The notes under the pieces were generated by a model. The model was not told where the DNA came from, made no database searches, and saw only the letters and a list, made by a program, of their open reading frames with translations. Position numbers and translations under genes: made by a program. A stretch of 64,000 nucleotides of DNA from positions 124,001 through 188,000 of the IMG/VR virus record IMGVR_UViG_3300020595_003017; one strand, written 5' to 3'. How positions within the stretch are numbered: position 1 is the first letter of the stretch; each line of letters starts with the position of its first letter. Below are positions 1 through 64,000 of the stretch, one piece after another. The DNA comes from a virus.

Positions 1-1
1 T

Positions 2-595
2 AAGGTTTGTAATGTGTTTCATGTATGTTCTACCGTGGAAAAAAATTACATTGAAAAATTTAAAGAAATAGATTATAACAACATTATACACGCAATGTGG
101 CATACTAATCTTGATTTTTACCCCAAAGTAATTGAAAAAGACATCGATATATCTTTTTGTGGTATTCCAAATATCGAAAGAGAGAGTTTTACTAATGCTC
201 TTAAAAGACAAGAGATGCCTGTGGAATATAAGTATGGAATCTCGCACGAGGATATGTGCGAGCTTTTTGCCAGGTCTAAGATAAGTTTAAACTTCTCAAA
301 GAACATGACACTTACACCTCCAAGAAGGCAGATCAAGGCGAGGCTCTTTGAAGTTCCAGCCGGAAGAGCATTACTTTGCACAGAAGAAACGCCAAGTTTA
401 GAGGAATATTATAAACTTGATGAAGAGGTCGTTACTTTTAAGAACTCGCTTGAACTGTATGAAAAGTGCAAATACCTTCTAAAGAATGAAAATGTACGAC
501 GACGGATGGCTGAAAATGGATTCAATAGATTTAAAAAAGAACACGAATCAAAACAGCGTTTACCAAAAATACTTGACAAAATAATGAAAACATGA
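2..595 (+). CDS. Glycosyltransferase, C-terminal part (cut by window edge)
   Basis: The reading frame is open to the left edge, so this is the 3' part of a longer gene; the GTG at 14 is only the first possible start in view. The product resembles the C-terminal half of GT-B transferases of the CgeB/Glyco_trans_1_2 kind. The stretch around RLFEVPAGRALLCTEE is the usual 'R-x-F-E-x-x-A' donor-binding segment, followed by a 'SLELYEKCKYLL' helix and the terminal 'VRRRMAENG' pattern of that family. It probably transfers a sugar from a nucleotide donor. It opens a row of closely packed sugar genes, with only 3 bases before the next start. The N-terminal acceptor domain cannot be seen, so the substrate is unknown. 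Confidence 0.72.
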   Translation, partial: KVCNVFHVCSTVEKNYIEKFKEIDYNNIIHAMWHTNLDFYPKVIEKDIDISFCGIPNIERESFTNALKRQEMPVEYKYGISHEDMCELFARSKISLNFSKNMTLTPPRRQIKARLFEVPAGRALLCTEETPSLEEYYKLDEEVVTFKNSLELYEKCKYLLKNENVRRRMAENGFNRFKKEHESKQRLPKILDKIMKT

Positions 596-598
596 ACC

Positions 599-907
599 AT
601 GGTTATTTACATAGACATAGACGAAACAATCTGTCTTCATCCTGAAGGTTCCCCCGGTAGGGCTCGTGATTACAATTTAGCATCACCAATACCAGAAAAT
701 ATCAACAAGGCCAACAGACTGTATGATGAAGGTAATACAGTAATCTACTGGACTGCAAGAGGGGCAACAACAGGGATTGATTGGACTGAACTTACCACAC
801 GCCAGCTAGAAAAATGGGGTGCAAAGTATCACGAATTAAGGTTAGATAAACCTTTCTATGATTTGTTTATAGACGATAAGGTTATGAATACGGAGAATTG
901 GACATGA
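599..907 (+). CDS. HAD-superfamily phosphatase, capsule-biosynthesis type
   Basis: A compact 102-residue HAD phosphatase. Motif I is DIDETI near residues 5-10 (nucleophile Asp and general acid/base Asp in D-x-D-x-T). Motif II is the WTARG segment, and a C-terminal FIDDK carries the acidic metal-binding residues. There is no room for a large cap domain, as in the short phosphatases found in capsule and LPS clusters. The natural role would be removing phosphate from a sugar phosphate or related intermediate. The ATG at 599 follows the upstream stop by 3 bases, and the stop overlaps the next start as ATGA. The exact substrate cannot be told. Confidence 0.75.
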   Translation: MVIYIDIDETICLHPEGSPGRARDYNLASPIPENINKANRLYDEGNTVIYWTARGATTGIDWTELTTRQLEKWGAKYHELRLDKPFYDLFIDDKVMNTENWT

Positions 908-1638
908 CTGCAAAAGTGTCTGTTATAATCCCTTGTTACAATGCAGAAAATTATATTAAAGAGGCTATTGGTTCTGTTCTCAGTCAAACCTATGAAAATA
1001 TTGAGATAGTTGCTGTTGATAATGAGAGTAGCGATGCAACTTTAGATATTTTAAAATCCTACTCATCAGATAATAAACGGGTTGTTTACTCCACCGCAAA
1101 AAACATATATCCTTTTTGTTGGGATGAGGCCAGGGAAGAGGGTTTGAAAATATGCACGGGTGATTACATAACAACCCTATGCTCTGATGACTATTACAGT
1201 TTAGAATACATAGAAAAGTGTGTTCAAATCATGGACCAGTTAAAAGATAAAGTTTCATTAATACAGAGTCCCATAAGGGGTGTTGACGTAAGTGGTAGAG
1301 AGATTAACAGAGTGGGGCACCGTTATGATGGGGTTCAAGAGTTTAAAAATTTAGCTGTCAGCAAATGCCCGGTGACGAGTCCAACGGTTTTTTACAAACG
1401 AGAGATTTATGATCAAGGATTGATAAAAACAAACCCAGAAAAGTATAGTGGTGCGGCTGACTATGATTTATACTGTGGTTTAGCTGACAGTGGACACTAT
1501 ATTTTACCAGTCCCTAGTTGGATAGGTTACAATTATCGCTGGCATGAGGAACAAGCTACTTGGGGTATGCACAAGTCTAAAATAAATTACGATAGTCTGA
1601 TACAATCTTATTGGAGAGAAAAGTGGAACATCTACTAG
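904..1638 (+). CDS. Family 2 (GT-A) glycosyltransferase
   Basis: A GT2 transferase of about 244 residues. The N-terminus VSVIIPCYNAENYI is the family opening, the uracil-binding Asp lies in VDNESSD, and the D-x-D-like metal site is the SDD of LCSDDYY. A later AADYDLY segment fits the catalytic E/D-D region. It should move a sugar from a nucleotide donor to a glycan or protein acceptor in the cytoplasm. I prefer the ATG at 904, which overlaps the previous stop (ATGA), to a TTG two codons upstream. The C-terminus overlaps the following TPP-enzyme gene. Donor and acceptor are unknown. Confidence 0.85.
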   Translation: MTAKVSVIIPCYNAENYIKEAIGSVLSQTYENIEIVAVDNESSDATLDILKSYSSDNKRVVYSTAKNIYPFCWDEAREEGLKICTGDYITTLCSDDYYSLEYIEKCVQIMDQLKDKVSLIQSPIRGVDVSGREINRVGHRYDGVQEFKNLAVSKCPVTSPTVFYKREIYDQGLIKTNPEKYSGAADYDLYCGLADSGHYILPVPSWIGYNYRWHEEQATWGMHKSKINYDSLIQSYWREKWNIY

Positions 1639-2267
1639 ACACCAAAAAAAGAATTGTTCAAATTGCATATGATAACCGACTGTCACATCTTGGCAGTTAT
1701 TTTTCTTGCCTTCCAGTTGTGGATGAAATATACTCTAACAAAAATAAGGAGGATATTTTTATCTTATCTTGTGGACATGCGGCGTTAGCTTTGTATGCTG
1801 TTTTGGAAAAATATGAGAATGCAGACGCATCTAAATTATTTAAGAAGCATGGTGGACACCCTCATCGAAATGTCAAAGATGGTATACATTGTTCCACTGG
1901 TAGTTTAGGAATGGGTCTCCCTTTTGCTGTCGGTAAAGCACTTGCAAACAAGAATAGAAAAGTATATTGCTTGATAAGCGACGGCGAGTGCGCCGAGGGG
2001 TCTATCTGGGAAAGTCTTAAATTTATATACGAAAACAACCTTAAAAATATCCAAGTATATGTTTCAGTAAATGGATATTCTGCCTACGATGCGGTTGATT
2101 CAGACTATCTGGTTAAAAGACTGCAATGTTTTTTGCCGGATATAAATATCAGATACACAAAAGTTAACGAATTTTCCTTCTTAAAAGGCTTGAACGCACA
2201 CTATCATATAATGAGTGAAAATGATTACAATTTAGCACTAAAGGAACTGAATGAGAAAAAAGTTTAG
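1623..2267 (+). CDS. Transketolase-like protein, TPP-binding half
   Basis: N-terminal (pyrophosphate-binding) half of a transketolase encoded as its own gene. The motif SDGECAEGSIWES matches the TPP/Mg motif G-D-G-x-x-x-E-G-x-x-W-E. SCGHAALALYAVL and HCSTGSLGMGLPFAVG are typical of transketolase N-domains. The GTG at 1623 has a GGAG ribosome site at 1613-1616 with good spacing; a TTG at 1611 is the alternative. The gene overlaps the C-terminal half at 2251 by 17 bases, so the two are likely co-translated and form one alpha/beta enzyme. Split pairs like this occur in nucleotide-sugar clusters, where they can move a two-carbon unit. Whether it acts on sugar phosphates or makes a branched sugar is open. 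Confidence 0.85.
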   Translation: MEHLLDTKKRIVQIAYDNRLSHLGSYFSCLPVVDEIYSNKNKEDIFILSCGHAALALYAVLEKYENADASKLFKKHGGHPHRNVKDGIHCSTGSLGMGLPFAVGKALANKNRKVYCLISDGECAEGSIWESLKFIYENNLKNIQVYVSVNGYSAYDAVDSDYLVKRLQCFLPDINIRYTKVNEFSFLKGLNAHYHIMSENDYNLALKELNEKKV

Positions 2268-2727
2268 TAGTATATTACATGACAAAATGGGGAAAGATGA
2301 GAGGCTTTTTTTACTGACAGGTGACCTTGGATATGGTTTGTGGGACAGAATAAAGATTGATTTCCCGGATAGATTCCAAGATTTTGGATCATCTGAGCAA
2401 TTGATGGTTGCTGCTGCTTGTGGTCTTGCAACAGACGGATATATACCACTTGTTTACTCAATAACTCCATTTGTTCTTTATAGACCATATGAGTTTATTC
2501 GAAATTATATTAACCATGAAAAAATACCAGTTAAGTTAATGGGTGGTGGTCGTGATAAAGATTATGGGTACCTTGGGTTCTCTCACTGGGCTGAAGATGA
2601 TAAAAAAACTATGGCTAATTTTAGTAACATTGCAAGTTACTGGCCAATTGACGAAGCGGAATTGGAGAAAGTAGTTGACACTTTCCTGTTTGATGGAAAA
2701 CCAAGCTACCTTAATTTAAAAAGATGA
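2251..2727 (+). CDS. Transketolase-like protein, pyrimidine-binding half
   Basis: This is the partner of the preceding gene: the pyrimidine-binding (Pyr) domain of a transketolase, about 158 residues. The FGSSEQLMVAAACGLA segment carries the conserved Glu that activates the thiamin pyrimidine ring, and LTGDLGYG near the N-terminus is typical of the domain. The third, C-terminal transketolase domain is absent or minimal, so the pair is smaller than a housekeeping transketolase. It starts inside the preceding gene and ends in an ATGA overlap with the epimerase gene. This is a true split pair rather than a frameshift, because each half has its own start and complete domain boundaries. Confidence 0.82.
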   Translation: MRKKFSSILHDKMGKDERLFLLTGDLGYGLWDRIKIDFPDRFQDFGSSEQLMVAAACGLATDGYIPLVYSITPFVLYRPYEFIRNYINHEKIPVKLMGGGRDKDYGYLGFSHWAEDDKKTMANFSNIASYWPIDEAELEKVVDTFLFDGKPSYLNLKR

Positions 2728-3572
2728 GCAAAATATTAGTTACGGGAGCATCAGGTTTCCTTGGTAAATCTGTAAGTGAGTATTTTTCTAACAAAGGTCA
2801 TGAAGTTTTTTCCTTGACAAGGCAAGATCTTGATGTTACTAATAAGGGACAAGTCACTGACTGGTTTAGACAAAACAAAGTTGACTTCGTAATTCACACG
2901 GCTGTAAAAGGTGGTCGTAGAGGTAACTATGATAGCTTCTCTGACTATGTGGCAAATATAAAAATGTTTGAAAATTTATTTGAAAATAAACACAGATTTT
3001 CAATGATGATTCATTTTGCTTCCGGTGCTGAGTTTGATAGAAAAAATCATATAAACTGTTTCAAGGAAGATCGAATATTTGATTCTATGCCAGAGGATTT
3101 TTACGGACTATCAAAAAATATGATAGCCAGAAAAATTATAAAACATAAAACTAATATTTATAACTTTAGACTTTTTGGTTGCTTTGGCAAAGACGAAGAA
3201 GAAAACAGGCTACTTAAGATTTTATCGAAAGGTATAGAGGAACAGTCAGAAACTTTTATCGAAGGTAGAAAAACCATGGATTTTTTCTATGATAAGGATG
3301 TCTGTAGGGCAATTGAATATTATATGGATAACTACAAGAAAAACAATTTACCCAGAGACATTAATTTGGTTTATGAGGAAAAGTTAACTATCAAAGAAAT
3401 ATCAGATTATCTTGAGGAAGTTATGGGCAAGCCTAACAAAAATTTAAAACTAAACGAAATTACCACTAACGGATATACTGGTGACTGGAAGCTGTGTACT
3501 AAGACGTTTCCCGACAACCTCTTTTCAGGGTTGAGGGAAGCTATATCTGAAATTTATTCGATGGAGAAGTAA
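2724..3572 (+). CDS. NAD(P)-dependent sugar epimerase/dehydratase (extended SDR)
   Basis: An extended short-chain dehydrogenase of 282 residues. The cofactor motif GASGFLG is at residues 8-14, HTAVKGG fits the second conserved strand, and YGLSK is the Y-x-x-x-K catalytic pair. The usual Ser/Thr lies in the HFASGAEF segment. It should act on a nucleotide-linked sugar by epimerising, reducing or dehydrating it. The start overlaps the transketolase half by ATGA, and the next gene follows after 3 bases, so it sits inside one operon. RmlD-like 4-ketoreduction is possible but cannot be assigned from motifs alone. Confidence 0.8.
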   Translation: MSKILVTGASGFLGKSVSEYFSNKGHEVFSLTRQDLDVTNKGQVTDWFRQNKVDFVIHTAVKGGRRGNYDSFSDYVANIKMFENLFENKHRFSMMIHFASGAEFDRKNHINCFKEDRIFDSMPEDFYGLSKNMIARKIIKHKTNIYNFRLFGCFGKDEEENRLLKILSKGIEEQSETFIEGRKTMDFFYDKDVCRAIEYYMDNYKKNNLPRDINLVYEEKLTIKEISDYLEEVMGKPNKNLKLNEITTNGYTGDWKLCTKTFPDNLFSGLREAISEIYSMEK

Positions 3573-3575
3573 AAA

Positions 3576-4952
3576 GTGTCAAACGATAAAGTAGATCAGA
3601 TTCTTGAGTTAGTAACTGAGTACATCAACGAAAGAAGAGAAAATGATAAATGGGTTAAAGGAGAGGACTGGGTAAATTATTCGGGACCTTATTATAGTTC
3701 TGATGAATATACTTCGGCTATTAAGATTTTATTGAGCGAATGGTTGATTTTTGGCAAACAAGGCAGGCACTTTGAGAATGTTTTCCCTCAGCACCTTGGT
3801 CAGAAGTATGGCGTACTAACAAACTCAGGCAGTTCCGCTAATCTTTTGATGGCGAATGTGTTTAAGAGTAAGTCGATGGCCATGAGAAAGTACCACATGC
3901 CACCTGGGTCTAAGTTTATAACACCAGTTGTGTGCTTTCCAACTACTATTAACCCACTCATACAGGCTGGATATGAACCAGTGTTTGTTGATGTAGATCT
4001 TCCTAGTATGAATCTTAATCTTGATGAAGTTGAGGCTGAACTTGAAAAAGACCCTAATATTAGAGCGATAACTTTTGCTCATGTTTTAGGTAATCCACCT
4101 GATATGGATCGGGTAATGTCGCTGGTTGAGAAGTATAAGCTTAATTTTTTAGAGGATAGCTGCGATGCACTGGGATCATTTTATGATGGTAAAAAGTTAG
4201 GATCCTTTGGTCTGATATCGACTTGTTCTTTTTTTCCGGCACACCACATGACAACAGGTGAAGGTGGCTTTGCAGCGACCTCAAATCTCAGGGTCAGAAA
4301 AGTTTTAGCTAGTATTAGAGATTGGGGTCGTGCTTGTTACTGTAATGAAAGAAAGCCAGGGGATGTTACTTCTGGAACCGCCTGTGGCGATAGATTCCAA
4401 GAGTGGTTGAGTGATGGGAAAAACAAAATTTGCTATGATCACAGGTATGTATTTGATGAGATTGGCTTCAACACCAAGCCGTTAGATCTTCAAGCAGCCA
4501 TGGGACTACATCAGCTTGATAAATTACCTGAAATGGACGCTGCTCGTAGAAAGAACTTTAAACGGATGGAAGAATCTTTTTCGAAATATGAAGATTTTTT
4601 TATGCTGCCAAAAGCAACAAAAAAAGCAGACCCATGCTGGTTTGGATATGCGCTAACGGTAAAAGACAACGATGTTTTTGAGAAACAAGAACTTGTATCT
4701 CACTTCGAAGAAAATAAAGTTCAAACAAGATCCTATTTTACGGGTAATTGTCTCTATCATCCAGCGTATAGGGAGTATGCAGAAAAGTATGGCAAAGATT
4801 ATGGCGATCTTGTTACAAGGTTCCCGAACGCTGATGTTGTTACAAAGAACACTTTTTTCTTGGGAACATATATCGGACTCACTGAAGAAAAGCTTGCTTA
4901 TATCGAGGAAGTTTTGGATGACTTTTTTAAGGATCGTGGTATAGAGAGATGA
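3576..4952 (+). CDS. rfbH-like: RfbH-like (E1) sugar-nucleotide 3-dehydrase, PMP and Fe-S type
   Basis: Fold type I aminotransferase relative of 458 residues. The cofactor loop reads SFFPAHHMTTGEGG, so the Lys that normally binds PLP is replaced by His, as in CDP-4-keto-6-deoxyglucose-3-dehydrase (RfbH/AscC E1). Downstream, RDWGRACYC is followed by another Cys in TACGDRF, matching the Cys cluster that binds a [2Fe-2S] centre in E1 enzymes and that is absent from ColD-type enzymes. The enzyme would remove the C3 hydroxyl of a CDP-4-keto-6-deoxyhexose, giving 3,6-dideoxysugars. The usual partner reductase (RfbI/E3) is not in view. Start is GTG at 3576 with GGAG upstream. It is followed by a 4,6-dehydratase, the expected upstream step. 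Confidence 0.88.
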   Translation: MSNDKVDQILELVTEYINERRENDKWVKGEDWVNYSGPYYSSDEYTSAIKILLSEWLIFGKQGRHFENVFPQHLGQKYGVLTNSGSSANLLMANVFKSKSMAMRKYHMPPGSKFITPVVCFPTTINPLIQAGYEPVFVDVDLPSMNLNLDEVEAELEKDPNIRAITFAHVLGNPPDMDRVMSLVEKYKLNFLEDSCDALGSFYDGKKLGSFGLISTCSFFPAHHMTTGEGGFAATSNLRVRKVLASIRDWGRACYCNERKPGDVTSGTACGDRFQEWLSDGKNKICYDHRYVFDEIGFNTKPLDLQAAMGLHQLDKLPEMDAARRKNFKRMEESFSKYEDFFMLPKATKKADPCWFGYALTVKDNDVFEKQELVSHFEENKVQTRSYFTGNCLYHPAYREYAEKYGKDYGDLVTRFPNADVVTKNTFFLGTYIGLTEEKLAYIEEVLDDFFKDRGIER

Positions 4953-5899
4953 AAATACTCTATGTTACAGGGTGCCTAGGTTTTATTCCATCTTATTTTG
5001 TTAAAAAAGCACTAGACAAAGGTTGGATGGTCTTTGGCGTTGATAAGTTAACGTATGCCGCAAATACTAAGATTTTAAAAGAATTTCAAAAGTATGAAAA
5101 CTTTAGATTTGAGCAAGTTGATATCAAAGATATGAACCTGTTGTATGATTGTGACTACGTTGTTAATTTTGCTGCTGAGTCACACGTTGGAAACAGTATT
5201 ATTGATAGTGATGAATTTATAAATACGAATATCTTAGGGACAAAAAATTTACTTGATTTAGTGAGAAACAAACCTAAGAATTGTGGCAACCGCCCTGTTT
5301 TCTTACACATAAGTACAGACGAAGTTTATGGGGATATAATAGAGGGTAGTCATACAGAAAAAGATTTGTTACACCCTAGTAATCCATATTCAGCGGCGAA
5401 AGCGTCGGCTGACATGTTAGTGTTGGCTTGGTCTAGAACATATGGTATTGAGTATATGATAGCAAGGCCTACAAACAATTATGGGATCAGACAATATCCA
5501 GAAAAATTAATACCCCTCTGTGTAAAGAATCTTTTAAGGGGTAGAAAAATAAGGCTTCATAATAATGGCACTCCCACAAGAAATTGGTTACATGCTGATG
5601 ATACAGCGAATGCAATATTAACTCTTATAGAAAAGGGTAAAACGAATGAAATATACAATATTGCTGGTGACTTTGAGCAACAGAACAAAGAGACAGTTCG
5701 TAAAATAATTAAAGCTTTTCACAAAACTGATGAGAACTGGGAAAAGTATGTTGATTATTCTTATTCTAGGGTTGGTCAAGATCTAAGGTACGCTCTTGAT
5801 GACTCTAAAATTAAAGACCTTGGATGGAGTCCAGAGAAAAACTTTGACGAAGAAATAGACAGTATAACAAATTGGTACAAAGATAATTTCATATGGTAA
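4949..5899 (+). CDS. Nucleotide-sugar 4,6-dehydratase (RmlB/RfbG-like)
   Basis: Extended SDR of 316 residues resembling dTDP-glucose 4,6-dehydratase. ISTDEVYGD carries the catalytic T-D-E triad of 4,6-dehydratases, YSAAKA is the Y-x-x-x-K, and NFAAESHVG and TNILGT are hallmark segments. The dinucleotide motif is GCLGFI, slightly different from the usual GGAGFIG. It would convert an NDP-hexose to the NDP-4-keto-6-deoxyhexose, which is the substrate type for the preceding 3-dehydrase. The nucleotide (dTDP or CDP) is not determined. The start overlaps the previous gene by ATGA. No glucose-1-phosphate nucleotidyltransferase is seen in the window, so the NDP-sugar may come from the host or from upstream genes. 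Confidence 0.86.
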   Translation: MKILYVTGCLGFIPSYFVKKALDKGWMVFGVDKLTYAANTKILKEFQKYENFRFEQVDIKDMNLLYDCDYVVNFAAESHVGNSIIDSDEFINTNILGTKNLLDLVRNKPKNCGNRPVFLHISTDEVYGDIIEGSHTEKDLLHPSNPYSAAKASADMLVLAWSRTYGIEYMIARPTNNYGIRQYPEKLIPLCVKNLLRGRKIRLHNNGTPTRNWLHADDTANAILTLIEKGKTNEIYNIAGDFEQQNKETVRKIIKAFHKTDENWEKYVDYSYSRVGQDLRYALDDSKIKDLGWSPEKNFDEEIDSITNWYKDNFIW

Positions 5900-6774
5900 A
5901 AAAAGAGCTAATAAACAGGTTCGATATAACTGCTTTACAGGATAGTTTCAGCGAGTCTGCCATGGCCGCAGCTTGTCCAAAAGAATTTTGGAGAAAACCA
6001 ACTTATGTTGAGTATACTAGAAATCAAAACCCTTTTAGTGGAATAACAATCTTCACAGACAAACAATTACATCTAGCACCAGAAGTTGATTCAACTTACA
6101 AGGTTGCAATCATACAAGAGCCAAGAGAATTGTTACCATGGGCTTATGATGTTATAGTTCAGTTTGAAGATCATTATGATTTAATTCTAACGTTTGACAT
6201 TGACCTAATCAAAAGAGGTAAAAATTACGTTTTTTGTCCTGGAGACACCGCTGCTATTAGGACCGAGGGTTGCAAGGTTCATAAAAAAAGTAAACTTATA
6301 TCTTTTCCGTATTCTTTAAAGACACAACTTTTTGGACATAAGCTAAGACACATCATAGCTAAGAGTATTATCCCTAATTTGGACCTATCCTATAATATCG
6401 ATTATTTTGGCGCTGGTGTTGGAAACTTTGTTGATGATAAGTTAGAAACTTTACAGGATTATATGTTTCAGATTGCGACTGAAAATGTTCAAAAAGAGTT
6501 TTATTTCACTGACAAAATTTTAGACTGTGCTATAACCGGCACCGTACCGATTTACTGGGGTCCAAAAAATATCGGAAACTTTTTCAACCCAAAGGGTATA
6601 CTTCAATTTGACCACCCAGAAGAATTAAAAAAAATACTTAAAAACTTAGACAAACAAGATTATTATGATATGCTCCCGTATGTAAAAGAAAACTATGAGG
6701 CAGCAAAATATTACATGATCCAAGACGACTTTTTTTACGATATTATAAAGAGAGGATTGAAAGACAATGGTTAA
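5893..6774 (+). CDS. GT10-like fucosyltransferase
   Basis: A protein of 293 residues whose C-terminal half carries the GT10 alpha-1,3/4-fucosyltransferase signature: IATENVQKEFYFTDKILDC, then GTVPIYWGPKNIGNFF. In this family that region binds GDP-fucose, and the conserved Glu/Asn and Tyr-Trp-Gly residues are present. The N-terminal acceptor domain is diverged. GDP-fucose could be supplied by the Gmd/Fcl pair encoded 9 kb downstream. The start ATG overlaps the end of the dehydratase gene. The acceptor may be a phage or host glycan, and a related GDP-deoxysugar donor is also possible. Confidence 0.75.
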   Translation: MVKKELINRFDITALQDSFSESAMAAACPKEFWRKPTYVEYTRNQNPFSGITIFTDKQLHLAPEVDSTYKVAIIQEPRELLPWAYDVIVQFEDHYDLILTFDIDLIKRGKNYVFCPGDTAAIRTEGCKVHKKSKLISFPYSLKTQLFGHKLRHIIAKSIIPNLDLSYNIDYFGAGVGNFVDDKLETLQDYMFQIATENVQKEFYFTDKILDCAITGTVPIYWGPKNIGNFFNPKGILQFDHPEELKKILKNLDKQDYYDMLPYVKENYEAAKYYMIQDDFFYDIIKRGLKDNG

Positions 6775-7435
6775 AGTATTAGAGTATGATACAGAAAGAT
6801 ATACATTTGCCAAAGAAGTAAGAAAGATATTCAATGTAACAGATTTAACTAAACTGCACAAGCATCGTAACGAAATGTACCCTGATTATGAGCTTGGGTT
6901 TCACAATGAAGTTAAAACTGATTATCATAAAGAATTTTATTCTGTTCTAAATGATGATTCTAAAAATCTTGAGCTTAAAAAAGCGTATGAACGTTTTATA
7001 AAAGAAATAGTATCTCCTTATTTTAAAGAGTCTTTTTGTTATCAGGCCTTCCCATCATTTAGAGTTCATTTACCACACAAGAAGGCTGTTCATGAGTGGC
7101 ATTTTGATAGCGATAAAAACCACATGCACCCTGAGTGGGAAATTAATTTTCAGATAGCTTTAACAAATTCAAGAGATACTCAGGCGATGTGGATAGAAAG
7201 TGTTCCTGGACTTAGGGACTTCTTTCCACTAAGTCTTAAACAGAATCAATTTGTTATTTTTAATGGTAACAAGTGTATGCATGGCAATAAACCAAATGAA
7301 ACAGACGATACTAGAGTAAGTATGGACTTTAGAGTTCTCCCATTCAGTAAGTACAACCCAGAAAAATCTAAATCTTCGGCGGAAAAAGGCACTCAGTTTG
7401 TTGTTGGTAGTTATTACAGATTATTTGAAAAGTGA
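6767..7435 (+). CDS. Fe(II)/2-oxoglutarate oxygenase, StrG-like
   Basis: A protein of 222 residues resembling the StrG group of PhyH-like oxygenases linked to aminoglycoside and sugar biosynthesis. HEWHFDSD gives the H-x-D part of the iron facial triad. The distal His is in NKCMHGNKPNET and is followed by TRVSMDFRV, whose Arg would bind 2-oxoglutarate. Such enzymes hydroxylate or oxidise a sugar or lipid carbon using iron and 2-oxoglutarate. It sits inside the sugar operon, overlapping the fucosyltransferase end by 8 bases, so a sugar substrate is the simplest reading. The exact reaction is inferred only from neighbours. Confidence 0.7.
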   Translation: MVKVLEYDTERYTFAKEVRKIFNVTDLTKLHKHRNEMYPDYELGFHNEVKTDYHKEFYSVLNDDSKNLELKKAYERFIKEIVSPYFKESFCYQAFPSFRVHLPHKKAVHEWHFDSDKNHMHPEWEINFQIALTNSRDTQAMWIESVPGLRDFFPLSLKQNQFVIFNGNKCMHGNKPNETDDTRVSMDFRVLPFSKYNPEKSKSSAEKGTQFVVGSYYRLFEK

Positions 7436-7442
7436 GGTGTGA

Positions 7443-8099
7443 ATGTTTGAGCCAATAAGTAGCGTTATTCCATTACTAGAAGATCAGGGCTACAAAGTCA
7501 ACGACCCATGGGATATTGTTGACATTTTTGAAAAGAAGCTAGCTAAATTTGCTGGCAGTAAGTATGCGGTATCTGTTGATAATTGCACAGACGGAATGTT
7601 TCTTTGTTTAAAATATCTAGATTTTCAAGGGGAAATTACTATTCCTAGTAAGACATGGTTATCTGTTCCTGGGATGATAAAACATGCAGGATGTACTGTT
7701 AAATTTGAAGACTTTGAGTGGTCTGGTATATATCAGTTAAAACCAACACCAGTCTATGATGGTGCAACTAGGTTTACAAAAGGTATGTATGTACCAGGAG
7801 CTTATCAGTGTGTTTCTTTTCATCACAGAAAGATATTGAAAATTGGAAAAGGGGGTATGATCTTTACTGACAATAAAGATGCTTACGAATGGTTTAAGAT
7901 AGCTCGATATGAAGGTAGAAATCTCAAGGTGCCTTACGAACAAGACGATCACAAGGTGCTGGGATGGAACATGTACATGACTCCTGAGCAGGCAGCAAGA
8001 GGAATTATTTTATTTGAAGATATTAGTTTAGAAAATAAAGATACTGGTGGCAACTGGGCTTATAAAGATCTTTCTGAGTACGAGATTTTCACAAAATAG
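7443..8099 (+). CDS. Short DegT/DnrJ/EryC1-type aminotransferase-like protein
   Basis: The first two thirds look like a sugar aminotransferase large domain: KYAVSVDNCTDGMFLCL, ITIPSKTWLSVPGMI and the PLP loop VSFHHRKILKIGKGG, whose Lys occupies the normal Schiff-base position. The protein is only 218 residues, against roughly 370-400 for full DegT proteins, so the C-terminal small domain is missing. The D-x-A/G-Q segment before the loop reads YDGATRF and is diverged. It may be a degenerate enzyme, a minimal one, or a subunit pairing with another protein. No remnant of the missing domain is visible before the next gene. GAGGTG at 7432-7437 is a usable ribosome site. Confidence 0.65.
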   Translation: MFEPISSVIPLLEDQGYKVNDPWDIVDIFEKKLAKFAGSKYAVSVDNCTDGMFLCLKYLDFQGEITIPSKTWLSVPGMIKHAGCTVKFEDFEWSGIYQLKPTPVYDGATRFTKGMYVPGAYQCVSFHHRKILKIGKGGMIFTDNKDAYEWFKIARYEGRNLKVPYEQDDHKVLGWNMYMTPEQAARGIILFEDISLENKDTGGNWAYKDLSEYEIFTK

Positions 8100-8100
8100 A

Positions 8101-8116
8101 ATAATTTCTGTATAAT
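8101..8116 (+). promoter_or_regulatory. Weak candidate promoter -10 element
   Basis: The 47-base gap before the radical SAM gene holds an exact TATAAT at 8111-8116. A poor -35 candidate (TTTTCA at 8086) lies about 19 bases upstream. This is the first gap in the sugar operon long enough for an internal promoter, but the AT-rich background makes a chance match plausible. Confidence 0.25.
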
Positions 8117-8146
8117 TACGTTATAGGAAAAGTCTGGGAGTAAAAA

Positions 8147-10129
8147 TTGAAAAACGTCTACTTGTTTGAAATAAACGATATTATAGCAAATCAGATGAAA
8201 CTTCCCTATAGTACGGGTCTTATTTGGTCTTATTGTATATTGGACGAGGTGATAACAAATAATTACAACCTTGATGGCTGGTTTTATTACCGACAAGATA
8301 TGGATGAAATTGTAGATAAAATTGAAAACCCTTCGGTCATAGGTTTCAGTTGTTTTGTGTGGAATTGGAAATTTAACAGAGACATTTCAAAAAAGATTAA
8401 AGAGAAGTGGCCAGATTGTAAGATAGTTTTTGGAGGTTGGTATCCTCCGATCCAAGACCGTAGTCAAGGATTTTTCCAAGACAATCCTTATGTTGATATT
8501 ATTGTTCACGGTGAGGGCGAGTTTACCTTCAAGGACATACTTTTAGAAAATTTAAAACCAAAAGAGGAACAAGATTGGACTTCGGTAGCTGGTTGCTCCG
8601 TTCCTCTCGAAGACTTAACAACCTTCGTTACCCCTAGCAGAGATCGAATCCCGGACATAAATGGTATGCCAACCCCTTATCTAAATGGGTTGTTTGACGA
8701 AATAGCAAAAGATTGTCCCTATGTTTTAGAGGCTACTTTAGAGACAACAAGAGGGTGCCCTTACCAGTGTACTTTTTGTGAAATTGGAACAAAATATTAT
8801 CAAAGAGTTAAGTGGCAAGATTTAGAAAAGGTCTATAAAGAAATTGACTGGATGTCTGATAATAAGGTTGCCTTTGTTTATAATGCTGATTCAAACTTTG
8901 GCTTACTTCCAAACCACCTAGAGGTAACAAAGTATTTTGTCAAAAAGAAAGAAGAAACAGGATTCCCAGACAAGCACAGATGCGACTGGGCTAAAAATAA
9001 AGCAGATAAAGTTTTAGAACTTGCTAAACTTTTTACTGATTCTGGAATGGACAAGGGAATTACGGTTGCGTTACAGTCCAGAAATCCTGAAACTCTCAAG
9101 GCTGTGAAGAGAAGAAACCTGGACGATGGTAAACTTGGCGAGTTTCTTAAGATGTATAACGAGGCAAAAGTCCCCGCCTATGTTGAACTGATTTTAGGAC
9201 TTCCAGAAGAAACTCTTGAAACATTTATTCAGGGGATATCTGACGTTATTGAATTAGACCAACACAATTACATTGGTATTTATGCTATGACAGCTTTACC
9301 TAATACACCCTTTGGGAAGCAGTCTTATATAGATGAATATGAACTTGAAATAATTAGTACTTTTCAAGCTTTTAATCATTATGATATATCAGGTGATAAT
9401 GAACTTGAAAGAGAAAAGATGGTTGTTGGTCATAAAAAACTAACATTTGAAGATTACAAAAACATGCATTATTTTAGATGGGTTGTCATGTCCGGACATT
9501 ATCTAGGGCTAACACAATTTATCAGTAGGTTTTTAAGGTCTGAGCATAATGTTTCTTATAAAGACTTTTATGAAAATCTCCTTAAATACTGTTATGATAA
9601 TCCACATAGTTTTCTAGGAAACGAATTAAGGCAAACAATAGTTAATTTAGAGGGTTCTTTGGGGGCTACTCAACCATGGGGAAGAATCATTGATGAAGTT
9701 AGAGAAAACTTTGGCTGGGATTTTGAAGAGGCCACAGCGATAAATGTTTGCTTACATAAAGAAAAGTATTATCTAGAAATACTAGACTTTATGAATAGGT
9801 ATCTCAAAGTAGAGATGCAACAAGATGTTATGGATGAATTAATGATTTATCAAAAAGTTGGTGTTCTTGATCCAACCTTAACTTATCCAATGAGAAAATC
9901 TTTCAAATATAACATTCATGACGTTATTACTAAAAAATCAAAACTTAGAAAATATAAAAACGAAATTGAATTCAACGCCAAAAACTATAACGGTGATCTG
10001 TATGAGTGGGGAAAAGAGACACTATGGTGGGGTCGTCGTGTTGGTGCGTGTAAAACAAAAAGAACAAAGGTAACGAAAAAATATAAAACAACCGATGCTC
10101 TCAATCCGCTAAGTGGGTTCAAGAGGTAA
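8147..10129 (+). CDS. Cobalamin-binding-type radical SAM enzyme (B12-rSAM)
   Basis: A protein of 660 residues. The N-terminal part (to about residue 165) has the Rossmann layout of B12-binding domains in this superfamily (VIGFSCFVWNW, KIVFGGWYPP, VDIIVHGEGEFTF). TRGCPYQCTFCEIG is the C-x3-C-x2-C [4Fe-4S]/SAM motif, followed by a radical SAM barrel with LQSRNPETL and ELILGLPEET, as in BchE/HpnJ-like enzymes. The long C-terminus is unassigned. Such enzymes perform methylation or ring rearrangement on unactivated carbons, and a sugar or glycolipid substrate is likely here. Translation starts with TTG at 8147 behind GGGAG. It needs a one-electron donor, and a ferredoxin gene occurs at 61520. The closing radical SAM residues cannot be verified by eye. 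Confidence 0.82.
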   Translation: MKNVYLFEINDIIANQMKLPYSTGLIWSYCILDEVITNNYNLDGWFYYRQDMDEIVDKIENPSVIGFSCFVWNWKFNRDISKKIKEKWPDCKIVFGGWYPPIQDRSQGFFQDNPYVDIIVHGEGEFTFKDILLENLKPKEEQDWTSVAGCSVPLEDLTTFVTPSRDRIPDINGMPTPYLNGLFDEIAKDCPYVLEATLETTRGCPYQCTFCEIGTKYYQRVKWQDLEKVYKEIDWMSDNKVAFVYNADSNFGLLPNHLEVTKYFVKKKEETGFPDKHRCDWAKNKADKVLELAKLFTDSGMDKGITVALQSRNPETLKAVKRRNLDDGKLGEFLKMYNEAKVPAYVELILGLPEETLETFIQGISDVIELDQHNYIGIYAMTALPNTPFGKQSYIDEYELEIISTFQAFNHYDISGDNELEREKMVVGHKKLTFEDYKNMHYFRWVVMSGHYLGLTQFISRFLRSEHNVSYKDFYENLLKYCYDNPHSFLGNELRQTIVNLEGSLGATQPWGRIIDEVRENFGWDFEEATAINVCLHKEKYYLEILDFMNRYLKVEMQQDVMDELMIYQKVGVLDPTLTYPMRKSFKYNIHDVITKKSKLRKYKNEIEFNAKNYNGDLYEWGKETLWWGRRVGACKTKRTKVTKKYKTTDALNPLSGFKR

Positions 10130-10132
10130 TGA

Positions 10133-10567
10133 ATGGCAGGATTTAAATGGACATGGGAAACAGCACCACAATCCCCAGGCGCTGGCATTGTTGTAGTTCA
10201 GAATTTTGATAAGGAATATAAAGTTCTAGGTTTGTGGGCTCGTGGTGGCTATGATATTCCAAAAGGACATGTTGAAAGTGGCGAGGGATTTCTTGAGACC
10301 GCCATAAGGGAAACAGAAGAAGAATCAAGTATCACCGACTTAGATTTTAAATGGGGAAAAAGACCGATTATAGTAGATCAGCTTAAGGTATATCTAGCTG
10401 AAACAAGTCAACCTGGAAAAGTGGTGGCTAATGAACATTCGGGGATATTAGAACATGAATACTTGAAATGGATGGAATGGGAAGAGATGTATGAAAAAAC
10501 TTATGATTACTTGAAGCCCGCTATTTTATGGGCCAAAGAAAGCGTGGAAAAAGATGAAAGCAAATAA
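10133..10567 (+). CDS. Nudix hydrolase
   Basis: A protein of 144 residues with a Nudix box, G-x5-E-x7-R-E-x-x-E-E, read as GHVESGE then RETEEE near residues 44-61. It would hydrolyse a nucleoside diphosphate linked to another group. Inside a sugar-nucleotide cluster it could clear unwanted NDP-sugars or recycle them, although a housekeeping role on damaged nucleotides is equally consistent. The start at 10133 follows AAGAGG with proper spacing, and the end overlaps the next gene. Confidence 0.85.
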   Translation: MAGFKWTWETAPQSPGAGIVVVQNFDKEYKVLGLWARGGYDIPKGHVESGEGFLETAIRETEEESSITDLDFKWGKRPIIVDQLKVYLAETSQPGKVVANEHSGILEHEYLKWMEWEEMYEKTYDYLKPAILWAKESVEKDESK

Positions 10568-11423
10568 ATTAAAGCTAGCAGATATTATCGATAAACACAA
10601 AGGGACTGCTGCTGTTATTTGTGGTCACGGTCCTAGTCTTAATGAGGATAAAGAGCGAATAGAGGAGTTGCAGAATAATAATGAGATCATAAGATTTTCT
10701 GTAAACAATTGGTATGATTATTTTAAAATTGCGCCTGATTATTGGGTGATTTCTAATTCGCAGTTTTCTTTCCCTGTAATGCACGAAATAATGAATAAGT
10801 ACAAGTCACCAGTTCTTTATTCGACTGACGGTGATTTTTCAAGTGATGAATATATTCAATCTATCTTGCAATGTGATTACTTACCATATGATCAAAGACA
10901 TTTCAAAGGCCACAATTGTGTTAAAATACTTAAGTCTTTTAAAGACTATCAAGTGAAAAATAAAAACTTTGATTATAAAGAGTATGGCAACAATAGTGCC
11001 ATGTGGCATCCACCTCGTATCGGTTATCCTGATGGCTGGGCAGGTTTTGACCTGCATGGCAGGTGTTGTAAAATGATTGATAGGACACAACTAACAATAC
11101 AAGAAGAGCTACAAAAACAAACAGGACTTGATAGACATTATAGCACTGGGGACACAGTTGCGCTACATGCGATCGCTTTTGCTATTCTTATGGGATGTAG
11201 TCCAATATATTTGTCTGGTGTTGATTTAAGTTATAGGTTGGGATATGCAAGAAAAGATATCGCACTTCACCAAGATCATTTTACCCTTTGGGAAGACAAT
11301 CACAAAAATCTCATATCTGACTTGACAATTTTGCTTGACAGTGCTAACAATAAAGATATAAAAATTATGAACTTAAACAAGCAAACTTGGTTTGATTTAT
11401 TTCCAATTTCTGAATTACCTTAA
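10554..11423 (+). CDS. MAF/DUF115- or GT42-like transferase (probable nonulosonate transfer)
   Basis: A protein of 289 residues with a Rossmann-like start AAVICGHGPSLNEDKERI and a second block STGDTVALHAIAFAILMGC followed by IYLSGVDLSY. These two blocks are shared by motility-associated factor (MAF, DUF115) proteins and by GT42 sialyltransferases such as CstI/CstII, both of which use CMP-nonulosonates. The genes immediately downstream make a CMP-nonulosonate, which supports transfer of that sugar to a protein or glycan. I cannot choose between the two families by eye. It begins 14 bases inside the Nudix gene. Confidence 0.65.
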   Translation: MKANKLKLADIIDKHKGTAAVICGHGPSLNEDKERIEELQNNNEIIRFSVNNWYDYFKIAPDYWVISNSQFSFPVMHEIMNKYKSPVLYSTDGDFSSDEYIQSILQCDYLPYDQRHFKGHNCVKILKSFKDYQVKNKNFDYKEYGNNSAMWHPPRIGYPDGWAGFDLHGRCCKMIDRTQLTIQEELQKQTGLDRHYSTGDTVALHAIAFAILMGCSPIYLSGVDLSYRLGYARKDIALHQDHFTLWEDNHKNLISDLTILLDSANNKDIKIMNLNKQTWFDLFPISELP

Positions 11424-11431
11424 ATTTTTAC

Positions 11432-11460
11432 TAAACATTTTTTCGATCAAGATATACAAT
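11432..11460 (+). promoter_or_regulatory. Candidate sigma70-type promoter before the nonulosonate genes
   Basis: In the 62-base gap before the cytidylyltransferase gene, TAAACA at 11432-11437 (4 of 6 matches to TTGACA) lies 17 bases before TACAAT at 11455-11460 (5 of 6 matches to TATAAT). A GAGGG ribosome site follows at 11469-11473. It would give the nonulosonate pair an independent start. AT-richness makes this only suggestive. Confidence 0.35.
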
Positions 11461-11485
11461 CACTATTAGAGGGTCGTGAATACCT

Positions 11486-12163
11486 ATGAAAAAGTGTGTG
11501 GTTATCTTAGCAAGAGGTGGTAGCAAAAGCATACCAAGGAAAAACCTAGTTAAGATAAACGGTCAAGCTCTATTGTCATATCCTATAAAAGCAGCCTTTG
11601 CCGCTGGTATTGATGATGTTTGGGTATCTTCTGAGGACGAAGAAATTAAATCTTTAGCAAAAACTTTAGGTGCCAAAGTACATAACCGACCTTATTGGTT
11701 GGCTGGGGATCTCACAACGGATTTTGAATGTTTTCAGGATTTCTTATCTGATCATAATCAATATGATTATGTTATTCACTTGAGAGCGACGTCTCCACAA
11801 ATAAATGCTAAAATAATCCAAGAAGCAGTAACCAAGTTTGAAAATAATTACGAGATTGTTGATTCCCTTAGGTCTGTCACAAGGATGGAAAAATCTCCGT
11901 TCAAGTCTTGGTTTATGGAAAAGCAAGGATTTTTGACGCCGGTTATACCTGATAATGATTTACATTCCTCGCCGAGACAGGTATTAAGAACTAGCTTTTA
12001 TCAAAATGCTTGCATTGATATAATTAAAGCCGATACAATTACTAAAAAAAGTAGTATCATAGGTGAGCGGTGTATTCCATATCTTATGGAAGATGACTAT
12101 AATATAGACATTGACACCGAACAAGATTTAACTCAAGCAAAGAATATATTTAAGGATCAATAA
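11486..12163 (+). CDS. neuA-like: Acylneuraminate (nonulosonate) cytidylyltransferase
   Basis: A protein of 225 residues. The start ILARGGSKSIPRKNL is the nucleotide-binding signature of CMP-sialic acid, CMP-legionaminate and CMP-pseudaminate synthetases. HLRATSPQ and the closing NIDIDTEQDLTQA are also family hallmarks. It would join CTP and a nonulosonic acid to give the CMP-sugar and pyrophosphate. It is followed directly by a NeuB-like synthase (1-base overlap) and preceded by a transferase that could use the product. The particular nine-carbon sugar cannot be decided from the sequence. Confidence 0.88.
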   Translation: MKKCVVILARGGSKSIPRKNLVKINGQALLSYPIKAAFAAGIDDVWVSSEDEEIKSLAKTLGAKVHNRPYWLAGDLTTDFECFQDFLSDHNQYDYVIHLRATSPQINAKIIQEAVTKFENNYEIVDSLRSVTRMEKSPFKSWFMEKQGFLTPVIPDNDLHSSPRQVLRTSFYQNACIDIIKADTITKKSSIIGERCIPYLMEDDYNIDIDTEQDLTQAKNIFKDQ

Positions 12164-13635
12164 TGTTTTTTATTTTAGAAATGGCTAACAATCATCAGGG
12201 TAGTGTGCAACATGCAAAAGCTATTATTGATGATTTCGTAGAAGTTAAAAACAAATACGATTTAAACGTAGGTTTAAAAGTTCAGTTTCGTAACCTTGAC
12301 ACCTTTATTCATCCTGATTTCAAGAACTCTGGACTGAAATATGTTAAAAGGTTTAATGAGACTAGACTAGAGGTAGAGGATTTTCGACAAATTTTAGAAT
12401 ATGCAAAATCAAAAGGTATGAAAACTGTCGCAACGCCTTTTGATAATGAATCTTTAAGATTGTTCGAGGAACTTGATGTTGATATACTAAAGATAGCTAG
12501 TTGTTCTGCTGATGATTGGCCACTCTTAAGGCAGGTTGCAAAAATACAAAGAAAAATTGTTATGTCAACCGCCGGCACAGAAATACCGGTACTACAAAAA
12601 GCATACAACTTATTCAAGGCTAACAATAGAGATTTTGCTTTCATGCACTGTGTGGGGGATTATCCGACACCAACTTCTAGTGCAGACTTGTCTAGAATTC
12701 TAACGCTTAGGGATACTTTTCCTGATATAGAAATAGGTTTTTCTACTCACGAATCACCAGATGAGGTATCGTTAGCTTCACATGCTCGTGCCATGGGTTG
12801 TACGATATTTGAAAAACATGTTGGTAAAAAGACAGACACAGTAAATCTTAATGCTTATTCATGCACTAGAGAACAGTATGAAAATATGATAGTTGATTTG
12901 ATGCGTTACCAGTCTGCTTTTGAGGGTAAATCTAACACGCAGAAACAATCTTTGAGAAACCTCAAAAGGGGAGTGTATATTAGGGAAGATTTGCCCAAAG
13001 GTCACACCCTCTCAGAAGAAGATCTTTTTTATGCAATGCCTTGCCAAGAGGATCAACTGGATGTATCAAAAATTGATATGGTTTTGGGCTCTGCTCTTGA
13101 AGTGGCAAAAAGCAGAAATGAAAAACTCTGTCTAGAAAACATTATAAATAAAACTGATGATGAGACACATAAAATCTGTGACTCTGTTAGAGAAGTTTTA
13201 GAACACGCAAAAATACCAGTTACCCCAAAAGATAAGTGTGAAATTTCTTGTCATTACGGATTGGAAAATTTTGAAAGATATGGTGCCTTTATCATTGATA
13301 AGGTTAATAGAGAATATTGTAAAAAGCTAATTGTAATGTTACCAGGACAAAAACACCCAGAGCATTATCACATAAGAAAAGAAGAAACCTTTGAGTTAAT
13401 ACACGGTGACTGTTCTATTGCCGTAAAAGGAAAAACTGTTGACTTAAAGCTTGGAGAGCCATTTCTTATTGTCAGAAATGTACCACACGCTTTCCAGACT
13501 TTGAATGGTTGTGTTATCGAAGAAGTTTCTACAACTCATCATCGTGGTGATTCAATATACACTGACCCATCAATTCTTCGAAAAGAAGTAAAAGACAGAA
13601 AAGTAACATGCAATATTTATAGGAAAAAAATATGA
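12163..13635 (+). CDS. neuB-like: NeuB-like nonulosonate synthase fused to SAF and cupin domains
   Basis: A protein of 490 residues in three parts. Residues 1-260 form the NeuB barrel (LEMANNHQGS, KVQFRN, HCVGDYPTP, GFSTHESPDE, FEKHVGK), which condenses phosphoenolpyruvate with a six-carbon amino sugar. Residues 270-335 form an antifreeze-like SAF domain (KRGVYIREDLPKGHTLSEED). Residues 385-475 form a cupin barrel with HPEHYHIRKEE and a later VPHAF, giving possible metal-binding His and Glu residues. Ordinary NeuB proteins end after SAF, so the cupin is an added domain. It might bind or isomerise the sugar, or act as a sensor. No epimerase of NeuC type is seen nearby, so the precursor may come from the host. 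Confidence 0.87.
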   Translation: MFFILEMANNHQGSVQHAKAIIDDFVEVKNKYDLNVGLKVQFRNLDTFIHPDFKNSGLKYVKRFNETRLEVEDFRQILEYAKSKGMKTVATPFDNESLRLFEELDVDILKIASCSADDWPLLRQVAKIQRKIVMSTAGTEIPVLQKAYNLFKANNRDFAFMHCVGDYPTPTSSADLSRILTLRDTFPDIEIGFSTHESPDEVSLASHARAMGCTIFEKHVGKKTDTVNLNAYSCTREQYENMIVDLMRYQSAFEGKSNTQKQSLRNLKRGVYIREDLPKGHTLSEEDLFYAMPCQEDQLDVSKIDMVLGSALEVAKSRNEKLCLENIINKTDDETHKICDSVREVLEHAKIPVTPKDKCEISCHYGLENFERYGAFIIDKVNREYCKKLIVMLPGQKHPEHYHIRKEETFELIHGDCSIAVKGKTVDLKLGEPFLIVRNVPHAFQTLNGCVIEEVSTTHHRGDSIYTDPSILRKEVKDRKVTCNIYRKKI

Positions 13636-14915
13636 CAAACCACTTTAAAAATATTACACAGTGCCGCATTTGTGGATCACAGGACTTGACTGAGGTTATC
13701 TCTATTGAGGAACAACATTTGTCTCCGACATTTGTTCGAACGAATAAAGATAATCATTTAGCAGGTTTACTTGTTAGGCAGACTTTAGTTCTTTGTGACA
13801 AAAGTAAAAATAGTAAAAATTGTGGACTTTTACAACTCAAAGAAACTGTGAAGCCAGATTTATTATACAAGCAATACTTTTATCGCTCCGCCGTAAGTGA
13901 TACGATGCGCAAGGACCTTAGAGAGGTTGTTGACGATGTTACATCTAGAGTAGACTTGAATGGTGGAGATGTTGTTCTTGATATTGGTGCAAATGATTGC
14001 ACCATGTTGTCTTACTTTGACTCTTCTTTGGCGAGAGTAGGAGTTGAGCCAGCAGAAAATATTGAATGGGATCATGTCGATGAATCAATAACAATTGTTA
14101 ATGATTACTTTTCTTGGCAGGCCGTGGAATCAACACTGGCAGGAAGAAAAGTAAAGGCATTTACAAGTTGCGCCATGTTTTATGATCTTGATGATCCAAA
14201 TAGCTTTGTAGCTGCAATCAAAAAATGTCTGGACAAAGATGGTGTCTGGTGTATTCAGTTGAGTTACTTGCCTTTAATGCTTGAGAATATTAATTTTTAT
14301 GATATTTGTAACGAACACTTGGAATATTATTCGCTGCAAGTTCTTGAAACACTGATGAATAGAAATGGATTAAAAATTGTAGACGCTAGCTTAAACAACG
14401 TCAATGGTGGGTCTGCTCGTGTTTTCATTAAGCACATTGAACACCCTGATGCTCAAAGTGATGATCTTGTAAAACTTCTGAAGAAAGAGGACGAACTAAA
14501 TCTCTATGAGCCAAAGACTTACGTTGAGTTTTATGACAAAATAAAAGATCTTAGAGATAGAATTAAAAACTCCATGCTTTCGGAAATTGAAAGAGGCGAG
14601 CTTGTCCTAGGTCTCGGAGCATCAACTAAAGGTAACATGCTACTTCAGCTTTTTGGTATCGATAATAAAATGCTTCCTTACATTAGCGAACGCAACCCAG
14701 ATAAAGTTGGATTACGAACGCTGGGCACAGACATAGAATTAATATCTGAGGAACACGCTCGGTCTCTTAATCCTAGTTGTATGCTTGTATTACCTTGGTA
14801 CTTTAAAGACGAAATTGTCGAAAGGGAACAGCCTTATATTCAGGCAGGCGGCAAGCTGATGTTTCCGATGCCGTATCCTCATATTGTGACAAAAGATGGG
14901 GAGATAAAAATCTAA
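13632..14915 (+). CDS. Sugar C-methyltransferase (NovU/TylC3-like)
   Basis: A 427-residue protein with the three-part plan of NDP-sugar C-methyltransferases. It has an N-terminal zinc-binding segment (CRICGSQ near residues 11-17, with later Cys in VLCDKSKN and CGLLQ), a SAM-binding domain (VLDIGANDC and VGVEP), and a C-terminal domain beginning LGLGASTKGNMLLQ and ending PWYFKDEI. These enzymes put a methyl branch on C3 or C5 of a 4-keto-6-deoxy sugar. With the dehydratase and 3-dehydrase upstream, it points to a branched deoxysugar. The start overlaps the synthase gene by ATGA and the stop overlaps the next start (TAATG). Confidence 0.85.
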   Translation: MTNHFKNITQCRICGSQDLTEVISIEEQHLSPTFVRTNKDNHLAGLLVRQTLVLCDKSKNSKNCGLLQLKETVKPDLLYKQYFYRSAVSDTMRKDLREVVDDVTSRVDLNGGDVVLDIGANDCTMLSYFDSSLARVGVEPAENIEWDHVDESITIVNDYFSWQAVESTLAGRKVKAFTSCAMFYDLDDPNSFVAAIKKCLDKDGVWCIQLSYLPLMLENINFYDICNEHLEYYSLQVLETLMNRNGLKIVDASLNNVNGGSARVFIKHIEHPDAQSDDLVKLLKKEDELNLYEPKTYVEFYDKIKDLRDRIKNSMLSEIERGELVLGLGASTKGNMLLQLFGIDNKMLPYISERNPDKVGLRTLGTDIELISEEHARSLNPSCMLVLPWYFKDEIVEREQPYIQAGGKLMFPMPYPHIVTKDGEIKI

Positions 14916-15817
14916 TGAAAGTTGTAGTAACTGGTGGTTCTGGATTTGTAGGTAAAAGGCTGCAATTAATCAAGCCAGATTGGACATATCTTTCTTCGAA
15001 AGATTATAACCTAATGGACTCAGGTGACTGTGATAGGATGTACAAAGAATTAAAGCCCGACGCTGTGGTTCATTTAGCGGGTCAAGTAGGAGGCATAAAA
15101 GCCAATGACGACCGACCAGCAGACTTCTACTATATGAACATAACTATGAACACAAACATCGTTCAAAAGGCTTACGAGAATGGTGTTAAAAGAGTGCTAG
15201 CTTCTTTGAGTACATGTACATTCCCAGATGTTGTAAAAAAATACCCACTAACCGAAGAAGATATATTTGATGGACCTCCTGCGGCTACCAACATATCATA
15301 TGGGTATGCTAAGAGGAGCCTGTTAATACAAATTTTAGCGTACAGGAGACAGTACGGTTTAAATTATAGTTCCTTTTGTCCATCTAATTTGTATGGTCCG
15401 GGAGATAATTTCAACCTTAACACATCTCACTTTGTGCCGGCCATGATAAGAAAGTTTTCCGAGGCGAGTGATGGCGACACAGTTGAAGTTTGGGGAACCG
15501 GAAAACCACTCCGGCAACAATTGTACGTTGATGATTTGGCAAATATAATTCCCATTCTTTTAGACAAACATCACACTGAAGTCCCTTTGATTGTAGCACC
15601 TTATGAGAACTTGTCTATATCAGAAATGGTATCGATGATCAAGGAGAAATCAGGAAAGAATTGTGAAGTTTTTTATAACAACAACCTTGATGGTCAGTTT
15701 AGGAAAGATGGATCTAATGAGAAGTTAATTGATTTGATTGGTGAATATAATTTTATAAACTTTAAAGACGGAGTGGAGCAGACGTATGACTGGTACGCAA
15801 ACAAAGTCCTACAATAA
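14915..15817 (+). CDS. fcl: GDP-L-fucose synthase-like epimerase/reductase
   Basis: Extended SDR of 300 residues: GGSGFVG cofactor motif, HLAGQVGGI (the 'A-x-x-V-G-G-I' typical of Fcl/WcaG), LSTCTFPD containing the Ser and Cys of the active site, and YGYAKR as the Y-x-x-x-K. DNFNLNTSHFVPAMIRKF is another strong Fcl feature. It converts GDP-4-keto-6-deoxymannose to GDP-L-fucose by 3,5-epimerisation and NADPH reduction. It is directly followed, with 32 bases of overlap, by the gene making its substrate. The product could feed the GT10-like transferase at 5893. Confidence 0.88.
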   Translation: MKVVVTGGSGFVGKRLQLIKPDWTYLSSKDYNLMDSGDCDRMYKELKPDAVVHLAGQVGGIKANDDRPADFYYMNITMNTNIVQKAYENGVKRVLASLSTCTFPDVVKKYPLTEEDIFDGPPAATNISYGYAKRSLLIQILAYRRQYGLNYSSFCPSNLYGPGDNFNLNTSHFVPAMIRKFSEASDGDTVEVWGTGKPLRQQLYVDDLANIIPILLDKHHTEVPLIVAPYENLSISEMVSMIKEKSGKNCEVFYNNNLDGQFRKDGSNEKLIDLIGEYNFINFKDGVEQTYDWYANKVLQ

Positions 15818-16796
15818 GACAGCTTTTGTTACTGGCGTAACAGGACAAGACGGATCATATCTTGTAGAACTTTTATTAGATAAAGGGTACAGAGTGATTG
15901 GGGCAAAAAGAAGAACCTCTACTATCTGTACTGACAGGATCGATCGTTTATTTGATAGGCCAAATTTTATTCTTGAATTTTATGACCTTAACGACACTTC
16001 TAGAACATGGGAACTAATAAATAAATACAAGCCAGACGAGATCTATAATCTAGCAGCGATGTCGCATGTTAGAGTATCTTTTGAAATACCTGAACACACG
16101 GTAGATGGAATAGCTATGGGAACCTTGCGGCTTTTAAATGCCTGTAAGGAACTTGTACCAAATGCAAAATTTTACCAAGCATCATCTTCAGAAATGTATG
16201 GCGATAATCCAAATTATCCTTTCAATGAGGATTCTAGCTTAATGCCAGCATCTCCGTATGCTTGTGCTAAAGTATTTGCTCACAATCTCTGTAGAAATTA
16301 TCGACTAGCATATGGTATGCATGTTTCAAGTGGAATACTTTTTAATCATGAGTCTCCACGCCGAGGCGAAACGTTTGTTACAAGGAAGATAACTTTAGCA
16401 GCAGCCAGAATCAAACAGGGGTTACAAGACAAACTTTTCTTAGGTAACCTAGAGGCAAAAAGAGACTGGGGTTTCGCTGGCGACTATACCGAGGCCATGT
16501 GGCTCATGCTACAACAAGATGAGCCAGATGATTATGTTATCGCCACAGGCGAAACTCATACAGTTAGAGAATTTTTGGAAGAAGTTTTCTCACATGCTGG
16601 TCTTGATGTCGATAAACATCTGTATATTGACCCAAGACTTTTCAGACCCCATGAAGTTCCTTATCTTCTCGGTAATCCCGAAAAAGCAAAAAAGAAATTA
16701 AACTGGGAACCAAAAATAACATTTAAAGAATTAGCAAAACAAATGTACGAGGAAGACTATAAACTCGTCGCAAAAAATAAAGGAGAAATAAAATGA
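15786..16796 (+). CDS. gmd: GDP-mannose 4,6-dehydratase
   Basis: A protein of 336 residues. TGVTGQDGSYL is the Gmd-type dinucleotide motif, ASSSEMYGD contains the catalytic triad region (Ser where Thr is usual), and YACAKV is the Y-x-x-x-K. ILFNHESPRRGETFVTRK is diagnostic of Gmd. It removes water from GDP-D-mannose to give GDP-4-keto-6-deoxymannose. The ATG at 15786 lies inside the Fcl gene. The pair Fcl-Gmd is complete for GDP-fucose given host GDP-mannose. The gene closes the sugar island with an ATGA overlap into a tiny conserved gene. Confidence 0.93.
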   Translation: MTGTQTKSYNKTAFVTGVTGQDGSYLVELLLDKGYRVIGAKRRTSTICTDRIDRLFDRPNFILEFYDLNDTSRTWELINKYKPDEIYNLAAMSHVRVSFEIPEHTVDGIAMGTLRLLNACKELVPNAKFYQASSSEMYGDNPNYPFNEDSSLMPASPYACAKVFAHNLCRNYRLAYGMHVSSGILFNHESPRRGETFVTRKITLAAARIKQGLQDKLFLGNLEAKRDWGFAGDYTEAMWLMLQQDEPDDYVIATGETHTVREFLEEVFSHAGLDVDKHLYIDPRLFRPHEVPYLLGNPEKAKKKLNWEPKITFKELAKQMYEEDYKLVAKNKGEIK

Positions 16797-16969
16797 AATT
16801 ATCACAGCAAGCAATTGGAGCACTATTGATGACACTTCAGAAGTGCCTTGCAGAAGAGAAAGATATTACTGAGCTTTTGTCTGATTGGGATTTAGAAATT
16901 AATGAAGCGGGCGATGTTACTGTAACAAACCCACCCAGTTTTAAAACTCAGGTATTTGAAACAGAGTAA
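16793..16969 (+). CDS. Small conserved phage protein, 58 aa
   Basis: A 58-residue ORF starting at the ATG inside the Gmd stop (ATGA) and ending in a TAATG overlap with the zinc-ribbon gene. It begins MKLSQQAIGALLMTLQKCL, an amphipathic helix, then an acidic middle and a short strand-rich end with NPPSF. From memory it resembles short proteins found near late-transcription genes of marine T4-like phages. Its position beside the late sigma factor would suit a gp33-like co-activator, but that is only a guess from context. Tight overlaps on both sides support it as a real gene. Confidence 0.7.
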   Translation: MKLSQQAIGALLMTLQKCLAEEKDITELLSDWDLEINEAGDVTVTNPPSFKTQVFETE

Positions 16970-17229
16970 TGCCAAAGTACACCTATGTTTGCAATAAGTG
17001 CAATCAACAATTTGATGTAATTCATTCTTATAAAGATGAAATAACAAAGTGTGAGATTTGTGGTGAAATCGGCACTGTTTCAAAATTTCTTGGAAACCCA
17101 ATAAATGTGAGAAATAAAGTTACACAAAAAAAACCAGAAATTGGAAGCGTTGTCATAGAGACAATAGAAGAAGCTAAGAAAGAGATAGAAAATGAAAAAG
17201 CTAAAAAAAGGAAAGAGGTAAGAAAATGA
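16969..17229 (+). CDS. FmdB-type zinc-ribbon protein
   Basis: A protein of 86 residues. Two knuckles, YVCNKCNQ (Cys 8 and 11) and KCEICGE (Cys 28 and 31), form an FmdB/CxxC zinc ribbon, followed by a highly charged Lys/Glu helix at the C-terminus. FmdB-like ribbons are common in T4-like phages and are usually listed as regulators, although their function is not well established. It overlaps both neighbours and lies two genes before the late sigma factor, so a role in transcription is a reasonable inference. Confidence 0.8.
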   Translation: MPKYTYVCNKCNQQFDVIHSYKDEITKCEICGEIGTVSKFLGNPINVRNKVTQKKPEIGSVVIETIEEAKKEIENEKAKKRKEVRK

Positions 17230-17504
17230 CTCTTTATTATATTTTGGCCTTTTCTGTTATCTGTAATATTTTCTTTGTTTGGTATGTTAGGCAGCTTTTG
17301 ATTCGCTTTAATTATTTTTCTACAAACTTTGAAGCCCTTTCGGATATGATACAGGTATATCACGATCACCTAGAAAAGGTTTATGGTCTTGAAACGTTTT
17401 ATGGAGACACAACTCTACAAGGGCTCCTAAATCATACGAAAGATTTTTCAGAGTTCATAACAGGAATGAAGGTAAATTTTGAAATCGACCAAGAAGAGGA
17501 ATAA
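17226..17504 (+). CDS. Small membrane-anchored conserved phage protein
   Basis: A protein of 92 residues. Residues 3-24 (YYILAFSVICNIFFVWYV) make one likely transmembrane segment. The rest is an acidic cytoplasmic or helical part with LEKVYGLETFYGDTTLQGLL, a stretch I recall from conserved, functionally unassigned proteins of marine T4-like phages. It starts by ATGA overlap with the zinc ribbon and contains the TTG start of the sigma factor, so its translation is coupled to both. Function unknown. Confidence 0.7.
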   Translation: MTLYYILAFSVICNIFFVWYVRQLLIRFNYFSTNFEALSDMIQVYHDHLEKVYGLETFYGDTTLQGLLNHTKDFSEFITGMKVNFEIDQEEE

Positions 17505-18168
17505 AAACCATTACTTTACAAAAGATACGGAGAGAGCAATAATTGCTTATTGCAGCACTGATGATCTATCTGTAAGGTCTAAACTTTACATAGAACAAAT
17601 CCAGCCAGCGTTTAATGAGCTTGTTGACAAGATCGTATATACTTATAAATTTACTTCCCTTGAAAACATTGATGTATTAAAAGACGACTGTAAAATTTGG
17701 CTAACAACAATATTGTCTAAGTTTGATCCTACACAAGGCACTAAGGCTTTCTCATATTTTTCTGTTGTAACGAAAAACTGGTTTACCCACAAGGCTAAAA
17801 AACAAACTCAAAAAAACAAAAGAGAGATAAATTATGATCTCATGATAAAAGAGGTAGAGATCGCCGATGTTAACAGGTCGGATTTTTTATCTGAGGCAGA
17901 GGAAAGAGAATTTTGGGCTTTTTTACTGAATGAAGTAGAAAGTTGGCAAAGACTAAAGATGAAAGGAAACGATCAAAAAGTTTTAGATGCCGTACTAACT
18001 TTAATGAAAAACATAGAAGACATAGAAATTTTTAATAAAAAAGCGGTTTATCTTTATATGAGAGAGATAACAGGGCTAAACACCAAACAGATAGTTGGTT
18101 GTCTAAATAAAATGCGAGCCAGGTTTAGAGTTTTTAAGGAAAAATGGGACAGGGGAGAAATTAAGTGA
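17479..18168 (+). CDS. gp55-like: Late-transcription sigma factor, T4 gp55-like
   Basis: A protein of 229 residues. HYFTKDTERAIIAY at the N-terminus and SKFDPTQGTKAFSYF followed by SVVTKNWF match the region-2-like core of T4 gp55, the sigma subunit that directs host RNA polymerase to late promoters. A C-terminal helical part (ITGLNTKQIVGCLNKMR) resembles a small helix-turn-helix and is longer than in T4. The start is TTG at 17479, inside the previous gene, with AAGG upstream. It would recognise short late promoters of about 8 bases. The sliding clamp and gp33 partners are not seen in this window. Confidence 0.85.
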   Translation: MKSTKKRNKNHYFTKDTERAIIAYCSTDDLSVRSKLYIEQIQPAFNELVDKIVYTYKFTSLENIDVLKDDCKIWLTTILSKFDPTQGTKAFSYFSVVTKNWFTHKAKKQTQKNKREINYDLMIKEVEIADVNRSDFLSEAEEREFWAFLLNEVESWQRLKMKGNDQKVLDAVLTLMKNIEDIEIFNKKAVYLYMREITGLNTKQIVGCLNKMRARFRVFKEKWDRGEIK

Positions 18169-18195
18169 CGTTCTATTTATATTCGAGGGCAAAAT

Positions 18196-18489
18196 ATGAG
18201 AAAAGATCTAGATTCTTTAATAGAACAAGCACTTGCTAATATAAACAATGATCGTCAAGAAACTGAAATACTTCTTGACGAACTTAAAGAGTATATGAGC
18301 GTTTCGAAAGATCGATATTCAGATTCTGGAAATATAGCAGCTAAATTTGTTGAAACTTTGCAAAGAAGTAATGAGCAACTTGTCAAGCTAGCTACACTAG
18401 TTTATAAAAAAGAAAGTCAATCAAATTCAAATGCATTATCTGATGAGGATAAAGACAGTCTATTTGACATTATAAACGAGGAAAAGTAA
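18196..18489 (+). CDS. Conserved hypothetical protein, 97 aa
   Basis: A small helical protein with no recognised domain: residues 1-90 are mostly charged and heptad-like (LDSLIEQALANINNDRQ, KFVETLQRSNEQLVKLA), and the end is acidic. It ends one base before the lysozyme-domain gene. A 27-base gap upstream carries CTATTTATAT and a GAGGG ribosome site. The position at the start of the baseplate block suggests a structural or packaging role, but nothing in the sequence proves one. Confidence 0.6.
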   Translation: MRKDLDSLIEQALANINNDRQETEILLDELKEYMSVSKDRYSDSGNIAAKFVETLQRSNEQLVKLATLVYKKESQSNSNALSDEDKDSLFDIINEEK

Positions 18490-19860
18490 ATGTCAGTCCC
18501 TAAAACAAATAGAGGTTTGAACCCCAACCCAGCTACAACTCCACGCAGAAAAGAAGCTCCTCTACGAAGAGGTTTTGATCTAGATTCTAATAATGGTGTG
18601 TCTGAGTTCAAAAAAATTATCAGACAACAGTATACCACGGACATAACCGCAGACAAAAATGATTATGTGTGTAAGGCTATTACTAAGCCGGTAACAAGGG
18701 GAGAGGGCGCATTGGCAACTGTTTCCGTAAGAGGCCGAGCAAGAAACATACATGACTATCTGCCAATAATAGAGGGACCACCTAATGAGGATACCGCTTT
18801 TGGTAGACTTCAAATATGTAAGGCTTTCCTACACCCAGAGTTTAGCTCAACTCAAGCTAACTTGTTTTCATCTTTGGAGCCAGGATCTGAGTTTCTTGGT
18901 GACCTTCAATATCCAAAGTCGCCATTAGAATTTTTTAATGGCACCATAAAATCAAACTATACTAGAGGAGTTGATATAGCCGGTCTAACACCCAGTTCAG
19001 CCTTTAAGGTTTGTAGTGATTTTATACAACCGTCATCTGTAACTCCGGCAACAGGGAAAGCAGATGCTGGATCACAAAACCCTGGATCGAATGCAAGAAC
19101 TGCTGGAGCGATCTCGCCGGCACAACTGAAACAAAAGTGTAATACGATTTACTCAGTAGCAGATTTTGAACTTGCCGGTGATCTGCGAGCCGGTGGCACA
19201 CTTCTTTCTTCTGCGGCAACAACTGAACTGGGCGAATTTATTGCCTCTCACGAAGGTTTTATTCCGCAAATAAGAGAAGATTGGGATTACAACACAAGAA
19301 CCAAGGAGCGCCTTGATAGCGCCGGATATGGTTCTGTTGTCGATGACTCGCCACGATCGGGCGGATCTGCCCGCCGAGCAAAGCTTGAGTCTATCTTGCA
19401 GGAGACTAGACCAAGATCAACCTGGGGAACTGTCGGCAGTTTAGACAGAGACGGAAAACTTAAACCTGTGCCAAAAACAGCCTGGGTTAAATACGGTACT
19501 ACGAACTATTCAAAAATTGTACCTGGAGATTATACAAGCATTTCACCGATTGAAGCACAAAGATTAATGCTTGAGCATGATGTAGTGCCAACAGTTAAGA
19601 GATTCATAGGCAATCTGAAAAAAGATGTAGAGGTTACTGATGACATGATAATCGCCGTTACTTCTGCATCATATCAGTGCGGGCCTAGAGCACTTTTAAG
19701 AATTGCTAAAGTCATGAATCGAAAAGGAAGTCCGCAAGAAATATATTCAGCGTTTTTAGATCTAACCCCAGCATTTAGAAAAAGAAGGATGCAAGAGGCA
19801 GAGTTTTTCTTTGGAAACAAAAACTTTAAATATACAGATAAAGATAAGTTGAGGAAATAG
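18490..19860 (+). CDS. Baseplate hub protein with lysozyme domain (gp5-like)
   Basis: A 456-residue protein. The N-terminal 150 residues include a strand-rich part (GALATVSVRGRARNIHDYL) that could be the OB-type domain of a hub protein. After a Ser/Ala/Gly linker (about residues 185-215), a GH24 lysozyme-like domain begins. ELGEFIASHEGF carries the catalytic Glu, eight residues later comes the Asp of REDWDYNT, and further on AFRKRRMQEAEFF matches the closing helix of T4-type lysozymes. The domain is longer than T4 lysozyme because of an insert rich in Arg/Gly/Ser. It should open peptidoglycan during tail contraction. The next gene encodes a strand-rich spike candidate, so the T4 gp5 functions appear split. 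Confidence 0.75.
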   Translation: MSVPKTNRGLNPNPATTPRRKEAPLRRGFDLDSNNGVSEFKKIIRQQYTTDITADKNDYVCKAITKPVTRGEGALATVSVRGRARNIHDYLPIIEGPPNEDTAFGRLQICKAFLHPEFSSTQANLFSSLEPGSEFLGDLQYPKSPLEFFNGTIKSNYTRGVDIAGLTPSSAFKVCSDFIQPSSVTPATGKADAGSQNPGSNARTAGAISPAQLKQKCNTIYSVADFELAGDLRAGGTLLSSAATTELGEFIASHEGFIPQIREDWDYNTRTKERLDSAGYGSVVDDSPRSGGSARRAKLESILQETRPRSTWGTVGSLDRDGKLKPVPKTAWVKYGTTNYSKIVPGDYTSISPIEAQRLMLEHDVVPTVKRFIGNLKKDVEVTDDMIIAVTSASYQCGPRALLRIAKVMNRKGSPQEIYSAFLDLTPAFRKRRMQEAEFFFGNKNFKYTDKDKLRK

Positions 19861-19865
19861 TAAAC

Positions 19866-20801
19866 ATGCCAATAGTTCCTGTAGATATGAAGTTTGGTGT
19901 TGATAAGAAGTTGTTGGAGCAGTCCTCTAACTTCACTGACTTCTTTAAATTAAACGGCGGTATGTTTAACGAGAAAATTATAGAGCCGGTCCCAAACCCA
20001 TCAAGGTCAGGTCCAGAAGTCGTTGAGCCTGAATACAGACCGTCAAACTGTATGATTGTTTATGGTAGGGATAGACCAAGGGGCGTTACGAGTGGATATG
20101 GTGGACGAGGAAACACTCATGCAGGCTGTATAGATATTATTGCCGGCATGTCTGGTCGTCTAGCTAGAGCAAAAAATCCGAACACTAATGAAGCAGTTTT
20201 TACGAACAAGAGTCCAGAGCTTGATGCGGCTAGAATTTATATAAGCCAAAAAGCCGATATTGATGACTATTTTAGTTTGCATGATGGCAAAGTAGGAGTA
20301 TCAAGGGCCAAATCGGCAATAGCAATAAAAGCTGATGATGTCAGAGTTGTTGCTCGTGAGGGTATAAAGTTAGTGACGGGAACTGATGTTTTTAACTCAC
20401 AGGGTATTAGAATATCAGTTATCTCCGGCATAGATCTGATAGCAGGAAATAAAGGGTCAGAATTACAGCCCTTGGTCTTAGGGAACAGTCTTGTTAATGC
20501 GATGAAAGACCAAAACAAATTAATTACTGACTTAAATGGTATTGTGTTTAGTTTGATTAATGCTTATTTGTCTTTGGTGGCAGCTTTAGCCGCTCATGTT
20601 CATGTTAGTGCTCCTCTTGTTGGCGGACCATCATCGCCATCGCCAGACTTGGCAGCAGCTTGTATATCTCAATTAAACAATGTTGCTCTTTTGATGGGAG
20701 ATTTAAATGCTCACCAGACTAATGTTGTTTTACATAATACAAATTTTTATACTCCGATCGGGGAAGGCTTTATAAACAGTCCTTATAATAGCACAAACTA
20801 A
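19866..20801 (+). CDS. Putative baseplate spike/hub-associated protein
   Basis: A 311-residue protein. Residues about 120-205 alternate hydrophobic and polar residues (IAIKADDVRVVAREGIKLV, then GIRISVISGIDLIAG), as in intertwined beta-helix spikes. A LQPLVLGNSLVNAM segment and an AAHVHVSAPLVGG segment follow, a pattern I recall from the C-terminal parts of phage spike and hub proteins. It has no signal peptide. Coming right after the lysozyme-domain gene, it is a good candidate for the membrane-piercing needle or its adaptor. No metal-binding tip motif is certain. Confidence 0.55.
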   Translation: MPIVPVDMKFGVDKKLLEQSSNFTDFFKLNGGMFNEKIIEPVPNPSRSGPEVVEPEYRPSNCMIVYGRDRPRGVTSGYGGRGNTHAGCIDIIAGMSGRLARAKNPNTNEAVFTNKSPELDAARIYISQKADIDDYFSLHDGKVGVSRAKSAIAIKADDVRVVAREGIKLVTGTDVFNSQGIRISVISGIDLIAGNKGSELQPLVLGNSLVNAMKDQNKLITDLNGIVFSLINAYLSLVAALAAHVHVSAPLVGGPSSPSPDLAAACISQLNNVALLMGDLNAHQTNVVLHNTNFYTPIGEGFINSPYNSTN

Positions 20802-20802
20802 A

Positions 20803-23800
20803 ATGAATACTAATAGATTAAATGACATAGTAAATCCATACCCTGAAAGATACGCAGACAATACTGGGTTTGACGGATCTGGCGGGAGATCTGGCATAAC
20901 TTATGACTATGACAACGAGAGAAATAAATGGGTTATTGAGGGGATACATGATTCTTTTATAAATTACGGGGCATTTCCAGAAATTGGAACAGTGATAAAT
21001 TCTGGTGGACCCATAACTGATAATGATAATAGTATAACCTTAGAAGATGCCATGGCTTATACTGCTATTTACCCACAAAATGCAACAGTTATCAAGCTAG
21101 AACAGCCAAAAAATTTATCTGAAGCTATAACACAGTTTGATTTTTCTCCTTTGTCTAGAGCCTCAATGATAACTGAGTTGCAACAAGTATATCAATTTGT
21201 TACACAATCGCCCTCTGCTAATTCTCTGTTAACTGTTTCCGAACTAGCTTTGTATAAAGAGGATAGCGAAGAATTAAATTATCTTAGACTCCCAGCTATA
21301 AAATACCAGTCATCTCAAAATAGAACTATAAAAATAAGAAAATCTTTTGGTCTAAATCCTACCGAAGCAACCTTGGGAAAAAATATAGAGGAAGCAGACG
21401 ATATAGAAAACAAAATTCAAACAAAACAGAGAGATGGGTTAGATTTTGTTGATTGGACTAAGAACCTCCGCCCATCTCAGAGTCCCTCGGTTGTTTATTA
21501 TAACGCTAGGGATGGATTTATTTACTACCTCTCTAGAACAAGATCAAGATCTGCTAATAGCTACGATGCTAAATTTTCTAATGACGGTAACTACCTTGGT
21601 AGAAAAAGGACATTTCTTAAGAAAGCTACATCAAAAATGCTAGCCTTTATGGAAATAGATTATGTCCCCCAAGAGGACAGAAGAGAATTTGTAAGCAGGT
21701 TAGAGTTTTTAACTAAATATGGTGACCGGGACCGGCCCCCTGCGCCTGATGGAGTATCTGTCTGGCTCCTTGGGGCAAGAGTTCAATTAGCCGATATACA
21801 AAGCTTGAAAGATATTGCAACCACCACAACACCACCGCCAGAAGTTCAAATAAACGAAGGAAACCAGAAGGGCAAGGGTGGTAAACAAGCTAAGACTAAG
21901 AATAAAAACCGCAACAATCAGGTAAACACAGTACCATATGAATCTTATTTATCACCCTACCAAATAAGCAAAAAACTAATATCAAATAACTCGGTGAATA
22001 GAGGTGTGGTATATCAAATTAAAAACATGTTACCAGCCCTGGTTCAAACAGAAAAGGTAATCAGCAATTACTCTGACGCAATTTCAAACGCTAGAGTAAC
22101 GCCAAGTATGATATCAGGGTTCAATATAAGGAATCAACTGGAGAATTTTAGATTAACAAATCAATCAGTTCAAAAATTTATTTCTCTGAACGCCTTGCCT
22201 AATGAAACCTATGACATGATAGAATTTAGAATGTCTCCTGAGTTTGAAATAAGATATGCCTTCTATAATGGTTCACTTATTTTGGATGGTCTCGGGTTAT
22301 CCAAGAAGAATCTCATAAAAGATAATAGTTCTGAAAATGCGTTCAAAGAATTGACAAACACTTCAGTGGGATATTTTTATTATTCAACTGAGCTATCAAC
22401 ATTTGAGGGTAGAAAAGATATACCACCGTGGACTACTTTCTTAACTCAATATACATATCCTAATTTAAACGCCAATAGTTTCTTTAAGAGTAAAATAGCA
22501 AATACTACCAACCAAGGAAGTTCTACTAGTTTAAAAGATATATCAAAACTGATGGATGACGGTGATCGGAAAAAAAGCTCTTCACAAAAAATGGCTAAAG
22601 CGTCTGGAGACACTAAACTTTTTCCGTCTGAAAAAGACTTAAGGACAATTAGGGCAAAGAAAGATTTTATCTCTAGTAAAGAACTTCACAATGCCGTAAG
22701 AAGTGCTGTTGGTTCTTGTGATACAGGATTATCGTCAGCTTTGTCGGAGGCATTTCAAATATATGATCTTGTTAGCAATAGAGCAGATAAAAAAGCTCTG
22801 ATAGCAGGTATCCTTGTTAAGTCAAAAGATGCGATATTATTCCTTCAAAAAAAGTATGCCTTTGAGGTATTAGAAAATCCGGAGAAGATTTTATCTGGAG
22901 AATCAGTATTTGAATTTGGTAAATTGAGAATATCTGCTGATAATGTAGAATCTTATATAAACAGACCTGATTTTTTACTTCAAGAAATTGAAAGGGAAAT
23001 CTACAGGCAGGTAAGCTGCATATTCGATCTTATTGGTGATGGCGTTAATGAGTTAATTCTAGATCCTCTTATTGATGAACCCGGACCACTCAAAACGCTT
23101 GTTCGTGACGTTGTTAGCGAAACCAACAGATCTTCAAAGGCTTATACGGTTGATTTTTTAAGGTACAAGATAACAACCAGAGACAGTCAAAAAGGCTGGC
23201 GCTTGGCTGTTGAAAAAATTATTGAGAGCTTTCTGAAACAAATGATACTAGACATCTTTAAGGATGTTGTTACAGCCTTGCTGGGATGTGGGCCAGAGCA
23301 GAGTGAGGATAAAGAAACTGAAAATAAAAATAAACTATTAGAATCTTACGGAGAGTTGAGGTTAAATCTTTTAATTGAGAACGCCGAAAGCCAAGTTAAG
23401 TTGCTTGAAATATGCGAAAACCTAGACATAAAAAATACCACTCTTACGGGAGATAACCTAGATCAAGTGACAATAAGTCCAGTGACAGAGGAGCAACTAT
23501 ACCAGCTTCATGAGGATATTTCTGATACCTGCACTAAATCAGAGGTGGAGGGATTGCTGGAGGGTAATGCACCCAGGGATCTTGTTGTTGATCTTGTTGA
23601 TATGACAAATGACAACATTGATATTGGTGAATATAACAATTTTTTAACTGCCGAACAAAAAGAAATACTCATTCAATCATCTGTCGAAAATAACTTTGAT
23701 TATGCTGATCCTAGCAGTGTTATTTTCACCAGACTAGCAAAAAATGCAGGTATTAGATTTACTGAGGATAGAAAAGCTCTAGGAATTACAGAGACAGCAA

Positions 23801-26763
23801 AAATAAGACTTAAAATGTCAGCAGAGTCTTTTAGATCTGGTGATATTCGTTATGCTACTTTAGATTTTGATGAGAATAAATTAAGAGAGTACTTTAAAGA
23901 ATTGGGGAAAGCTTTAGGTCCTGATTCATTACCAAGTTCACCTTTGGTACCAGAGGATGCATTTTGTGATCCAAAGCTGTTGGCAGCCAGGGGATTAGAA
24001 GGTGTGGGAGTATCCTTAGAACAATTAAATCTAGAAGTCCAGCAAGGAACCCAAGCAGAATTGACAAAACTTTTAGACTTGTGTGAACTTTTTAATGGAG
24101 CTTTTGATGGATTCGATCTTAAATTCTTTAACAAATGGGAAGAGGGATTACCGATTGCTGAAGGATACAGGGCTATATTAGAGAAAATAGCGTTCTTATC
24201 TAGACTTTTTCAGGCGTTTATATCCGATGCATTAAGTATGTCAGCCGAGGCTGCTGATGCACCACTTGAAAGACAAAGAACAAGTGTAAGAGACACTCAA
24301 TTGTGGTCAACTATAACCACAAATTTTGGGACTCAAAGAATAATACCAAAAGTTAGGATGGTCCCTAACCCCACGGATCGAGAAAAAGATGACGTGTTCC
24401 AGTGGTATATATCTGCTGGTGTTGATCAAACATTTGTTGTTAACTTTCAAATTAGAGGTAACACTGTCTTTCTGGCAGGACAACGACCGAGTGATAGCCC
24501 TGAAGATGAAGAAGAATTTATGACTGAATCATTAGGGTCTTTTGAACTCAATAGAAATAATGGAATGGGTATCAACAAGGGAACACTGCACAATTACATT
24601 AAAGAAGATGGCTTGCTTTTCAGAGCATATAGTGCTGCTTTAGACAATTATAATAATGAGATAGCTACCTCTATTAATGCTTTGGTAGAGAACACTGTAA
24701 TTAGGTCACGAACTATAGAGGGCGGGTTTCCGCTAGCGATTGCTAACCCAAACAAAATTGCTGAAATTGTAACTTCATTTTATATCACTAATTCGGACAG
24801 ACTCAGACCACTAACCCAGGCCATATCCGAACCACTATTTGCAACTAATGGTGATCCCTGTGTTTTGACACAGCAGGAGAGAATAGCGATCGCTTGTTTA
24901 AACTCGATACAGACGAGAATAAGTAATTTTATATTGAATTCTGGTGTTTTGTTCCCGGCTCTTGGTTGGGGTATGGGTGTTCCCGATATTATTGATATGA
25001 TTTCTGGGTATTTGGCGAAAAAATTTGAGTATGAAATGACAGACAAAAAAATGTTTGACATATATCTTAAATCGATGGATGATGTTGACAAAGCTTTTTC
25101 TAAAGGACCCGCTAATGCAGCAGGTGTTTTGTTTGATATATCTACAACAAACGATCTAAGAGAAAAGTTTAAATTAGCAATTAAATTTTCTGTTCAGTCA
25201 ATGTTCTTTAATATTTCTAAGCAGTCTTTCGAAAACCCAGGAAGAAATCCTTACGAGAATCAGGCTACTGATAACCGAGGAACAACTCTTTTAAATTATT
25301 TACGAACAGGTGAGGTTTTACCCGAGGGTCGAGATCAAGTTGCTAATTATAACCCATCAAATTCTTTAGCAGGCTTTACAGACGGAGAATTTAATAGACC
25401 TGCCGTCGCTCCCACTGTAGCAGCATTGCAACAAGCAGGTGGTTTTGATGGTTCCGCTGAACTAACCTGGACTCAACAATATGGTTATTATTATATGCCA
25501 ATATCTCTATTGAACGCATTGACTATGATATATTATGATTATGCTGTCAAGCCGCAACAGAGATTACCAAACTTTAAATTTTTTGCAGAAAAAAGAGTAG
25601 CTAATGCTGACGATACACTGTTGACTGCTATAAATCCAGAAAACGTTTCGGCGTTTAGTGAAAGGTTTAGTGGATACCCGCTAACAGTCGCTGGCGAAAC
25701 ATACTACTCAGATGAAGAAGTCATGAAGGCGATTAAACTTTATGAAAGACAATTTGGAACGTATGAAAGATATCTTAATGTTCTTAAAACGCCTTTATAT
25801 TCCGGAGGCGATGGTTCATATGACTTCTTATCATATAAACATGGGGAGGTTAGTTATACCATACTTGGTAATACTCCACAAGAAAACGAGTTTAGAACTT
25901 TGCAACTCGGCGCTCTAGAATTTAATAGTCCTACTTTTACAGACAACTCAGAAAATGATGGAAGAGACTTTTTTAACCCCTTGTATTCAATGTATGTTCC
26001 AATATTTAAGAGACTACCAGCAGAGGAACAAGATTTTTGGATCAAAGAGGCCTTAAAATATAACTACAGTGATGCATCGTTAGTAAGTTATATTCCTTTG
26101 GGAGATGAGATGGGCACCGCTGAACAAAGAGCCAACCCCAACACACAAAAGGCTTTCGCTTTTTATGAGAGAAAAAGAGTTTTAGAAATAGCTACACCAC
26201 CAAACGGCGACTACACTTTTATGAGACTGTATAAGAGAGCTTATTCCACTTTTTTAAATCACAATCCGTATGCACCTGTTGGAGAAAGAACAAGTGACGG
26301 CAAAGCGAAAATAAAAGCGTGGGTCTCTAAAGAAAGAACTGAGGCTCTGGCAAGAAACACATCATCCAATGATGAACTTTCGGGCGTCATTAATTCATAT
26401 GGCAGTCAGGAAAGAAATAATTTTGATATGATAAACTATCCACAACCAGGGCAATGGGGTATTAGGAGAGGTAAGCTTGTATTAGACCCAGATTATTTGC
26501 GCCGTGGTGGCGGACCCGCACCGTACAACGCCCAGGGCTATCAACTTATTAGTTTGGAGGATGATATTCTATCGTATTGGAAATATCTGATTGCAAACTC
26601 AGCGGGCGCTGCGTCATCTAGACAAAATGATCTCATTAAGGTTGCCATAAATCATGTTTATTATATATTGAGTTCGTTAACGCAGAGGCATATTGCTAAT
26701 ATTAACCCAGATGATGATAGTTCATCAATTAACATATTAAAAAGGCATTTAGGTTTGAGCTAA
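20803..26763 (+). CDS. Very large virion/baseplate protein, 1986 aa
   Basis: An uninterrupted 1986-codon gene without a family I recognise. Visible parts are an acidic N-terminal region to about residue 340, a Pro/Thr then Lys/Gly/Asn-rich linker at about residues 343-385 (TTTPPPEVQ, then GKGGKQAKTKNKNRNN), long helical stretches in the middle with many Glu/Lys, and a Tyr/Asn-rich C-terminal third. It lies between the spike gene and gp25, so a baseplate hub or wedge role is likely. No signal peptide or transmembrane segment is evident. Its size alone argues for a structural component rather than an enzyme. The start ATG at 20803 follows the previous stop by one base. Confidence 0.7.
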   Translation: MNTNRLNDIVNPYPERYADNTGFDGSGGRSGITYDYDNERNKWVIEGIHDSFINYGAFPEIGTVINSGGPITDNDNSITLEDAMAYTAIYPQNATVIKLEQPKNLSEAITQFDFSPLSRASMITELQQVYQFVTQSPSANSLLTVSELALYKEDSEELNYLRLPAIKYQSSQNRTIKIRKSFGLNPTEATLGKNIEEADDIENKIQTKQRDGLDFVDWTKNLRPSQSPSVVYYNARDGFIYYLSRTRSRSANSYDAKFSNDGNYLGRKRTFLKKATSKMLAFMEIDYVPQEDRREFVSRLEFLTKYGDRDRPPAPDGVSVWLLGARVQLADIQSLKDIATTTTPPPEVQINEGNQKGKGGKQAKTKNKNRNNQVNTVPYESYLSPYQISKKLISNNSVNRGVVYQIKNMLPALVQTEKVISNYSDAISNARVTPSMISGFNIRNQLENFRLTNQSVQKFISLNALPNETYDMIEFRMSPEFEIRYAFYNGSLILDGLGLSKKNLIKDNSSENAFKELTNTSVGYFYYSTELSTFEGRKDIPPWTTFLTQYTYPNLNANSFFKSKIANTTNQGSSTSLKDISKLMDDGDRKKSSSQKMAKASGDTKLFPSEKDLRTIRAKKDFISSKELHNAVRSAVGSCDTGLSSALSEAFQIYDLVSNRADKKALIAGILVKSKDAILFLQKKYAFEVLENPEKILSGESVFEFGKLRISADNVESYINRPDFLLQEIEREIYRQVSCIFDLIGDGVNELILDPLIDEPGPLKTLVRDVVSETNRSSKAYTVDFLRYKITTRDSQKGWRLAVEKIIESFLKQMILDIFKDVVTALLGCGPEQSEDKETENKNKLLESYGELRLNLLIENAESQVKLLEICENLDIKNTTLTGDNLDQVTISPVTEEQLYQLHEDISDTCTKSEVEGLLEGNAPRDLVVDLVDMTNDNIDIGEYNNFLTAEQKEILIQSSVENNFDYADPSSVIFTRLAKNAGIRFTEDRKALGITETAKIRLKMSAESFRSGDIRYATLDFDENKLREYFKELGKALGPDSLPSSPLVPEDAFCDPKLLAARGLEGVGVSLEQLNLEVQQGTQAELTKLLDLCELFNGAFDGFDLKFFNKWEEGLPIAEGYRAILEKIAFLSRLFQAFISDALSMSAEAADAPLERQRTSVRDTQLWSTITTNFGTQRIIPKVRMVPNPTDREKDDVFQWYISAGVDQTFVVNFQIRGNTVFLAGQRPSDSPEDEEEFMTESLGSFELNRNNGMGINKGTLHNYIKEDGLLFRAYSAALDNYNNEIATSINALVENTVIRSRTIEGGFPLAIANPNKIAEIVTSFYITNSDRLRPLTQAISEPLFATNGDPCVLTQQERIAIACLNSIQTRISNFILNSGVLFPALGWGMGVPDIIDMISGYLAKKFEYEMTDKKMFDIYLKSMDDVDKAFSKGPANAAGVLFDISTTNDLREKFKLAIKFSVQSMFFNISKQSFENPGRNPYENQATDNRGTTLLNYLRTGEVLPEGRDQVANYNPSNSLAGFTDGEFNRPAVAPTVAALQQAGGFDGSAELTWTQQYGYYYMPISLLNALTMIYYDYAVKPQQRLPNFKFFAEKRVANADDTLLTAINPENVSAFSERFSGYPLTVAGETYYSDEEVMKAIKLYERQFGTYERYLNVLKTPLYSGGDGSYDFLSYKHGEVSYTILGNTPQENEFRTLQLGALEFNSPTFTDNSENDGRDFFNPLYSMYVPIFKRLPAEEQDFWIKEALKYNYSDASLVSYIPLGDEMGTAEQRANPNTQKAFAFYERKRVLEIATPPNGDYTFMRLYKRAYSTFLNHNPYAPVGERTSDGKAKIKAWVSKERTEALARNTSSNDELSGVINSYGSQERNNFDMINYPQPGQWGIRRGKLVLDPDYLRRGGGPAPYNAQGYQLISLEDDILSYWKYLIANSAGAASSRQNDLIKVAINHVYYILSSLTQRHIANINPDDDSSSINILKRHLGLS

Positions 26764-26786
26764 ATTGTACCTAGAAGAATACTTAT

Positions 26787-26794
26787 AGGAGGAG
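26787..26794 (+). promoter_or_regulatory. Strong ribosome-binding site for the gp25-like gene
   Basis: AGGAGGAG sits 7 bases before the ATG at 26802. It is the best Shine-Dalgarno match I saw in the structural block. It follows a 38-base gap, whereas most neighbours rely on overlaps, so this wedge protein may be made in larger amounts. Confidence 0.75.
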
Positions 26795-26801
26795 AGTTAA
26801 T

Positions 26802-27209
26802 ATGTCAAATAAAATGCAAGGTTTGTCTGTGGCTCTGCCGCTTCAATTAGACGCAACTGACGGACCTTATAGATTGAATAAAAATTTAGGACAGGTTATA
26901 AAACAAAATTTCAAAAACATGATACTAACATCTCCCGGCGAAAGAATAATGATTCCAGACTTTGGTGTTGGATTAAAAAGGATTCTATTTGAAAACTTTT
27001 CGAGCAGAACTAAAGAAAGAATTGTAACTCAAATTCAAAAACAAATTGACGTCTACATGCCCTTCATAGTTTTAGAAAGAGTAAGTTTTTTGACTAACGA
27101 AGATAATAACATGGTGGCTTTAAATGAATTAAGAATTACAATTCAATATAACGCTCCATCAATAAACTTTAGCGATACGTTACAATTTACTGAGGAAATC
27201 ACTACTTAA
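26802..27209 (+). CDS. gp25: Baseplate wedge protein gp25 (GPW/gp25 family)
   Basis: A 135-residue protein with the full gp25 signature: KNLGQVIKQNFKNMILTSPG, then ERIMIPDFGVGLKRILFE. In T4 the same EPR/'E-R-x-x-x-P-x-F-G' region binds the sheath initiator and wedge partners. It belongs to the core wedge shared by contractile tails and related injection systems. It has its own strong ribosome site, and the gp6-like gene follows 25 bases later, the conserved order for this pair. Confidence 0.93.
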   Translation: MSNKMQGLSVALPLQLDATDGPYRLNKNLGQVIKQNFKNMILTSPGERIMIPDFGVGLKRILFENFSSRTKERIVTQIQKQIDVYMPFIVLERVSFLTNEDNNMVALNELRITIQYNAPSINFSDTLQFTEEITT

Positions 27210-27234
27210 TTTTATAGTGATCTGAGGATTTTTA

Positions 27235-29028
27235 ATGAAAAAAATAAGACCAATTTCTTATACTAGCAGAGACTTTGATTCAATCAAGGAAGATCTGGTA
27301 AATTACGCTAAGAGATATTACCCAAACACGTTTCAAGATTTTAACGAGGCCTCGTTTGGTGCAATGATGCTAGACTTAGTGGCGTATGTTGGAGATCAAC
27401 TTTCATTTTATGTTGATTATCAAGCTAATGAAAGTTTCATAGATTCTGCGATTGAGTACAAGAATATTGTAAAATTAGCTAAGCAAATGGGTTTTAAGAT
27501 GCCAGGTGCTGCCGCATCAGTAGGTAACTGTGCTTTCTATGCAATAATACCTGCTTTGTCCTCAAACGGCAATCCGGACTTTTCTTACAGTCCAATATTG
27601 AGAAGAGGATCCATACTATCAGCCACAAATGGTTTAACATTTACACTAAATGAAAGTGTAGATTTTTCAAGACCAGAAAATGAAATAACTGTAGCAAAAG
27701 TAAATACTTCAACCGGGGTTCCTACCCATTACGCTATAAAATCATTTGGTCAGGTCATATCTGGACAGTTATATCAAACTGACATTACAGTTGATCAGTA
27801 TCAGAGATTTCTCAGGTTACCACTAGAAGCAACAAGTGTTATTGAAATACTCAGTGTTGTCGATAGTCAGGGAAATGAATACTACGAAGTGGACCATTTG
27901 ACACAGGATGTTGTATTAAATGAAGAACCAAACTTTTCAGACGACAAGGATGTTGTTCCAAACATAATGAAAGTAAAGCCTGTACCTAGAAGGTTTGTAA
28001 CTGAATTTGATTCGTCAGGGAATTGTTTTTTACAATTTGGTTTTGGTTCTGGTGAAAATTTAACGACTGATTTGGTGGCCGACCCAGCAAATGTTGTCCT
28101 TGATATTCATGGAAAAAACCATATTACGGACGGCAGCTTTGACCCTTCAAATTTAATTAAGACCGACAAGTTTGGTGTTGTTCCGACTAACACCACCTTG
28201 ACTGTTCGGTACCGATCTAATAATGTTAGAGAGATAAATGTCGCTGCTGGCGCTGTCACAAAAGTTATATTCCCAGATGTGGTATTTAAGAACAGGGATA
28301 CTTTAACAGAAGCAACAGCAACTGAAGTGATCTCAACAATAGAGGTAGAAAACGAGGAGCCAATCCTTGGTGATTCAAATATTATAACAGCCGAAGAGAT
28401 TAAGCAAAGAGCAATGTCTAGCTTCTCTTCACAAAATAGAGCCGTCACTCGTACAGATTACATTTCGTTGTGCTACAGAATGCCTGCAAAATTTGGAAAA
28501 ATAAAAAGAGCCAATATCTTACAAGATTCTTCAGCACTAAAGAGAAACTTAAATCTTTACGTTTTATCAGAAAACGAAAACGGAAATTTTATAGAAGCAA
28601 ATTCAACCATTAAGAAAAATTTGAAAGTTTGGTTAAACAGACATAGAATGCTTAATGATACAATTGATATTTTAAATGCTAAAATAATAAACTACGGTGT
28701 TAACTTTGAGATCATAACTGATCTTGGTGTTAATAAGTTTGAAGTTCTTAGTAGATGTACGGAAAAATTAATTGATAGACTTTCCGTAAGCCACTCAATT
28801 GGTGAATCAATTCAAATAACTAATATTTTCAAAATTTTAAATGAAGTTCCTGGTGTTACAGATACTGTTAATGTTTTCCTAGAAAATAAGGCAGGTGGTA
28901 TTTATAGTGGTTTCTTTTACGACGTAAATGCAAACATTTCTGACGATGGTAGATTTCTAAAAATACCTGATGACGCTGTTGCGGAAATTTTGATACCTCA
29001 AACAGATATTGTGGGAGTTATTAGATAA
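27235..29028 (+). CDS. gp6-like: Baseplate wedge protein gp6-like (baseplate J family)
   Basis: A 597-residue protein. The N-terminus has YTSRDFDSIKEDLVNYAKR and FQDFNEASFGAMMLDLVAY then VGDQLSFYVDYQANESF, the conserved opening of T4-like gp6 proteins. The C-terminal part (residues about 390-520) contains AVTRTDYISLC and a regular alpha/beta pattern typical of baseplate J. gp6 forms the ring that locks the wedges together and drives the hexagon-to-star change. It is preceded by gp25 and followed, with a 1-base overlap, by further wedge genes. Confidence 0.9.
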   Translation: MKKIRPISYTSRDFDSIKEDLVNYAKRYYPNTFQDFNEASFGAMMLDLVAYVGDQLSFYVDYQANESFIDSAIEYKNIVKLAKQMGFKMPGAAASVGNCAFYAIIPALSSNGNPDFSYSPILRRGSILSATNGLTFTLNESVDFSRPENEITVAKVNTSTGVPTHYAIKSFGQVISGQLYQTDITVDQYQRFLRLPLEATSVIEILSVVDSQGNEYYEVDHLTQDVVLNEEPNFSDDKDVVPNIMKVKPVPRRFVTEFDSSGNCFLQFGFGSGENLTTDLVADPANVVLDIHGKNHITDGSFDPSNLIKTDKFGVVPTNTTLTVRYRSNNVREINVAAGAVTKVIFPDVVFKNRDTLTEATATEVISTIEVENEEPILGDSNIITAEEIKQRAMSSFSSQNRAVTRTDYISLCYRMPAKFGKIKRANILQDSSALKRNLNLYVLSENENGNFIEANSTIKKNLKVWLNRHRMLNDTIDILNAKIINYGVNFEIITDLGVNKFEVLSRCTEKLIDRLSVSHSIGESIQITNIFKILNEVPGVTDTVNVFLENKAGGIYSGFFYDVNANISDDGRFLKIPDDAVAEILIPQTDIVGVIR

Positions 29029-30551
29029 TGGGTATAAAAAGATATTTTGCAACACAAGACAATACAATTTCTAATGCCTTTAAGGCTGATCTAAAAAATC
29101 GAGGAACAGGATCCAATATGGGAGCCTCAGATATACTAGAGGCATTTGTTATACATGGACAGACATCAGCATCTATTGACTCTAATAGTGCAGAACAGTC
29201 AAGAATTTTACTTCAATTTGACATGAATCAGGTATTAGATGATATTGCCAACGGTGTGATCCCGTCATCTAGTGTTGATTTTCGTCTCAAGATGTACAAC
29301 GCACCCCACACAGACACAACTCCTCTTAGCTATAGTTTAAATGTGATAATGCTTACTCAGTCCTGGGAAGAAGGACGGGGATTAGACATGGACAGTTACA
29401 CAGACCTAGGGGTGTGCAATTGGGTAAGTTCTAGTAAAGGAACTTTCTGGGGCTCAAATCCTGCAAATCCAGCGACCGCTATCACTGGTGGATATTTTGA
29501 GACAGGTGAGAACGCATCTGCGAGTTATTTCTTTTCAGGCGGCCTGGAAGATTTAGATGTCAATGTTAATTTTGCTGTGGATCGCTGGCGCTCGTCGGGC
29601 TCAACTTATAACAACGGATTTATTTTGAAACACACTGACGAGGTTATAGCTGGAGCAAAAGGAACCTTTTTTACCAAGAAGTTTTTTGGTAGAAACAGTG
29701 AGTTTTATTTTAAAAGACCTGTTCTTGAGGCTCGTTGGGATTCATCAAGAAAAGATAATAGAGGTAATTTTATTGTTAGTAGTAGTCTTGCTGATGGTAC
29801 AGATAATTTAAATACTCTTTTTCTCTATAATAACGTTCGAGGACAGCTAAAAAATATACCGGGACTCAAAGACAATCAATTATTGGTAAAAGTTTACAGT
29901 GGTAGTGCCACCTCTCCCGGAACACAAAGCGTTTTAATAATTGACTCAGACAACAATGCGGAACATCATTTAACAGGTGGAATCCTTATTGAAAATGGTG
30001 TAGAGGTATCAGGTGTTTATACTTGTTCTTTTGCAACAACATCCTCTAATGATTATTTGTACGATGTCTGGCATACTGCATCGGCTGTTGGTAATATAAC
30101 AGAATTTTTTACTGGGTCATATGAGCCAACAACATTGAGGGCTTTAGAGCTTGTGTATTCAGATGAGTATATAACTGATATAACAAATCTTAAGAGTTCT
30201 TATATAAAGGGGCAACAACCAAGACTAAGAGTATTCCCAAGAAAGAAAAACTGGAATCCAAATATTTATACGGTTGCAACTGCGGAAGTTGTGCCTGAAA
30301 TAATTGAAGATGCGTACTATAGGTTGCATAGGGAAGTTGACAATTTAGAAGTTGTTCCGTTTGGAACAGGAAGTTCAGTCAAGGACTATACTAGAATGTC
30401 GTATGATGTTAGTGGTAGCTACTTCCAAGTTGACACCAATTATTTAGAACCGGGCTATACATATAAAATTCAATTTGTATACTATTTACAAGGAGAGTAT
30501 AGACAACAGCCCGAAGTTTTCAAATTTAGGGTCGAAGAACCTGCGCCATGA
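29028..30551 (+). CDS. Virion structural protein with DNRLRE-like beta fold
   Basis: A 507-residue strand-rich protein opening IKRYFATQDNTISNAF and RGTGSNMGASDILEAF, then ILLQFDMNQVL and VMLTQSW-type features. This is reminiscent of DNRLRE/disaggregatase-like domains, which are jelly-roll adhesion modules. Similar proteins sit after gp6 in marine phages as I remember them. It could be a peripheral wedge or a sugar-binding piece. Ser/Thr/Gly-rich composition and lack of signal peptides agree with a virion part. The start overlaps gp6 (TAATG) and the end overlaps the giant gene (ATGA). Confidence 0.6.
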   Translation: MGIKRYFATQDNTISNAFKADLKNRGTGSNMGASDILEAFVIHGQTSASIDSNSAEQSRILLQFDMNQVLDDIANGVIPSSSVDFRLKMYNAPHTDTTPLSYSLNVIMLTQSWEEGRGLDMDSYTDLGVCNWVSSSKGTFWGSNPANPATAITGGYFETGENASASYFFSGGLEDLDVNVNFAVDRWRSSGSTYNNGFILKHTDEVIAGAKGTFFTKKFFGRNSEFYFKRPVLEARWDSSRKDNRGNFIVSSSLADGTDNLNTLFLYNNVRGQLKNIPGLKDNQLLVKVYSGSATSPGTQSVLIIDSDNNAEHHLTGGILIENGVEVSGVYTCSFATTSSNDYLYDVWHTASAVGNITEFFTGSYEPTTLRALELVYSDEYITDITNLKSSYIKGQQPRLRVFPRKKNWNPNIYTVATAEVVPEIIEDAYYRLHREVDNLEVVPFGTGSSVKDYTRMSYDVSGSYFQVDTNYLEPGYTYKIQFVYYLQGEYRQQPEVFKFRVEEPAP

Positions 30552-33500
30552 GTGTTAAAAAGCTTTTTGAAAAAAGTAACAAAGGAAAGCCAATTAGTAA
30601 GTACTTGAAGAAGTCTTCATCTACTTCTATTGATCCTAAAATAGAATCGTTAGGTCACTTAAGTGAAAGCGTCGAAAAGCAAAAATATTTTCTACCGCCG
30701 GTAGACTATTCCCGACCTGAAAACTTTGCAAGGTACGGGTCTGCTGAAAAATATTATAGTGCAGCTTTCGATCATATTGTTAATAACTATCCTTATGATG
30801 GGTCTGGTTTAGAAAAAACAAAATTTTATAATGATTTATCGCCTTTAGAAAAATATACTCTGCAACATGTTTATCCTAAGGAGACTGGATTTGTTGCCTT
30901 TGGGTCAACTTATGGTGATGTTTCTGGAATTACTGACAATACCACAGGGTATTACTCCTCGTCAATAGATTTCATCCAAGCAAAAGGTGGACCACACTCA
31001 GGAACTCTATACTCCTCTGGCAGCAACAAAACAACAAATATAACTTTTGGTGGACCGTCCGGATCTACAGTTGAATTCTTACTCAAGAAAAACGACCTTA
31101 TCCCAGCCAGTAATGCCCAATCAAATAACCAAGTAATCTTTGATTTGGTTAACGGTGATGGGTCTTCACATGACGGGGGCTCTATTGGTGGCGGCGTTAC
31201 TGGATCTACAGGCTACGCCCGCATGAGAATAGAACTCCGCCACCCCGATCAGGATAGATTTTTTGTTACACTAGTTTCTGGAACCACTGGGTTTATGACA
31301 CAATCAGTCCCCACAACAGGCGGCCTAGAGATTGCAAGTGGTTCTTTTCATCACTATGCCTTTGTTTTTAATACGTCTGGATCAGATCCTACTATAGATT
31401 TTTACATGGATGGTGTTTGTCATCAGACACATATTACTGCTAGCAGTTACGCCGGTAGAGACCCGGCACAAGCTGATGATCCTTCTGTCGGCGGTGTGAA
31501 GTCAGGCTCTATATCTCAGGTCACGGGAACAATGATTGCAAACATTGGCGCTCTTAGAGCCCCGGTTAGCGGCGCATCTGATGATATGATGCCCGCCGAA
31601 GGCTGGGGTAAGTTATCCGCCTCGATAGATGAGTTTAGATTTTGGAAAACAGCTAGAACAGGTAAAGAAATAGGAAGAAATTGGTTTACAGATGTTGATG
31701 GTGGTGCTGACGTAGATGATCCTGACTTTAATTTAGGTGTCTATTATCGATTCAACGAGGGAACAACGGGAACTAGTAGTATAGACAAGGTTTATTTAGA
31801 TTATGCCGGCAGGCTGTCTAACGCTTCTCATGTTGGCTACAGCGCAACGAATTCTAGACAAACAGGGTCAGGGATTAATTTATTGGGACTAACAGATGTA
31901 TTTGAGGATGCGTCGCCTGTTGTTAGGGTAGGGAATTTAAACTTCCAAAATATCAAGACAAATCTTGAAGAGTCTGGATCTCAGTACGATTATGGAAATA
32001 CCTCTAACATGATGAACACGCTTCCGTCATGGATATCTGAAGAGGATGAAAACACTGGTGGTGAACTTAGAAACCTAAATCAAGTTCTAGGCGGCTATTT
32101 TGACACCTTGTATGTACAAGTGTCACAACTTAATCAGATAAAGGATTTAAGATATTTAAGTGGCACTCTAACTGGAAGCTCAAATGAATTTCCATACAAT
32201 GATAGAATTTTAGAAAATTTTGGACTTGAGGTCCCAGAGTTGTTTGCAAATGCAACTGTTCTGGAGAGATATTTTAACCGCTCGGAAGATAAAAACTTTG
32301 AGCAAACAATTGAGAATATTAAGAACACGATTTATAAAAACATCTATAACAACTTGTCCTACATATACAAGTCTAAAGGAAATGAAAAGGCGATAAGAAA
32401 TCTCATTAGATGTTATGGTATTGATGATGATGTAATATCTCTTAATACTTATGCTAACGAATATTCTTATACCTTACAGGAAAATTACAAACAAGTATCA
32501 AGCAAGAAAAAATATGCAGATTTTTCCGGCTTAACAGATGCAACTAGTTCAGCCGCTACTTGTTATCAGTTTTATGATTCAAGCAATCCAGCCTCCCATG
32601 GTGCAATATCAGGATCAGATGGGATTCTAGCATCTTTGGGTATTACTGCCCAAGCAGAGTTTATATTCCCTAATAGGCAAAGATTCGATGAGTCCAATGT
32701 AACCTCTGTAAGTCAGTCATTTTATCTTAGTTCTTCTTTGTTTGGTTGGCATACACCTGCTAGTGCCACTCATGTAGCTGACACTGGAATGCACGCTCAA
32801 ACCTGGGCAGACATAAATCCGGAGACTGCTGGTGTATCTGACAAAGGATTTCAGGTTTATGCGGTTAAAACACAGTCAGCATATGCTGAGATAACCGATG
32901 ATCCAAAAAAAGGAAAAGACGTTCGGTTTATTGTAAAAGATAGATTTGATAATACTTTGATTACAAGCTCTGTGTTTCAAAATGTTTATGATAATCAAAA
33001 GTGGAACCTGTCTTTAACTTTGGCACCTGAAAAATATCCTTTATCTGGAGGCGTTGCTGGTGTAGTGGGGCCTGGATCTGCCCGATACAGCTTATCTCTT
33101 TATGGAGTCAATTATGACTCTGGAATAAAGAGAGGGTCTTTCCTTGAAATTGCCAGCTTGCCTCATATCACAGGATCTGAATCCTTGGCACTTGATAAAA
33201 AGTTCTTTATTGGAGCACATCGAACTAACTTTACAGGATCTGTGCTGACAAATACTGATGTCAGGGCTAGTAGCCTTAGGGTTTGGTCAACAATTTTATC
33301 AACGGGAACAATAGACTTACACGCTAGAGAGGTTGATAGTCACGGCACCATACATCCGTTCCGCCAGGCGTATGAATTTGCCTCCTCCTCGGAAAGTTCA
33401 TATCCTGATTTGTTCATACCTGAAATAGAGACTTTGGCTCTAAATTGGGATTTTTCAAATGTCACGGGAAGCGACACCTCTGGTAGGTTTATTGTTGCTG

Positions 33501-36500
33501 ACATGTCCTCGGGATCATCAGGTTCGGCTGTTGGTGTAACCCCAGCAGTGGGTGGATATGAGGCAACTTATCAGGGACCTTTATTAAGTAATATAAATCT
33601 TAGACAACACACAGGACGAGGAGAGTTTTTCTCGGATACTTATGATCCTGTCACAAAACAATATATTGAATCAAGTAGGAAAAATCTGCCAGAATATGTC
33701 GCTAGTAGTGATATGATTGAGATTCAAGACGCTGATGTCCAAATATTTCAGCCAACAATGAGACCGTCTAATTTTTATTATTCTTTGGAAAAGAGCATGT
33801 ATCAGAGTATCTCTAGAAAGATGCTTGATTTGTTTGCGTCAATGGACGATTTTAATAATCTGATAGGTGAGCCTGTCAATACTTATAGACCAAATTATAA
33901 ATCCATGGAAAAGATGCGGGAGATATTCTTCCGAAAAGTTGGCAATACACCAGACTTGGAAAAATATGTTAAGTACTTTAAGTGGATAGACTCTTCTATA
34001 GGACAATTGGTGCAACAACTATTCCCAGCTTCAGCAAAACACTCTGAAGAACTCAGAACAATTATAGAGAGTCATGTCTTAGAGCGGAACAAACACAAAT
34101 ATAGTTATCTAGGTAATAGGCAAGAGATGCTGTCTCTTGTAGACGATGGTATAGAATCACTTGTAGGCGGTGATTTAGGTTACTCTCAGAACAGTTCAAG
34201 TGCTCAAACAATACGAGAAAATCGTAGACAAGGACTTGACAAAACAGTCAGCTTATCTAGTTTTAGTCTTACTAATCAAAAAGCACCACAATTTAAGTTC
34301 TTGACTCCACCGTTGAGTGGTCTTCAAAAGGACAACACAGGGTTCTGGAAATATACTGCCGATGTTCCAACACTGTTATCCTCGTCCGTCACTGACTTAA
34401 ACTCAGCCAAGACTAGCATAAGAAACGCAGCTAGAAGCGAAGATCTTAGAACTAGGGCTGTCAATATATCTGCTTTTTACGAACAAGAAAAGATAGACAA
34501 CAGAAGTCTCGTACAAAGAGGTTCTAGTCCAGCTAAGAAAAATAACATTTTTGATGTTAATACGGATAATTATGAGGTTTTGCCGGACAATGAAGATGTA
34601 AGAAAAGTTGTTCCAAATCAAAAAAGAAAGATACCGTTTAGAGCAAATGCTTTTATAGACGGGGACAAGTCTGGAGACTTGATAGCTCCATTTAGTGCCT
34701 ACGATTTAAGTGGGTCTGAGGTCATCGCTGGTTATGTTACTGTATTACAAGCGGCTTCGAGTTCTTTGAATCTTGATGTTACTAATTTTCATGAGGACAT
34801 ACCGGGTAACTATAATGATGGTATGCCGTTACAAGGGCCATTCACTAGTCAACATGTGGGTGGACTTTTGGGTAGAAATGTACCTGCCTTAAAAGAAAAT
34901 ATTCTTGCACAAAACATAAACAGAAGAGAAGTGTTTTCTACAACTGTTACAAGTCAGAGCAGTTCTGTGGCACGGATTGTCCTTGATGCTGGAATATCTG
35001 ATCCTGCAACTGAACTTAACGGATTAACAGTAACTTTAACTCTCGGAGGAGTTGATTACTCAGCCACTTATAATGGTGCGGTAGATGGTGCTGATACGTC
35101 AAAAACTGTTATTGGCGTAGCTGATGCCTTTGATGCCGACGACGCAACAACAAATTTAGTAACAAGCTTAAATCTGGCCGCAACGGCTGATGGTTTACCT
35201 CTGGCAGCTTCCATTAGCCTTGCTGGGGCAAACGTACTTACCGTATTTGGAAGTAATGTTGGACCCAGAGATAATGGCACATCTTTCGCTGGCACGGCGT
35301 TTGCTGGAGGATCACCCAAAGCAACTACTTCTGTTTTCGCCAGTGGTAGCTTGTTCGGCATAAATTTAGCAACACATAAAATAGGTACTACACCAAAGGG
35401 TCATTATACCCGCAACAACCTAGCAAAGTCACCAGTCAATATTGCTAATGTAAGATCTGCAACAGGCAGCTTAACAGCAGCAGGCAGTTCAAGCAGGGGT
35501 ATACAAATACTAGGCAACTTTGATAAAAACTATGAAGTAATACATGGCTTTGGACGAGAAAATGCAAACATGGATTTTGTGTTTAACAATCGCTTTTATA
35601 CAGCAAGCAATCCAACTGCATTTTTAACAACTCCTGCTCGACGTTTAGCTGGACTTACTGGCTCTGCTGATTATACAGCGCCACGACAAAAAGAAACAAG
35701 AAGAACAAACAAGAGCATAATAGCGAGCAGGTTTGCCGCACCCGGTAGCAAAGAGGATTCAAAACAGCAATTTAGAGATATTGCTACAGATCAGTTTTCT
35801 CCTAATAATGCATTGCCATTTAGAAACCTTCTCATAAGGAATATTTTTAATTCTCAGTCCATGACCTTTACTGGGTGGGGCGGATTTAAAAATTCAGATG
35901 TTGTAGGTATACTCCCTGATCCAAAAATAACAGATGCCGTATCACCAATGGACAATAATCAGGGTCCTGTTGCTTTGACACAATTGAATGAGGGTTCAGG
36001 TTCTTTTGCAGCCATACACAAAACTCAAAGGAACCAAACTTCTAGGTTTGAAATTCTTGAAAATTATCCTGTTGGATCATCTTCTGACGCACCTTATAAT
36101 CCTGATGGTGGTGAATACAGAACATTTCAGACAGCCTCCGTCAGAGACAACGATTTTGTACAGAGACCAATACCTGCTGCCGACAGAATAAAGTGGTTTA
36201 CCTTTTTAACAGGCGCTAATTTTACAAGAGACATAAACCGTGCCGGGGCTGGCTTAAAAGATCAAGAGATCGAGTGGACCTTATCAGGTTCTAGATTCCC
36301 AGAATCAATAATTGTGATCAAAACTGATTATGCCAACACTGGCTCTGTTGAGTTGAACGGTTATATGCTTGGGGCATACTCTCTCAATAATAGTAAGAGA
36401 TATGATGCAGTATCGAAAATTAATCCACAGAGGCCTCTCTCTGTGATTTATAATTACGATCCTTTTTATTCCAGAATACAGCCACCAGCACCCTGGACCC

Positions 36501-39500
36501 AAACAAGAGTTGGTCAAACCACACTAGGGTCTTTTCACAGAAGGCAAAATTTATATGAGTTAGTGCCTAAAAAATCACCGCTCCTTGAGCCAAAAGGCAT
36601 AAGAGACCCGGAAAAAATGTTTGAGGTGTTTTCTACAACAACTCGCACTGATATTGATAGGGGATACTTTGAGAACGCAGCACTTCAATATAATCCAACA
36701 CAACTTGTTGAAAGAAGTATAGACTTTAGGCATTATAAAAAGTTTAAAGAACCGCCTGTAACATCAAGATATAAGCCTTTAATTCATACAATTGAAACTC
36801 CATCCGGAACACCAGAGAATATTAATGGTGACCCCGTTACAGTAGATGTTAGATACTCTTACGGTAATGTATTGCAAGGATTTGCAAATAGAGATCTTAA
36901 TCAGGAAATACAAGGGTCTAGAAATTATTCTTTGGGTAAAATAAAACGTCCATATGAGGTATTCTTAGACTACAGAAGGGACGGGGTTGACGAATCTATT
37001 TCTGGCTTGGGTGATATAAAGTCATTTGTGTACGAGGAAACTATTTTTCCAAAAGAGGTATACACTTATCTGTCGGGAACTAGAGCTAGATTATCTTTTA
37101 CAAATAGAACTTTTTGGAGAGATGATCAAGTTACGGGATCACAAGATATTTCAGCGGTTGTGGCGGATATGGGCGGTGCCACAGAAGGGGTCGGCACCGC
37201 TTTTAACAATATCATAATGGAGAGGAACAACAGACAGTTCCCAAGGATGAAAGATAATTTCACAACTTCTCAGGGAACTCTTTTAATAAAAACCATGCAG
37301 GTTCCAAATTCTAAAAATGTAGCGGACTACGAGGAGACGAGCGACGGCAGTATATTAGGTTCCGGTTCAGTATGGCCACTAGACTCTTTCATGTACTCAG
37401 ATTACATGCTTACAGATTTAACTGGTGGCGCTACTGATCAAAAGTTTGCAACTAATATGGCTAGCACTTTGCCGGCTGGTGAATTGATGATGGTTCATTA
37501 CGGTAGAGCTTTTCTCAACGCTGCACCTCTCCATACAGCGTCGTCTACGACGAGTGATGTGTGGACTACCTCAAGTGTAAATTCTGCCCAATATGTTTAT
37601 GTTGCTCCTTGTCTTATATCCGGAACATACGGGAGTGCCAACACTAGAGATCTTAGGGTTACCGCATCATATCCTGGCTGTCCATCTCTTGCTCTGCCTC
37701 CGTGGACCGCAGGTACAAGAAGAAGATTTGTTGATGGAATAAACAAAGGACAACTTGCTCCCGAGGGTCATCCTTTCTATGACGACTATGATACATGGAA
37801 AAAAGAAATAAGAGTGATAGCTAAAGATTATGCCATCGTACCAGAGTTTAGAATTAGCGAAAACTTAGAGGAATACAAGGTACAAGGATCTGTTACCTCA
37901 TTTATTTCTTCATCAATTGAGTTAACTGGCGCATCCGATACTGTGTTTGATTCTACTGATAGTGATTTCTTGGAGAGGTATTCTACATCCGATGTCATGG
38001 AATATTTGAATCCATTTATGCAGGCAGGGAGCGATGATTTAGAAATTAATAAATATCCCCGCCAATTATCTTTAAAATCTGATGCTGTGTTGAAACTCTT
38101 GCCATATGATGGGTTTTATCCAGTTTTAAGAACAGTACAAATAGCTCAATTATTCTCTCAGTCTTACGGTCCACATGCAATTTATGGTGGAGTATCTGCA
38201 AGCCACCCAGGAAGATGGCGAACACTGACTCGTCCTTTCTTTGCACCTGGAATTTTATACAACTCCATTAAGGGTGGTGTTGCAGTTAGTCATCCTGTCA
38301 GAAGAAAATTAGGTGCAGACAACGTTAGTGGACAACCAATTTTGCAGGACATCAATTACTTGACAGCATCTGCCATTGTCCTTGGCGGCACTACCTGCTT
38401 TATGGACACTTATATGGAACCCCTTCGAGGCTGTTTGAGCGGCACTAATATCGCTACTCTTGAGCAATTCCCCGGCGGCAGAAGAAGACGCCGCCAAGGG
38501 GGAGAAAGTAATTACAACTTTAGTCTTGATGTGGTATCCGAATTGTTTTGGGCTGATTCAGTACCCTTTGAGGGATTATTAAATCCTTTACAGCATATTG
38601 GTGAGGGCAAAGAGGCTCTATTGACACATGATATTAATACTTACATACGACATTTTGTCTCGGCATCGATCGGGCCCGATGCTGCTTCAGATGATAATCT
38701 TTACAGATTAGCAATGTCTAATTTCCTTGCCTCTACGCCTGAATTCTTTTTGAAGAAAAAGAAAGAGGGTGGCTTTATGACAAAGATAGTGGCTGAATTG
38801 CCAGCTAAGAATGACCCGTCTTCCCCTAAAGGCAACGCTGCTGTTTCGGATACAGAACCAAGAACTGTTTTTGTTGATAAGAAAAAAGCATACTTGATGG
38901 AGGTTGTCCTAAGGAAGACTGATAGCTTTAACCTATACAACAACCCTGCTGCCTTTGGTATTCCAACTGCGACAGGTTCATCGCACTGGGACGGCACATC
39001 GGGCAATACTCGTCCAACAACAGGATCGTCTAACCCCTCTGACGGTTATGGAACTGTTCCTCCTGGTAGAGACTGGCCACGACATAGAGGTGAGTTTGCA
39101 CCATTCACACCACCATACTACTACGGACCAAGTGTTGCCAGGTTTACTTACTTTCCGGACGAATCAAAAAATGTAACATTGGATGAAATTCTTAATGGAA
39201 CTGAGTTGTACGTTGAATATGTTAACGAAGATGGTTTTCATTACGAGGTAAGTAGTGGATCTTTTGCACTGCCCAACGGAGCGATAGTAGAATCATCAGG
39301 GTCCACTGAAATCGTTGATTATGGCTTCAATCGAGCATGGTTAAATAGAATGGATTTAGACGAAACGATCGTGATCGATAATAGTTATCCTTCAGACTTT
39401 GGAAAAGAGTTTTCGCCGGCAAATAAAAACCGCTGGGTTATTATGCCTAAGTGGGAATGCCCGGTCCTAGATTTTCCCAGGTATGACCAGACATCGAGTT

Positions 39501-41179
39501 TGAGCGGCCCAGCACATACAGGTAGGTATAATTTCTCATCGTCCGTTGCAATGGGTGCTTTCTCAACAAGTTCTGCCACTAAGGGAATGTGGCACCAATA
39601 TGGTGTTATGCCAGATGACGGTCAGGGTTTGTATATGTATATTTCTGATGTTGATAGTCAAGCGGTTGAAATCAGAATGACAAATGATGATCCGAACCGA
39701 GAACGTTCGTCTTCGAATGCCTATAAACTATTAAAAGTATTAAAACTTCCATCATTTGTCAAACGCTCTAAACGAGAAATAGATTCTTTGGCTAAATTAG
39801 TTGGCTTTAAGGACGAAGATATTATGCCACCTGGGCAGTTTTTGCCGGATAAAGCAAAACGAATTGGTGAACTTGCAGAGGATGGGGAAAAAATACTATC
39901 GGAGGCAATTTTAGCTATTCCGTATTACTATGATACAAATTCTCAGAAGGTGTCATTTGTAAACCTTCAGGCTGACGCCGACAAGCTAGGACCCAAAGTT
40001 AAAGAATTTAGAAGAGTCTTTTCCAACTATTCTTTCCCGCCAGCTTTAAGAAAAGCGTTGCGAGGTTTGCTACCGCCAGATTATCCTAGCGTTCCTAATT
40101 TTATAAACCCTTTTGGTGGCGATGAGTTGGATGAGGTTCTCACCGATACAGACCTAGCAAAAGTTCCAGTTGTCTACTTGCTGGAACATAAAGTGTCTTT
40201 GTCAAGGCAAGACCTGTCCGATATATGGCAAGGTATCATGCCCGATGTTGGTGGGAAAGCGCAATTATCTGTTTCTTCAATCGATCACTATATGCCTGGT
40301 AAATCAACTGAAAAAGGTTCAAGACCTGTTTTTGACGAAGTGTTACAAAAACAAATTGACTTAGGTATAGAAAGAGATGGATTCCCACGAGTTGATTTAC
40401 TGGATACAACTGCATTCCCTGATAGGAATGGGTTTACTCCTGATATAAGATGGTTAGTTTTCAAAGTCAAAAAACGTGGCAAAACAAATTATACTTCAAT
40501 GATTCTTAGTGAAATAAATGGCGGCGATGATAAAACATCCTTTGCTTCAATATATGGTTATCTAGCAGATGGTCTTCCTGATGCTCAGAAGGAAGAACTG
40601 CTTAAGAGAAAAGATGAGTTTACAAAACAACTTTATCATTCTGATAATTTGGGCGAGGGCAGAAACACTTTTAACTGGCCTTACGATTATTTTTCGCTAA
40701 TAGAAATGACTAAGTTGACTGCTAAAGTTGGATTTAGACCAGACTTGCCTTACGCAGAAGTTGGCGAAGAGGCACAAGAATCAATTAGAAGGAAGGCTGC
40801 CTCAAAAATAGCAAAGTCTTTAAAACTTGATCCAAACATGATAGGTAGGCAGAAAAATGTTGGGACCCCTTCTTCTGCACCACCCGCAGCAGTAACTGTG
40901 GATGTGGACGCATTAGCTGCGGCAGCTACGACTCAAGCTACAGCAGTGGCTGTACAAAACACAGCCCAACAAATGACTAATTTTACTACGGCAACAGCGA
41001 TCGAGAGACCACCCGCACGCCCCCAATTTACGCAAGGATTGGGTAGAAGTCTAACTGTTAACACACGAGCTTTACAATCTGGTTTTAATAATAATAGCGG
41101 CGGCGGATTTTCTGGCGGCGGTGGCGGCGGATTTTCTGGCGGCGGCGGCGGCGGATTCTCTGGCGGTGGAGGCTATTAA
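30548..41179 (+). CDS. Giant baseplate/tail protein, 3543 aa (gp7/P2 gpI-like segment, LamG-like domains)
   Basis: A single 10.6-kb reading frame. Residues about 160-410 look like a LamG/concanavalin-type domain (EFLLKKNDL, HHYAFVFN, IDEFRFWKTAR), and a second such unit is near residues 830-950. Around residues 595-625, YIYKSKGNEKAIRNLIRCYG matches the 'K-G-x-x-x-A-I-x-x-L-x-x-x-G' pattern of P2 gpI-type tail proteins, a fold also found in T4 gp7, which fits its place after gp6. An Ala/Thr/Val-rich module (about residues 1470-1600) reads differently from its surroundings. The C-terminus is an Ala/Thr linker and three Gly-rich repeats. It probably joins wedge scaffold and receptor-binding functions. 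No frameshift is seen. Confidence 0.75.
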   Translation: MSVKKLFEKSNKGKPISKYLKKSSSTSIDPKIESLGHLSESVEKQKYFLPPVDYSRPENFARYGSAEKYYSAAFDHIVNNYPYDGSGLEKTKFYNDLSPLEKYTLQHVYPKETGFVAFGSTYGDVSGITDNTTGYYSSSIDFIQAKGGPHSGTLYSSGSNKTTNITFGGPSGSTVEFLLKKNDLIPASNAQSNNQVIFDLVNGDGSSHDGGSIGGGVTGSTGYARMRIELRHPDQDRFFVTLVSGTTGFMTQSVPTTGGLEIASGSFHHYAFVFNTSGSDPTIDFYMDGVCHQTHITASSYAGRDPAQADDPSVGGVKSGSISQVTGTMIANIGALRAPVSGASDDMMPAEGWGKLSASIDEFRFWKTARTGKEIGRNWFTDVDGGADVDDPDFNLGVYYRFNEGTTGTSSIDKVYLDYAGRLSNASHVGYSATNSRQTGSGINLLGLTDVFEDASPVVRVGNLNFQNIKTNLEESGSQYDYGNTSNMMNTLPSWISEEDENTGGELRNLNQVLGGYFDTLYVQVSQLNQIKDLRYLSGTLTGSSNEFPYNDRILENFGLEVPELFANATVLERYFNRSEDKNFEQTIENIKNTIYKNIYNNLSYIYKSKGNEKAIRNLIRCYGIDDDVISLNTYANEYSYTLQENYKQVSSKKKYADFSGLTDATSSAATCYQFYDSSNPASHGAISGSDGILASLGITAQAEFIFPNRQRFDESNVTSVSQSFYLSSSLFGWHTPASATHVADTGMHAQTWADINPETAGVSDKGFQVYAVKTQSAYAEITDDPKKGKDVRFIVKDRFDNTLITSSVFQNVYDNQKWNLSLTLAPEKYPLSGGVAGVVGPGSARYSLSLYGVNYDSGIKRGSFLEIASLPHITGSESLALDKKFFIGAHRTNFTGSVLTNTDVRASSLRVWSTILSTGTIDLHAREVDSHGTIHPFRQAYEFASSSESSYPDLFIPEIETLALNWDFSNVTGSDTSGRFIVADMSSGSSGSAVGVTPAVGGYEATYQGPLLSNINLRQHTGRGEFFSDTYDPVTKQYIESSRKNLPEYVASSDMIEIQDADVQIFQPTMRPSNFYYSLEKSMYQSISRKMLDLFASMDDFNNLIGEPVNTYRPNYKSMEKMREIFFRKVGNTPDLEKYVKYFKWIDSSIGQLVQQLFPASAKHSEELRTIIESHVLERNKHKYSYLGNRQEMLSLVDDGIESLVGGDLGYSQNSSSAQTIRENRRQGLDKTVSLSSFSLTNQKAPQFKFLTPPLSGLQKDNTGFWKYTADVPTLLSSSVTDLNSAKTSIRNAARSEDLRTRAVNISAFYEQEKIDNRSLVQRGSSPAKKNNIFDVNTDNYEVLPDNEDVRKVVPNQKRKIPFRANAFIDGDKSGDLIAPFSAYDLSGSEVIAGYVTVLQAASSSLNLDVTNFHEDIPGNYNDGMPLQGPFTSQHVGGLLGRNVPALKENILAQNINRREVFSTTVTSQSSSVARIVLDAGISDPATELNGLTVTLTLGGVDYSATYNGAVDGADTSKTVIGVADAFDADDATTNLVTSLNLAATADGLPLAASISLAGANVLTVFGSNVGPRDNGTSFAGTAFAGGSPKATTSVFASGSLFGINLATHKIGTTPKGHYTRNNLAKSPVNIANVRSATGSLTAAGSSSRGIQILGNFDKNYEVIHGFGRENANMDFVFNNRFYTASNPTAFLTTPARRLAGLTGSADYTAPRQKETRRTNKSIIASRFAAPGSKEDSKQQFRDIATDQFSPNNALPFRNLLIRNIFNSQSMTFTGWGGFKNSDVVGILPDPKITDAVSPMDNNQGPVALTQLNEGSGSFAAIHKTQRNQTSRFEILENYPVGSSSDAPYNPDGGEYRTFQTASVRDNDFVQRPIPAADRIKWFTFLTGANFTRDINRAGAGLKDQEIEWTLSGSRFPESIIVIKTDYANTGSVELNGYMLGAYSLNNSKRYDAVSKINPQRPLSVIYNYDPFYSRIQPPAPWTQTRVGQTTLGSFHRRQNLYELVPKKSPLLEPKGIRDPEKMFEVFSTTTRTDIDRGYFENAALQYNPTQLVERSIDFRHYKKFKEPPVTSRYKPLIHTIETPSGTPENINGDPVTVDVRYSYGNVLQGFANRDLNQEIQGSRNYSLGKIKRPYEVFLDYRRDGVDESISGLGDIKSFVYEETIFPKEVYTYLSGTRARLSFTNRTFWRDDQVTGSQDISAVVADMGGATEGVGTAFNNIIMERNNRQFPRMKDNFTTSQGTLLIKTMQVPNSKNVADYEETSDGSILGSGSVWPLDSFMYSDYMLTDLTGGATDQKFATNMASTLPAGELMMVHYGRAFLNAAPLHTASSTTSDVWTTSSVNSAQYVYVAPCLISGTYGSANTRDLRVTASYPGCPSLALPPWTAGTRRRFVDGINKGQLAPEGHPFYDDYDTWKKEIRVIAKDYAIVPEFRISENLEEYKVQGSVTSFISSSIELTGASDTVFDSTDSDFLERYSTSDVMEYLNPFMQAGSDDLEINKYPRQLSLKSDAVLKLLPYDGFYPVLRTVQIAQLFSQSYGPHAIYGGVSASHPGRWRTLTRPFFAPGILYNSIKGGVAVSHPVRRKLGADNVSGQPILQDINYLTASAIVLGGTTCFMDTYMEPLRGCLSGTNIATLEQFPGGRRRRRQGGESNYNFSLDVVSELFWADSVPFEGLLNPLQHIGEGKEALLTHDINTYIRHFVSASIGPDAASDDNLYRLAMSNFLASTPEFFLKKKKEGGFMTKIVAELPAKNDPSSPKGNAAVSDTEPRTVFVDKKKAYLMEVVLRKTDSFNLYNNPAAFGIPTATGSSHWDGTSGNTRPTTGSSNPSDGYGTVPPGRDWPRHRGEFAPFTPPYYYGPSVARFTYFPDESKNVTLDEILNGTELYVEYVNEDGFHYEVSSGSFALPNGAIVESSGSTEIVDYGFNRAWLNRMDLDETIVIDNSYPSDFGKEFSPANKNRWVIMPKWECPVLDFPRYDQTSSLSGPAHTGRYNFSSSVAMGAFSTSSATKGMWHQYGVMPDDGQGLYMYISDVDSQAVEIRMTNDDPNRERSSSNAYKLLKVLKLPSFVKRSKREIDSLAKLVGFKDEDIMPPGQFLPDKAKRIGELAEDGEKILSEAILAIPYYYDTNSQKVSFVNLQADADKLGPKVKEFRRVFSNYSFPPALRKALRGLLPPDYPSVPNFINPFGGDELDEVLTDTDLAKVPVVYLLEHKVSLSRQDLSDIWQGIMPDVGGKAQLSVSSIDHYMPGKSTEKGSRPVFDEVLQKQIDLGIERDGFPRVDLLDTTAFPDRNGFTPDIRWLVFKVKKRGKTNYTSMILSEINGGDDKTSFASIYGYLADGLPDAQKEELLKRKDEFTKQLYHSDNLGEGRNTFNWPYDYFSLIEMTKLTAKVGFRPDLPYAEVGEEAQESIRRKAASKIAKSLKLDPNMIGRQKNVGTPSSAPPAAVTVDVDALAAAATTQATAVAVQNTAQQMTNFTTATAIERPPARPQFTQGLGRSLTVNTRALQSGFNNNSGGGFSGGGGGGFSGGGGGGFSGGGGY
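41098..41174 (+). repeat. Tandem 24-base repeat encoding Gly-Gly-Phe-Ser units
   Basis: The last codons of the giant gene contain three copies of an 8-residue unit, GGGFSGGG, encoded by near-identical 24-base units (GGCGGCGGATTTTCTGGCGG core, with one T-to-C change in the last). It is very GC-rich in an AT-rich gene and is likely to vary in copy number. Gly-Phe-Ser tails of this type are flexible and can self-associate. Confidence 0.85.
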
Positions 41180-41215
41180 TAAAAGGTAATAATTTTATTG
41201 TAGAGTATTTATTGT

Positions 41216-42208
41216 ATGGTATTATTTTTAGATAAAAAAGAGCAGGTCATTGAATTTGAATTAACCAATCACGGGAAACATTTATTTTCTGTAGGAAAGT
41301 TGGATCCTAAATTTTATTCTTTCTATGATGATGACATTCTTTATGATTCAAATTACCAAACAGGTACAATTGGTGGAGCAGTTACATCTCCTGTTTTTGG
41401 CGAGCCACAAAATGCGATAGTTGACAGAATAAAAGACACACAAAGAATAGGATTAACCACTGATTTTGTTGGGTTTCTAACCAACAATCAAATAGGAGAG
41501 GTTTCATTTGGAACGTTATCCAATGAATTTAACCAGTCGGAACAAGGGGAACAACCTAATGGACCACGGACCTCTGATGGAGAAGAACAAACCCGTGGTG
41601 TTCCAATTTATATGGAAAAATTTCAAAAACCCATAGGTTCAAACGATCCTTTTAAAGATTTTGCACCAGCTTGGTCCGTGAGATCAATTTCAGGTAGCAA
41701 ACAATTTAGTGAAAATTACAATTATTCTATAGGTGGCACGCCAAAACTAACTGCCAATCTAGATTTACAATATGGAACAAGAACTGAGCAAGCTTTTGAT
41801 CCTGAGCAAGGAATTAATGTAGACAGGCCTGCTTATCAGCTTATTAAGAACGAAAGATTACTTTTAGATATTGAGGAATTAAATTCTGTTTTTAAGGAAC
41901 AGGGTAATTTTGATATAGAAGTATATAAAATAACATCAGGCGGAGATGAAAAGATTGAGAAGCTACATTTTATAAACGATTTGTCTCCGGCGGCTGGAGA
42001 TCTAAGAATACAAACAGATTTTTATTCTTTCGCTGGTCAAATATATGGTACCGAAGGTGAGATAGAAGAATATTTTGCAACTCTTGATAACTCGTATGTT
42101 GATTATTATTTATCGATAAGGGTTGATGACGAGATAGATGAACCACTGCCGACTGGTAGTCCTTTGTACGGCAACAGAAGAACAACTATACCTGAGGATC
42201 CGTGTTAA
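41216..42208 (+). CDS. Tail-associated virion protein, 330 aa
   Basis: No named family. The N-terminus reads KKEQVIEFELTNHGKHLF, then SVGKL, FYSFYDDDILYD. The 'L-T-x-x-G-[KR]-x-x-L-x-x-G' and 'D-D-[DE]-I-x-Y' pattern is shared with the protein at 49525, so both probably start with the same small domain. The remainder is mixed alpha/beta, with an acidic C-terminal half. It lies between the giant protein and a 1174-aa protein, so it should be a small tail or baseplate piece. The start ATG follows a GTATTTATTG segment instead of a clear ribosome site. Confidence 0.6.
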   Translation: MVLFLDKKEQVIEFELTNHGKHLFSVGKLDPKFYSFYDDDILYDSNYQTGTIGGAVTSPVFGEPQNAIVDRIKDTQRIGLTTDFVGFLTNNQIGEVSFGTLSNEFNQSEQGEQPNGPRTSDGEEQTRGVPIYMEKFQKPIGSNDPFKDFAPAWSVRSISGSKQFSENYNYSIGGTPKLTANLDLQYGTRTEQAFDPEQGINVDRPAYQLIKNERLLLDIEELNSVFKEQGNFDIEVYKITSGGDEKIEKLHFINDLSPAAGDLRIQTDFYSFAGQIYGTEGEIEEYFATLDNSYVDYYLSIRVDDEIDEPLPTGSPLYGNRRTTIPEDPC

Positions 42209-42220
42209 TGAGAGATAATA

Positions 42221-45200
42221 ATGGTTGATAATAGATTACCAGCGCCAGGATTTATTAATCCACCAACAACATCTTTTGCGGGTGTTACAGGATATGTGTC
42301 TGCTGATTCTCCAACTGCCATATTTAAATCCTCGGTACTTTTCAACAAAAATTCAAGTAGTCCAGTTTTAAAATCAAACTTAGAGTTTTACAATATATCT
42401 TCAAACTTGAGCAGTCCAGAAAATAACTGGTATTTGAATGAAGATATCTTGCCCGATTTAAGAGTTAGGACCATAATATCTTTTAACCCTCAGGCAACAA
42501 AAATACTAGATTTCCTCTCTCAGAGATTTAACGAATACCAGGCAGGTAAAATGAGCTTTAGAGGCAACGACAAAGCCTCTATATTATATGAGTCATTAAT
42601 GGGTGCTGTTGATAATTCTTTTGTATCTAATAATGAAGACGATGAACTTTTCTCTCTTGAATTGTTTGATTCTATTATGGGTTCAGGCGGGCCTTATGAC
42701 ACTATAAATGTCACCAGAACCATAAAAAATGGACCAAACCCTATTTTAAACTATAGTCAGGTGGATGACAGTGTAATGGATGGAGTTATGATACATGACG
42801 TCCCGCTGAAAAACTTCTTGCTTCACGATGACAACAATGAGGTTATTAAAAAGAAGTTAAACTCTCTACCCTGGCAAGTCGGCAGACTGACAAACCAAGA
42901 TAATTATACCGCAGAGATAGTATCCTCTAAAGGGTTTGAGATCGATTTAGCAAGCTTGGGCATTGAGACTTTTTTAGACCAAGCATTCTCTGTTTATTGT
43001 TATTGCTATTCGGACTACCAATCTTTCGTGGAGAGATATGATTCTAACATATCCGCTAACCCCCCTATAGACACATCAGCATTACGAAACGGAATGGGTT
43101 TTGTAGATATAAAAACTTTTAGTGGCACTAGGACCAAATACATACCACAAGTTGGTGATATTGTAGCTGGACCAACTATTAGTGCAACAACGGAAAACCC
43201 AGATGCCAGAATGTTTTCTGATATTCGACAAGATCAAAACATAACACCCGACAACCTAAGAGACAAATTGCAAGATACTTTTTACCGAACAATGGTCGGT
43301 GCCATTGGCGGAGAAAGAACAATATCTCAAACAATAAAGAACCAAAACCATTTCTCAGATTTATGGATATGTAAGGATCAAGAGGAAAATACTAGATATT
43401 CTTATGCTTTTGATTTGGCCTCCTATTTGTCAGAAAATAGCCCGTTTCCGTTTTTGTACATTAGTAATGGCACAAGCTCTGAATTACTTCGTGGCGGTGA
43501 TTTTATAGAGTTTGGAGAAATATCAAAAGTTATTTCTAAAACAATGAAAAAAAGAAGAGTTGAAAAAAATTCATTTGTAGCAATAAATGATTTGTCAGTG
43601 CAAACGAGCAAAACGTATTATGATGACAGGTTAGGTTTTGAAAAAAACATAGGCGAGGCAATGGAGGTTCGGAACATATTTTTAAGTGAGGGTATTACAG
43701 ACTACATTAAAATATACGAGGGTGTGTATTTTAACAGAACCGAGAAAAAAACACAAGCAGATATAGATTGTCAGTACGGCGTAAATGTGACAGTTCATGA
43801 CTCCTCACTACTATATCTCACTAGGGTGCAAACAGCTATGATGTCCCTTGAAAAAGCTGTTCGCAATGTGTATGATTCTATTGTTTATTCACCTCCTGGT
43901 GCAGGCATCTATAGTCAAAAAACTCAAATGCTTGAAACCTCGCTTTCTAGTATTGCTGTGGGCGAAACTAACGCCGAAGAAGTTGTGACAGGCGCTATTG
44001 AATTTTATGTATCAATACTTGATAATTTTGGCGTTATTAGATCTGATGCACTGAACATTGCTAGAACAAATATGGAAACAAGAATTTTAGCCGGCGATAC
44101 AGATGGTATAAAAAATGTTGCTGATCTTATTTTGACTTTTTCTAACGAACTGAACTCTTTGTTGAGATCTTACTACCCGAATAATACGGGTGTCGATGGT
44201 AGTGTTAAAGAATCAAAAATTGAAACGTCACGTTCAAGTAAAAATATTTTGTTAAGAACAGAACATTACTTTAAAGAAACTAGTGATTACGGTAAGCATT
44301 ATGGATCTGGGTATTCTTATCTGACCTCAAACGTGCCAAACTCTATAAATTCATTGCAGGGTTTGTCTAGAATATCAAAACAAGCACACTTATCAAGGGC
44401 TTCGACAGAATTTTCAAAATACTTTAATATTGCCGGATCCAACAATCCTAACGCTTTAACTGAGGGATTTGCAGATTCTTCTATTAGTTATTATTCACCG
44501 TTAAAAATTAGTGTGTACGGTAAACAACCAGTTGATCAAACATCTTACAAGATTGATGAAGAAAATGCCCTTGACTTTGATTTTAATCGATATGCTGAAC
44601 TGTTCGTTGATCTTTTAAAGCTTAACAAAAAACAAACACCGTTCCAGTTTTTGCAAAACAATTCTGTAAATGATACCTTTGAGACATCGCTAGGGAAACA
44701 AACACAAGATCTTTTTACCATGTTATCTTGTGAGGTGGTACCTAGTATTGATTTACAATTTGCGGAACTTGACCCGGCTAACATCAGGGACGATGTTTTA
44801 ACAGTCATTGATAGAGGTGCCAAAAAAGAGTCAAGCACAGATGTGGGAACAACAGTACTCGGAGGAGGAGATGACGCCAGCACTGCATCCGGCGGAGTTA
44901 CCTCAGCTAAAGAAACAATATCTGCTCTAGAAAAAAGCCTAATAGATAGTGATTTTGAAAACCTCAAGAAAGATGATGAAAGAAATAATGTTTCTGCGCA
45001 ACAAAAAAAGATGCCAACAAAAATAATGTTTAATATTCTAGGTGAACTGTTTGTAAATAGTGGTATGAATGAGACAAACTCTTTAGACTATAACTCAATT
45101 GAGTTTAATTCTTTGAGCAATTTAGCTAGCATTTTAGGCGTGAGTTCTCAAAACATTCAAGATATTTTAGAGGGCAGCGTCGCATCATCTTTACCTAACC

Positions 45201-45745
45201 AATTAAAATCCATGATTGTTGTGGCCACAATGAATGAAGGATTATCTTTTGGAAATGGGTTTGACGCTGTTCGTCCCAAATTAAAAGATAAAGTTGAAAT
45301 TTCAGGTAACAATTATATATCCGCCGTCTTTAACGAGGGCGAGTACCCACCCTATGAGAGAACCGGTGACCCCATGAAAGCGTACGCTAAAATGTTAGCT
45401 TTCTGGATGAACTATAAACAGCTTGCTTGTGTAGAGTATTTGGCAGGGTTCTCTTCAGTAAATTCAAACTCAGTGTCTAAATACTACATTCAAAAAAATG
45501 AAGATGACAGTTATTACTACAAAGCAAAGAGACCGGTTTGGAGAAAGTTTACACGAGCTTTTTATGAAAGTAACATAGATAAGAAGTTTTTGTGTAGGCT
45601 TCGACCCATAGGTGATTTGGATTTATCCCCAACAGATAATTTTGTAGATAAATTTAGCGCCAATTCGTTTGTTGACAAATCAGATGTTTTTGATTTGCCT
45701 ATTTACAACAGGTATTTTCTGTTGAACGGTGAGACTGGAGACTAG
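42221..45745 (+). CDS. Large virion protein, 1174 aa
   Basis: I do not recognise the family. The N-terminus is Pro/Ser/Thr-rich (INPPTTSFAGVTGYVS), the middle is helical with many charged residues, and a Gly/Asp/Ser-rich linker (VLGGGDDASTASGGVTS) at about residues 885-905 precedes a Lys/Glu-rich helix. The C-terminal 200 residues contain aromatic stretches (AFWMNYKQLACVEYLAG). It has no signal peptide. GAGAG at 42211-42215 precedes the ATG at 42221. The context suggests a tail or baseplate part. Confidence 0.62.
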   Translation: MVDNRLPAPGFINPPTTSFAGVTGYVSADSPTAIFKSSVLFNKNSSSPVLKSNLEFYNISSNLSSPENNWYLNEDILPDLRVRTIISFNPQATKILDFLSQRFNEYQAGKMSFRGNDKASILYESLMGAVDNSFVSNNEDDELFSLELFDSIMGSGGPYDTINVTRTIKNGPNPILNYSQVDDSVMDGVMIHDVPLKNFLLHDDNNEVIKKKLNSLPWQVGRLTNQDNYTAEIVSSKGFEIDLASLGIETFLDQAFSVYCYCYSDYQSFVERYDSNISANPPIDTSALRNGMGFVDIKTFSGTRTKYIPQVGDIVAGPTISATTENPDARMFSDIRQDQNITPDNLRDKLQDTFYRTMVGAIGGERTISQTIKNQNHFSDLWICKDQEENTRYSYAFDLASYLSENSPFPFLYISNGTSSELLRGGDFIEFGEISKVISKTMKKRRVEKNSFVAINDLSVQTSKTYYDDRLGFEKNIGEAMEVRNIFLSEGITDYIKIYEGVYFNRTEKKTQADIDCQYGVNVTVHDSSLLYLTRVQTAMMSLEKAVRNVYDSIVYSPPGAGIYSQKTQMLETSLSSIAVGETNAEEVVTGAIEFYVSILDNFGVIRSDALNIARTNMETRILAGDTDGIKNVADLILTFSNELNSLLRSYYPNNTGVDGSVKESKIETSRSSKNILLRTEHYFKETSDYGKHYGSGYSYLTSNVPNSINSLQGLSRISKQAHLSRASTEFSKYFNIAGSNNPNALTEGFADSSISYYSPLKISVYGKQPVDQTSYKIDEENALDFDFNRYAELFVDLLKLNKKQTPFQFLQNNSVNDTFETSLGKQTQDLFTMLSCEVVPSIDLQFAELDPANIRDDVLTVIDRGAKKESSTDVGTTVLGGGDDASTASGGVTSAKETISALEKSLIDSDFENLKKDDERNNVSAQQKKMPTKIMFNILGELFVNSGMNETNSLDYNSIEFNSLSNLASILGVSSQNIQDILEGSVASSLPNQLKSMIVVATMNEGLSFGNGFDAVRPKLKDKVEISGNNYISAVFNEGEYPPYERTGDPMKAYAKMLAFWMNYKQLACVEYLAGFSSVNSNSVSKYYIQKNEDDSYYYKAKRPVWRKFTRAFYESNIDKKFLCRLRPIGDLDLSPTDNFVDKFSANSFVDKSDVFDLPIYNRYFLLNGETGD

Positions 45746-45746
45746 T

Positions 45747-48700
45747 ATGCCTTTTAATTGGAACTTTGGCAACGATGATTTAAATAATCGCCAAGATAGA
45801 AATAACGAGAACAGACCGGCGGAGCCAAAAGGTGACCCTGCGGACCCGCCCAGAGACAAGTCCGGCGTAGACGTAACTCTTGCTGCTCTTGTGCAACAAA
45901 TTCGCACAGGTGAAGGTGGTATACCACCATTTCTAGATTTATACCTAAATTATTTACGTCTAGCGGTTGATGGCGCTTTTGGTCCTGGGGATGCTGTCAA
46001 AGCGCAAAAAAATCTCAGGTTTTTTGAGGATTTCTCAACATTTCTTACCAGAAATCCAGATCAAGAAATACCGGAGGATGGTATCGAGCGGCTAAGAATG
46101 TTTATAGAAGAAGCCTACAATTTTAGAGATTCCGAAGAATTTGAACGAGAAAGACAAACTACCCGAAACGGACCTGACGGAGGACTTGAGATTGTAGCAG
46201 AAGAGGATACAAGGGCTGGCAAACTTAGAAGACTTATGCAAGCCGGAGTTGCTCTTATACCCCCTAATGATACCGATGAAGACATTGATAGGGCTTTGAA
46301 TAGAGTCCGCCGACGAAGGATTGAGGCAAGAGAAAGACGCAGACAAAGAGAGCGTGAAAGCAGACTCTTCCCGGAGCAACAAGAGGGACCCCAGGGTCGA
46401 ACAAGAACGATCATGGCCAAACGACCTATTGGTGATGCTACACTAGATCCTATAACAAGATATTATCATTTAAATTTTCAAGCGGGTAGTGCATTTACAA
46501 AACCCTCTGATGATGCCTTATATCGTGTTGTAGTAGGCGACATGCAGCAGCGAGCATATGCCAAATTATCTATGAACCAAGTATTCGAACCATCGACAAA
46601 TCAAGTATCCCAAATAGCTAGATACAGGGGAACTGACCTATCAATAGCCAATGACAGGGTTAACTGGTCTTTGGGCGGCTATGCATTCGAACAAATGCCT
46701 ATGGGATATCAAAATGCACCACAGCAAATTAATAAGTGGAACTTTTCTTTTACTGCTGGCGACAATGGTGTGGTTCCTCGCAATGCGGACGAAAACCCAC
46801 CAAGTGAGCAGGAGCTTGCAGGTGTCCCAAGAAACTTATTTACCTCTAATGAGGGAGGTGAATTTGGACAAGTAGAACAATTTAATTTTCCTGCTAGGAT
46901 GAATGATTTGGCACTAGCTGCTTTCCCAGACCCAGTTGAGTATTTTGGTGCTCAGGCTGCAACACGTTTGATAAATGCCTCTTTTAGAATACCGGCTGAG
47001 GGACAGCCATATCCTCAAGCCGACTTGTTGAAGATGCAAAAAATGCTAGGAATTGGTGGCTGGCAACTCAATGTTAATTCTTTTTTGCGTGCATATGCGG
47101 AAGACGAAAGATTTAACATAAATCCCTACAATTCTGACGGATATGTTTTCTATAGAGCTATTAGAGATTACTTTAACATAACTGAGGGCAGTGTAAAAGA
47201 CCGGTTGCTTTTTATGGCAGGACTTTCTTCGTCAAGTGCCAGAGAGGTTATCGAAAATACATTTGTGTCTTACAGCTTCTATAATTTTAAAGCTTATACA
47301 GGTGTAGCTAGAGACTTATACGGACATAAGATGGCTGAAGCCGGAGGTAGCTTTGACGGCTCAATATTTGGCTACATAGACCCAGAGTATAATTATTTTG
47401 ACGCCAAGTACGAAACAGCAACTGCTGGATCCAGCATACCACATGCTTTGTTGCCTAACTTTTATACTTACATAATAGCTTCAAATACAACATTGCCCGA
47501 GACTCCAGATAATGGCTCGGTTGATTTCTTAGGTGGAGATAGAGCATCAACTATTCGATCGCAAGCAATACAGCAAATAACTCTTGGAGAATTTTCTGAA
47601 CAATTATTGCCAAGTCTTGGCGATGAAAATGTTTCCTCTTATCTTGATAGTTATGCAGAGGCCATTGGTTCTGGACTTGTTACATCCCTTGGGTCACAAT
47701 TAACTAGACTGTATAGAAATCTTGGCGTTCCTGCGGGGGAAATAGACATATTCAACCGTTTAAATTCTAGATCAAAAACTTTTCCCATGTGCATGAAGAT
47801 AGGCGTACCAACTGGACCAATTGGACCCATCGGGGCACTGATAGAACAAACAGGAACCAGTACCTCGATAATGAATATACTAGTTGAGACATCAACTGTT
47901 TCTGAAGAATTTCAATTTAAGTGTAACGCCTATCAGGCACCGGTAAATCCAGAAGATCCTTTTGACGTGGAGTCACCAGAAAACGGAGTTCAGTTAGCTA
48001 ACTTAGCAATTAGAAGAAACTCTGTTGTTTATGACTTTGACACATGGATAGAGGGTATACAAACAACGAGCGAGAACATTGCTAGCATACAAACTGGTGG
48101 CAATAGCTATAGAGCCGGCGGAGAGAGAATGCCAAATGAAGTTGTTACTTTATCTGGACAGCACTTTGTTGATAATCTTAAACTTGCAGTTAAGTCAAAA
48201 GCAGATGAAGTTACCGTAACGTATGTAAATTTACTAAGCTCAGTCTATGAATCAACTGAATCCCACAGTGAAACTTTTATGTATAAGTTAAAAAAATTCA
48301 CTACAAACTTAGACGGTGCCGCTAAAACTTTAGTTAATGAATTTTATTTTCCTAACACGCAATTGTCTGAAATTATAGAGTATGTTGATACACAAGTCAA
48401 ATACGAACAGACATATCAATACGAACTAGTTGGGTATGAGTTAGTTTTTGGTTCAGAATTTAAATTTCGGACAAATGCATATGAATCTTCAGGGGGAGGC
48501 TGGCCAGCGAACGTCCCCAGGGCTTTGTATTTTGATTTCTATGTAGAGACCTTGCCAAATATTAAAGTAATTGAATACCCGATATTCACAAAAGAGTGGA
48601 ATGAAGAAAATATATTAAATGATAATTTTGGTGGTGGTGTTTCATATCCGCTAGCTAGGGTAGTCGATAATCCACCAGTTCAACCGAACGCTTTCATATA

Positions 48701-49415
48701 TCCGTATAAAGACAATTACAGGCAAGTTCTGATGAATTTTCAACCGATGAATGATAACCGTGTTGAAAAATATATTGCCATGACAGATGCAGAAAAAGAA
48801 CAATTTGAAAACATATCAAAAACGCAAAAAAGATTAACAAACTTTGACCTAGAAAAAGGTAGTGTTCGATTTAAAAATGAGGGATTAGAGGAAATACACA
48901 GTGTCCAAGTTTTCAGGAGTGAAACAATAGAACCTCATTTTGATGAAGATCAATCACTTTATGATAACTTTAAAGGTAAACTTTATGCGACAATATTACA
49001 AGAGGGTGGACTAGATTTAGTTGATACGCTGGTACCAAATCAAAAATATTATTATATGTTTAGAAGTGTCGATAGACACAATCAAGTTTCTAATCCATCT
49101 GAAATATATGAGGTTATGTTATCTTATTCCGAAGGTGTTTATATACCGAAGATAAAATTGTACAACCCTGAGAAAACATTGGTACAAAACACAAAGCCAT
49201 CTAAAAAAATGGCTAGATTTATAGAGATAAAAGCTGCTGATATTCAGAGCTTAACTTTTGATGAGCGTAACGATACTGGTGACTTAGTAAGATCTCGCAA
49301 GGGACTTGTTAGTGAAGAGGATGATAAAGTGACAGAAAGCAAATTCTTAGTCAGATTGGTGTCTAGGGATACTGGTAGGAAAATAAATATAGTTGTTGAT
49401 TTTAGGGAAAGATAA
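45747..49415 (+). CDS. Large virion protein, 1222 aa
   Basis: Unrecognised large protein. The ATG at 45747 is preferred because GGAG lies 6 bases upstream and the previous stop ends at 45745; a GTG six codons earlier is the alternative. The N-terminus (about residues 1-40) is Asp/Asn/Pro-rich. A basic, Arg-rich helix around residues 185-215 (RVRRRRIEARERRRQRERE) could bind nucleic acid or a partner. The C-terminal 200 residues are strand-rich, ending in LYDNFKGKLYATILQEGGL and YYYMFRSVDRHNQVSNPSE, a pattern like fibronectin type III-like modules. Probably a tail component. Confidence 0.62.
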   Translation: MPFNWNFGNDDLNNRQDRNNENRPAEPKGDPADPPRDKSGVDVTLAALVQQIRTGEGGIPPFLDLYLNYLRLAVDGAFGPGDAVKAQKNLRFFEDFSTFLTRNPDQEIPEDGIERLRMFIEEAYNFRDSEEFERERQTTRNGPDGGLEIVAEEDTRAGKLRRLMQAGVALIPPNDTDEDIDRALNRVRRRRIEARERRRQRERESRLFPEQQEGPQGRTRTIMAKRPIGDATLDPITRYYHLNFQAGSAFTKPSDDALYRVVVGDMQQRAYAKLSMNQVFEPSTNQVSQIARYRGTDLSIANDRVNWSLGGYAFEQMPMGYQNAPQQINKWNFSFTAGDNGVVPRNADENPPSEQELAGVPRNLFTSNEGGEFGQVEQFNFPARMNDLALAAFPDPVEYFGAQAATRLINASFRIPAEGQPYPQADLLKMQKMLGIGGWQLNVNSFLRAYAEDERFNINPYNSDGYVFYRAIRDYFNITEGSVKDRLLFMAGLSSSSAREVIENTFVSYSFYNFKAYTGVARDLYGHKMAEAGGSFDGSIFGYIDPEYNYFDAKYETATAGSSIPHALLPNFYTYIIASNTTLPETPDNGSVDFLGGDRASTIRSQAIQQITLGEFSEQLLPSLGDENVSSYLDSYAEAIGSGLVTSLGSQLTRLYRNLGVPAGEIDIFNRLNSRSKTFPMCMKIGVPTGPIGPIGALIEQTGTSTSIMNILVETSTVSEEFQFKCNAYQAPVNPEDPFDVESPENGVQLANLAIRRNSVVYDFDTWIEGIQTTSENIASIQTGGNSYRAGGERMPNEVVTLSGQHFVDNLKLAVKSKADEVTVTYVNLLSSVYESTESHSETFMYKLKKFTTNLDGAAKTLVNEFYFPNTQLSEIIEYVDTQVKYEQTYQYELVGYELVFGSEFKFRTNAYESSGGGWPANVPRALYFDFYVETLPNIKVIEYPIFTKEWNEENILNDNFGGGVSYPLARVVDNPPVQPNAFIYPYKDNYRQVLMNFQPMNDNRVEKYIAMTDAEKEQFENISKTQKRLTNFDLEKGSVRFKNEGLEEIHSVQVFRSETIEPHFDEDQSLYDNFKGKLYATILQEGGLDLVDTLVPNQKYYYMFRSVDRHNQVSNPSEIYEVMLSYSEGVYIPKIKLYNPEKTLVQNTKPSKKMARFIEIKAADIQSLTFDERNDTGDLVRSRKGLVSEEDDKVTESKFLVRLVSRDTGRKINIVVDFRER

Positions 49416-49445
49416 AACATTGTTAGATACTCAAAATCTTGTTTT
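49414..49445 (+). terminator. Weak stem-loop after the large tail gene
   Basis: AAAACA (49414-49419) can pair with TGTTTT (49440-49445), and inside it AGAT (49425-49428) with ATCT (49436-49439), with a bulge. It overlaps the stop region in the only gap of about 110 bases in the tail block. The stem is AT-rich and lacks a long T tract, so it would be a poor terminator and may simply be chance. Confidence 0.22.
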
Positions 49446-49524
49446 ATTCAAAAATAGATACAAATTATCATTTGCAGACTAATTAAGATATGTTATGTCT
49501 GTAGGATTACAGCGGAGATAAAAA

Positions 49525-50562
49525 ATGGCATTTTTAGATAACAGTGGCGATATAATTTTAGATGCAGTGTTAACCGACACAGGAAGAAAAAGACTTGCGG
49601 CTGGTGATGGTAGTTTTAGAATTGCAAAATTTGCTTTAGCCGACGATGAAATCGACTACAATCTCTATAATTTAACTCACCCCAGTGGTTCAGCCTTTTA
49701 TGACCTTAACATTTTGCAAAGCCCCGTCTTGGAGGCTTTTACTAATAATACGTCTTTGTTGAAATCTAAACTGATATCCTTTGCCAGGGGTGATCTTCTT
49801 TATCTTCCTGTGATTAAGCTTAACAATAAAAAATTCCCAACAATTGATTTAGCATCGGGAATCAGTGATACTGATATTCCTGGTGGCGGTTATGTTTTAA
49901 CTGCTGACCACGCTACATCGAATGTTAACAACTCATCGTATACGGCTAATTCCTTATTAACACAAGCTGATGCTGATGGGGTTATCCGGGGCCGAGCACC
50001 TTTTGCAAACGTGTCCAGACCCATCATCATGGATCAAGGCTTGGATACTCCCGATCTATCTGCTGGAAAACTTGCAAATGGTGACCCTTTAAAAGAAACA
50101 CAATATTTAGTAGAAGTAGATTATCGTTTTGTTCGAGTTTCTACTCCTGCTGCTCCGGGCACACAAGCTAGTCCGTCATTCATAGACGACGATGACATTG
50201 CAACTTATTACTTCTCTTTGAATTCAAACTCAGAATATTTTGCATCTCCTGATGGTAGCGCACCCAAGGATATACCAGCTTATCAGTTGGACAACAATAA
50301 CGAAGAAAATGCTGATAAATTAAGTGTAATTGGCAATGCATCAACAACAGGTAGATATGGTAGTAGGTTCGCAGTTCAATTATTGGCAAGCGATGACGTT
50401 GCAACCAGTAATACTTTGTTCTCAAAGTTGGGCGGCACAACTGGCGCTAACTATTTAGGTAGTGGGGCACAATTTAGGTTTATTGACACAGTAATAAGAA
50501 TCACAGGATTTACAACTGGGTATCGTGTTGATGTGCCACTAAGACTAATTAAAAAGATATAA
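49525..50562 (+). CDS. Tail-associated virion protein, 345 aa
   Basis: The N-terminus AFLDNSGDIILDAVLTDTGR and FRIAKFALADDEIDY is a combination I recall from uncharacterised tail-associated proteins of marine phages. It also shares its 'L-T-x-x-G-R' and 'D-D-E-I-x-Y' layout with the gene at 41216. The middle is Ser/Thr/Asp-rich with alternating hydrophobic residues. CGGAG at 49513-49517 is the ribosome site. The gene follows a 109-base gap and begins a run of four genes that ends with the RuvC-like enzyme. It is probably a structural subunit. Function unproven. Confidence 0.65.
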   Translation: MAFLDNSGDIILDAVLTDTGRKRLAAGDGSFRIAKFALADDEIDYNLYNLTHPSGSAFYDLNILQSPVLEAFTNNTSLLKSKLISFARGDLLYLPVIKLNNKKFPTIDLASGISDTDIPGGGYVLTADHATSNVNNSSYTANSLLTQADADGVIRGRAPFANVSRPIIMDQGLDTPDLSAGKLANGDPLKETQYLVEVDYRFVRVSTPAAPGTQASPSFIDDDDIATYYFSLNSNSEYFASPDGSAPKDIPAYQLDNNNEENADKLSVIGNASTTGRYGSRFAVQLLASDDVATSNTLFSKLGGTTGANYLGSGAQFRFIDTVIRITGFTTGYRVDVPLRLIKKI

Positions 50563-50577
50563 GGTAAGGTATAAAGT

Positions 50578-51717
50578 ATGGCTACGTCTTTTAAATCGCT
50601 TTTAAACCAAGACATTCAAAACACAAGAACAAAACTCCACGAGTCAATCCCTTTGACTGGGACAGTTATTTCAGGAACATATACGGACCTGAATATCAAA
50701 AACTATGCCCACGGAATGTTTCAGTCCGTTTACGACTATCCTTTTCTTAGCTCTTCAGCTAATCATATAATGGACATTACATTGGGATATGCCTCGGCTT
50801 CGAACTTTTCCTCATCGGCAGCAACACAAAATACACAAAAAATACAAATATACAACCAAATGGCACAAGTTCTTGTAGGCCATGATGCAACTGGTAGTAT
50901 TAGAAACTTTGATGAGGATGGCAACTTATCCTCTGGTGCAAAGTTGAAAGAGTGTTTCTTTGTTAATTTTGCTAGGCTGATAACAAAAGACGAGATACAA
51001 AAGGGCACATTCTCAATGACCTTGGGTGTTGATACCACGGGTAATGCAGGATCTAATAATACCAGACAGCTTGTATTAACGGACGCTAGTGGTACCAATG
51101 GATTTAAATCTAATTCTCCTGCTGGTGAGTATGGTATACTTTTTGTAACCGCATCACAAACTGGGGTGTTAGCAGCCTCGATGCCTAACGGCGGCGGAGT
51201 TGCTTGCGGGCTGCTGTATTATCAGGCAGGTATAGCAGTTTTGACCTCATCTTTGTTTATCTCAGAATTTAGTGGCGGGCTCCTTAACCATGGTCTGTTT
51301 GCAGGAAGTAATTTACCTCCTGTCAACAAGGGCTATATTAATATGATTAGTGGAAACACAGCAGCGACAGCATTCACTATGCAGGATGTTCTTGCCACAG
51401 CCTCTATATCTGGAGCCGCTGACGCTCTAAGAAATAGAATTCAAAATCTTTCGTTCAACAATACGACAGAATTAAACTCTACAATTTATATGTGTCGTGC
51501 GAACGCCAACGACTTTAATTACTCTAGTAACCCAACTTATGTATCGGCTAGTAAAATACGAGTTAAAGACGTTCGGGGCGACCAGCCAATTTCTTATATA
51601 ACAACAGTCGGACTTTATTCTCCTGATAATGAGCTTTTGGCGGTGGCAAAATTAAGTGAACCACTTAAGAAAACACCAGCAAACGAGTTTACTTTAAGAG
51701 TTCGGCTAGATTATTAA
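50578..51717 (+). CDS. Virion protein, paralogue 1 of an adjacent pair
   Basis: A 379-residue strand-rich protein, Ser/Ala/Gly/Thr-rich as in fibre or tail surface proteins. The last 90 residues contain ANDFNYSSNPTYVSASK and ITTVGLYSPDNELLAVAKLS and end in a 'K-x-x-x-x-x-x-F-T-L-x-V-x-L-D-Y' strand. The next gene ends in the same way, so the two share a C-terminal domain, probably used for docking or trimerisation. The start follows AAGG at 50564-50567. Receptor binding is possible but nothing catalytic is seen. Confidence 0.62.
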   Translation: MATSFKSLLNQDIQNTRTKLHESIPLTGTVISGTYTDLNIKNYAHGMFQSVYDYPFLSSSANHIMDITLGYASASNFSSSAATQNTQKIQIYNQMAQVLVGHDATGSIRNFDEDGNLSSGAKLKECFFVNFARLITKDEIQKGTFSMTLGVDTTGNAGSNNTRQLVLTDASGTNGFKSNSPAGEYGILFVTASQTGVLAASMPNGGGVACGLLYYQAGIAVLTSSLFISEFSGGLLNHGLFAGSNLPPVNKGYINMISGNTAATAFTMQDVLATASISGAADALRNRIQNLSFNNTTELNSTIYMCRANANDFNYSSNPTYVSASKIRVKDVRGDQPISYITTVGLYSPDNELLAVAKLSEPLKKTPANEFTLRVRLDY

Positions 51718-51729
51718 TGGCGGTTTGTG

Positions 51730-53070
51730 ATGGCTTACCTTCACGAATTCTCTAGAGATTCTGTATTTCGGAATAGTATAAAGACCGAACCTCAGTTCAC
51801 TGTGTCGATGTACAGTGGATCAATGTTTGTAAATAGGTCAAGGTTTACGGGTTTTAATTCTTCGTCTGCTGAAATTTTTATTGGAAGCACCCAACACCCA
51901 ACCAACCCACAGGTGCCTACAGGCTCGATTAGTTTGTTCGAATTGAACGTCGGCATAGCTAGATCAGCTAGTCATGGACAAGGAGAGGCTGCTCTAATAA
52001 GGCCTTTCGTTGTTAAAGATGGTACAAACTTTTCGTTTAAGAATATATCACGAGGTGTTTATAATGAAGCACAACCAGGGACTTTTCTTTATGGCAAGTA
52101 CCCTTTAACTTCAAGCGTGGTGAGAGAATTTATACCGTCTGTTGGAGCTACCCCAAACGCAGACAATCTTCGTGGGACTCGATTGACAAAGCCTTTTATT
52201 ACAAACGCTAATTCTTACACTGGTGGTGGGGGACTTTTATTCTTTGAAACAAGAAAAAGAATCGTCGCACTAAGAAACACATTAGATTTTTACAAAAGAT
52301 TTTCTAACACTTTTGGCTATACAGGGAGCTATGAAACAGCATCAGTAAATCTTATTAGCATACCTTCGATCTTTTATGGATCTAAAATTAAAAAAGGTTC
52401 GATTAGTTTAAAGTTCTTTGTCACTGGGACACTAGTTGATGAGGCACAAGATGTTAGACAAAACGGGGAACTTATCTCCATAACAACAACATCACCAGTT
52501 AGTGGACAGGTTGTTGGAAATGTGTTGTACAATGAGGGCTTTATTCTACTTACAGGGTCAACAGACATAGGATCAGCCGATGCTAATTTTGGTGGTGATA
52601 CTTATGAATTTGACGGAACTCATAAACTGCCTAAGTGGATTTACTTTGGAGCGTTTTCTTCGGGCACTATGTCCAATCTTGCACCAAGTGCGAGTTTATA
52701 TGAGATGTCTTTCAGGGGCACAAACGAAGTTCCTGTAATGACAATGTTTGCAGAAGCAGAGGCTGGTGATCTGAACTCCTCTCAAAATCCTACATGGGTC
52801 TCATCGTCAATGAAAGGCTGGACTGATAAAGCCAACAAGAAAGTAAAATATGACAGAGGGACATTTAGAGAGCCAGAATTTTTAGAGATTAAAAATACAT
52901 CACAAAATGATTTCTGTCTTTCTGAAGAGGATTTTGAAAAACAAGTCTTTATTAGTAAGGTGGGGGTTTTTGATAAAGATAAAAATCTTATTGGTGTAGC
53001 AAAACTAGCAAATCCTGTTTTGAAAAAAGAGTCCGATGATTTTACATTTAAATTAAAGATGGACTTCTGA
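51730..53070 (+). CDS. Virion protein, paralogue 2 of an adjacent pair
   Basis: A 447-residue protein. The C-terminus repeats the layout of the preceding gene (GDLNSSQNPTWVSSSMKGW, later VFISKVGVFDKDKNLIGVAK and a closing FTFKLKMDF). Its N-terminal domain differs: AYLHEFSRDSVFRNSI, then SMYSGSMFVNRSRF. I chose the ATG at 51730 over the GTG immediately upstream. Divergence of the N-terminal parts with a retained C-terminus is typical of fibre or adaptor proteins that share one attachment point. Function inferred only from context. Confidence 0.6.
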   Translation: MAYLHEFSRDSVFRNSIKTEPQFTVSMYSGSMFVNRSRFTGFNSSSAEIFIGSTQHPTNPQVPTGSISLFELNVGIARSASHGQGEAALIRPFVVKDGTNFSFKNISRGVYNEAQPGTFLYGKYPLTSSVVREFIPSVGATPNADNLRGTRLTKPFITNANSYTGGGGLLFFETRKRIVALRNTLDFYKRFSNTFGYTGSYETASVNLISIPSIFYGSKIKKGSISLKFFVTGTLVDEAQDVRQNGELISITTTSPVSGQVVGNVLYNEGFILLTGSTDIGSADANFGGDTYEFDGTHKLPKWIYFGAFSSGTMSNLAPSASLYEMSFRGTNEVPVMTMFAEAEAGDLNSSQNPTWVSSSMKGWTDKANKKVKYDRGTFREPEFLEIKNTSQNDFCLSEEDFEKQVFISKVGVFDKDKNLIGVAKLANPVLKKESDDFTFKLKMDF

Positions 53071-53081
53071 TAGAATAAGTA

Positions 53082-53660
53082 ATGATTTTAGGATTAGATA
53101 TTTCAACCACCATGGTTGGAGTTGCAATTATAGACCCAGACTCTAGGACTCTTGTTTATTGTGAGGGCTGGGATATATCGAAGTGCGATACTTTGTTTGA
53201 CAAAGCGGAACTTGTTGGTGCCAATCTTTATACTTTAAGATCAGAATTTGATGTAGAAAATGTTTTTGTAGAAACAGCGTTGAAAAAATTCTTACCTGGA
53301 AAATCTAGAGCAGACACGATAATAAAGTTAGCAAAGTTTAATGGCATAGCATCTTGGATATGTTTTGAATGTTTTGGTTTTTCTCCGACTTATATTAATG
53401 TTAATACTGCTCGGACTCTTTATGGCCTTTCTTTTCCACGGGGCACTAAAGGTCCACAAAGAAAAAAGATGGTTATTGAGGCAGTCATCGAAAAAGAGAA
53501 AACATCATTTAAATACGAGATGGCTCGTGGTAACAAAAACTATAAGAAAGGCACTGATGATAAGGCGGACGCCGTTGTCATAGCTCGTGCTGGGGAATTC
53601 TTATTAAGAAATAAAGACAATAAAGGATTCCTAACGGAAAAAATTGTTTTAGTTGATTAG
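53082..53660 (+). CDS. RuvC-like Holliday junction resolvase (RNase H fold)
   Basis: A 192-residue protein. The N-terminus ILGLDISTTMVGVAII has the first catalytic Asp on strand 1 of the RNase H fold, VFVETALKKF supplies the Glu at the end of strand 4, and DDKADAVVIARA the C-terminal acidic residues. This arrangement is that of RuvC and related phage/poxvirus resolvases. It would cleave branched DNA before packaging or during recombination, the part played in T4 by the unrelated gp49. It is the first nucleic-acid enzyme after the tail block, 11 bases behind it. Confidence 0.8.
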   Translation: MILGLDISTTMVGVAIIDPDSRTLVYCEGWDISKCDTLFDKAELVGANLYTLRSEFDVENVFVETALKKFLPGKSRADTIIKLAKFNGIASWICFECFGFSPTYINVNTARTLYGLSFPRGTKGPQRKKMVIEAVIEKEKTSFKYEMARGNKNYKKGTDDKADAVVIARAGEFLLRNKDNKGFLTEKIVLVD

Positions 53661-53675
53661 CGAACTATTTAAGAC

Positions 53676-54281
53676 ATGGAATTAAACACCGATATCCTTA
53701 GATTCATGATAAAAGAAGAGATACAACGATCTCTCTTGTTGGAAATGAGACCCGAAGAGGAAGAGGCTGCTGGTACTATAGTCGGAATACTTTCTAGATT
53801 AGCAGCCGAAGATATGGACACCGATAGCGTCATGAACGCTGCGCAGCAACAATTTAAGGCTGCATCTGCTGCGACTGGTGCAGGCAATAGAAGAGACATA
53901 AACGAAATGGGCTATGATAAAATGCAGTCAATAGATATGGGTGTTAAACATCATGACGATCACGAGGGGAACATGGCAAAGCGCCAAATGTTTAAAACAG
54001 CCCAATACGCTGCCGAAATCTTTGACAATATTCAAGACGGCGATGAGTTTCCAGCCTGGATTCAGAGCAAAATGACAAAGGTAGCAGACTATATCGGAGC
54101 CGTCAAGCACTATCTTGAATATGATCATGTGATGGGGGAGAAACTTGACAAGGACGCCACCGCTGGTGATTATGTTAAGGACTTTCGAGATTCTGACGCC
54201 CCACAATTTAAAGGCAAGTCAAAAAAGAAAAAGCAAGAGATGGCTGTAGCAGCCTATCTTGATGCAAAAGATAACAAGTAA
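53676..54281 (+). CDS. Tagged phage protein with 'SDAPQFKGKSKKKK' C-terminal motif
   Basis: A 201-residue protein. The first 14 residues, MELNTDILRFMIKE, fit the second N-terminal tag class of this region and end in I-K-E. The middle has an acidic helix, then QMFKTAQYAAEIFDNIQDGD and YIGAVKHYLEYD, a helical unit I recall from several unassigned proteins of marine T4-like phages. The C-terminus SDAPQFKGKSKKKKQEMAV is a basic helix, possibly DNA-binding. The start lacks a good ribosome site and instead follows CTATTTA 10 bases upstream. A virion-internal location would fit but is inferred. Confidence 0.6.
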   Translation: MELNTDILRFMIKEEIQRSLLLEMRPEEEEAAGTIVGILSRLAAEDMDTDSVMNAAQQQFKAASAATGAGNRRDINEMGYDKMQSIDMGVKHHDDHEGNMAKRQMFKTAQYAAEIFDNIQDGDEFPAWIQSKMTKVADYIGAVKHYLEYDHVMGEKLDKDATAGDYVKDFRDSDAPQFKGKSKKKKQEMAVAAYLDAKDNK

Positions 54282-54288
54282 AAATTAC

Positions 54289-54316
54289 TTGACCTAATAA
54301 AAACATATGGTATTAT
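54289..54316 (+). promoter_or_regulatory. Near-consensus sigma70-type promoter with extended -10
   Basis: TTGACC at 54289-54294 (5 of 6) lies 16 bases before TATTAT at 54311-54316 (5 of 6). The -10 is preceded by TG and one base (TGG at 54308-54310), the extended -10 signature. This is the clearest host-type promoter in the window. It sits in the 57-base gap before the nucleotidase and primase genes, so those would be transcribed early by unmodified host polymerase. Confidence 0.7.
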
Positions 54317-54325
54317 AGTGTTGAA

Positions 54326-54338
54326 GGGAGGTGCTCCT
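54326..54338 (+). promoter_or_regulatory. Small hairpin covering the ribosome site of the nucleotidase gene
   Basis: Five bases, GGGAG (54326-54330), can pair with CTCCT (54334-54338, one G-U pair) around a 3-base loop. The stem covers the GGGAGG Shine-Dalgarno itself and lies immediately before the ATG at 54339. It could dampen initiation or be bound by a repressor. Its small size makes this tentative. Confidence 0.35.
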
Positions 54339-54944
54339 ATGAAGTACCAAGTCTTTAGCGATATGGATGGTGTCCTCGTCAATTTTGAGGATGGCGTTCT
54401 AAGATTTATGAACCAACGTCTTCGGGAACTAAAAGATCAGCCAGATCATCCTGATCACAAACTTGCCCGTTCGGCAGCCAAAGAGATTGGCGGTTGGGAT
54501 GTTGAGATTGATAAGTGGCACATTGCCCGCTCCGATCAAGAAGGAAGCCTAAAGAGAAATTACCGTACGAGAGACTTCATGTATCGACTCGTAGAGAACG
54601 ACGTTGACCTTTGGGCCAACCTCGGCTGGGAACGTGGTGGCAAAGAACTTTGGGATTATATTAAAGATATTCCAGGTCTTGAGATTTTGTCGGCTCCCAT
54701 GGCTGAGGGATCAAAGGTCGGCAAGCGGATGTGGGTTGAGCGAGAACTGGGTGTCCCAGTTGAAAAAGTCAATCTTTCGGATAGCAAGAAGCCTTATGGA
54801 GTCTGGAAAGGAAAACAAGGACTTCTGATTGACGACCGTGATAAGTATGTCAACGAGTTCCGAGAAGGTGGTGGTATCGCTATTAAACATAATCCAGATG
54901 ATGTGGATAATACGATTAGGCAACTCAAAGAACTAGGGTACTAA
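54339..54944 (+). CDS. HAD-type nucleotidase (5'(3')-deoxyribonucleotidase-like)
   Basis: A 201-residue protein. FSDMDGVLVNF has the nucleophile and acid/base Asp of motif I, LSAPMAEGSKVGKR provides the motif II/III region with Lys, and LLIDDRDKYV is the acidic motif IV. These small HAD enzymes are frequent in phages, where they trim or balance deoxynucleotide pools. The ATG at 54339 has a strong GGGAGG 8 bases upstream; a GTG at 54318 is inside the likely leader. The gene follows the best promoter in the window and stops one base before the primase start. Base composition turns GC-richer here. Confidence 0.8.
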   Translation: MKYQVFSDMDGVLVNFEDGVLRFMNQRLRELKDQPDHPDHKLARSAAKEIGGWDVEIDKWHIARSDQEGSLKRNYRTRDFMYRLVENDVDLWANLGWERGGKELWDYIKDIPGLEILSAPMAEGSKVGKRMWVERELGVPVEKVNLSDSKKPYGVWKGKQGLLIDDRDKYVNEFREGGGIAIKHNPDDVDNTIRQLKELGY

Positions 54945-55892
54945 TTGCTCAACGATCCCAACTCGGCGAAGAAGAAAAGAATCCTTGATGAAGTCCTTGG
55001 CAGGCCATCCCGCCAGGGCAAGGAATATCTTTATACTTCCCGATGTTGCGGTCATCACAAAAAGAAACTATCAGTCAACTTTGACAAGAATGTTGCTAAG
55101 TGTTGGACTTGTGACTGGCGCACTAAAAATTTACGACGCCTAGTCAGGCGTTGGGGTGATATAAGTCACATCCATAGATGGAAGGACTTTGACGCCGATA
55201 TTGAGTTGGGCGACCTAGACAACCTGTTTGCCAAGGAGGAAGAAACTAGCCAACGAATCGACCTTCCAAATGAGTTTCAAACACTTACGGGACGAACACA
55301 CCCTGCTTCCGCAAGAGTCCCCCTAAACTATTTACGCAAGCGTGCCGTTGTAGGGAAAGACATTCTGTTTTGGAAGATAGGCTACTGCGCTTCCGGCGAA
55401 TACAAAAACAGACTGATTCTCCCATCATTTGACGAAGAAGGTTATTGTAACTTTTTTACTTCCCGCACATATGACCCGAACATCTGGCCTCCGTATATGA
55501 ACGGACCCGGCAACAAAGACATCATATTTAATGAACTGCTGATTGACTGGGAACGAGAGGTCACTTTGGTTGAGGGTGTTTTTGATGCAATCGTTGCTGG
55601 CGAGAACAGTATCCCGCTGCTCGGCTCAACCCTGCGAGAAGACAGCCGACTTTTCAGGAAGATTGTAAAAAACGACACTCCTGTCCTGTTGGGGCTGGAT
55701 GCTGACGCACACAAAAAAGCCATGAGACTTGTGAAAGCTTTACTGGCTTATGATGTAGAGGTTCGGTTTATGGACACCTCTGGGTATAAAGATATTGGCG
55801 AGATGCCACAAGAAGTTTATGAACAGCGCAAAGAAGATGCGCCTTTTATTGATTCTGATGCCTATTTATTCAAGATTGCTTTAATGGCATGA
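54945..55892 (+). CDS. DNA primase (zinc ribbon plus Toprim)
   Basis: A 315-residue primase. The N-terminal zinc site is made by SRCCGHH and KCWTCDWR (about residues 33-60). A linker with LNYLRKRAVV follows, then the Toprim domain: the Glu in VTLVEGVFDAIVAG, and DxD in LLGLDADAHKKAM. It matches bacterial-type DnaG/T4 gp61-like primases, making RNA primers for lagging-strand synthesis. No helicase domain is fused. TTG at 54945 directly follows the previous stop; the start could be a rare codon or lie slightly downstream. It belongs with the nucleotidase in the same transcription unit. Confidence 0.85.
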   Translation: MLNDPNSAKKKRILDEVLGRPSRQGKEYLYTSRCCGHHKKKLSVNFDKNVAKCWTCDWRTKNLRRLVRRWGDISHIHRWKDFDADIELGDLDNLFAKEEETSQRIDLPNEFQTLTGRTHPASARVPLNYLRKRAVVGKDILFWKIGYCASGEYKNRLILPSFDEEGYCNFFTSRTYDPNIWPPYMNGPGNKDIIFNELLIDWEREVTLVEGVFDAIVAGENSIPLLGSTLREDSRLFRKIVKNDTPVLLGLDADAHKKAMRLVKALLAYDVEVRFMDTSGYKDIGEMPQEVYEQRKEDAPFIDSDAYLFKIALMA

Positions 55893-55901
55893 GGAATCAG
55901 A

Positions 55902-56702
55902 ATGAAGATTACACTATCACAACTTCGGGGAATGGTTGAAGAAGCCCTTCTTGAGAAGAAGAAAAAGAGTGGCGGTAAAAAAGATGCCTGTTATCATAAG
56001 GTGAAAGCCCGTTATGATGTGTGGCCTTCTGCATATGCTTCTGGTGCCTTGGTTAAGTGTCGTAAAGTTGGTGCTGCCAACTGGGGTAACAAAAGCAAAA
56101 AGGAGGGTCTAGAACAAGACCCGCTTCGTGACATGATCCGTGAAGCTATAGCAGAGTTGGCTGAAAAAAAAACTAACCCTCGCATTCCAAGAAAAAAAGG
56201 ACAGAAGTCTAAGTCAAAAAAACACAGTGACCTCTATACCGATGAAGACCCCAAGGGCACCATACACGGATTAAAGTTTGCTACAGAAGCAGACGCTAAA
56301 AAAAGCGTGTCTAAAATTAAAAGCTCTAGCAGGTCACACGCCCATAAAGTTCAGGCTGCTGTCGCCATGGAGCAACGTGCAAAAGCTGCTGGCAAAGCAT
56401 CAGCCGCTGCTGTATACAGAAAATATATTAACTCTGTAAAAAAAGAAGAAGCTATCGAAGAAGCTGACAGCGAAGGATTGCGCAAGTGGTTTGGTCGCAA
56501 AGGTGAAAAGGGAAGCAAGAGCGGGTGGGTAGATTGTAATACTTGCCGCAAAGATAAAAAGACGGGCAGAAAGAAGTGTAGTGCCTGCGGTCGTGAAAGC
56601 GGCGAAAAACGAGCTAAATATCCAAAGTGCCGACCCACGCCCTCAGCGTGTGGCAAGCGAGGCAGCTACGGCAAAAAATCAAAGGCAGGTAAAAAAGGAT
56701 GA
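55902..56702 (+). CDS. Tagged basic protein with Cys-rich DUF5872-like end
   Basis: A 266-residue Lys-rich protein. The tag MKITLSQLRGMVEEALLE occupies residues 1-18, and a second similar segment, PLRDMIREAIAELAE, is at about residues 74-88. Between them, ACYHKVKARYDVWPSAYAS and ALVKCRKVGAANWG form a conserved module I recall from viral proteins. The C-terminus has LRKWFGRKGEKG followed by Cys pairs (CNTC, CSAC) and YPKCRP, resembling DUF5872 seen in phages and giant viruses. It may bind zinc and DNA. Two tag-like segments suggest it arose by joining two tagged proteins. It overlaps the next gene by ATGA. Confidence 0.65.
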   Translation: MKITLSQLRGMVEEALLEKKKKSGGKKDACYHKVKARYDVWPSAYASGALVKCRKVGAANWGNKSKKEGLEQDPLRDMIREAIAELAEKKTNPRIPRKKGQKSKSKKHSDLYTDEDPKGTIHGLKFATEADAKKSVSKIKSSSRSHAHKVQAAVAMEQRAKAAGKASAAAVYRKYINSVKKEEAIEEADSEGLRKWFGRKGEKGSKSGWVDCNTCRKDKKTGRKKCSACGRESGEKRAKYPKCRPTPSACGKRGSYGKKSKAGKKG

Positions 56703-57973
56703 AAATTAAAAAATCAATTTTAATTGAGGCGGTTAGGAAAGTTATTAAGGAGCAAGATTTTGATGCTTCAAAGTTTCCATACCCCACACCAGACAAGTCA
56801 GGAAAATACGCAAAATTTGTAGCACAAGCTGGAAAACCAGAATTAGACAAAGGTCCACCCAACGACGATCAGGTGTCTTATGACAAAAGATCTGATTTTA
56901 GCGCCGATGATTTAAAACCCTCCCAGAAGGAAATTAAATTAGGTCAAGCTCTTGGTATGGCTATTTCTATGATAGGTAAGCTACCTGGCCCCTTTAAAGA
57001 CGGACCCGGCGGAGACCTTGGTGCAGTTATTTCTAATGATGGTTATATTATGGACGGTCATCATCGTTGGGCTGCCTCCATTTTTGCAGTCGGACCAGAG
57101 GTTGAACTAGGAGGTTTTCAGATTGACATGCCTGGTGAAGACCTTGTTCAGGTTCTGGCACTGATGGGTGATGCTTTTCACCCTGGCGAGAGAAAGAAGC
57201 CATCACCACATAATATCATGACTGCTACTATTGATGACGTCAATAATATGATCAATAAATTTGTTCAAGAGGGTGTTGGCGATTTTGTAGATGCAGAAAC
57301 CGTTAAGAGAGTCCTGGATGAGGCTTACGGTGGAGTAGAGCAAGCCAAAGCGCATTTTGTCACACAACTTAAAAATGTTCAAAAACCACCTCCAGAGTGG
57401 GCAGAGTCCAGAGATAAGATGCCGGTTCTTGAACCAGACGCTGGTGAACCTGAGAAGGTTGCAAAAGCAATGAAAACTGGTAATGTCGATGTTTTTTATC
57501 CCTACGCTGACCAGGACGCTGAAGAAGAAGAGGAAGAGGAAGAGGAAGAGGCAGCAAATCGTAAGGACATCAATATCAGTAAAATAAAAATTACGAGAGA
57601 AAGTATTACAAGAATTGTTAAGGAATCCCTCAAGGTTAAACAACAAGAACAATACTATCACATTGCGGATGCTATGTATGATGATGGCACACTTGCAGAA
57701 GATATCGAATTTTGGGATGATGTTATTGAAGAGGCAGAGTACCAAGGACGCAAGGTTACTCTTAATAAACCTATGCGTGGCGACGTAAAGAAATCTAAAG
57801 TTTATGTTAAAGACCCTAAGACTGGAAACGTGAAGAAGGTAAACTTTGGGGATCCTAACATGAAAATTAAAAAGTCAAACCCAGAAAGACGAAAGTCTTT
57901 TCGTGCCCGTCATAACTGTAAAAACCCAGGACCCAAAACGAAAGCACGCTACTGGTCCTGTAAGGCTTGGTAA
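56699..57973 (+). CDS. Tagged fusion: ParB/sulfiredoxin-like part plus RARHNC-tail module
   Basis: A 424-residue protein in two modules. Module 1 begins with the tag MKIKKSILIEAVRKVIKE and contains DGHHRWAASIF (residues 119-129), the signature of ParB/sulfiredoxin-like domains that hydrolyse CTP or ATP or cut DNA. A run of ten Glu residues (57521-57550) links it to module 2, which opens with another tag, KIKITRESITRIVKE at residues 295-309. Module 2 ends RRKSFRARHNCKNPGP and KARYWSCKAW, a Cys-containing motif common in viral proteins. The second internal tag marks a head-to-tail fusion. Catalytic use of the ParB-like site is unproven. Confidence 0.68.
   Translation: MKIKKSILIEAVRKVIKEQDFDASKFPYPTPDKSGKYAKFVAQAGKPELDKGPPNDDQVSYDKRSDFSADDLKPSQKEIKLGQALGMAISMIGKLPGPFKDGPGGDLGAVISNDGYIMDGHHRWAASIFAVGPEVELGGFQIDMPGEDLVQVLALMGDAFHPGERKKPSPHNIMTATIDDVNNMINKFVQEGVGDFVDAETVKRVLDEAYGGVEQAKAHFVTQLKNVQKPPPEWAESRDKMPVLEPDAGEPEKVAKAMKTGNVDVFYPYADQDAEEEEEEEEEEAANRKDINISKIKITRESITRIVKESLKVKQQEQYYHIADAMYDDGTLAEDIEFWDDVIEEAEYQGRKVTLNKPMRGDVKKSKVYVKDPKTGNVKKVNFGDPNMKIKKSNPERRKSFRARHNCKNPGPKTKARYWSCKAW
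57521..57550 (+). repeat. Glu-coding GAA/GAG run
   Basis: Ten consecutive Glu codons (GAA and GAG mixed) form the linker between the two halves of the 424-residue protein. The imperfect trinucleotide repeat may have arisen by slippage at a fusion joint. It also produces a long antisense open frame with no other support. Confidence 0.8.
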
Positions 57974-58437
57974 TGAAGAAACTAATGACAGAGTGGAGAA
58001 ATTTTCTCCAAGAAGAAATGAAAGTTGTTATTGGAGCAGTCAAGGATTATGTTTGCCCACCAGCAACTCAAGATTTAAAATTAAATACCAAAAACCGTGA
58101 TGCTTCCATCCATGCAGACCATATTAAATATGGACCTTTGAATGTTGACGAGCCTGGTGATTATTGGGAAAAGATAGCAAAGTATTGGGATACCTCTGTT
58201 GATGCAGCAAAGAAATCTTTGTGCGCAAATTGCACGGCTTTCGATATTTCCCCTCGAATGAAAGAGTGTATGCCCGGTGTAACCTCTGATGAAGACGGAG
58301 AACTTGGCTATTGTTGGATGCACCACTTCAAATGCCATTCAGCCCGTGCTTGTTACACTTGGGCCAAAGGTGGACCAATTGATGAAGATAGTGTATCTCA
58401 CGAATGGCAATCTCGAAGTCCATTTTCGGAAAAATAA
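57973..58437 (+). CDS. Tagged Cys/His-rich protein (LTEWR-type tag)
   Basis: A 154-residue protein. The tag MKKLMTEWRNFLQE is followed by a Glu, so L-Q-E would be the cut site. The body has YWDTSVDAAKKSLCANC, then FDISPRMKECMPG and GYCWMHHFKCHSARACYTW: six cysteines and several His that could form two metal sites. I recall the same Cys-rich body in unassigned marine phage proteins. The true start is the ATG at 57973, overlapping the previous stop (TAATG). A structural, metal-binding role is likely, function unknown. First of six tandem genes with this tag. Confidence 0.7.
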   Translation: MKKLMTEWRNFLQEEMKVVIGAVKDYVCPPATQDLKLNTKNRDASIHADHIKYGPLNVDEPGDYWEKIAKYWDTSVDAAKKSLCANCTAFDISPRMKECMPGVTSDEDGELGYCWMHHFKCHSARACYTWAKGGPIDEDSVSHEWQSRSPFSEK

Positions 58438-58438
58438 A

Positions 58439-59269
58439 ATGAAATTGATCATGGAACAGTGGCGAGGCTTTCTCCAAGAGGGAAGGTACGAAGCAGCCAC
58501 AACAGAACTGACCCGCAAGGTAATACCTCACGTCAAATATATTATTGACGAGGTTATTCCCAGTGAGGGTGTTCAAAACTCACGCAAGGATTTGATTCTC
58601 GTAATCGGCAAGAAATATCAAGCAGGTAAAACTCTCCCAAAAGAACTTGAAGATATGATGTATATGGCTGAGTTTACTTTCCATATTGATAAAAAACTAG
58701 CGGAAGAAACAGGCGATAAGTTTATGATAGGCGGGATGCATATGAGCGTCCCTGGTGAGGGTAAGGAAGACGACTACATAAAAATCAATAGTTATTTTGA
58801 CATTGGCTTCAACGAGCAAGACCTTAATGAATATCTTGGTGAACTCAAAGCTGTCACCATCCACGAAATCCAGCACGGCGGACAAACTGATGATGTGCTA
58901 GCCACCGCTTTCCCGCCCAGAGAACCCCTGAAAATCCCGCAGACCAGATGGGACTACAATAAAATAGATGGTATTCGTGGATATTATGCTTCGGACTCCG
59001 AAACAGACACCTACACCAAAGAAGTCTATAAAAGAGCAAAGTATTACAAGGTGCCCTACACAGAAGCGTTGGATATGCGTATCAAGCAATTCTTTGATAT
59101 GTTCCGCCGCCGCCGAGACAAGATAAACGCCGAAGACGAGAAAGAAACTCCCGGCGAATATAGAGTAAAATACACAGAAGAAGAACTGAAAGACTTCTTT
59201 TACAACGAACTGCGTGATAAATATATTGCGTTTGCTAAAACAAAATACCCAGAGGCTGTGGGCATATGA
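58439..59269 (+). CDS. Tagged putative zinc metallopeptidase (HExxH)
   Basis: A 276-residue protein. The tag MKLIMEQWRGFLQE is followed by Gly. The body contains VTIHEIQHGGQTDD with HEIQH at residues 142-146, the zinc-binding and catalytic motif of metallopeptidases, preceded by a hydrophobic strand as is usual. A candidate third ligand is not certain; the region after 150 holds several Glu, Asp and Tyr. The C-terminus is highly charged. If the tag is a packaging signal, a protease would enter the host with the DNA. The ATG at 58439 starts directly after the preceding stop at 58437. The motif alone could occur by chance, but its context (amphipathic helix) supports it. Confidence 0.62.
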   Translation: MKLIMEQWRGFLQEGRYEAATTELTRKVIPHVKYIIDEVIPSEGVQNSRKDLILVIGKKYQAGKTLPKELEDMMYMAEFTFHIDKKLAEETGDKFMIGGMHMSVPGEGKEDDYIKINSYFDIGFNEQDLNEYLGELKAVTIHEIQHGGQTDDVLATAFPPREPLKIPQTRWDYNKIDGIRGYYASDSETDTYTKEVYKRAKYYKVPYTEALDMRIKQFFDMFRRRRDKINAEDEKETPGEYRVKYTEEELKDFFYNELRDKYIAFAKTKYPEAVGI

Positions 59270-59778
59270 AAAAACTCCTAACAGAGTGGCGACAATTTCT
59301 AAAAGAATCACAAGAGTTTGTGGAAGAGAAATCGCCTTTGTCTTATGACCGTGCCAGCAACATTCAGAGACTAGCCCTGCGAGACCCCAGCATAGAACCA
59401 CCTTACCGTGGGGACTTCGGTTTTGCCGACCAGTATAGTTATCGTAATCCCCGCACGGGACGGATGACTAAGAAGAGACACTTGGAAGCCCCAGGGTCAG
59501 GCGATGATATTATTGGGTTCTTGGATTATCACAGCCAAGGCGAAACCTCCGACGGTAAGCCCTTTCTTTACATTGATTACATGAAGACCCGCCGGGAACA
59601 CAAGGGACAAGGTGTTGCTACGAAATTGTTAGAAGAGTTTATCAGCCGCTTCGCACCCGAGCCTGGTTCAGTTATTCACTTCGGGAAAATACAAAACCCA
59701 GATATGTGGAGCCTCTACGAGAAAATTAAAGAGAAATACCCAGAGCACCAGATTATGGGAGCAAAGAACTTCCGATGA
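59266..59778 (+). CDS. Tagged GNAT-family acetyltransferase
   Basis: A 170-residue protein. The tag MKKLLTEWRQFLKE precedes Ser. IDYMKTRREHKGQGVATKLL (about residues 103-122) is motif A of GNAT enzymes, with R-x-x-G-x-G/A-type acetyl-CoA binding (REHKGQGVA). VIHFGKIQNPDMWSLYEK fits motif B. The substrate could be a small molecule or a host protein side chain; a tagged, possibly injected acetyltransferase would be reminiscent of T4 Alt-type injected modifiers. It overlaps both neighbours by ATGA. Confidence 0.75.
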   Translation: MKKLLTEWRQFLKESQEFVEEKSPLSYDRASNIQRLALRDPSIEPPYRGDFGFADQYSYRNPRTGRMTKKRHLEAPGSGDDIIGFLDYHSQGETSDGKPFLYIDYMKTRREHKGQGVATKLLEEFISRFAPEPGSVIHFGKIQNPDMWSLYEKIKEKYPEHQIMGAKNFR

Positions 59779-60251
59779 AAAAACTATTAACAGAGTGGCG
59801 AAAGTATTTGAAGGAAGAGGAAAGCCTTGATCCTGAACTATACGGAAACTGTGGAACACTAGCAGTCGCTCTTTTACAAGAGGCAATCAGCCGTGGGATA
59901 AAAGGCACGGAAGTTGTCCTCGTAGTGGACTCAGACCCAGAGTTAGATTCAGGTAACCCCTCGGAAGAATTTGATATTTATCATACAGCCATTTATCGTA
60001 ATGGAAAATATTATGATACTCGTGGGGAAATTTCACGAGAAGATGTTGGTTCTGTGGCTCCACTGGGATTGACTACTGACCCATCGGAAAAACCCAAGGA
60101 AGGCAGAGACTACCTAGTGTTTAGTTATATGATTGATGACCCTGATAGTTTGGCCTACATCAAAGAGGTTATAGACAACAATACCAACTGGACTAACACC
60201 TGTGAGTTCTATGGCGACCGAGCCACAAAATTTTGGGACACAGTAGGATGA
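59775..60251 (+). CDS. Tagged putative papain-fold cysteine peptidase/transglutaminase-like protein
   Basis: A 158-residue protein. The tag MKKLLTEWRKYLKE is followed by Glu. YGNCGTLAVALLQEA has Cys26 at the start of a helix, YHTAIYRNGKYYDTRGE has His70 and Asp81 on consecutive strands, and this Cys, His, Asp order is that of papain/NlpC/transglutaminase-like folds. The acidic middle is distinctive. It could cut or cross-link proteins, or deamidate. No homologue can be confirmed by eye. Its end overlaps the next gene by ATGA. Confidence 0.58.
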   Translation: MKKLLTEWRKYLKEEESLDPELYGNCGTLAVALLQEAISRGIKGTEVVLVVDSDPELDSGNPSEEFDIYHTAIYRNGKYYDTRGEISREDVGSVAPLGLTTDPSEKPKEGRDYLVFSYMIDDPDSLAYIKEVIDNNTNWTNTCEFYGDRATKFWDTVG

Positions 60252-60910
60252 AGCAACTACTAACAGAGTGGCGGAAGTTTGTTCTGACTGAAGGAATGAA
60301 GACGGCAGCCAAACTACCTCAAGGCTCGGCAATTGCTATGATGTCCAGGGGCACAAACCCTATGTTTGTTTATACTTATGGCGGCAAGCCCCTGTATGAC
60401 GAGCCCAACCCTCGCTTCAATCCTGGCGTCCCAGAAGGGGCACCTTGGGGAGAGGTTCTGATAGGGAAACTAAAACCAAATAGTCAGGGTGATTGTTCTG
60501 ATGCTTACGGCGTTGACCATTCTGAAGCCAAGCGTGGCTGGGGTCCGTTGCTTTACGATGTAGCGATGGAATGGGCAAGCCAGAACGGCGGCGGTCTTAC
60601 TTCTGATAGGGGCAGCGTATCTCAGAAAGCATACAGGGTATGGAAGCATTACTTAAACAGCCGACCAGATGTTGAGTCAGCACAACTAGACATTAGAAAC
60701 AAAGGTTATGAGAAAGTTACTCCTGACGATGAAAGCGATGACTGCGAGCAAGCCATCTCTATACAGTGGTCTAGATATTATAGAACTAGTAACGAATTTG
60801 GATGGTCAGCCGAACCCACAGCCTACCTGTATAGAGTAAGCGGAACTCCGACGACGGATGCGTTAAGAGCATCAGGACAATTTTTGGAATTAGGGGATCG
60901 CTCGCCGTGA
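60248..60910 (+). CDS. Tagged protein, possibly GNAT-like
   Basis: A 220-residue protein. The tag MKQLLTEWRKFVLTE is one residue longer than the others, moving the L-x-E to residues 13-15 (LTE). The body has RGWGPLLYDVAMEWASQNG, GGLTSDRGSVSQKAYRVWKH and a Lys/Asp-rich end. The 'G-x-G-x-x-L-x-x-x-x-x-x-x-A' and 'S-D-x-x-x-x-x-x-A-x-x-x-W' patterns are like the C-terminal half of GNAT folds, but the acetyl-CoA loop is poor, so this is a weak call. A TTG five codons upstream is less likely than the ATG overlapping the previous stop. Confidence 0.5.
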   Translation: MKQLLTEWRKFVLTEGMKTAAKLPQGSAIAMMSRGTNPMFVYTYGGKPLYDEPNPRFNPGVPEGAPWGEVLIGKLKPNSQGDCSDAYGVDHSEAKRGWGPLLYDVAMEWASQNGGGLTSDRGSVSQKAYRVWKHYLNSRPDVESAQLDIRNKGYEKVTPDDESDDCEQAISIQWSRYYRTSNEFGWSAEPTAYLYRVSGTPTTDALRASGQFLELGDRSP

Positions 60911-61506
60911 AAAAATTAATGACAGAGTGGCGAAAATTTAGACACATTGAAAAAGTAAACGAAAAGGTTTACAAGCAGTACGCCTCTCGTTTGAGCGAAG
61001 AATTTCAAGAGGCTTTCTGGAACTTATCGGAAGACCAAAAAGTATTTGTGGTTGAAGACTGGATAAGCCAAGGACGCCCAGCCCAACATTTAACTGAAGA
61101 AAAGATGGCAGACCTTGACGCCGAACAAGCATATAGCACAAAAGTTCGTGGTGTCAATGTTATTATTAATTTAAAAGATACTGATCTTGAAGCAACCAAA
61201 CACAGCAAGGAGCGTCAGTTCCGCCACGACGAAAAGATTTCCAACAAAGCAATCATCCAGGCAGTTGAAATGGCCATCGGCAAGATTATTCAGGACTATG
61301 CGAACGGCGAACTAGGTAATGACGAACCCTTTCATATTCGCATGGTAGGTAAAGGAAAAGTCCCAGCACTTAATGTCATAGCGGTATTAAACATGCAGAG
61401 AGGTCCTGATACAATAAAGGTGATCACAGTCATGAGAAAAGACGATTTCCAAACTGATGATTTTGCCGACGGACAACAAAAAACTTACACAGTACAAACA
61501 AGATAA
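60907..61506 (+). CDS. Tagged protein with possible BECR/RelE-like toxin-type domain
   Basis: A 199-residue protein starting with GTG. The tag MKKLMTEWRKFRHIEK keeps T-E-W-R but lacks the L-x-E end. Residues 12-75 are helical. The C-terminal part (about residues 95-195) has KHSKERQFRHDEKISNKAI, ALNVIAVLNMQ and TIKVITVMRKDDF: a His/Arg-rich helix, then strands ending in the 'V-x-T-V-M' seen in DUF4258/BrnT/RelE-like folds that include RNases. That suggests a nuclease-like domain, but the residues do not prove it. It is the last of the six LTEWR-tagged genes. Confidence 0.48.
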   Translation: MKKLMTEWRKFRHIEKVNEKVYKQYASRLSEEFQEAFWNLSEDQKVFVVEDWISQGRPAQHLTEEKMADLDAEQAYSTKVRGVNVIINLKDTDLEATKHSKERQFRHDEKISNKAIIQAVEMAIGKIIQDYANGELGNDEPFHIRMVGKGKVPALNVIAVLNMQRGPDTIKVITVMRKDDFQTDDFADGQQKTYTVQTR

Positions 61507-61519
61507 GAGAGATATATTT

Positions 61520-61891
61520 ATGGCTACTATGATTACAGAAGATTGTATTAATTGCGGTGCTTGTGAGCCCGAGTGCCCTAATCAGGCAATTATGGAAGGC
61601 AATGAAAAGTATGTGATTAATCCTAATCTTTGCACAGAGTGTGTTGGTTTTTATGGTTATGAGATGTGCCAAGACGTTTGTCCTGTCGTGTGTTGTATAC
61701 CTAATCAGCTTCTTCGTGAGTCTGAGGAAACACTTTATGAGCGTGCTGTTAAGCTACACGGGGATGACTCATTACCACCTAAAGAGGAACTAAGCCCAGA
61801 AACCAGTCGCTTTCGAAATCCTGATTGGGAAAATGAAATTAGTGATTTTGCAGAACCAGCAGAAGATTACACTGAGTATTGGGAAGACTAA
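61520..61891 (+). CDS. Ferredoxin, 2[4Fe-4S] (YfhL/Allochromatium type)
   Basis: A 123-residue protein. CINCGACEPECP is C-x2-C-x2-C-x3-C-P, and CTECVGFYGYEMCQDVCP is C-x2-C-x8-C-x3-C-P. The 8-residue spacer in the second motif is the mark of YfhL/Alvin-type ferredoxins, which have a low-potential cluster. The C-terminal 50 residues are acidic and beyond the usual length. The ATG at 61520 has GAGAGA upstream, and in-frame starts further left are in the preceding gene. It could donate electrons to the phage radical SAM enzyme or a host reductase. No partner gene adjoins it. Confidence 0.88.
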   Translation: MATMITEDCINCGACEPECPNQAIMEGNEKYVINPNLCTECVGFYGYEMCQDVCPVVCCIPNQLLRESEETLYERAVKLHGDDSLPPKEELSPETSRFRNPDWENEISDFAEPAEDYTEYWED

Positions 61892-61917
61892 AACACCTTT
61901 CGCAAACTATTTACTTT

Positions 61918-62424
61918 ATGAATAGGGAAAGGGACTTTTACAGAAAAATGCAAGAAGACGCTCGTAATTCTATGTACGAGCCTGAGATTATTGATGTCTC
62001 CCCTTCCGCCGAAACAACAAAACCCAACTATATTACAGCAACCATATGGACTACAATTGTGGCCGTACTAGTGTGCGGTGTATTTTCAGGCTTTCTCCTC
62101 TACCTTTACAACGAGAGTAATGTAGAAGAAACTTTGTCTCGTGCTGTTAGTCAAGCCGTAATGAGCCTTGAGCAGACTATAGAACTCCAGAGTAAAGAGA
62201 TATCTGCTTTGAAGGAAGAAAATAAAAAGATACACAATTACCTACAACTTTGGACCCCGCTTGACACTCAACGCTTACGACAGCAATATGAAGACAGGCA
62301 CAAGCCACCAACAGCCGATGACTTATTTAATACAGGTCCAGACATTATTATCAGGGGACGTGCTTTACCTCCCCTTAGAAAACTTAGCCATGGGGAAAAA
62401 CTATGCTTACCTTTCTTGGAATAA
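61918..62424 (+). CDS. Single-pass membrane coiled-coil protein
   Basis: A 168-residue protein. Residues 1-40 are charged and probably cytoplasmic, about 41-64 form one transmembrane helix (ATIWTTIVAVLVCGVFSGFL), and the following 60 residues form a heptad-like coiled coil (VEETLSRAVSQAVMSLEQ, then LQSKEISALKEENKK). No signal peptidase site is evident, and orientation would be type II. I use the ATG at 61918 although an in-frame TTG exists at 61879; CTATTTA is 11 bases upstream. Its last 22 bases overlap the protease gene, so the two are coupled. It could be a substrate or adaptor of that protease, or a spanin/lysis component, but no lysis motif is seen. Confidence 0.62.
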   Translation: MNRERDFYRKMQEDARNSMYEPEIIDVSPSAETTKPNYITATIWTTIVAVLVCGVFSGFLLYLYNESNVEETLSRAVSQAVMSLEQTIELQSKEISALKEENKKIHNYLQLWTPLDTQRLRQQYEDRHKPPTADDLFNTGPDIIIRGRALPPLRKLSHGEKLCLPFLE

Positions 62425-63206
62425 TTGTTTTAGTAATCTTTGTCCACGAATTGGGACATTATGCTGCTGCCCGTGCTTGTGGTGTAGCGGTTGATAGTTT
62501 CTCAATAGGCTTCGGCAAAGTCCTCCTTAAGAAGCAACTGTGGGGAACTGAGTGGCGTTTGTCGCTAATACCTTTCGGTGGCTACATCAAGCCTCGGGGA
62601 GAGAATGATTATAATAATGTAAAGAACGACCCTCAATCATTCTGGGCAACATCCCCCTTGAAACGAGCCTTCATCGCTGTAATGGGTCCAGTCTTTAATT
62701 TATTGTTGCCCTGGCCATTATATTTTATGCTCCTGGTAGGACAGCCTTATCCTGATATTGTTGTTCCTGACGGAGCACAGGCAGGACGAATTGGAGTAGT
62801 CGAGGCGGCTGTATATTCTGACAGGATTGCCCGCAAAATGTATAGCAGTATCTGGGATCAGGTGGTCCAGCCCAGAAAAGAACCTTTATCCATCAAGGAG
62901 GTGGGTGGACCTGTAGCTGTTTACGAGTTTACTGAGTCAGCAAGAAAACGTAGTGTTGAAACAGGAGACTGGGGATTTTTGATAGACTGGATAGCTTTCT
63001 TCTCTATCAATCTCGGCGTTATTAACTTATTGCCAATTCCAGTGTTAGATGGTGGACATATTAGTATTTCTGTGGTAGAAGGCATAAGACGCAAAAAACT
63101 AGCCGTAAAGACAAGGAACGTACTAAATATTATTGGTGCGGTTCTAGTGCTCGGTATCTTTGTTTTAGCGATAACTTCTGATGTGCTACGCCTTACCGGC
63201 ATCTAG
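62403..63206 (+). CDS. Site-2 intramembrane metalloprotease (RseP/RasP-like, M50), PDZ-less
   Basis: A 267-residue multi-pass protein. HELGH at residues 15-19 and LDGGH at 215-219 are the paired zinc motifs of S2P proteases, and GFGKVLLKK, IPFGGYIKPRG, MGPVFNLLLPWPLY and INLLPIPVLDGG are also RseP/RasP hallmarks. Between the central G-P-x-x-N segment and GGPVAVYEF there are only about 75 residues, too short for the one or two PDZ domains of cellular enzymes. It should cut transmembrane helices in the host inner membrane. The overlap with an upstream membrane protein gene suggests partnership. Confidence 0.9.
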   Translation: MLTFLGIIVLVIFVHELGHYAAARACGVAVDSFSIGFGKVLLKKQLWGTEWRLSLIPFGGYIKPRGENDYNNVKNDPQSFWATSPLKRAFIAVMGPVFNLLLPWPLYFMLLVGQPYPDIVVPDGAQAGRIGVVEAAVYSDRIARKMYSSIWDQVVQPRKEPLSIKEVGGPVAVYEFTESARKRSVETGDWGFLIDWIAFFSINLGVINLLPIPVLDGGHISISVVEGIRRKKLAVKTRNVLNIIGAVLVLGIFVLAITSDVLRLTGI

Positions 63207-63238
63207 GAACTATTTATATCAACCCAAGGGGACAAAAG

Positions 63239-63340
63239 ATGAAAAAAATACTTCATAAATTGGTTAATCTTTTTAATGATAAACACTGTTGCTGCTGTGG
63301 CACATGCTCTTGTTCTTGCTGTAAGGGAGAGTGTAAGTGA
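63239..63340 (+). CDS. 33-residue protein with nine cysteines
   Basis: ORF from ATG 63239 with AAGGGG upstream. The first 15 residues, MKKILHKLVNLFNDK, form an amphipathic helix; the rest contains CCCCGTCSCSCC and a final C, nine cysteines in all. It ends in GTGA overlap with the next gene. The cysteines could bind metal ions, as in metallothioneins, or be acylated or disulfide-linked at a membrane. Being preceded by a clear ribosome site and coupled to the next gene makes it more than a chance ORF. Function unknown. Confidence 0.65.
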   Translation: MKKILHKLVNLFNDKHCCCCGTCSCSCCKGECK

Positions 63341-63858
63341 GAATTACCAAGTCCCAACTTATTCAACTAATCAAAGAAGAAGTAGATAAAGAATTTGAAC
63401 AGGGTATTGTTCTTGAGTCGGATCTTCGTAGTTCCGAGCCGAATACGAATAGGCGAAGTGCGCACGGTGATAATAGATCCATCCTGATTCACAAAACAGA
63501 TTTGCCTACCCTTATGACCACAAGGCATTTGGTTTTTCCTGCTCCGAGCGAGGGAACTTATAAAGGTATTAGGGTTGCGCTTAAATTAGTAGAAGGTAAG
63601 GACACTATAAAAACGGTAGCTAAGGGACGTAAGGACTTGAGGTACCTGTTTTTCGGGCCTATACCGAAGCCCACCAAGTTATCTAAGCCTATTAAATTCA
63701 CTGTAGATGAAGCTATCTTTAGCACCGAGAACAACGACGTTGGTAAAATCACTTACGATCGAACTGGTTCTGGTGCTATACTTAAGGATAAACAAGGAAG
63801 ACGCTACAAAGCTAGTCCTATGGTTTTTGAAGTGATATTCATCAAAGACGATTCTTAA
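63337..63858 (+). CDS. Tagged hypothetical protein, 173 aa
   Basis: Begins with GTG. The tag MRITKSQLIQLIKE is the clearest member of the second class (ending L-I-K-E, then Glu). The body is mixed alpha/beta with LFFGPIPKPTKLSKPIKF and GKITYDRTGSGAILKDKQG, rich in Lys and Gly. I cannot name a family. It overlaps the Cys-rich ORF by GTGA. The tag makes it a candidate virion-internal protein, like the other tagged genes. Confidence 0.62.
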   Translation: MRITKSQLIQLIKEEVDKEFEQGIVLESDLRSSEPNTNRRSAHGDNRSILIHKTDLPTLMTTRHLVFPAPSEGTYKGIRVALKLVEGKDTIKTVAKGRKDLRYLFFGPIPKPTKLSKPIKFTVDEAIFSTENNDVGKITYDRTGSGAILKDKQGRRYKASPMVFEVIFIKDDS

Positions 63859-63879
63859 GTTAATGGAGATTAAGACAAA

Positions 63880-64000
63880 ATGAAATTGACAGCATCTGAT
63901 TTACGACAAATAATACAGGAAGTCACCCAAGGTGAGATGGAGTTTTCTGAACTGGAAGCTGCCCGTGAAGACTATTTGCAAGACAAAAACGACGAAACTC
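63880..64000 (+). CDS. Tagged protein, 5' end only (runs off the window)
   Basis: The start of another gene with the second-class tag: MKLTASDLRQIIQE followed by Val, with I-Q-E as possible cleavage site. After the tag come acidic residues (VTQGEMEFSELEAARED). GGAG at 63865-63868 is its ribosome site, 12 bases before the ATG. The rest lies beyond the right edge. Confidence 0.6.
   Translation, partial: MKLTASDLRQIIQEVTQGEMEFSELEAAREDYLQDKNDET

What the first reader, a model, noticed from the sequence alone, without database searches (positions are those of the whole stretch)
57973..61506. Six tandem genes share an N-terminal LTEWR tag but have unrelated bodies: a candidate capsid-delivered effector cassette
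Seen: genes at 57973, 58439, 59266, 59775, 60248 and 60907 all begin M-K-x-L-[LM]-x-[EQ]-W-R and (in five) reach [LV]-x-x-E or L-x-E by residue 14-15, then diverge completely into a Cys/His-rich protein, a HExxH peptidase candidate, a GNAT, a Cys-His-Asp protein, a GNAT-like protein and a BECR-like domain. Known: in T4 the internal proteins (IPI-IPIII, Alt) carry a short N-terminal capsid-targeting sequence ending in [LI]-x-E, cut by prohead protease gp21, so that they are packed with the DNA and injected. Inference: this tag does the same for a set of effectors.
Basis: partly seen in the sequence, partly recalled or inferred. Interest (0 to 1): 0.88.

Follow-up and report, generated by a model that had tools for sequence, protein, structure and literature searches.

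The report
Capsid address tags on phage effectors
A large uncultured phage carries a row of unrelated genes that all start with the same 14-residue label, which looks like a cut-off address tag for loading proteins into the virus head before they are delivered into the bacterium.

Summary
Six tightly coupled genes at 57973-61506 share an N-terminus, MK-x-[LI]-[LM]-x-[EQ]-WR, usually followed by x-[FY]-L-x-E|, on bodies with no detectable similarity. The phage (190.5 kb) encodes a T4 gp21-type prohead protease (PF03420, E 1e-31) in a T4-like head module.

In this and other viral contigs I found 83 distinct proteins with this tag (tag A) in 37 body families. Conservation is high to residue 14 and collapses at 15, just after [LI]-x-E (33 of 37 families). 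Tag C (M[NK]LLREYIRELLxE|) does the same; in tag B (MKITKxQL[KR]xIIKE) conservation fades over residues 15-22. Homologous bodies occur behind different tags. The window gene without the site at residue 14 has it at residue 64, where a relative carries tag A on the same mature protein.

Best reading: interchangeable capsid-targeting sequences, cut by gp21, on a variable cassette of injected effectors. Packaging, cleavage and injection are inferred, and S77 enrichment over random large contigs was not significant (25/32 versus 6/12, p = 0.13).

The parts
57973..58437 (+). Tag-A gene 1, 154 aa, Cys/His-rich body; tag = residues 1-14 (57973-58014), predicted cut after FLQE
   Evidence: its body cluster has 6 members in the loci, all with E14; no Pfam match
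58439..59269 (+). Tag-A gene 2, 276 aa, HEIQH metallopeptidase-like body (by motif); tag 58439-58480, predicted cut after FLQE
   Evidence: HEIQH invariant in 5 aligned sequences, window and 4 relatives; no Pfam match
59266..59778 (+). Tag-A gene 3, 170 aa, GNAT acetyltransferase (PF00583, E 3.6e-6, above cut-off); tag 59266-59307, predicted cut after FLKE
   Evidence: the near-identical protein L333:2828 matches tag-C protein L389 at 45% over 159 aa from body residue 3
59775..60251 (+). Tag-A gene 4, 158 aa, candidate Cys/His/Asp hydrolase-like body; tag 59775-59816, predicted cut after YLKE
   Evidence: C26, H70, D81 invariant in 4 sequences; no Pfam match
60248..60910 (+). Tag-A gene 5, 220 aa, GNAT-like body; tag 60248-60292, predicted cut after VLTE (residue 15)
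   Evidence: mean pLDDT 69; best Foldseek PDB matches are GNATs, E 0.026, probability 0.93; none at E 0.001 or better; same body behind tag C
60907..61506 (+).
   Evidence: a relative joins tag A at this same Glu, 89% identity over 140 aa from there; Pfam only DUF4258, E 0.18, below cut-off
56699..57973 (+). Tag-B-like gene MKIKKSILIEAVRKVIKE|Q, 424 aa, DGHHRW domain, then an internal tag-like segment (KITRESITRIVKE|S, about 57587-57625) before a second domain
   Evidence: the first part matches tag-A protein L335:1133 (25%, 1e-9; that protein has a below-cut-off ParBc_2 match); the second part is a stand-alone tag-A protein in L340 (77% over 115 aa)
55902..56702 (+). Tag-B-like gene MKITLSQLRGMVEEALLE|K, 266 aa, with an internal tag-like segment (LRDMIREA)
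   Evidence: sequence only
53676..54281 (+). Possible tag variant MELNTDILRFMIKE|E, 201 aa
   Evidence: sequence only; weaker
63337..63858 (+). Tag-B gene MRITKSQLIQLIKE|E, 173 aa; more tag-B genes follow to the contig end and at its start

Best explanation
The shared first 14 residues are a capsid-targeting sequence. Inferred steps: the tag forms a short amphipathic helix that binds the prohead core; the S77 prohead protease (gp21) cuts after E14; the freed protein stays in the head while DNA is packed; the proteins enter the bacterium with the DNA and act as early effectors. Shown by sequence: the shared tag, the sharp end of conservation at the predicted cut, the protease and its own-type motif in gp23, exchange of tags on homologous bodies, and the variable tandem cassette. 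In related phages two other tags, B and C, seem to do the same job. All three share a skeleton: basic residue at 9, hydrophobic residues at 11 and 12, Glu at 14 (partly imposed by the search patterns for B, and for residues 9 and 11 of C).
For: S77 protease in the genome, in the order portal, S77, gp22-like (by position only), gp23. T4 peptides fetched and compared: counted back from the Glu, IPII/IPIII Y4, F7, I8, E10 match tag A W8, F/Y11, L12, E14; a review passage gives residues 4 and 7 of IPIII as targeting and 8 and 10 as processing residues (PMC9026906, passages). Tag A: 83 distinct proteins, 37 body families, E14 in 70 of 83 proteins and as the family majority in 33 of 37; 3.3 bits at residue 14, 1.1 at 15, 0.5-0.9 after. 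Tag C: 49 distinct, 22 families, E14 in 46 of 49 and 19 of 22, residues 12-14 left free in the search. Tag B: 169 distinct, 141 families; [LIM]-x-E ending at residues 19-26 in 76 of 141, against 29 in shuffles (largest of 200: 41). Tag swaps A-B, A-C, and A with Mel-JY01. The exception gene has the site at residue 64. In the 19 tag-A and 14 tag-C virus contigs tested for both, S77 is in 14 of 15 with a gp23 relative and 0 of 18 without. Tag B is in 7 contigs among 84,980 prokaryote genomes and in 0 of 21 control viral contigs. Enzyme bodies above Pfam cut-off: GNAT (gene 3), and in relatives ART-PolyVal (6e-15, 1.3e-7), AAA_33 and a 2H phosphoesterase-type domain.
Against: I found no virion proteomics or N-terminal data for these phages. 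S77 is also common in random large viral contigs (6 of 12), so 25 of 32 in tag-B contigs is not a significant excess (p = 0.13); gp21 and gp23 are neighbours, so the 14/15 versus 0/18 split shows only that missing S77 goes with a missing head module. In tag A, 13 of 83 proteins lack E14; one has Asp there. Tag B does not stop sharply at 14: residue 15 holds 3.3 and residue 16 1.7 bits. The tags were not found in named phages by tblastn (weak test), and tag A was not in Mel-JY01 or the fetched parts of immuto. T4-type late promoter TATAAATA is not near the cassette. Of the six window bodies only gene 3 has a Pfam match above cut-off; PADLOC gave none for the ten proteins tested.
Confidence: 0.85

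Rival explanations
1. The tag is a capsid-targeting sequence, but the cargo are mainly core, scaffold or DNA-condensing proteins that help build the head, not effectors that act in the host.
For: A tag-B-like protein (MKKSELKNIIKE) sits inside the head module between gp21 and the gp22-like gene; some tagged bodies are basic (55902, C-terminus of 56699). T4 IPIII has a reported head-assembly role (PMC9026906 passages).
Against: Bodies include enzyme families with no assembly role that I know of: GNAT, ART-PolyVal, a P-loop (AAA_33) protein, a 2H phosphoesterase-type domain, and cassette content varies between relatives.
Confidence: 0.2
2. The tag is a docking or localisation peptide for something other than the capsid (replication factory, membrane, tail), and L-x-E at its end is a coincidence of helical Glu/Leu-rich sequence.
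For: All three tags look like short amphipathic helices by eye; no direct proof of cleavage; tag B conservation runs past residue 14.
Against: Conservation falls right after the Glu in tag A and, with residues 12-14 left free in the search, in tag C; gene 6 and its relative keep the same residues after the site although the pro-part differs by 50 residues; tag A matches T4 residues reported to matter.
Confidence: 0.1
3. The shared 5' ends are only a trace of recent duplication or of recombination at a shared DNA stretch; the peptide has no function.
For: In five of the six window genes the stretch ACAGAGTGG is constant; the cassette varies in content.
Against: Across 37 family representatives codons vary at synonymous sites (E14 GAA 21, GAG 10; R9 CGG 18, CGA 14; L12 by five Leu codons) while the residues hold; other tags replace it on homologous bodies.
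Confidence: 0.04

Closest known systems
T4 internal proteins IPI, IPII, IPIII and Alt with capsid-targeting sequences cut by gp21
   Same: Short N-terminal peptide ending in a gp21-type motif; same spacing of aromatic, aromatic, aliphatic, Glu in IPII/IPIII and tag A; phage has S77 gp21; some cargo in relatives match ADP-ribosyltransferase, as Alt is.
   Different: Tag is 14 residues, not 10, with a Trp in every collected member (Trp was in the search pattern); many cargo genes in tandem; at least three tag types that exchange; some ORFs hold internal tag-like segments. Packaging not shown.
P1 DarB capsid targeting (first 30 residues sufficient; PMC9024508 passages)
   Same: N-terminal signal that loads an injected anti-restriction protein.
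   Different: That paper reports no consensus among Dar N-termini by BLAST; here there is a clear consensus.
SPN3US and phiKZ giant phage propeptides (PMC5694885 passages)
   Same: Cleavage after Glu of head-packaged proteins; two paralogues share identical first 15 residues.
   Different: Many propeptides there are far longer (several over 100 residues) and the motif is A-x-E (SPN3US) or S-x-E (phiKZ); here 14 residues and [LI]-x-E.
Polyvalent proteins of phages and plasmids (PMC5512222 passages)
   Same: Shared domain types: ART-PolyVal matched here; metallopeptidase and BECR are named there, ART and GNAT in PMC7824862 (passages).
   Different: There several domains are fused in one protein; here mostly short single-body genes, each with its own tag.

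Membership tests
T4-type capsid-targeting sequence on internal head proteins | Short N-terminal peptide shared by otherwise dissimilar proteins | tested here: met
   83 distinct tag-A proteins in 37 body families
T4-type capsid-targeting sequence on internal head proteins | Peptide ends in a gp21 motif [LI]-x-E | tested here: met
   5 of 6 window genes at residue 14 or 15, the sixth at residue 64; 70 of 83 tag-A proteins at residue 14
T4-type capsid-targeting sequence on internal head proteins | Phage encodes gp21 (S77), and its gp23 has the same motif at the T4 cut position | tested here: met
   PF03420 at E 1e-31; gp23 LLRE|T near T4 FLTE|A; the cut itself not shown
T4-type capsid-targeting sequence on internal head proteins | Residues reported as needed in IPIII (4, 7, 8, 10) present in kind | tested here: met
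   Y4 F7 I8 E10 against W8 F/Y11 L12 E14, counted back from the Glu (residue roles from PMC9026906 passages)
T4-type capsid-targeting sequence on internal head proteins | Protein is inside the mature head and its tag is removed | not testable with these tools
   needs virion mass spectrometry
T4-type capsid-targeting sequence on internal head proteins | Protein is ejected into the host | not testable with these tools
   needs infection experiments
Polyvalent-protein effectors | Effector domains of the polyvalent set | tested here: inconclusive
   ART-PolyVal above cut-off in two tag-A bodies of relatives (L337:3004, L342:2621); none in the six window bodies, of which gene 3 is a GNAT
Polyvalent-protein effectors | Several disparate domains in one polypeptide | tested here: not met
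   the six window proteins are 154-276 aa; two parts only in 56699

The most novel reading that the evidence does not exclude
A large group of uncultured T4-related phages uses a modular head-loading code: three or more interchangeable address tags (A, B, C), each ending in the prohead protease motif, placed in front of dozens of exchangeable effector genes in variable operons, with some genes made as tag-linked polyproteins that the protease separates inside the head. The tags then allow the injected effector set of a phage to be read from its genome.
Probability: 0.6. Interest if true: 0.9.

Novelty: new variant of a known kind. Interest (0 to 1): 0.8.

Why it matters
Which proteins a phage injects is hard to learn without virion proteomics, and these phages are known mostly from metagenomes. 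A strict, cleaved N-terminal tag would act like a signal peptide for the capsid: injected effectors could be listed from sequence alone across many phages, including enzymes of unknown target that meet host defence first. It also suggests compact tags for loading proteins into phage heads, and offers a simple test of how a T4-type core recognises cargo.

Tried and rejected
Duplication relic: rejected on synonymous variation and tag swaps. Association of tags with S77 as a statistical test: background S77 in chance-hit or random-pattern contigs of 80 kb or more was 6 of 12, so no significant excess. Only the 80 displayed rows of the 120 were used for controls. Tag search in named phages by tblastn gave nothing, and megablast of window 40000-64000 and of 200 bases of a tag-B locus gave nothing; the tblastn queries are very short and low-complexity filtering is on. 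TATAAATA: 3 on the + strand, none upstream of the cassette. Structure of an ART-PolyVal relative: mean pLDDT 58.6, not used. PDB profile searches of two body families gave no convincing match. PHROGs gave only weak matches; PADLOC none. Counting L-x-E starts in Mel-JY01 and immuto: 27 hits each, shuffle means 16 (largest 26 and 24), weak alone; in this phage 43 against 16 (largest 27).

Rows dropped or not tested: one search gave 90 distinct proteins; 7 were dropped as off-pattern or alternative starts, leaving 83, which include this phage's own. In one search, 23 matches gave 9 distinct ORFs of 60 aa or more, E14 in 5 of 9; without two off-pattern ones, 5 of 7. The related-loci queries began with the tag, so some seed patterns cover residues 1-8 but not 9-14. 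In one search residue 14 was limited to Asp or Glu; all 169 distinct proteins had Glu. Tag-A contigs: 9 more from the first scan (5-55 kb) had no S77 and were not tested for gp23; one 4.8 kb contig (L351) was not tested. Tag-C contigs of 80 kb or more number 18: 14, the other 4 already tested as tag-B contigs, all 4 with S77; smaller ones not tested. Bases 100001-110410 of immuto were not fetched.
Full report
Observation. The six genes are real, co-directional and tightly coupled: genes 2-6 overlap by 4 bases. The shared tag is far beyond chance (5 pattern matches, 0 in 100 shuffles). The window is bases 124001-188000 of a 190,528-base IMG/VR virus record. That record holds, in T4 order, a portal protein (gp20; matched to phage portals), gp21 (PF03420), a gp22-like gene (named by position and composition only) and gp23. 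The nearest named relatives by portal protein are Microcystis phage Mel-JY01 (45% identity) and Flavobacterium phage immuto (37%).

The protease motif. T4 was fetched as a reference. IPII and IPIII begin MKTYQEFIAE|A, gp24 MAKINELLRE|S, and gp23 has FLTE|A. This phage's gp23 has LLRE|T in the same region, Mel-JY01 LISE|A and immuto IVSE|A. T4 cut positions are recalled from established work (the ten-residue IPIII peptide is in PMC9026906 passages); those in the other phages are inferred. T4 gp21 and this gp21 share GEL-x-HP and SSRGLGS. Tag A ends with the same grammar.

Where conservation stops. A scan of IMG/VR with the tag core, leaving residues 13 and 14 free, gave 23 matches with 9 distinct ORFs of 60 aa or more; 5 of 9 have E14 after a hydrophobic residue 12. 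Relatives of three window genes brought in more loci with tandem tagged genes, up to 8 in one stretch. In all, 83 distinct tag-A proteins fall into 37 body families by single-linkage blastp at 1e-3; some families may still share a fold. Over one representative per family, residues 1-14 hold 2.4 to 4.3 bits each, residue 15 holds 1.1, and residues 16-26 hold 0.5-0.9. I infer that selection on the shared part ends at the protease motif.

The exception. Gene 6 (60907) has no site at residue 14. Its relative in L339 joins tag A (…YIKE|) directly to EKMADLDAEQAYSTK. In the window the same residues follow …QHLTE| at residue 64, and identity is 89% over 140 aa from there. Two different pro-parts thus end in [LI]-x-E in front of the same predicted mature start. 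In other relatives this position reads HLME| or AIKE|.

Tag exchange. Its conservation does not stop sharply at 14: residues 15 and 16 hold 3.3 and 1.7 bits, and a second [LIM]-x-E near residue 22 is enriched (76 of 141 against 29 in shuffles). Tag C (M[NK]LLREYIRELLxE) gave 49 distinct proteins in 22 families, E14 in 46 of 49; bits fall from 3.5 at residue 14 to 1.4 at 15. Homologous bodies carry different tags. The window's GNAT-like gene 5 matches tag-C L395 (39% over 195 aa). Gene 3, through its near-identical copy L333:2828, matches tag-C L389 (45% over 159 aa from body residue 3). A P-loop body occurs with tags A (L025) and B (L118). The genome's 93254 protein (ART-like only by my reading of VVYHYT; no Pfam support) matches a Mel-JY01 protein whose start is MIKLKSLLQE|. 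In seven A-C families the best-placed alignment starts within 10 residues of the predicted cut; the queries began at residue 15, so earlier starts were not possible there.

Cargo. Of the six window bodies, only gene 3 has a Pfam match above cut-off, a GNAT. Gene 5 folds most like GNATs at modest confidence. Gene 2 has an invariant HEIQH in five aligned sequences. Gene 4 has invariant Cys, His and Asp in four. Gene 1 has no match. In relatives, tag-A bodies include ART-PolyVal (two above cut-off, two below), GNAT matches below cut-off, AAA_33 and tRNA_lig_CPD (a 2H-type family) above cut-off, and a transglutaminase-like match just below it. After the HEIQH gene, L337 carries an ART-PolyVal protein and another GNAT-like one where the window has genes 3 to 5.

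Association with the head module. Of 19 tag-A virus contigs tested for both, S77 is present in 7 of the 8 that hold a gp23 relative and 0 of the 11 that do not; the one miss has gp23 within 2 kb of the contig end. Of 14 tag-C contigs the figures are 7 of 7 and 0 of 7. Of 32 tag-B contigs of 80 kb or more, 25 have S77, and the 7 misses show no relative of this phage's gp23. Against chance-hit or random contigs of that size (6 of 12) this is not a significant excess (p = 0.13), because S77 is common in large phages. Absence of S77 tracks missing head modules; since gp21 and gp23 are neighbours, that does not by itself prove the link. Tag B itself was in 0 of 21 control contigs. Across 84,980 prokaryote genomes it was in 7 contigs of 5 assemblies. 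In one of these assemblies a single contig carries 21 tags, S77 and gp23; in a second, the tags and the S77-gp23 pair lie on different contigs; in the other three no S77 was found.

Comparison with print. From passages only, PMC9026906 says T4 internal proteins carry 10-19-residue capsid-targeting sequences, that IPIII residues 4 and 7 matter for targeting and 8 and 10 for processing, that Asp at 10 blocks processing but not targeting, and that such sequences may let T4-like phages package varied proteins. Counted back from the Glu, these map to W8, F/Y11, L12 and E14 of tag A. One relative, L029, has Asp at 14. P1 DarB has an N-terminal signal without a shared consensus (PMC9024508 passages). 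No paper describing these tags showed in the listings of searches; the library lacks most subscription papers. So this works like the T4 system and meets the membership features that sequence can test, but packaging, removal and ejection remain untested. I file it as a new variant of a known kind.

Noticed in passing
genome 48432-49627 (L011:1433-2628): A tag-A protein matches DUF3293 above cut-off and, below cut-off, the S-adenosylmethionine lyase family; next come a looser-tagged gene and a gene that reads like S-adenosylmethionine synthetase (49643). Mel-JY01 has an IIE|A-started YHYT gene right after its annotated S-adenosylmethionine synthase.
   Followed up: partly
window 56699-57973 and 55902-56702: Internal tag-like segments inside longer ORFs suggest tag-linked polyproteins that the prohead protease could separate.
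   Followed up: partly
genome 16814-17200 (L002): A tag-B-like small protein lies inside the head module between gp21 and the gp22-like gene, a possible core component.
   Followed up: no
genome ends (1-112 and 1191-1282 versus 188918 and 189676): The two contig ends share exact stretches of 112 and 92 bases at different offsets, as if the ends overlap with an indel inside a tag-B gene array.
   Followed up: no
L089, L050, L365, L390, L195-L203: Tag B and tag C occur in arrays of many short, different proteins; one contig binned in a Methylococcaceae MAG holds 21 tag-B genes with S77 and gp23, and is probably a phage.
   Followed up: partly
L328:1803, L330:7221, L330:8222: Flavobacterium phage immuto has three proteins whose starts share FxLxxFLxE|NxLTxN, a possible fourth tag type.
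   Followed up: no
window 898-16796: A long block that reads like sugar-nucleotide, glycosyltransferase and sialic-acid-type synthesis genes, with a radical-SAM-like protein at 8147 (by reading only).
   Followed up: no
window 61457-63206: Directly after the cassette lie a ferredoxin-like gene and a site-2-protease-like gene (HELGH) (by reading only).
   Followed up: no
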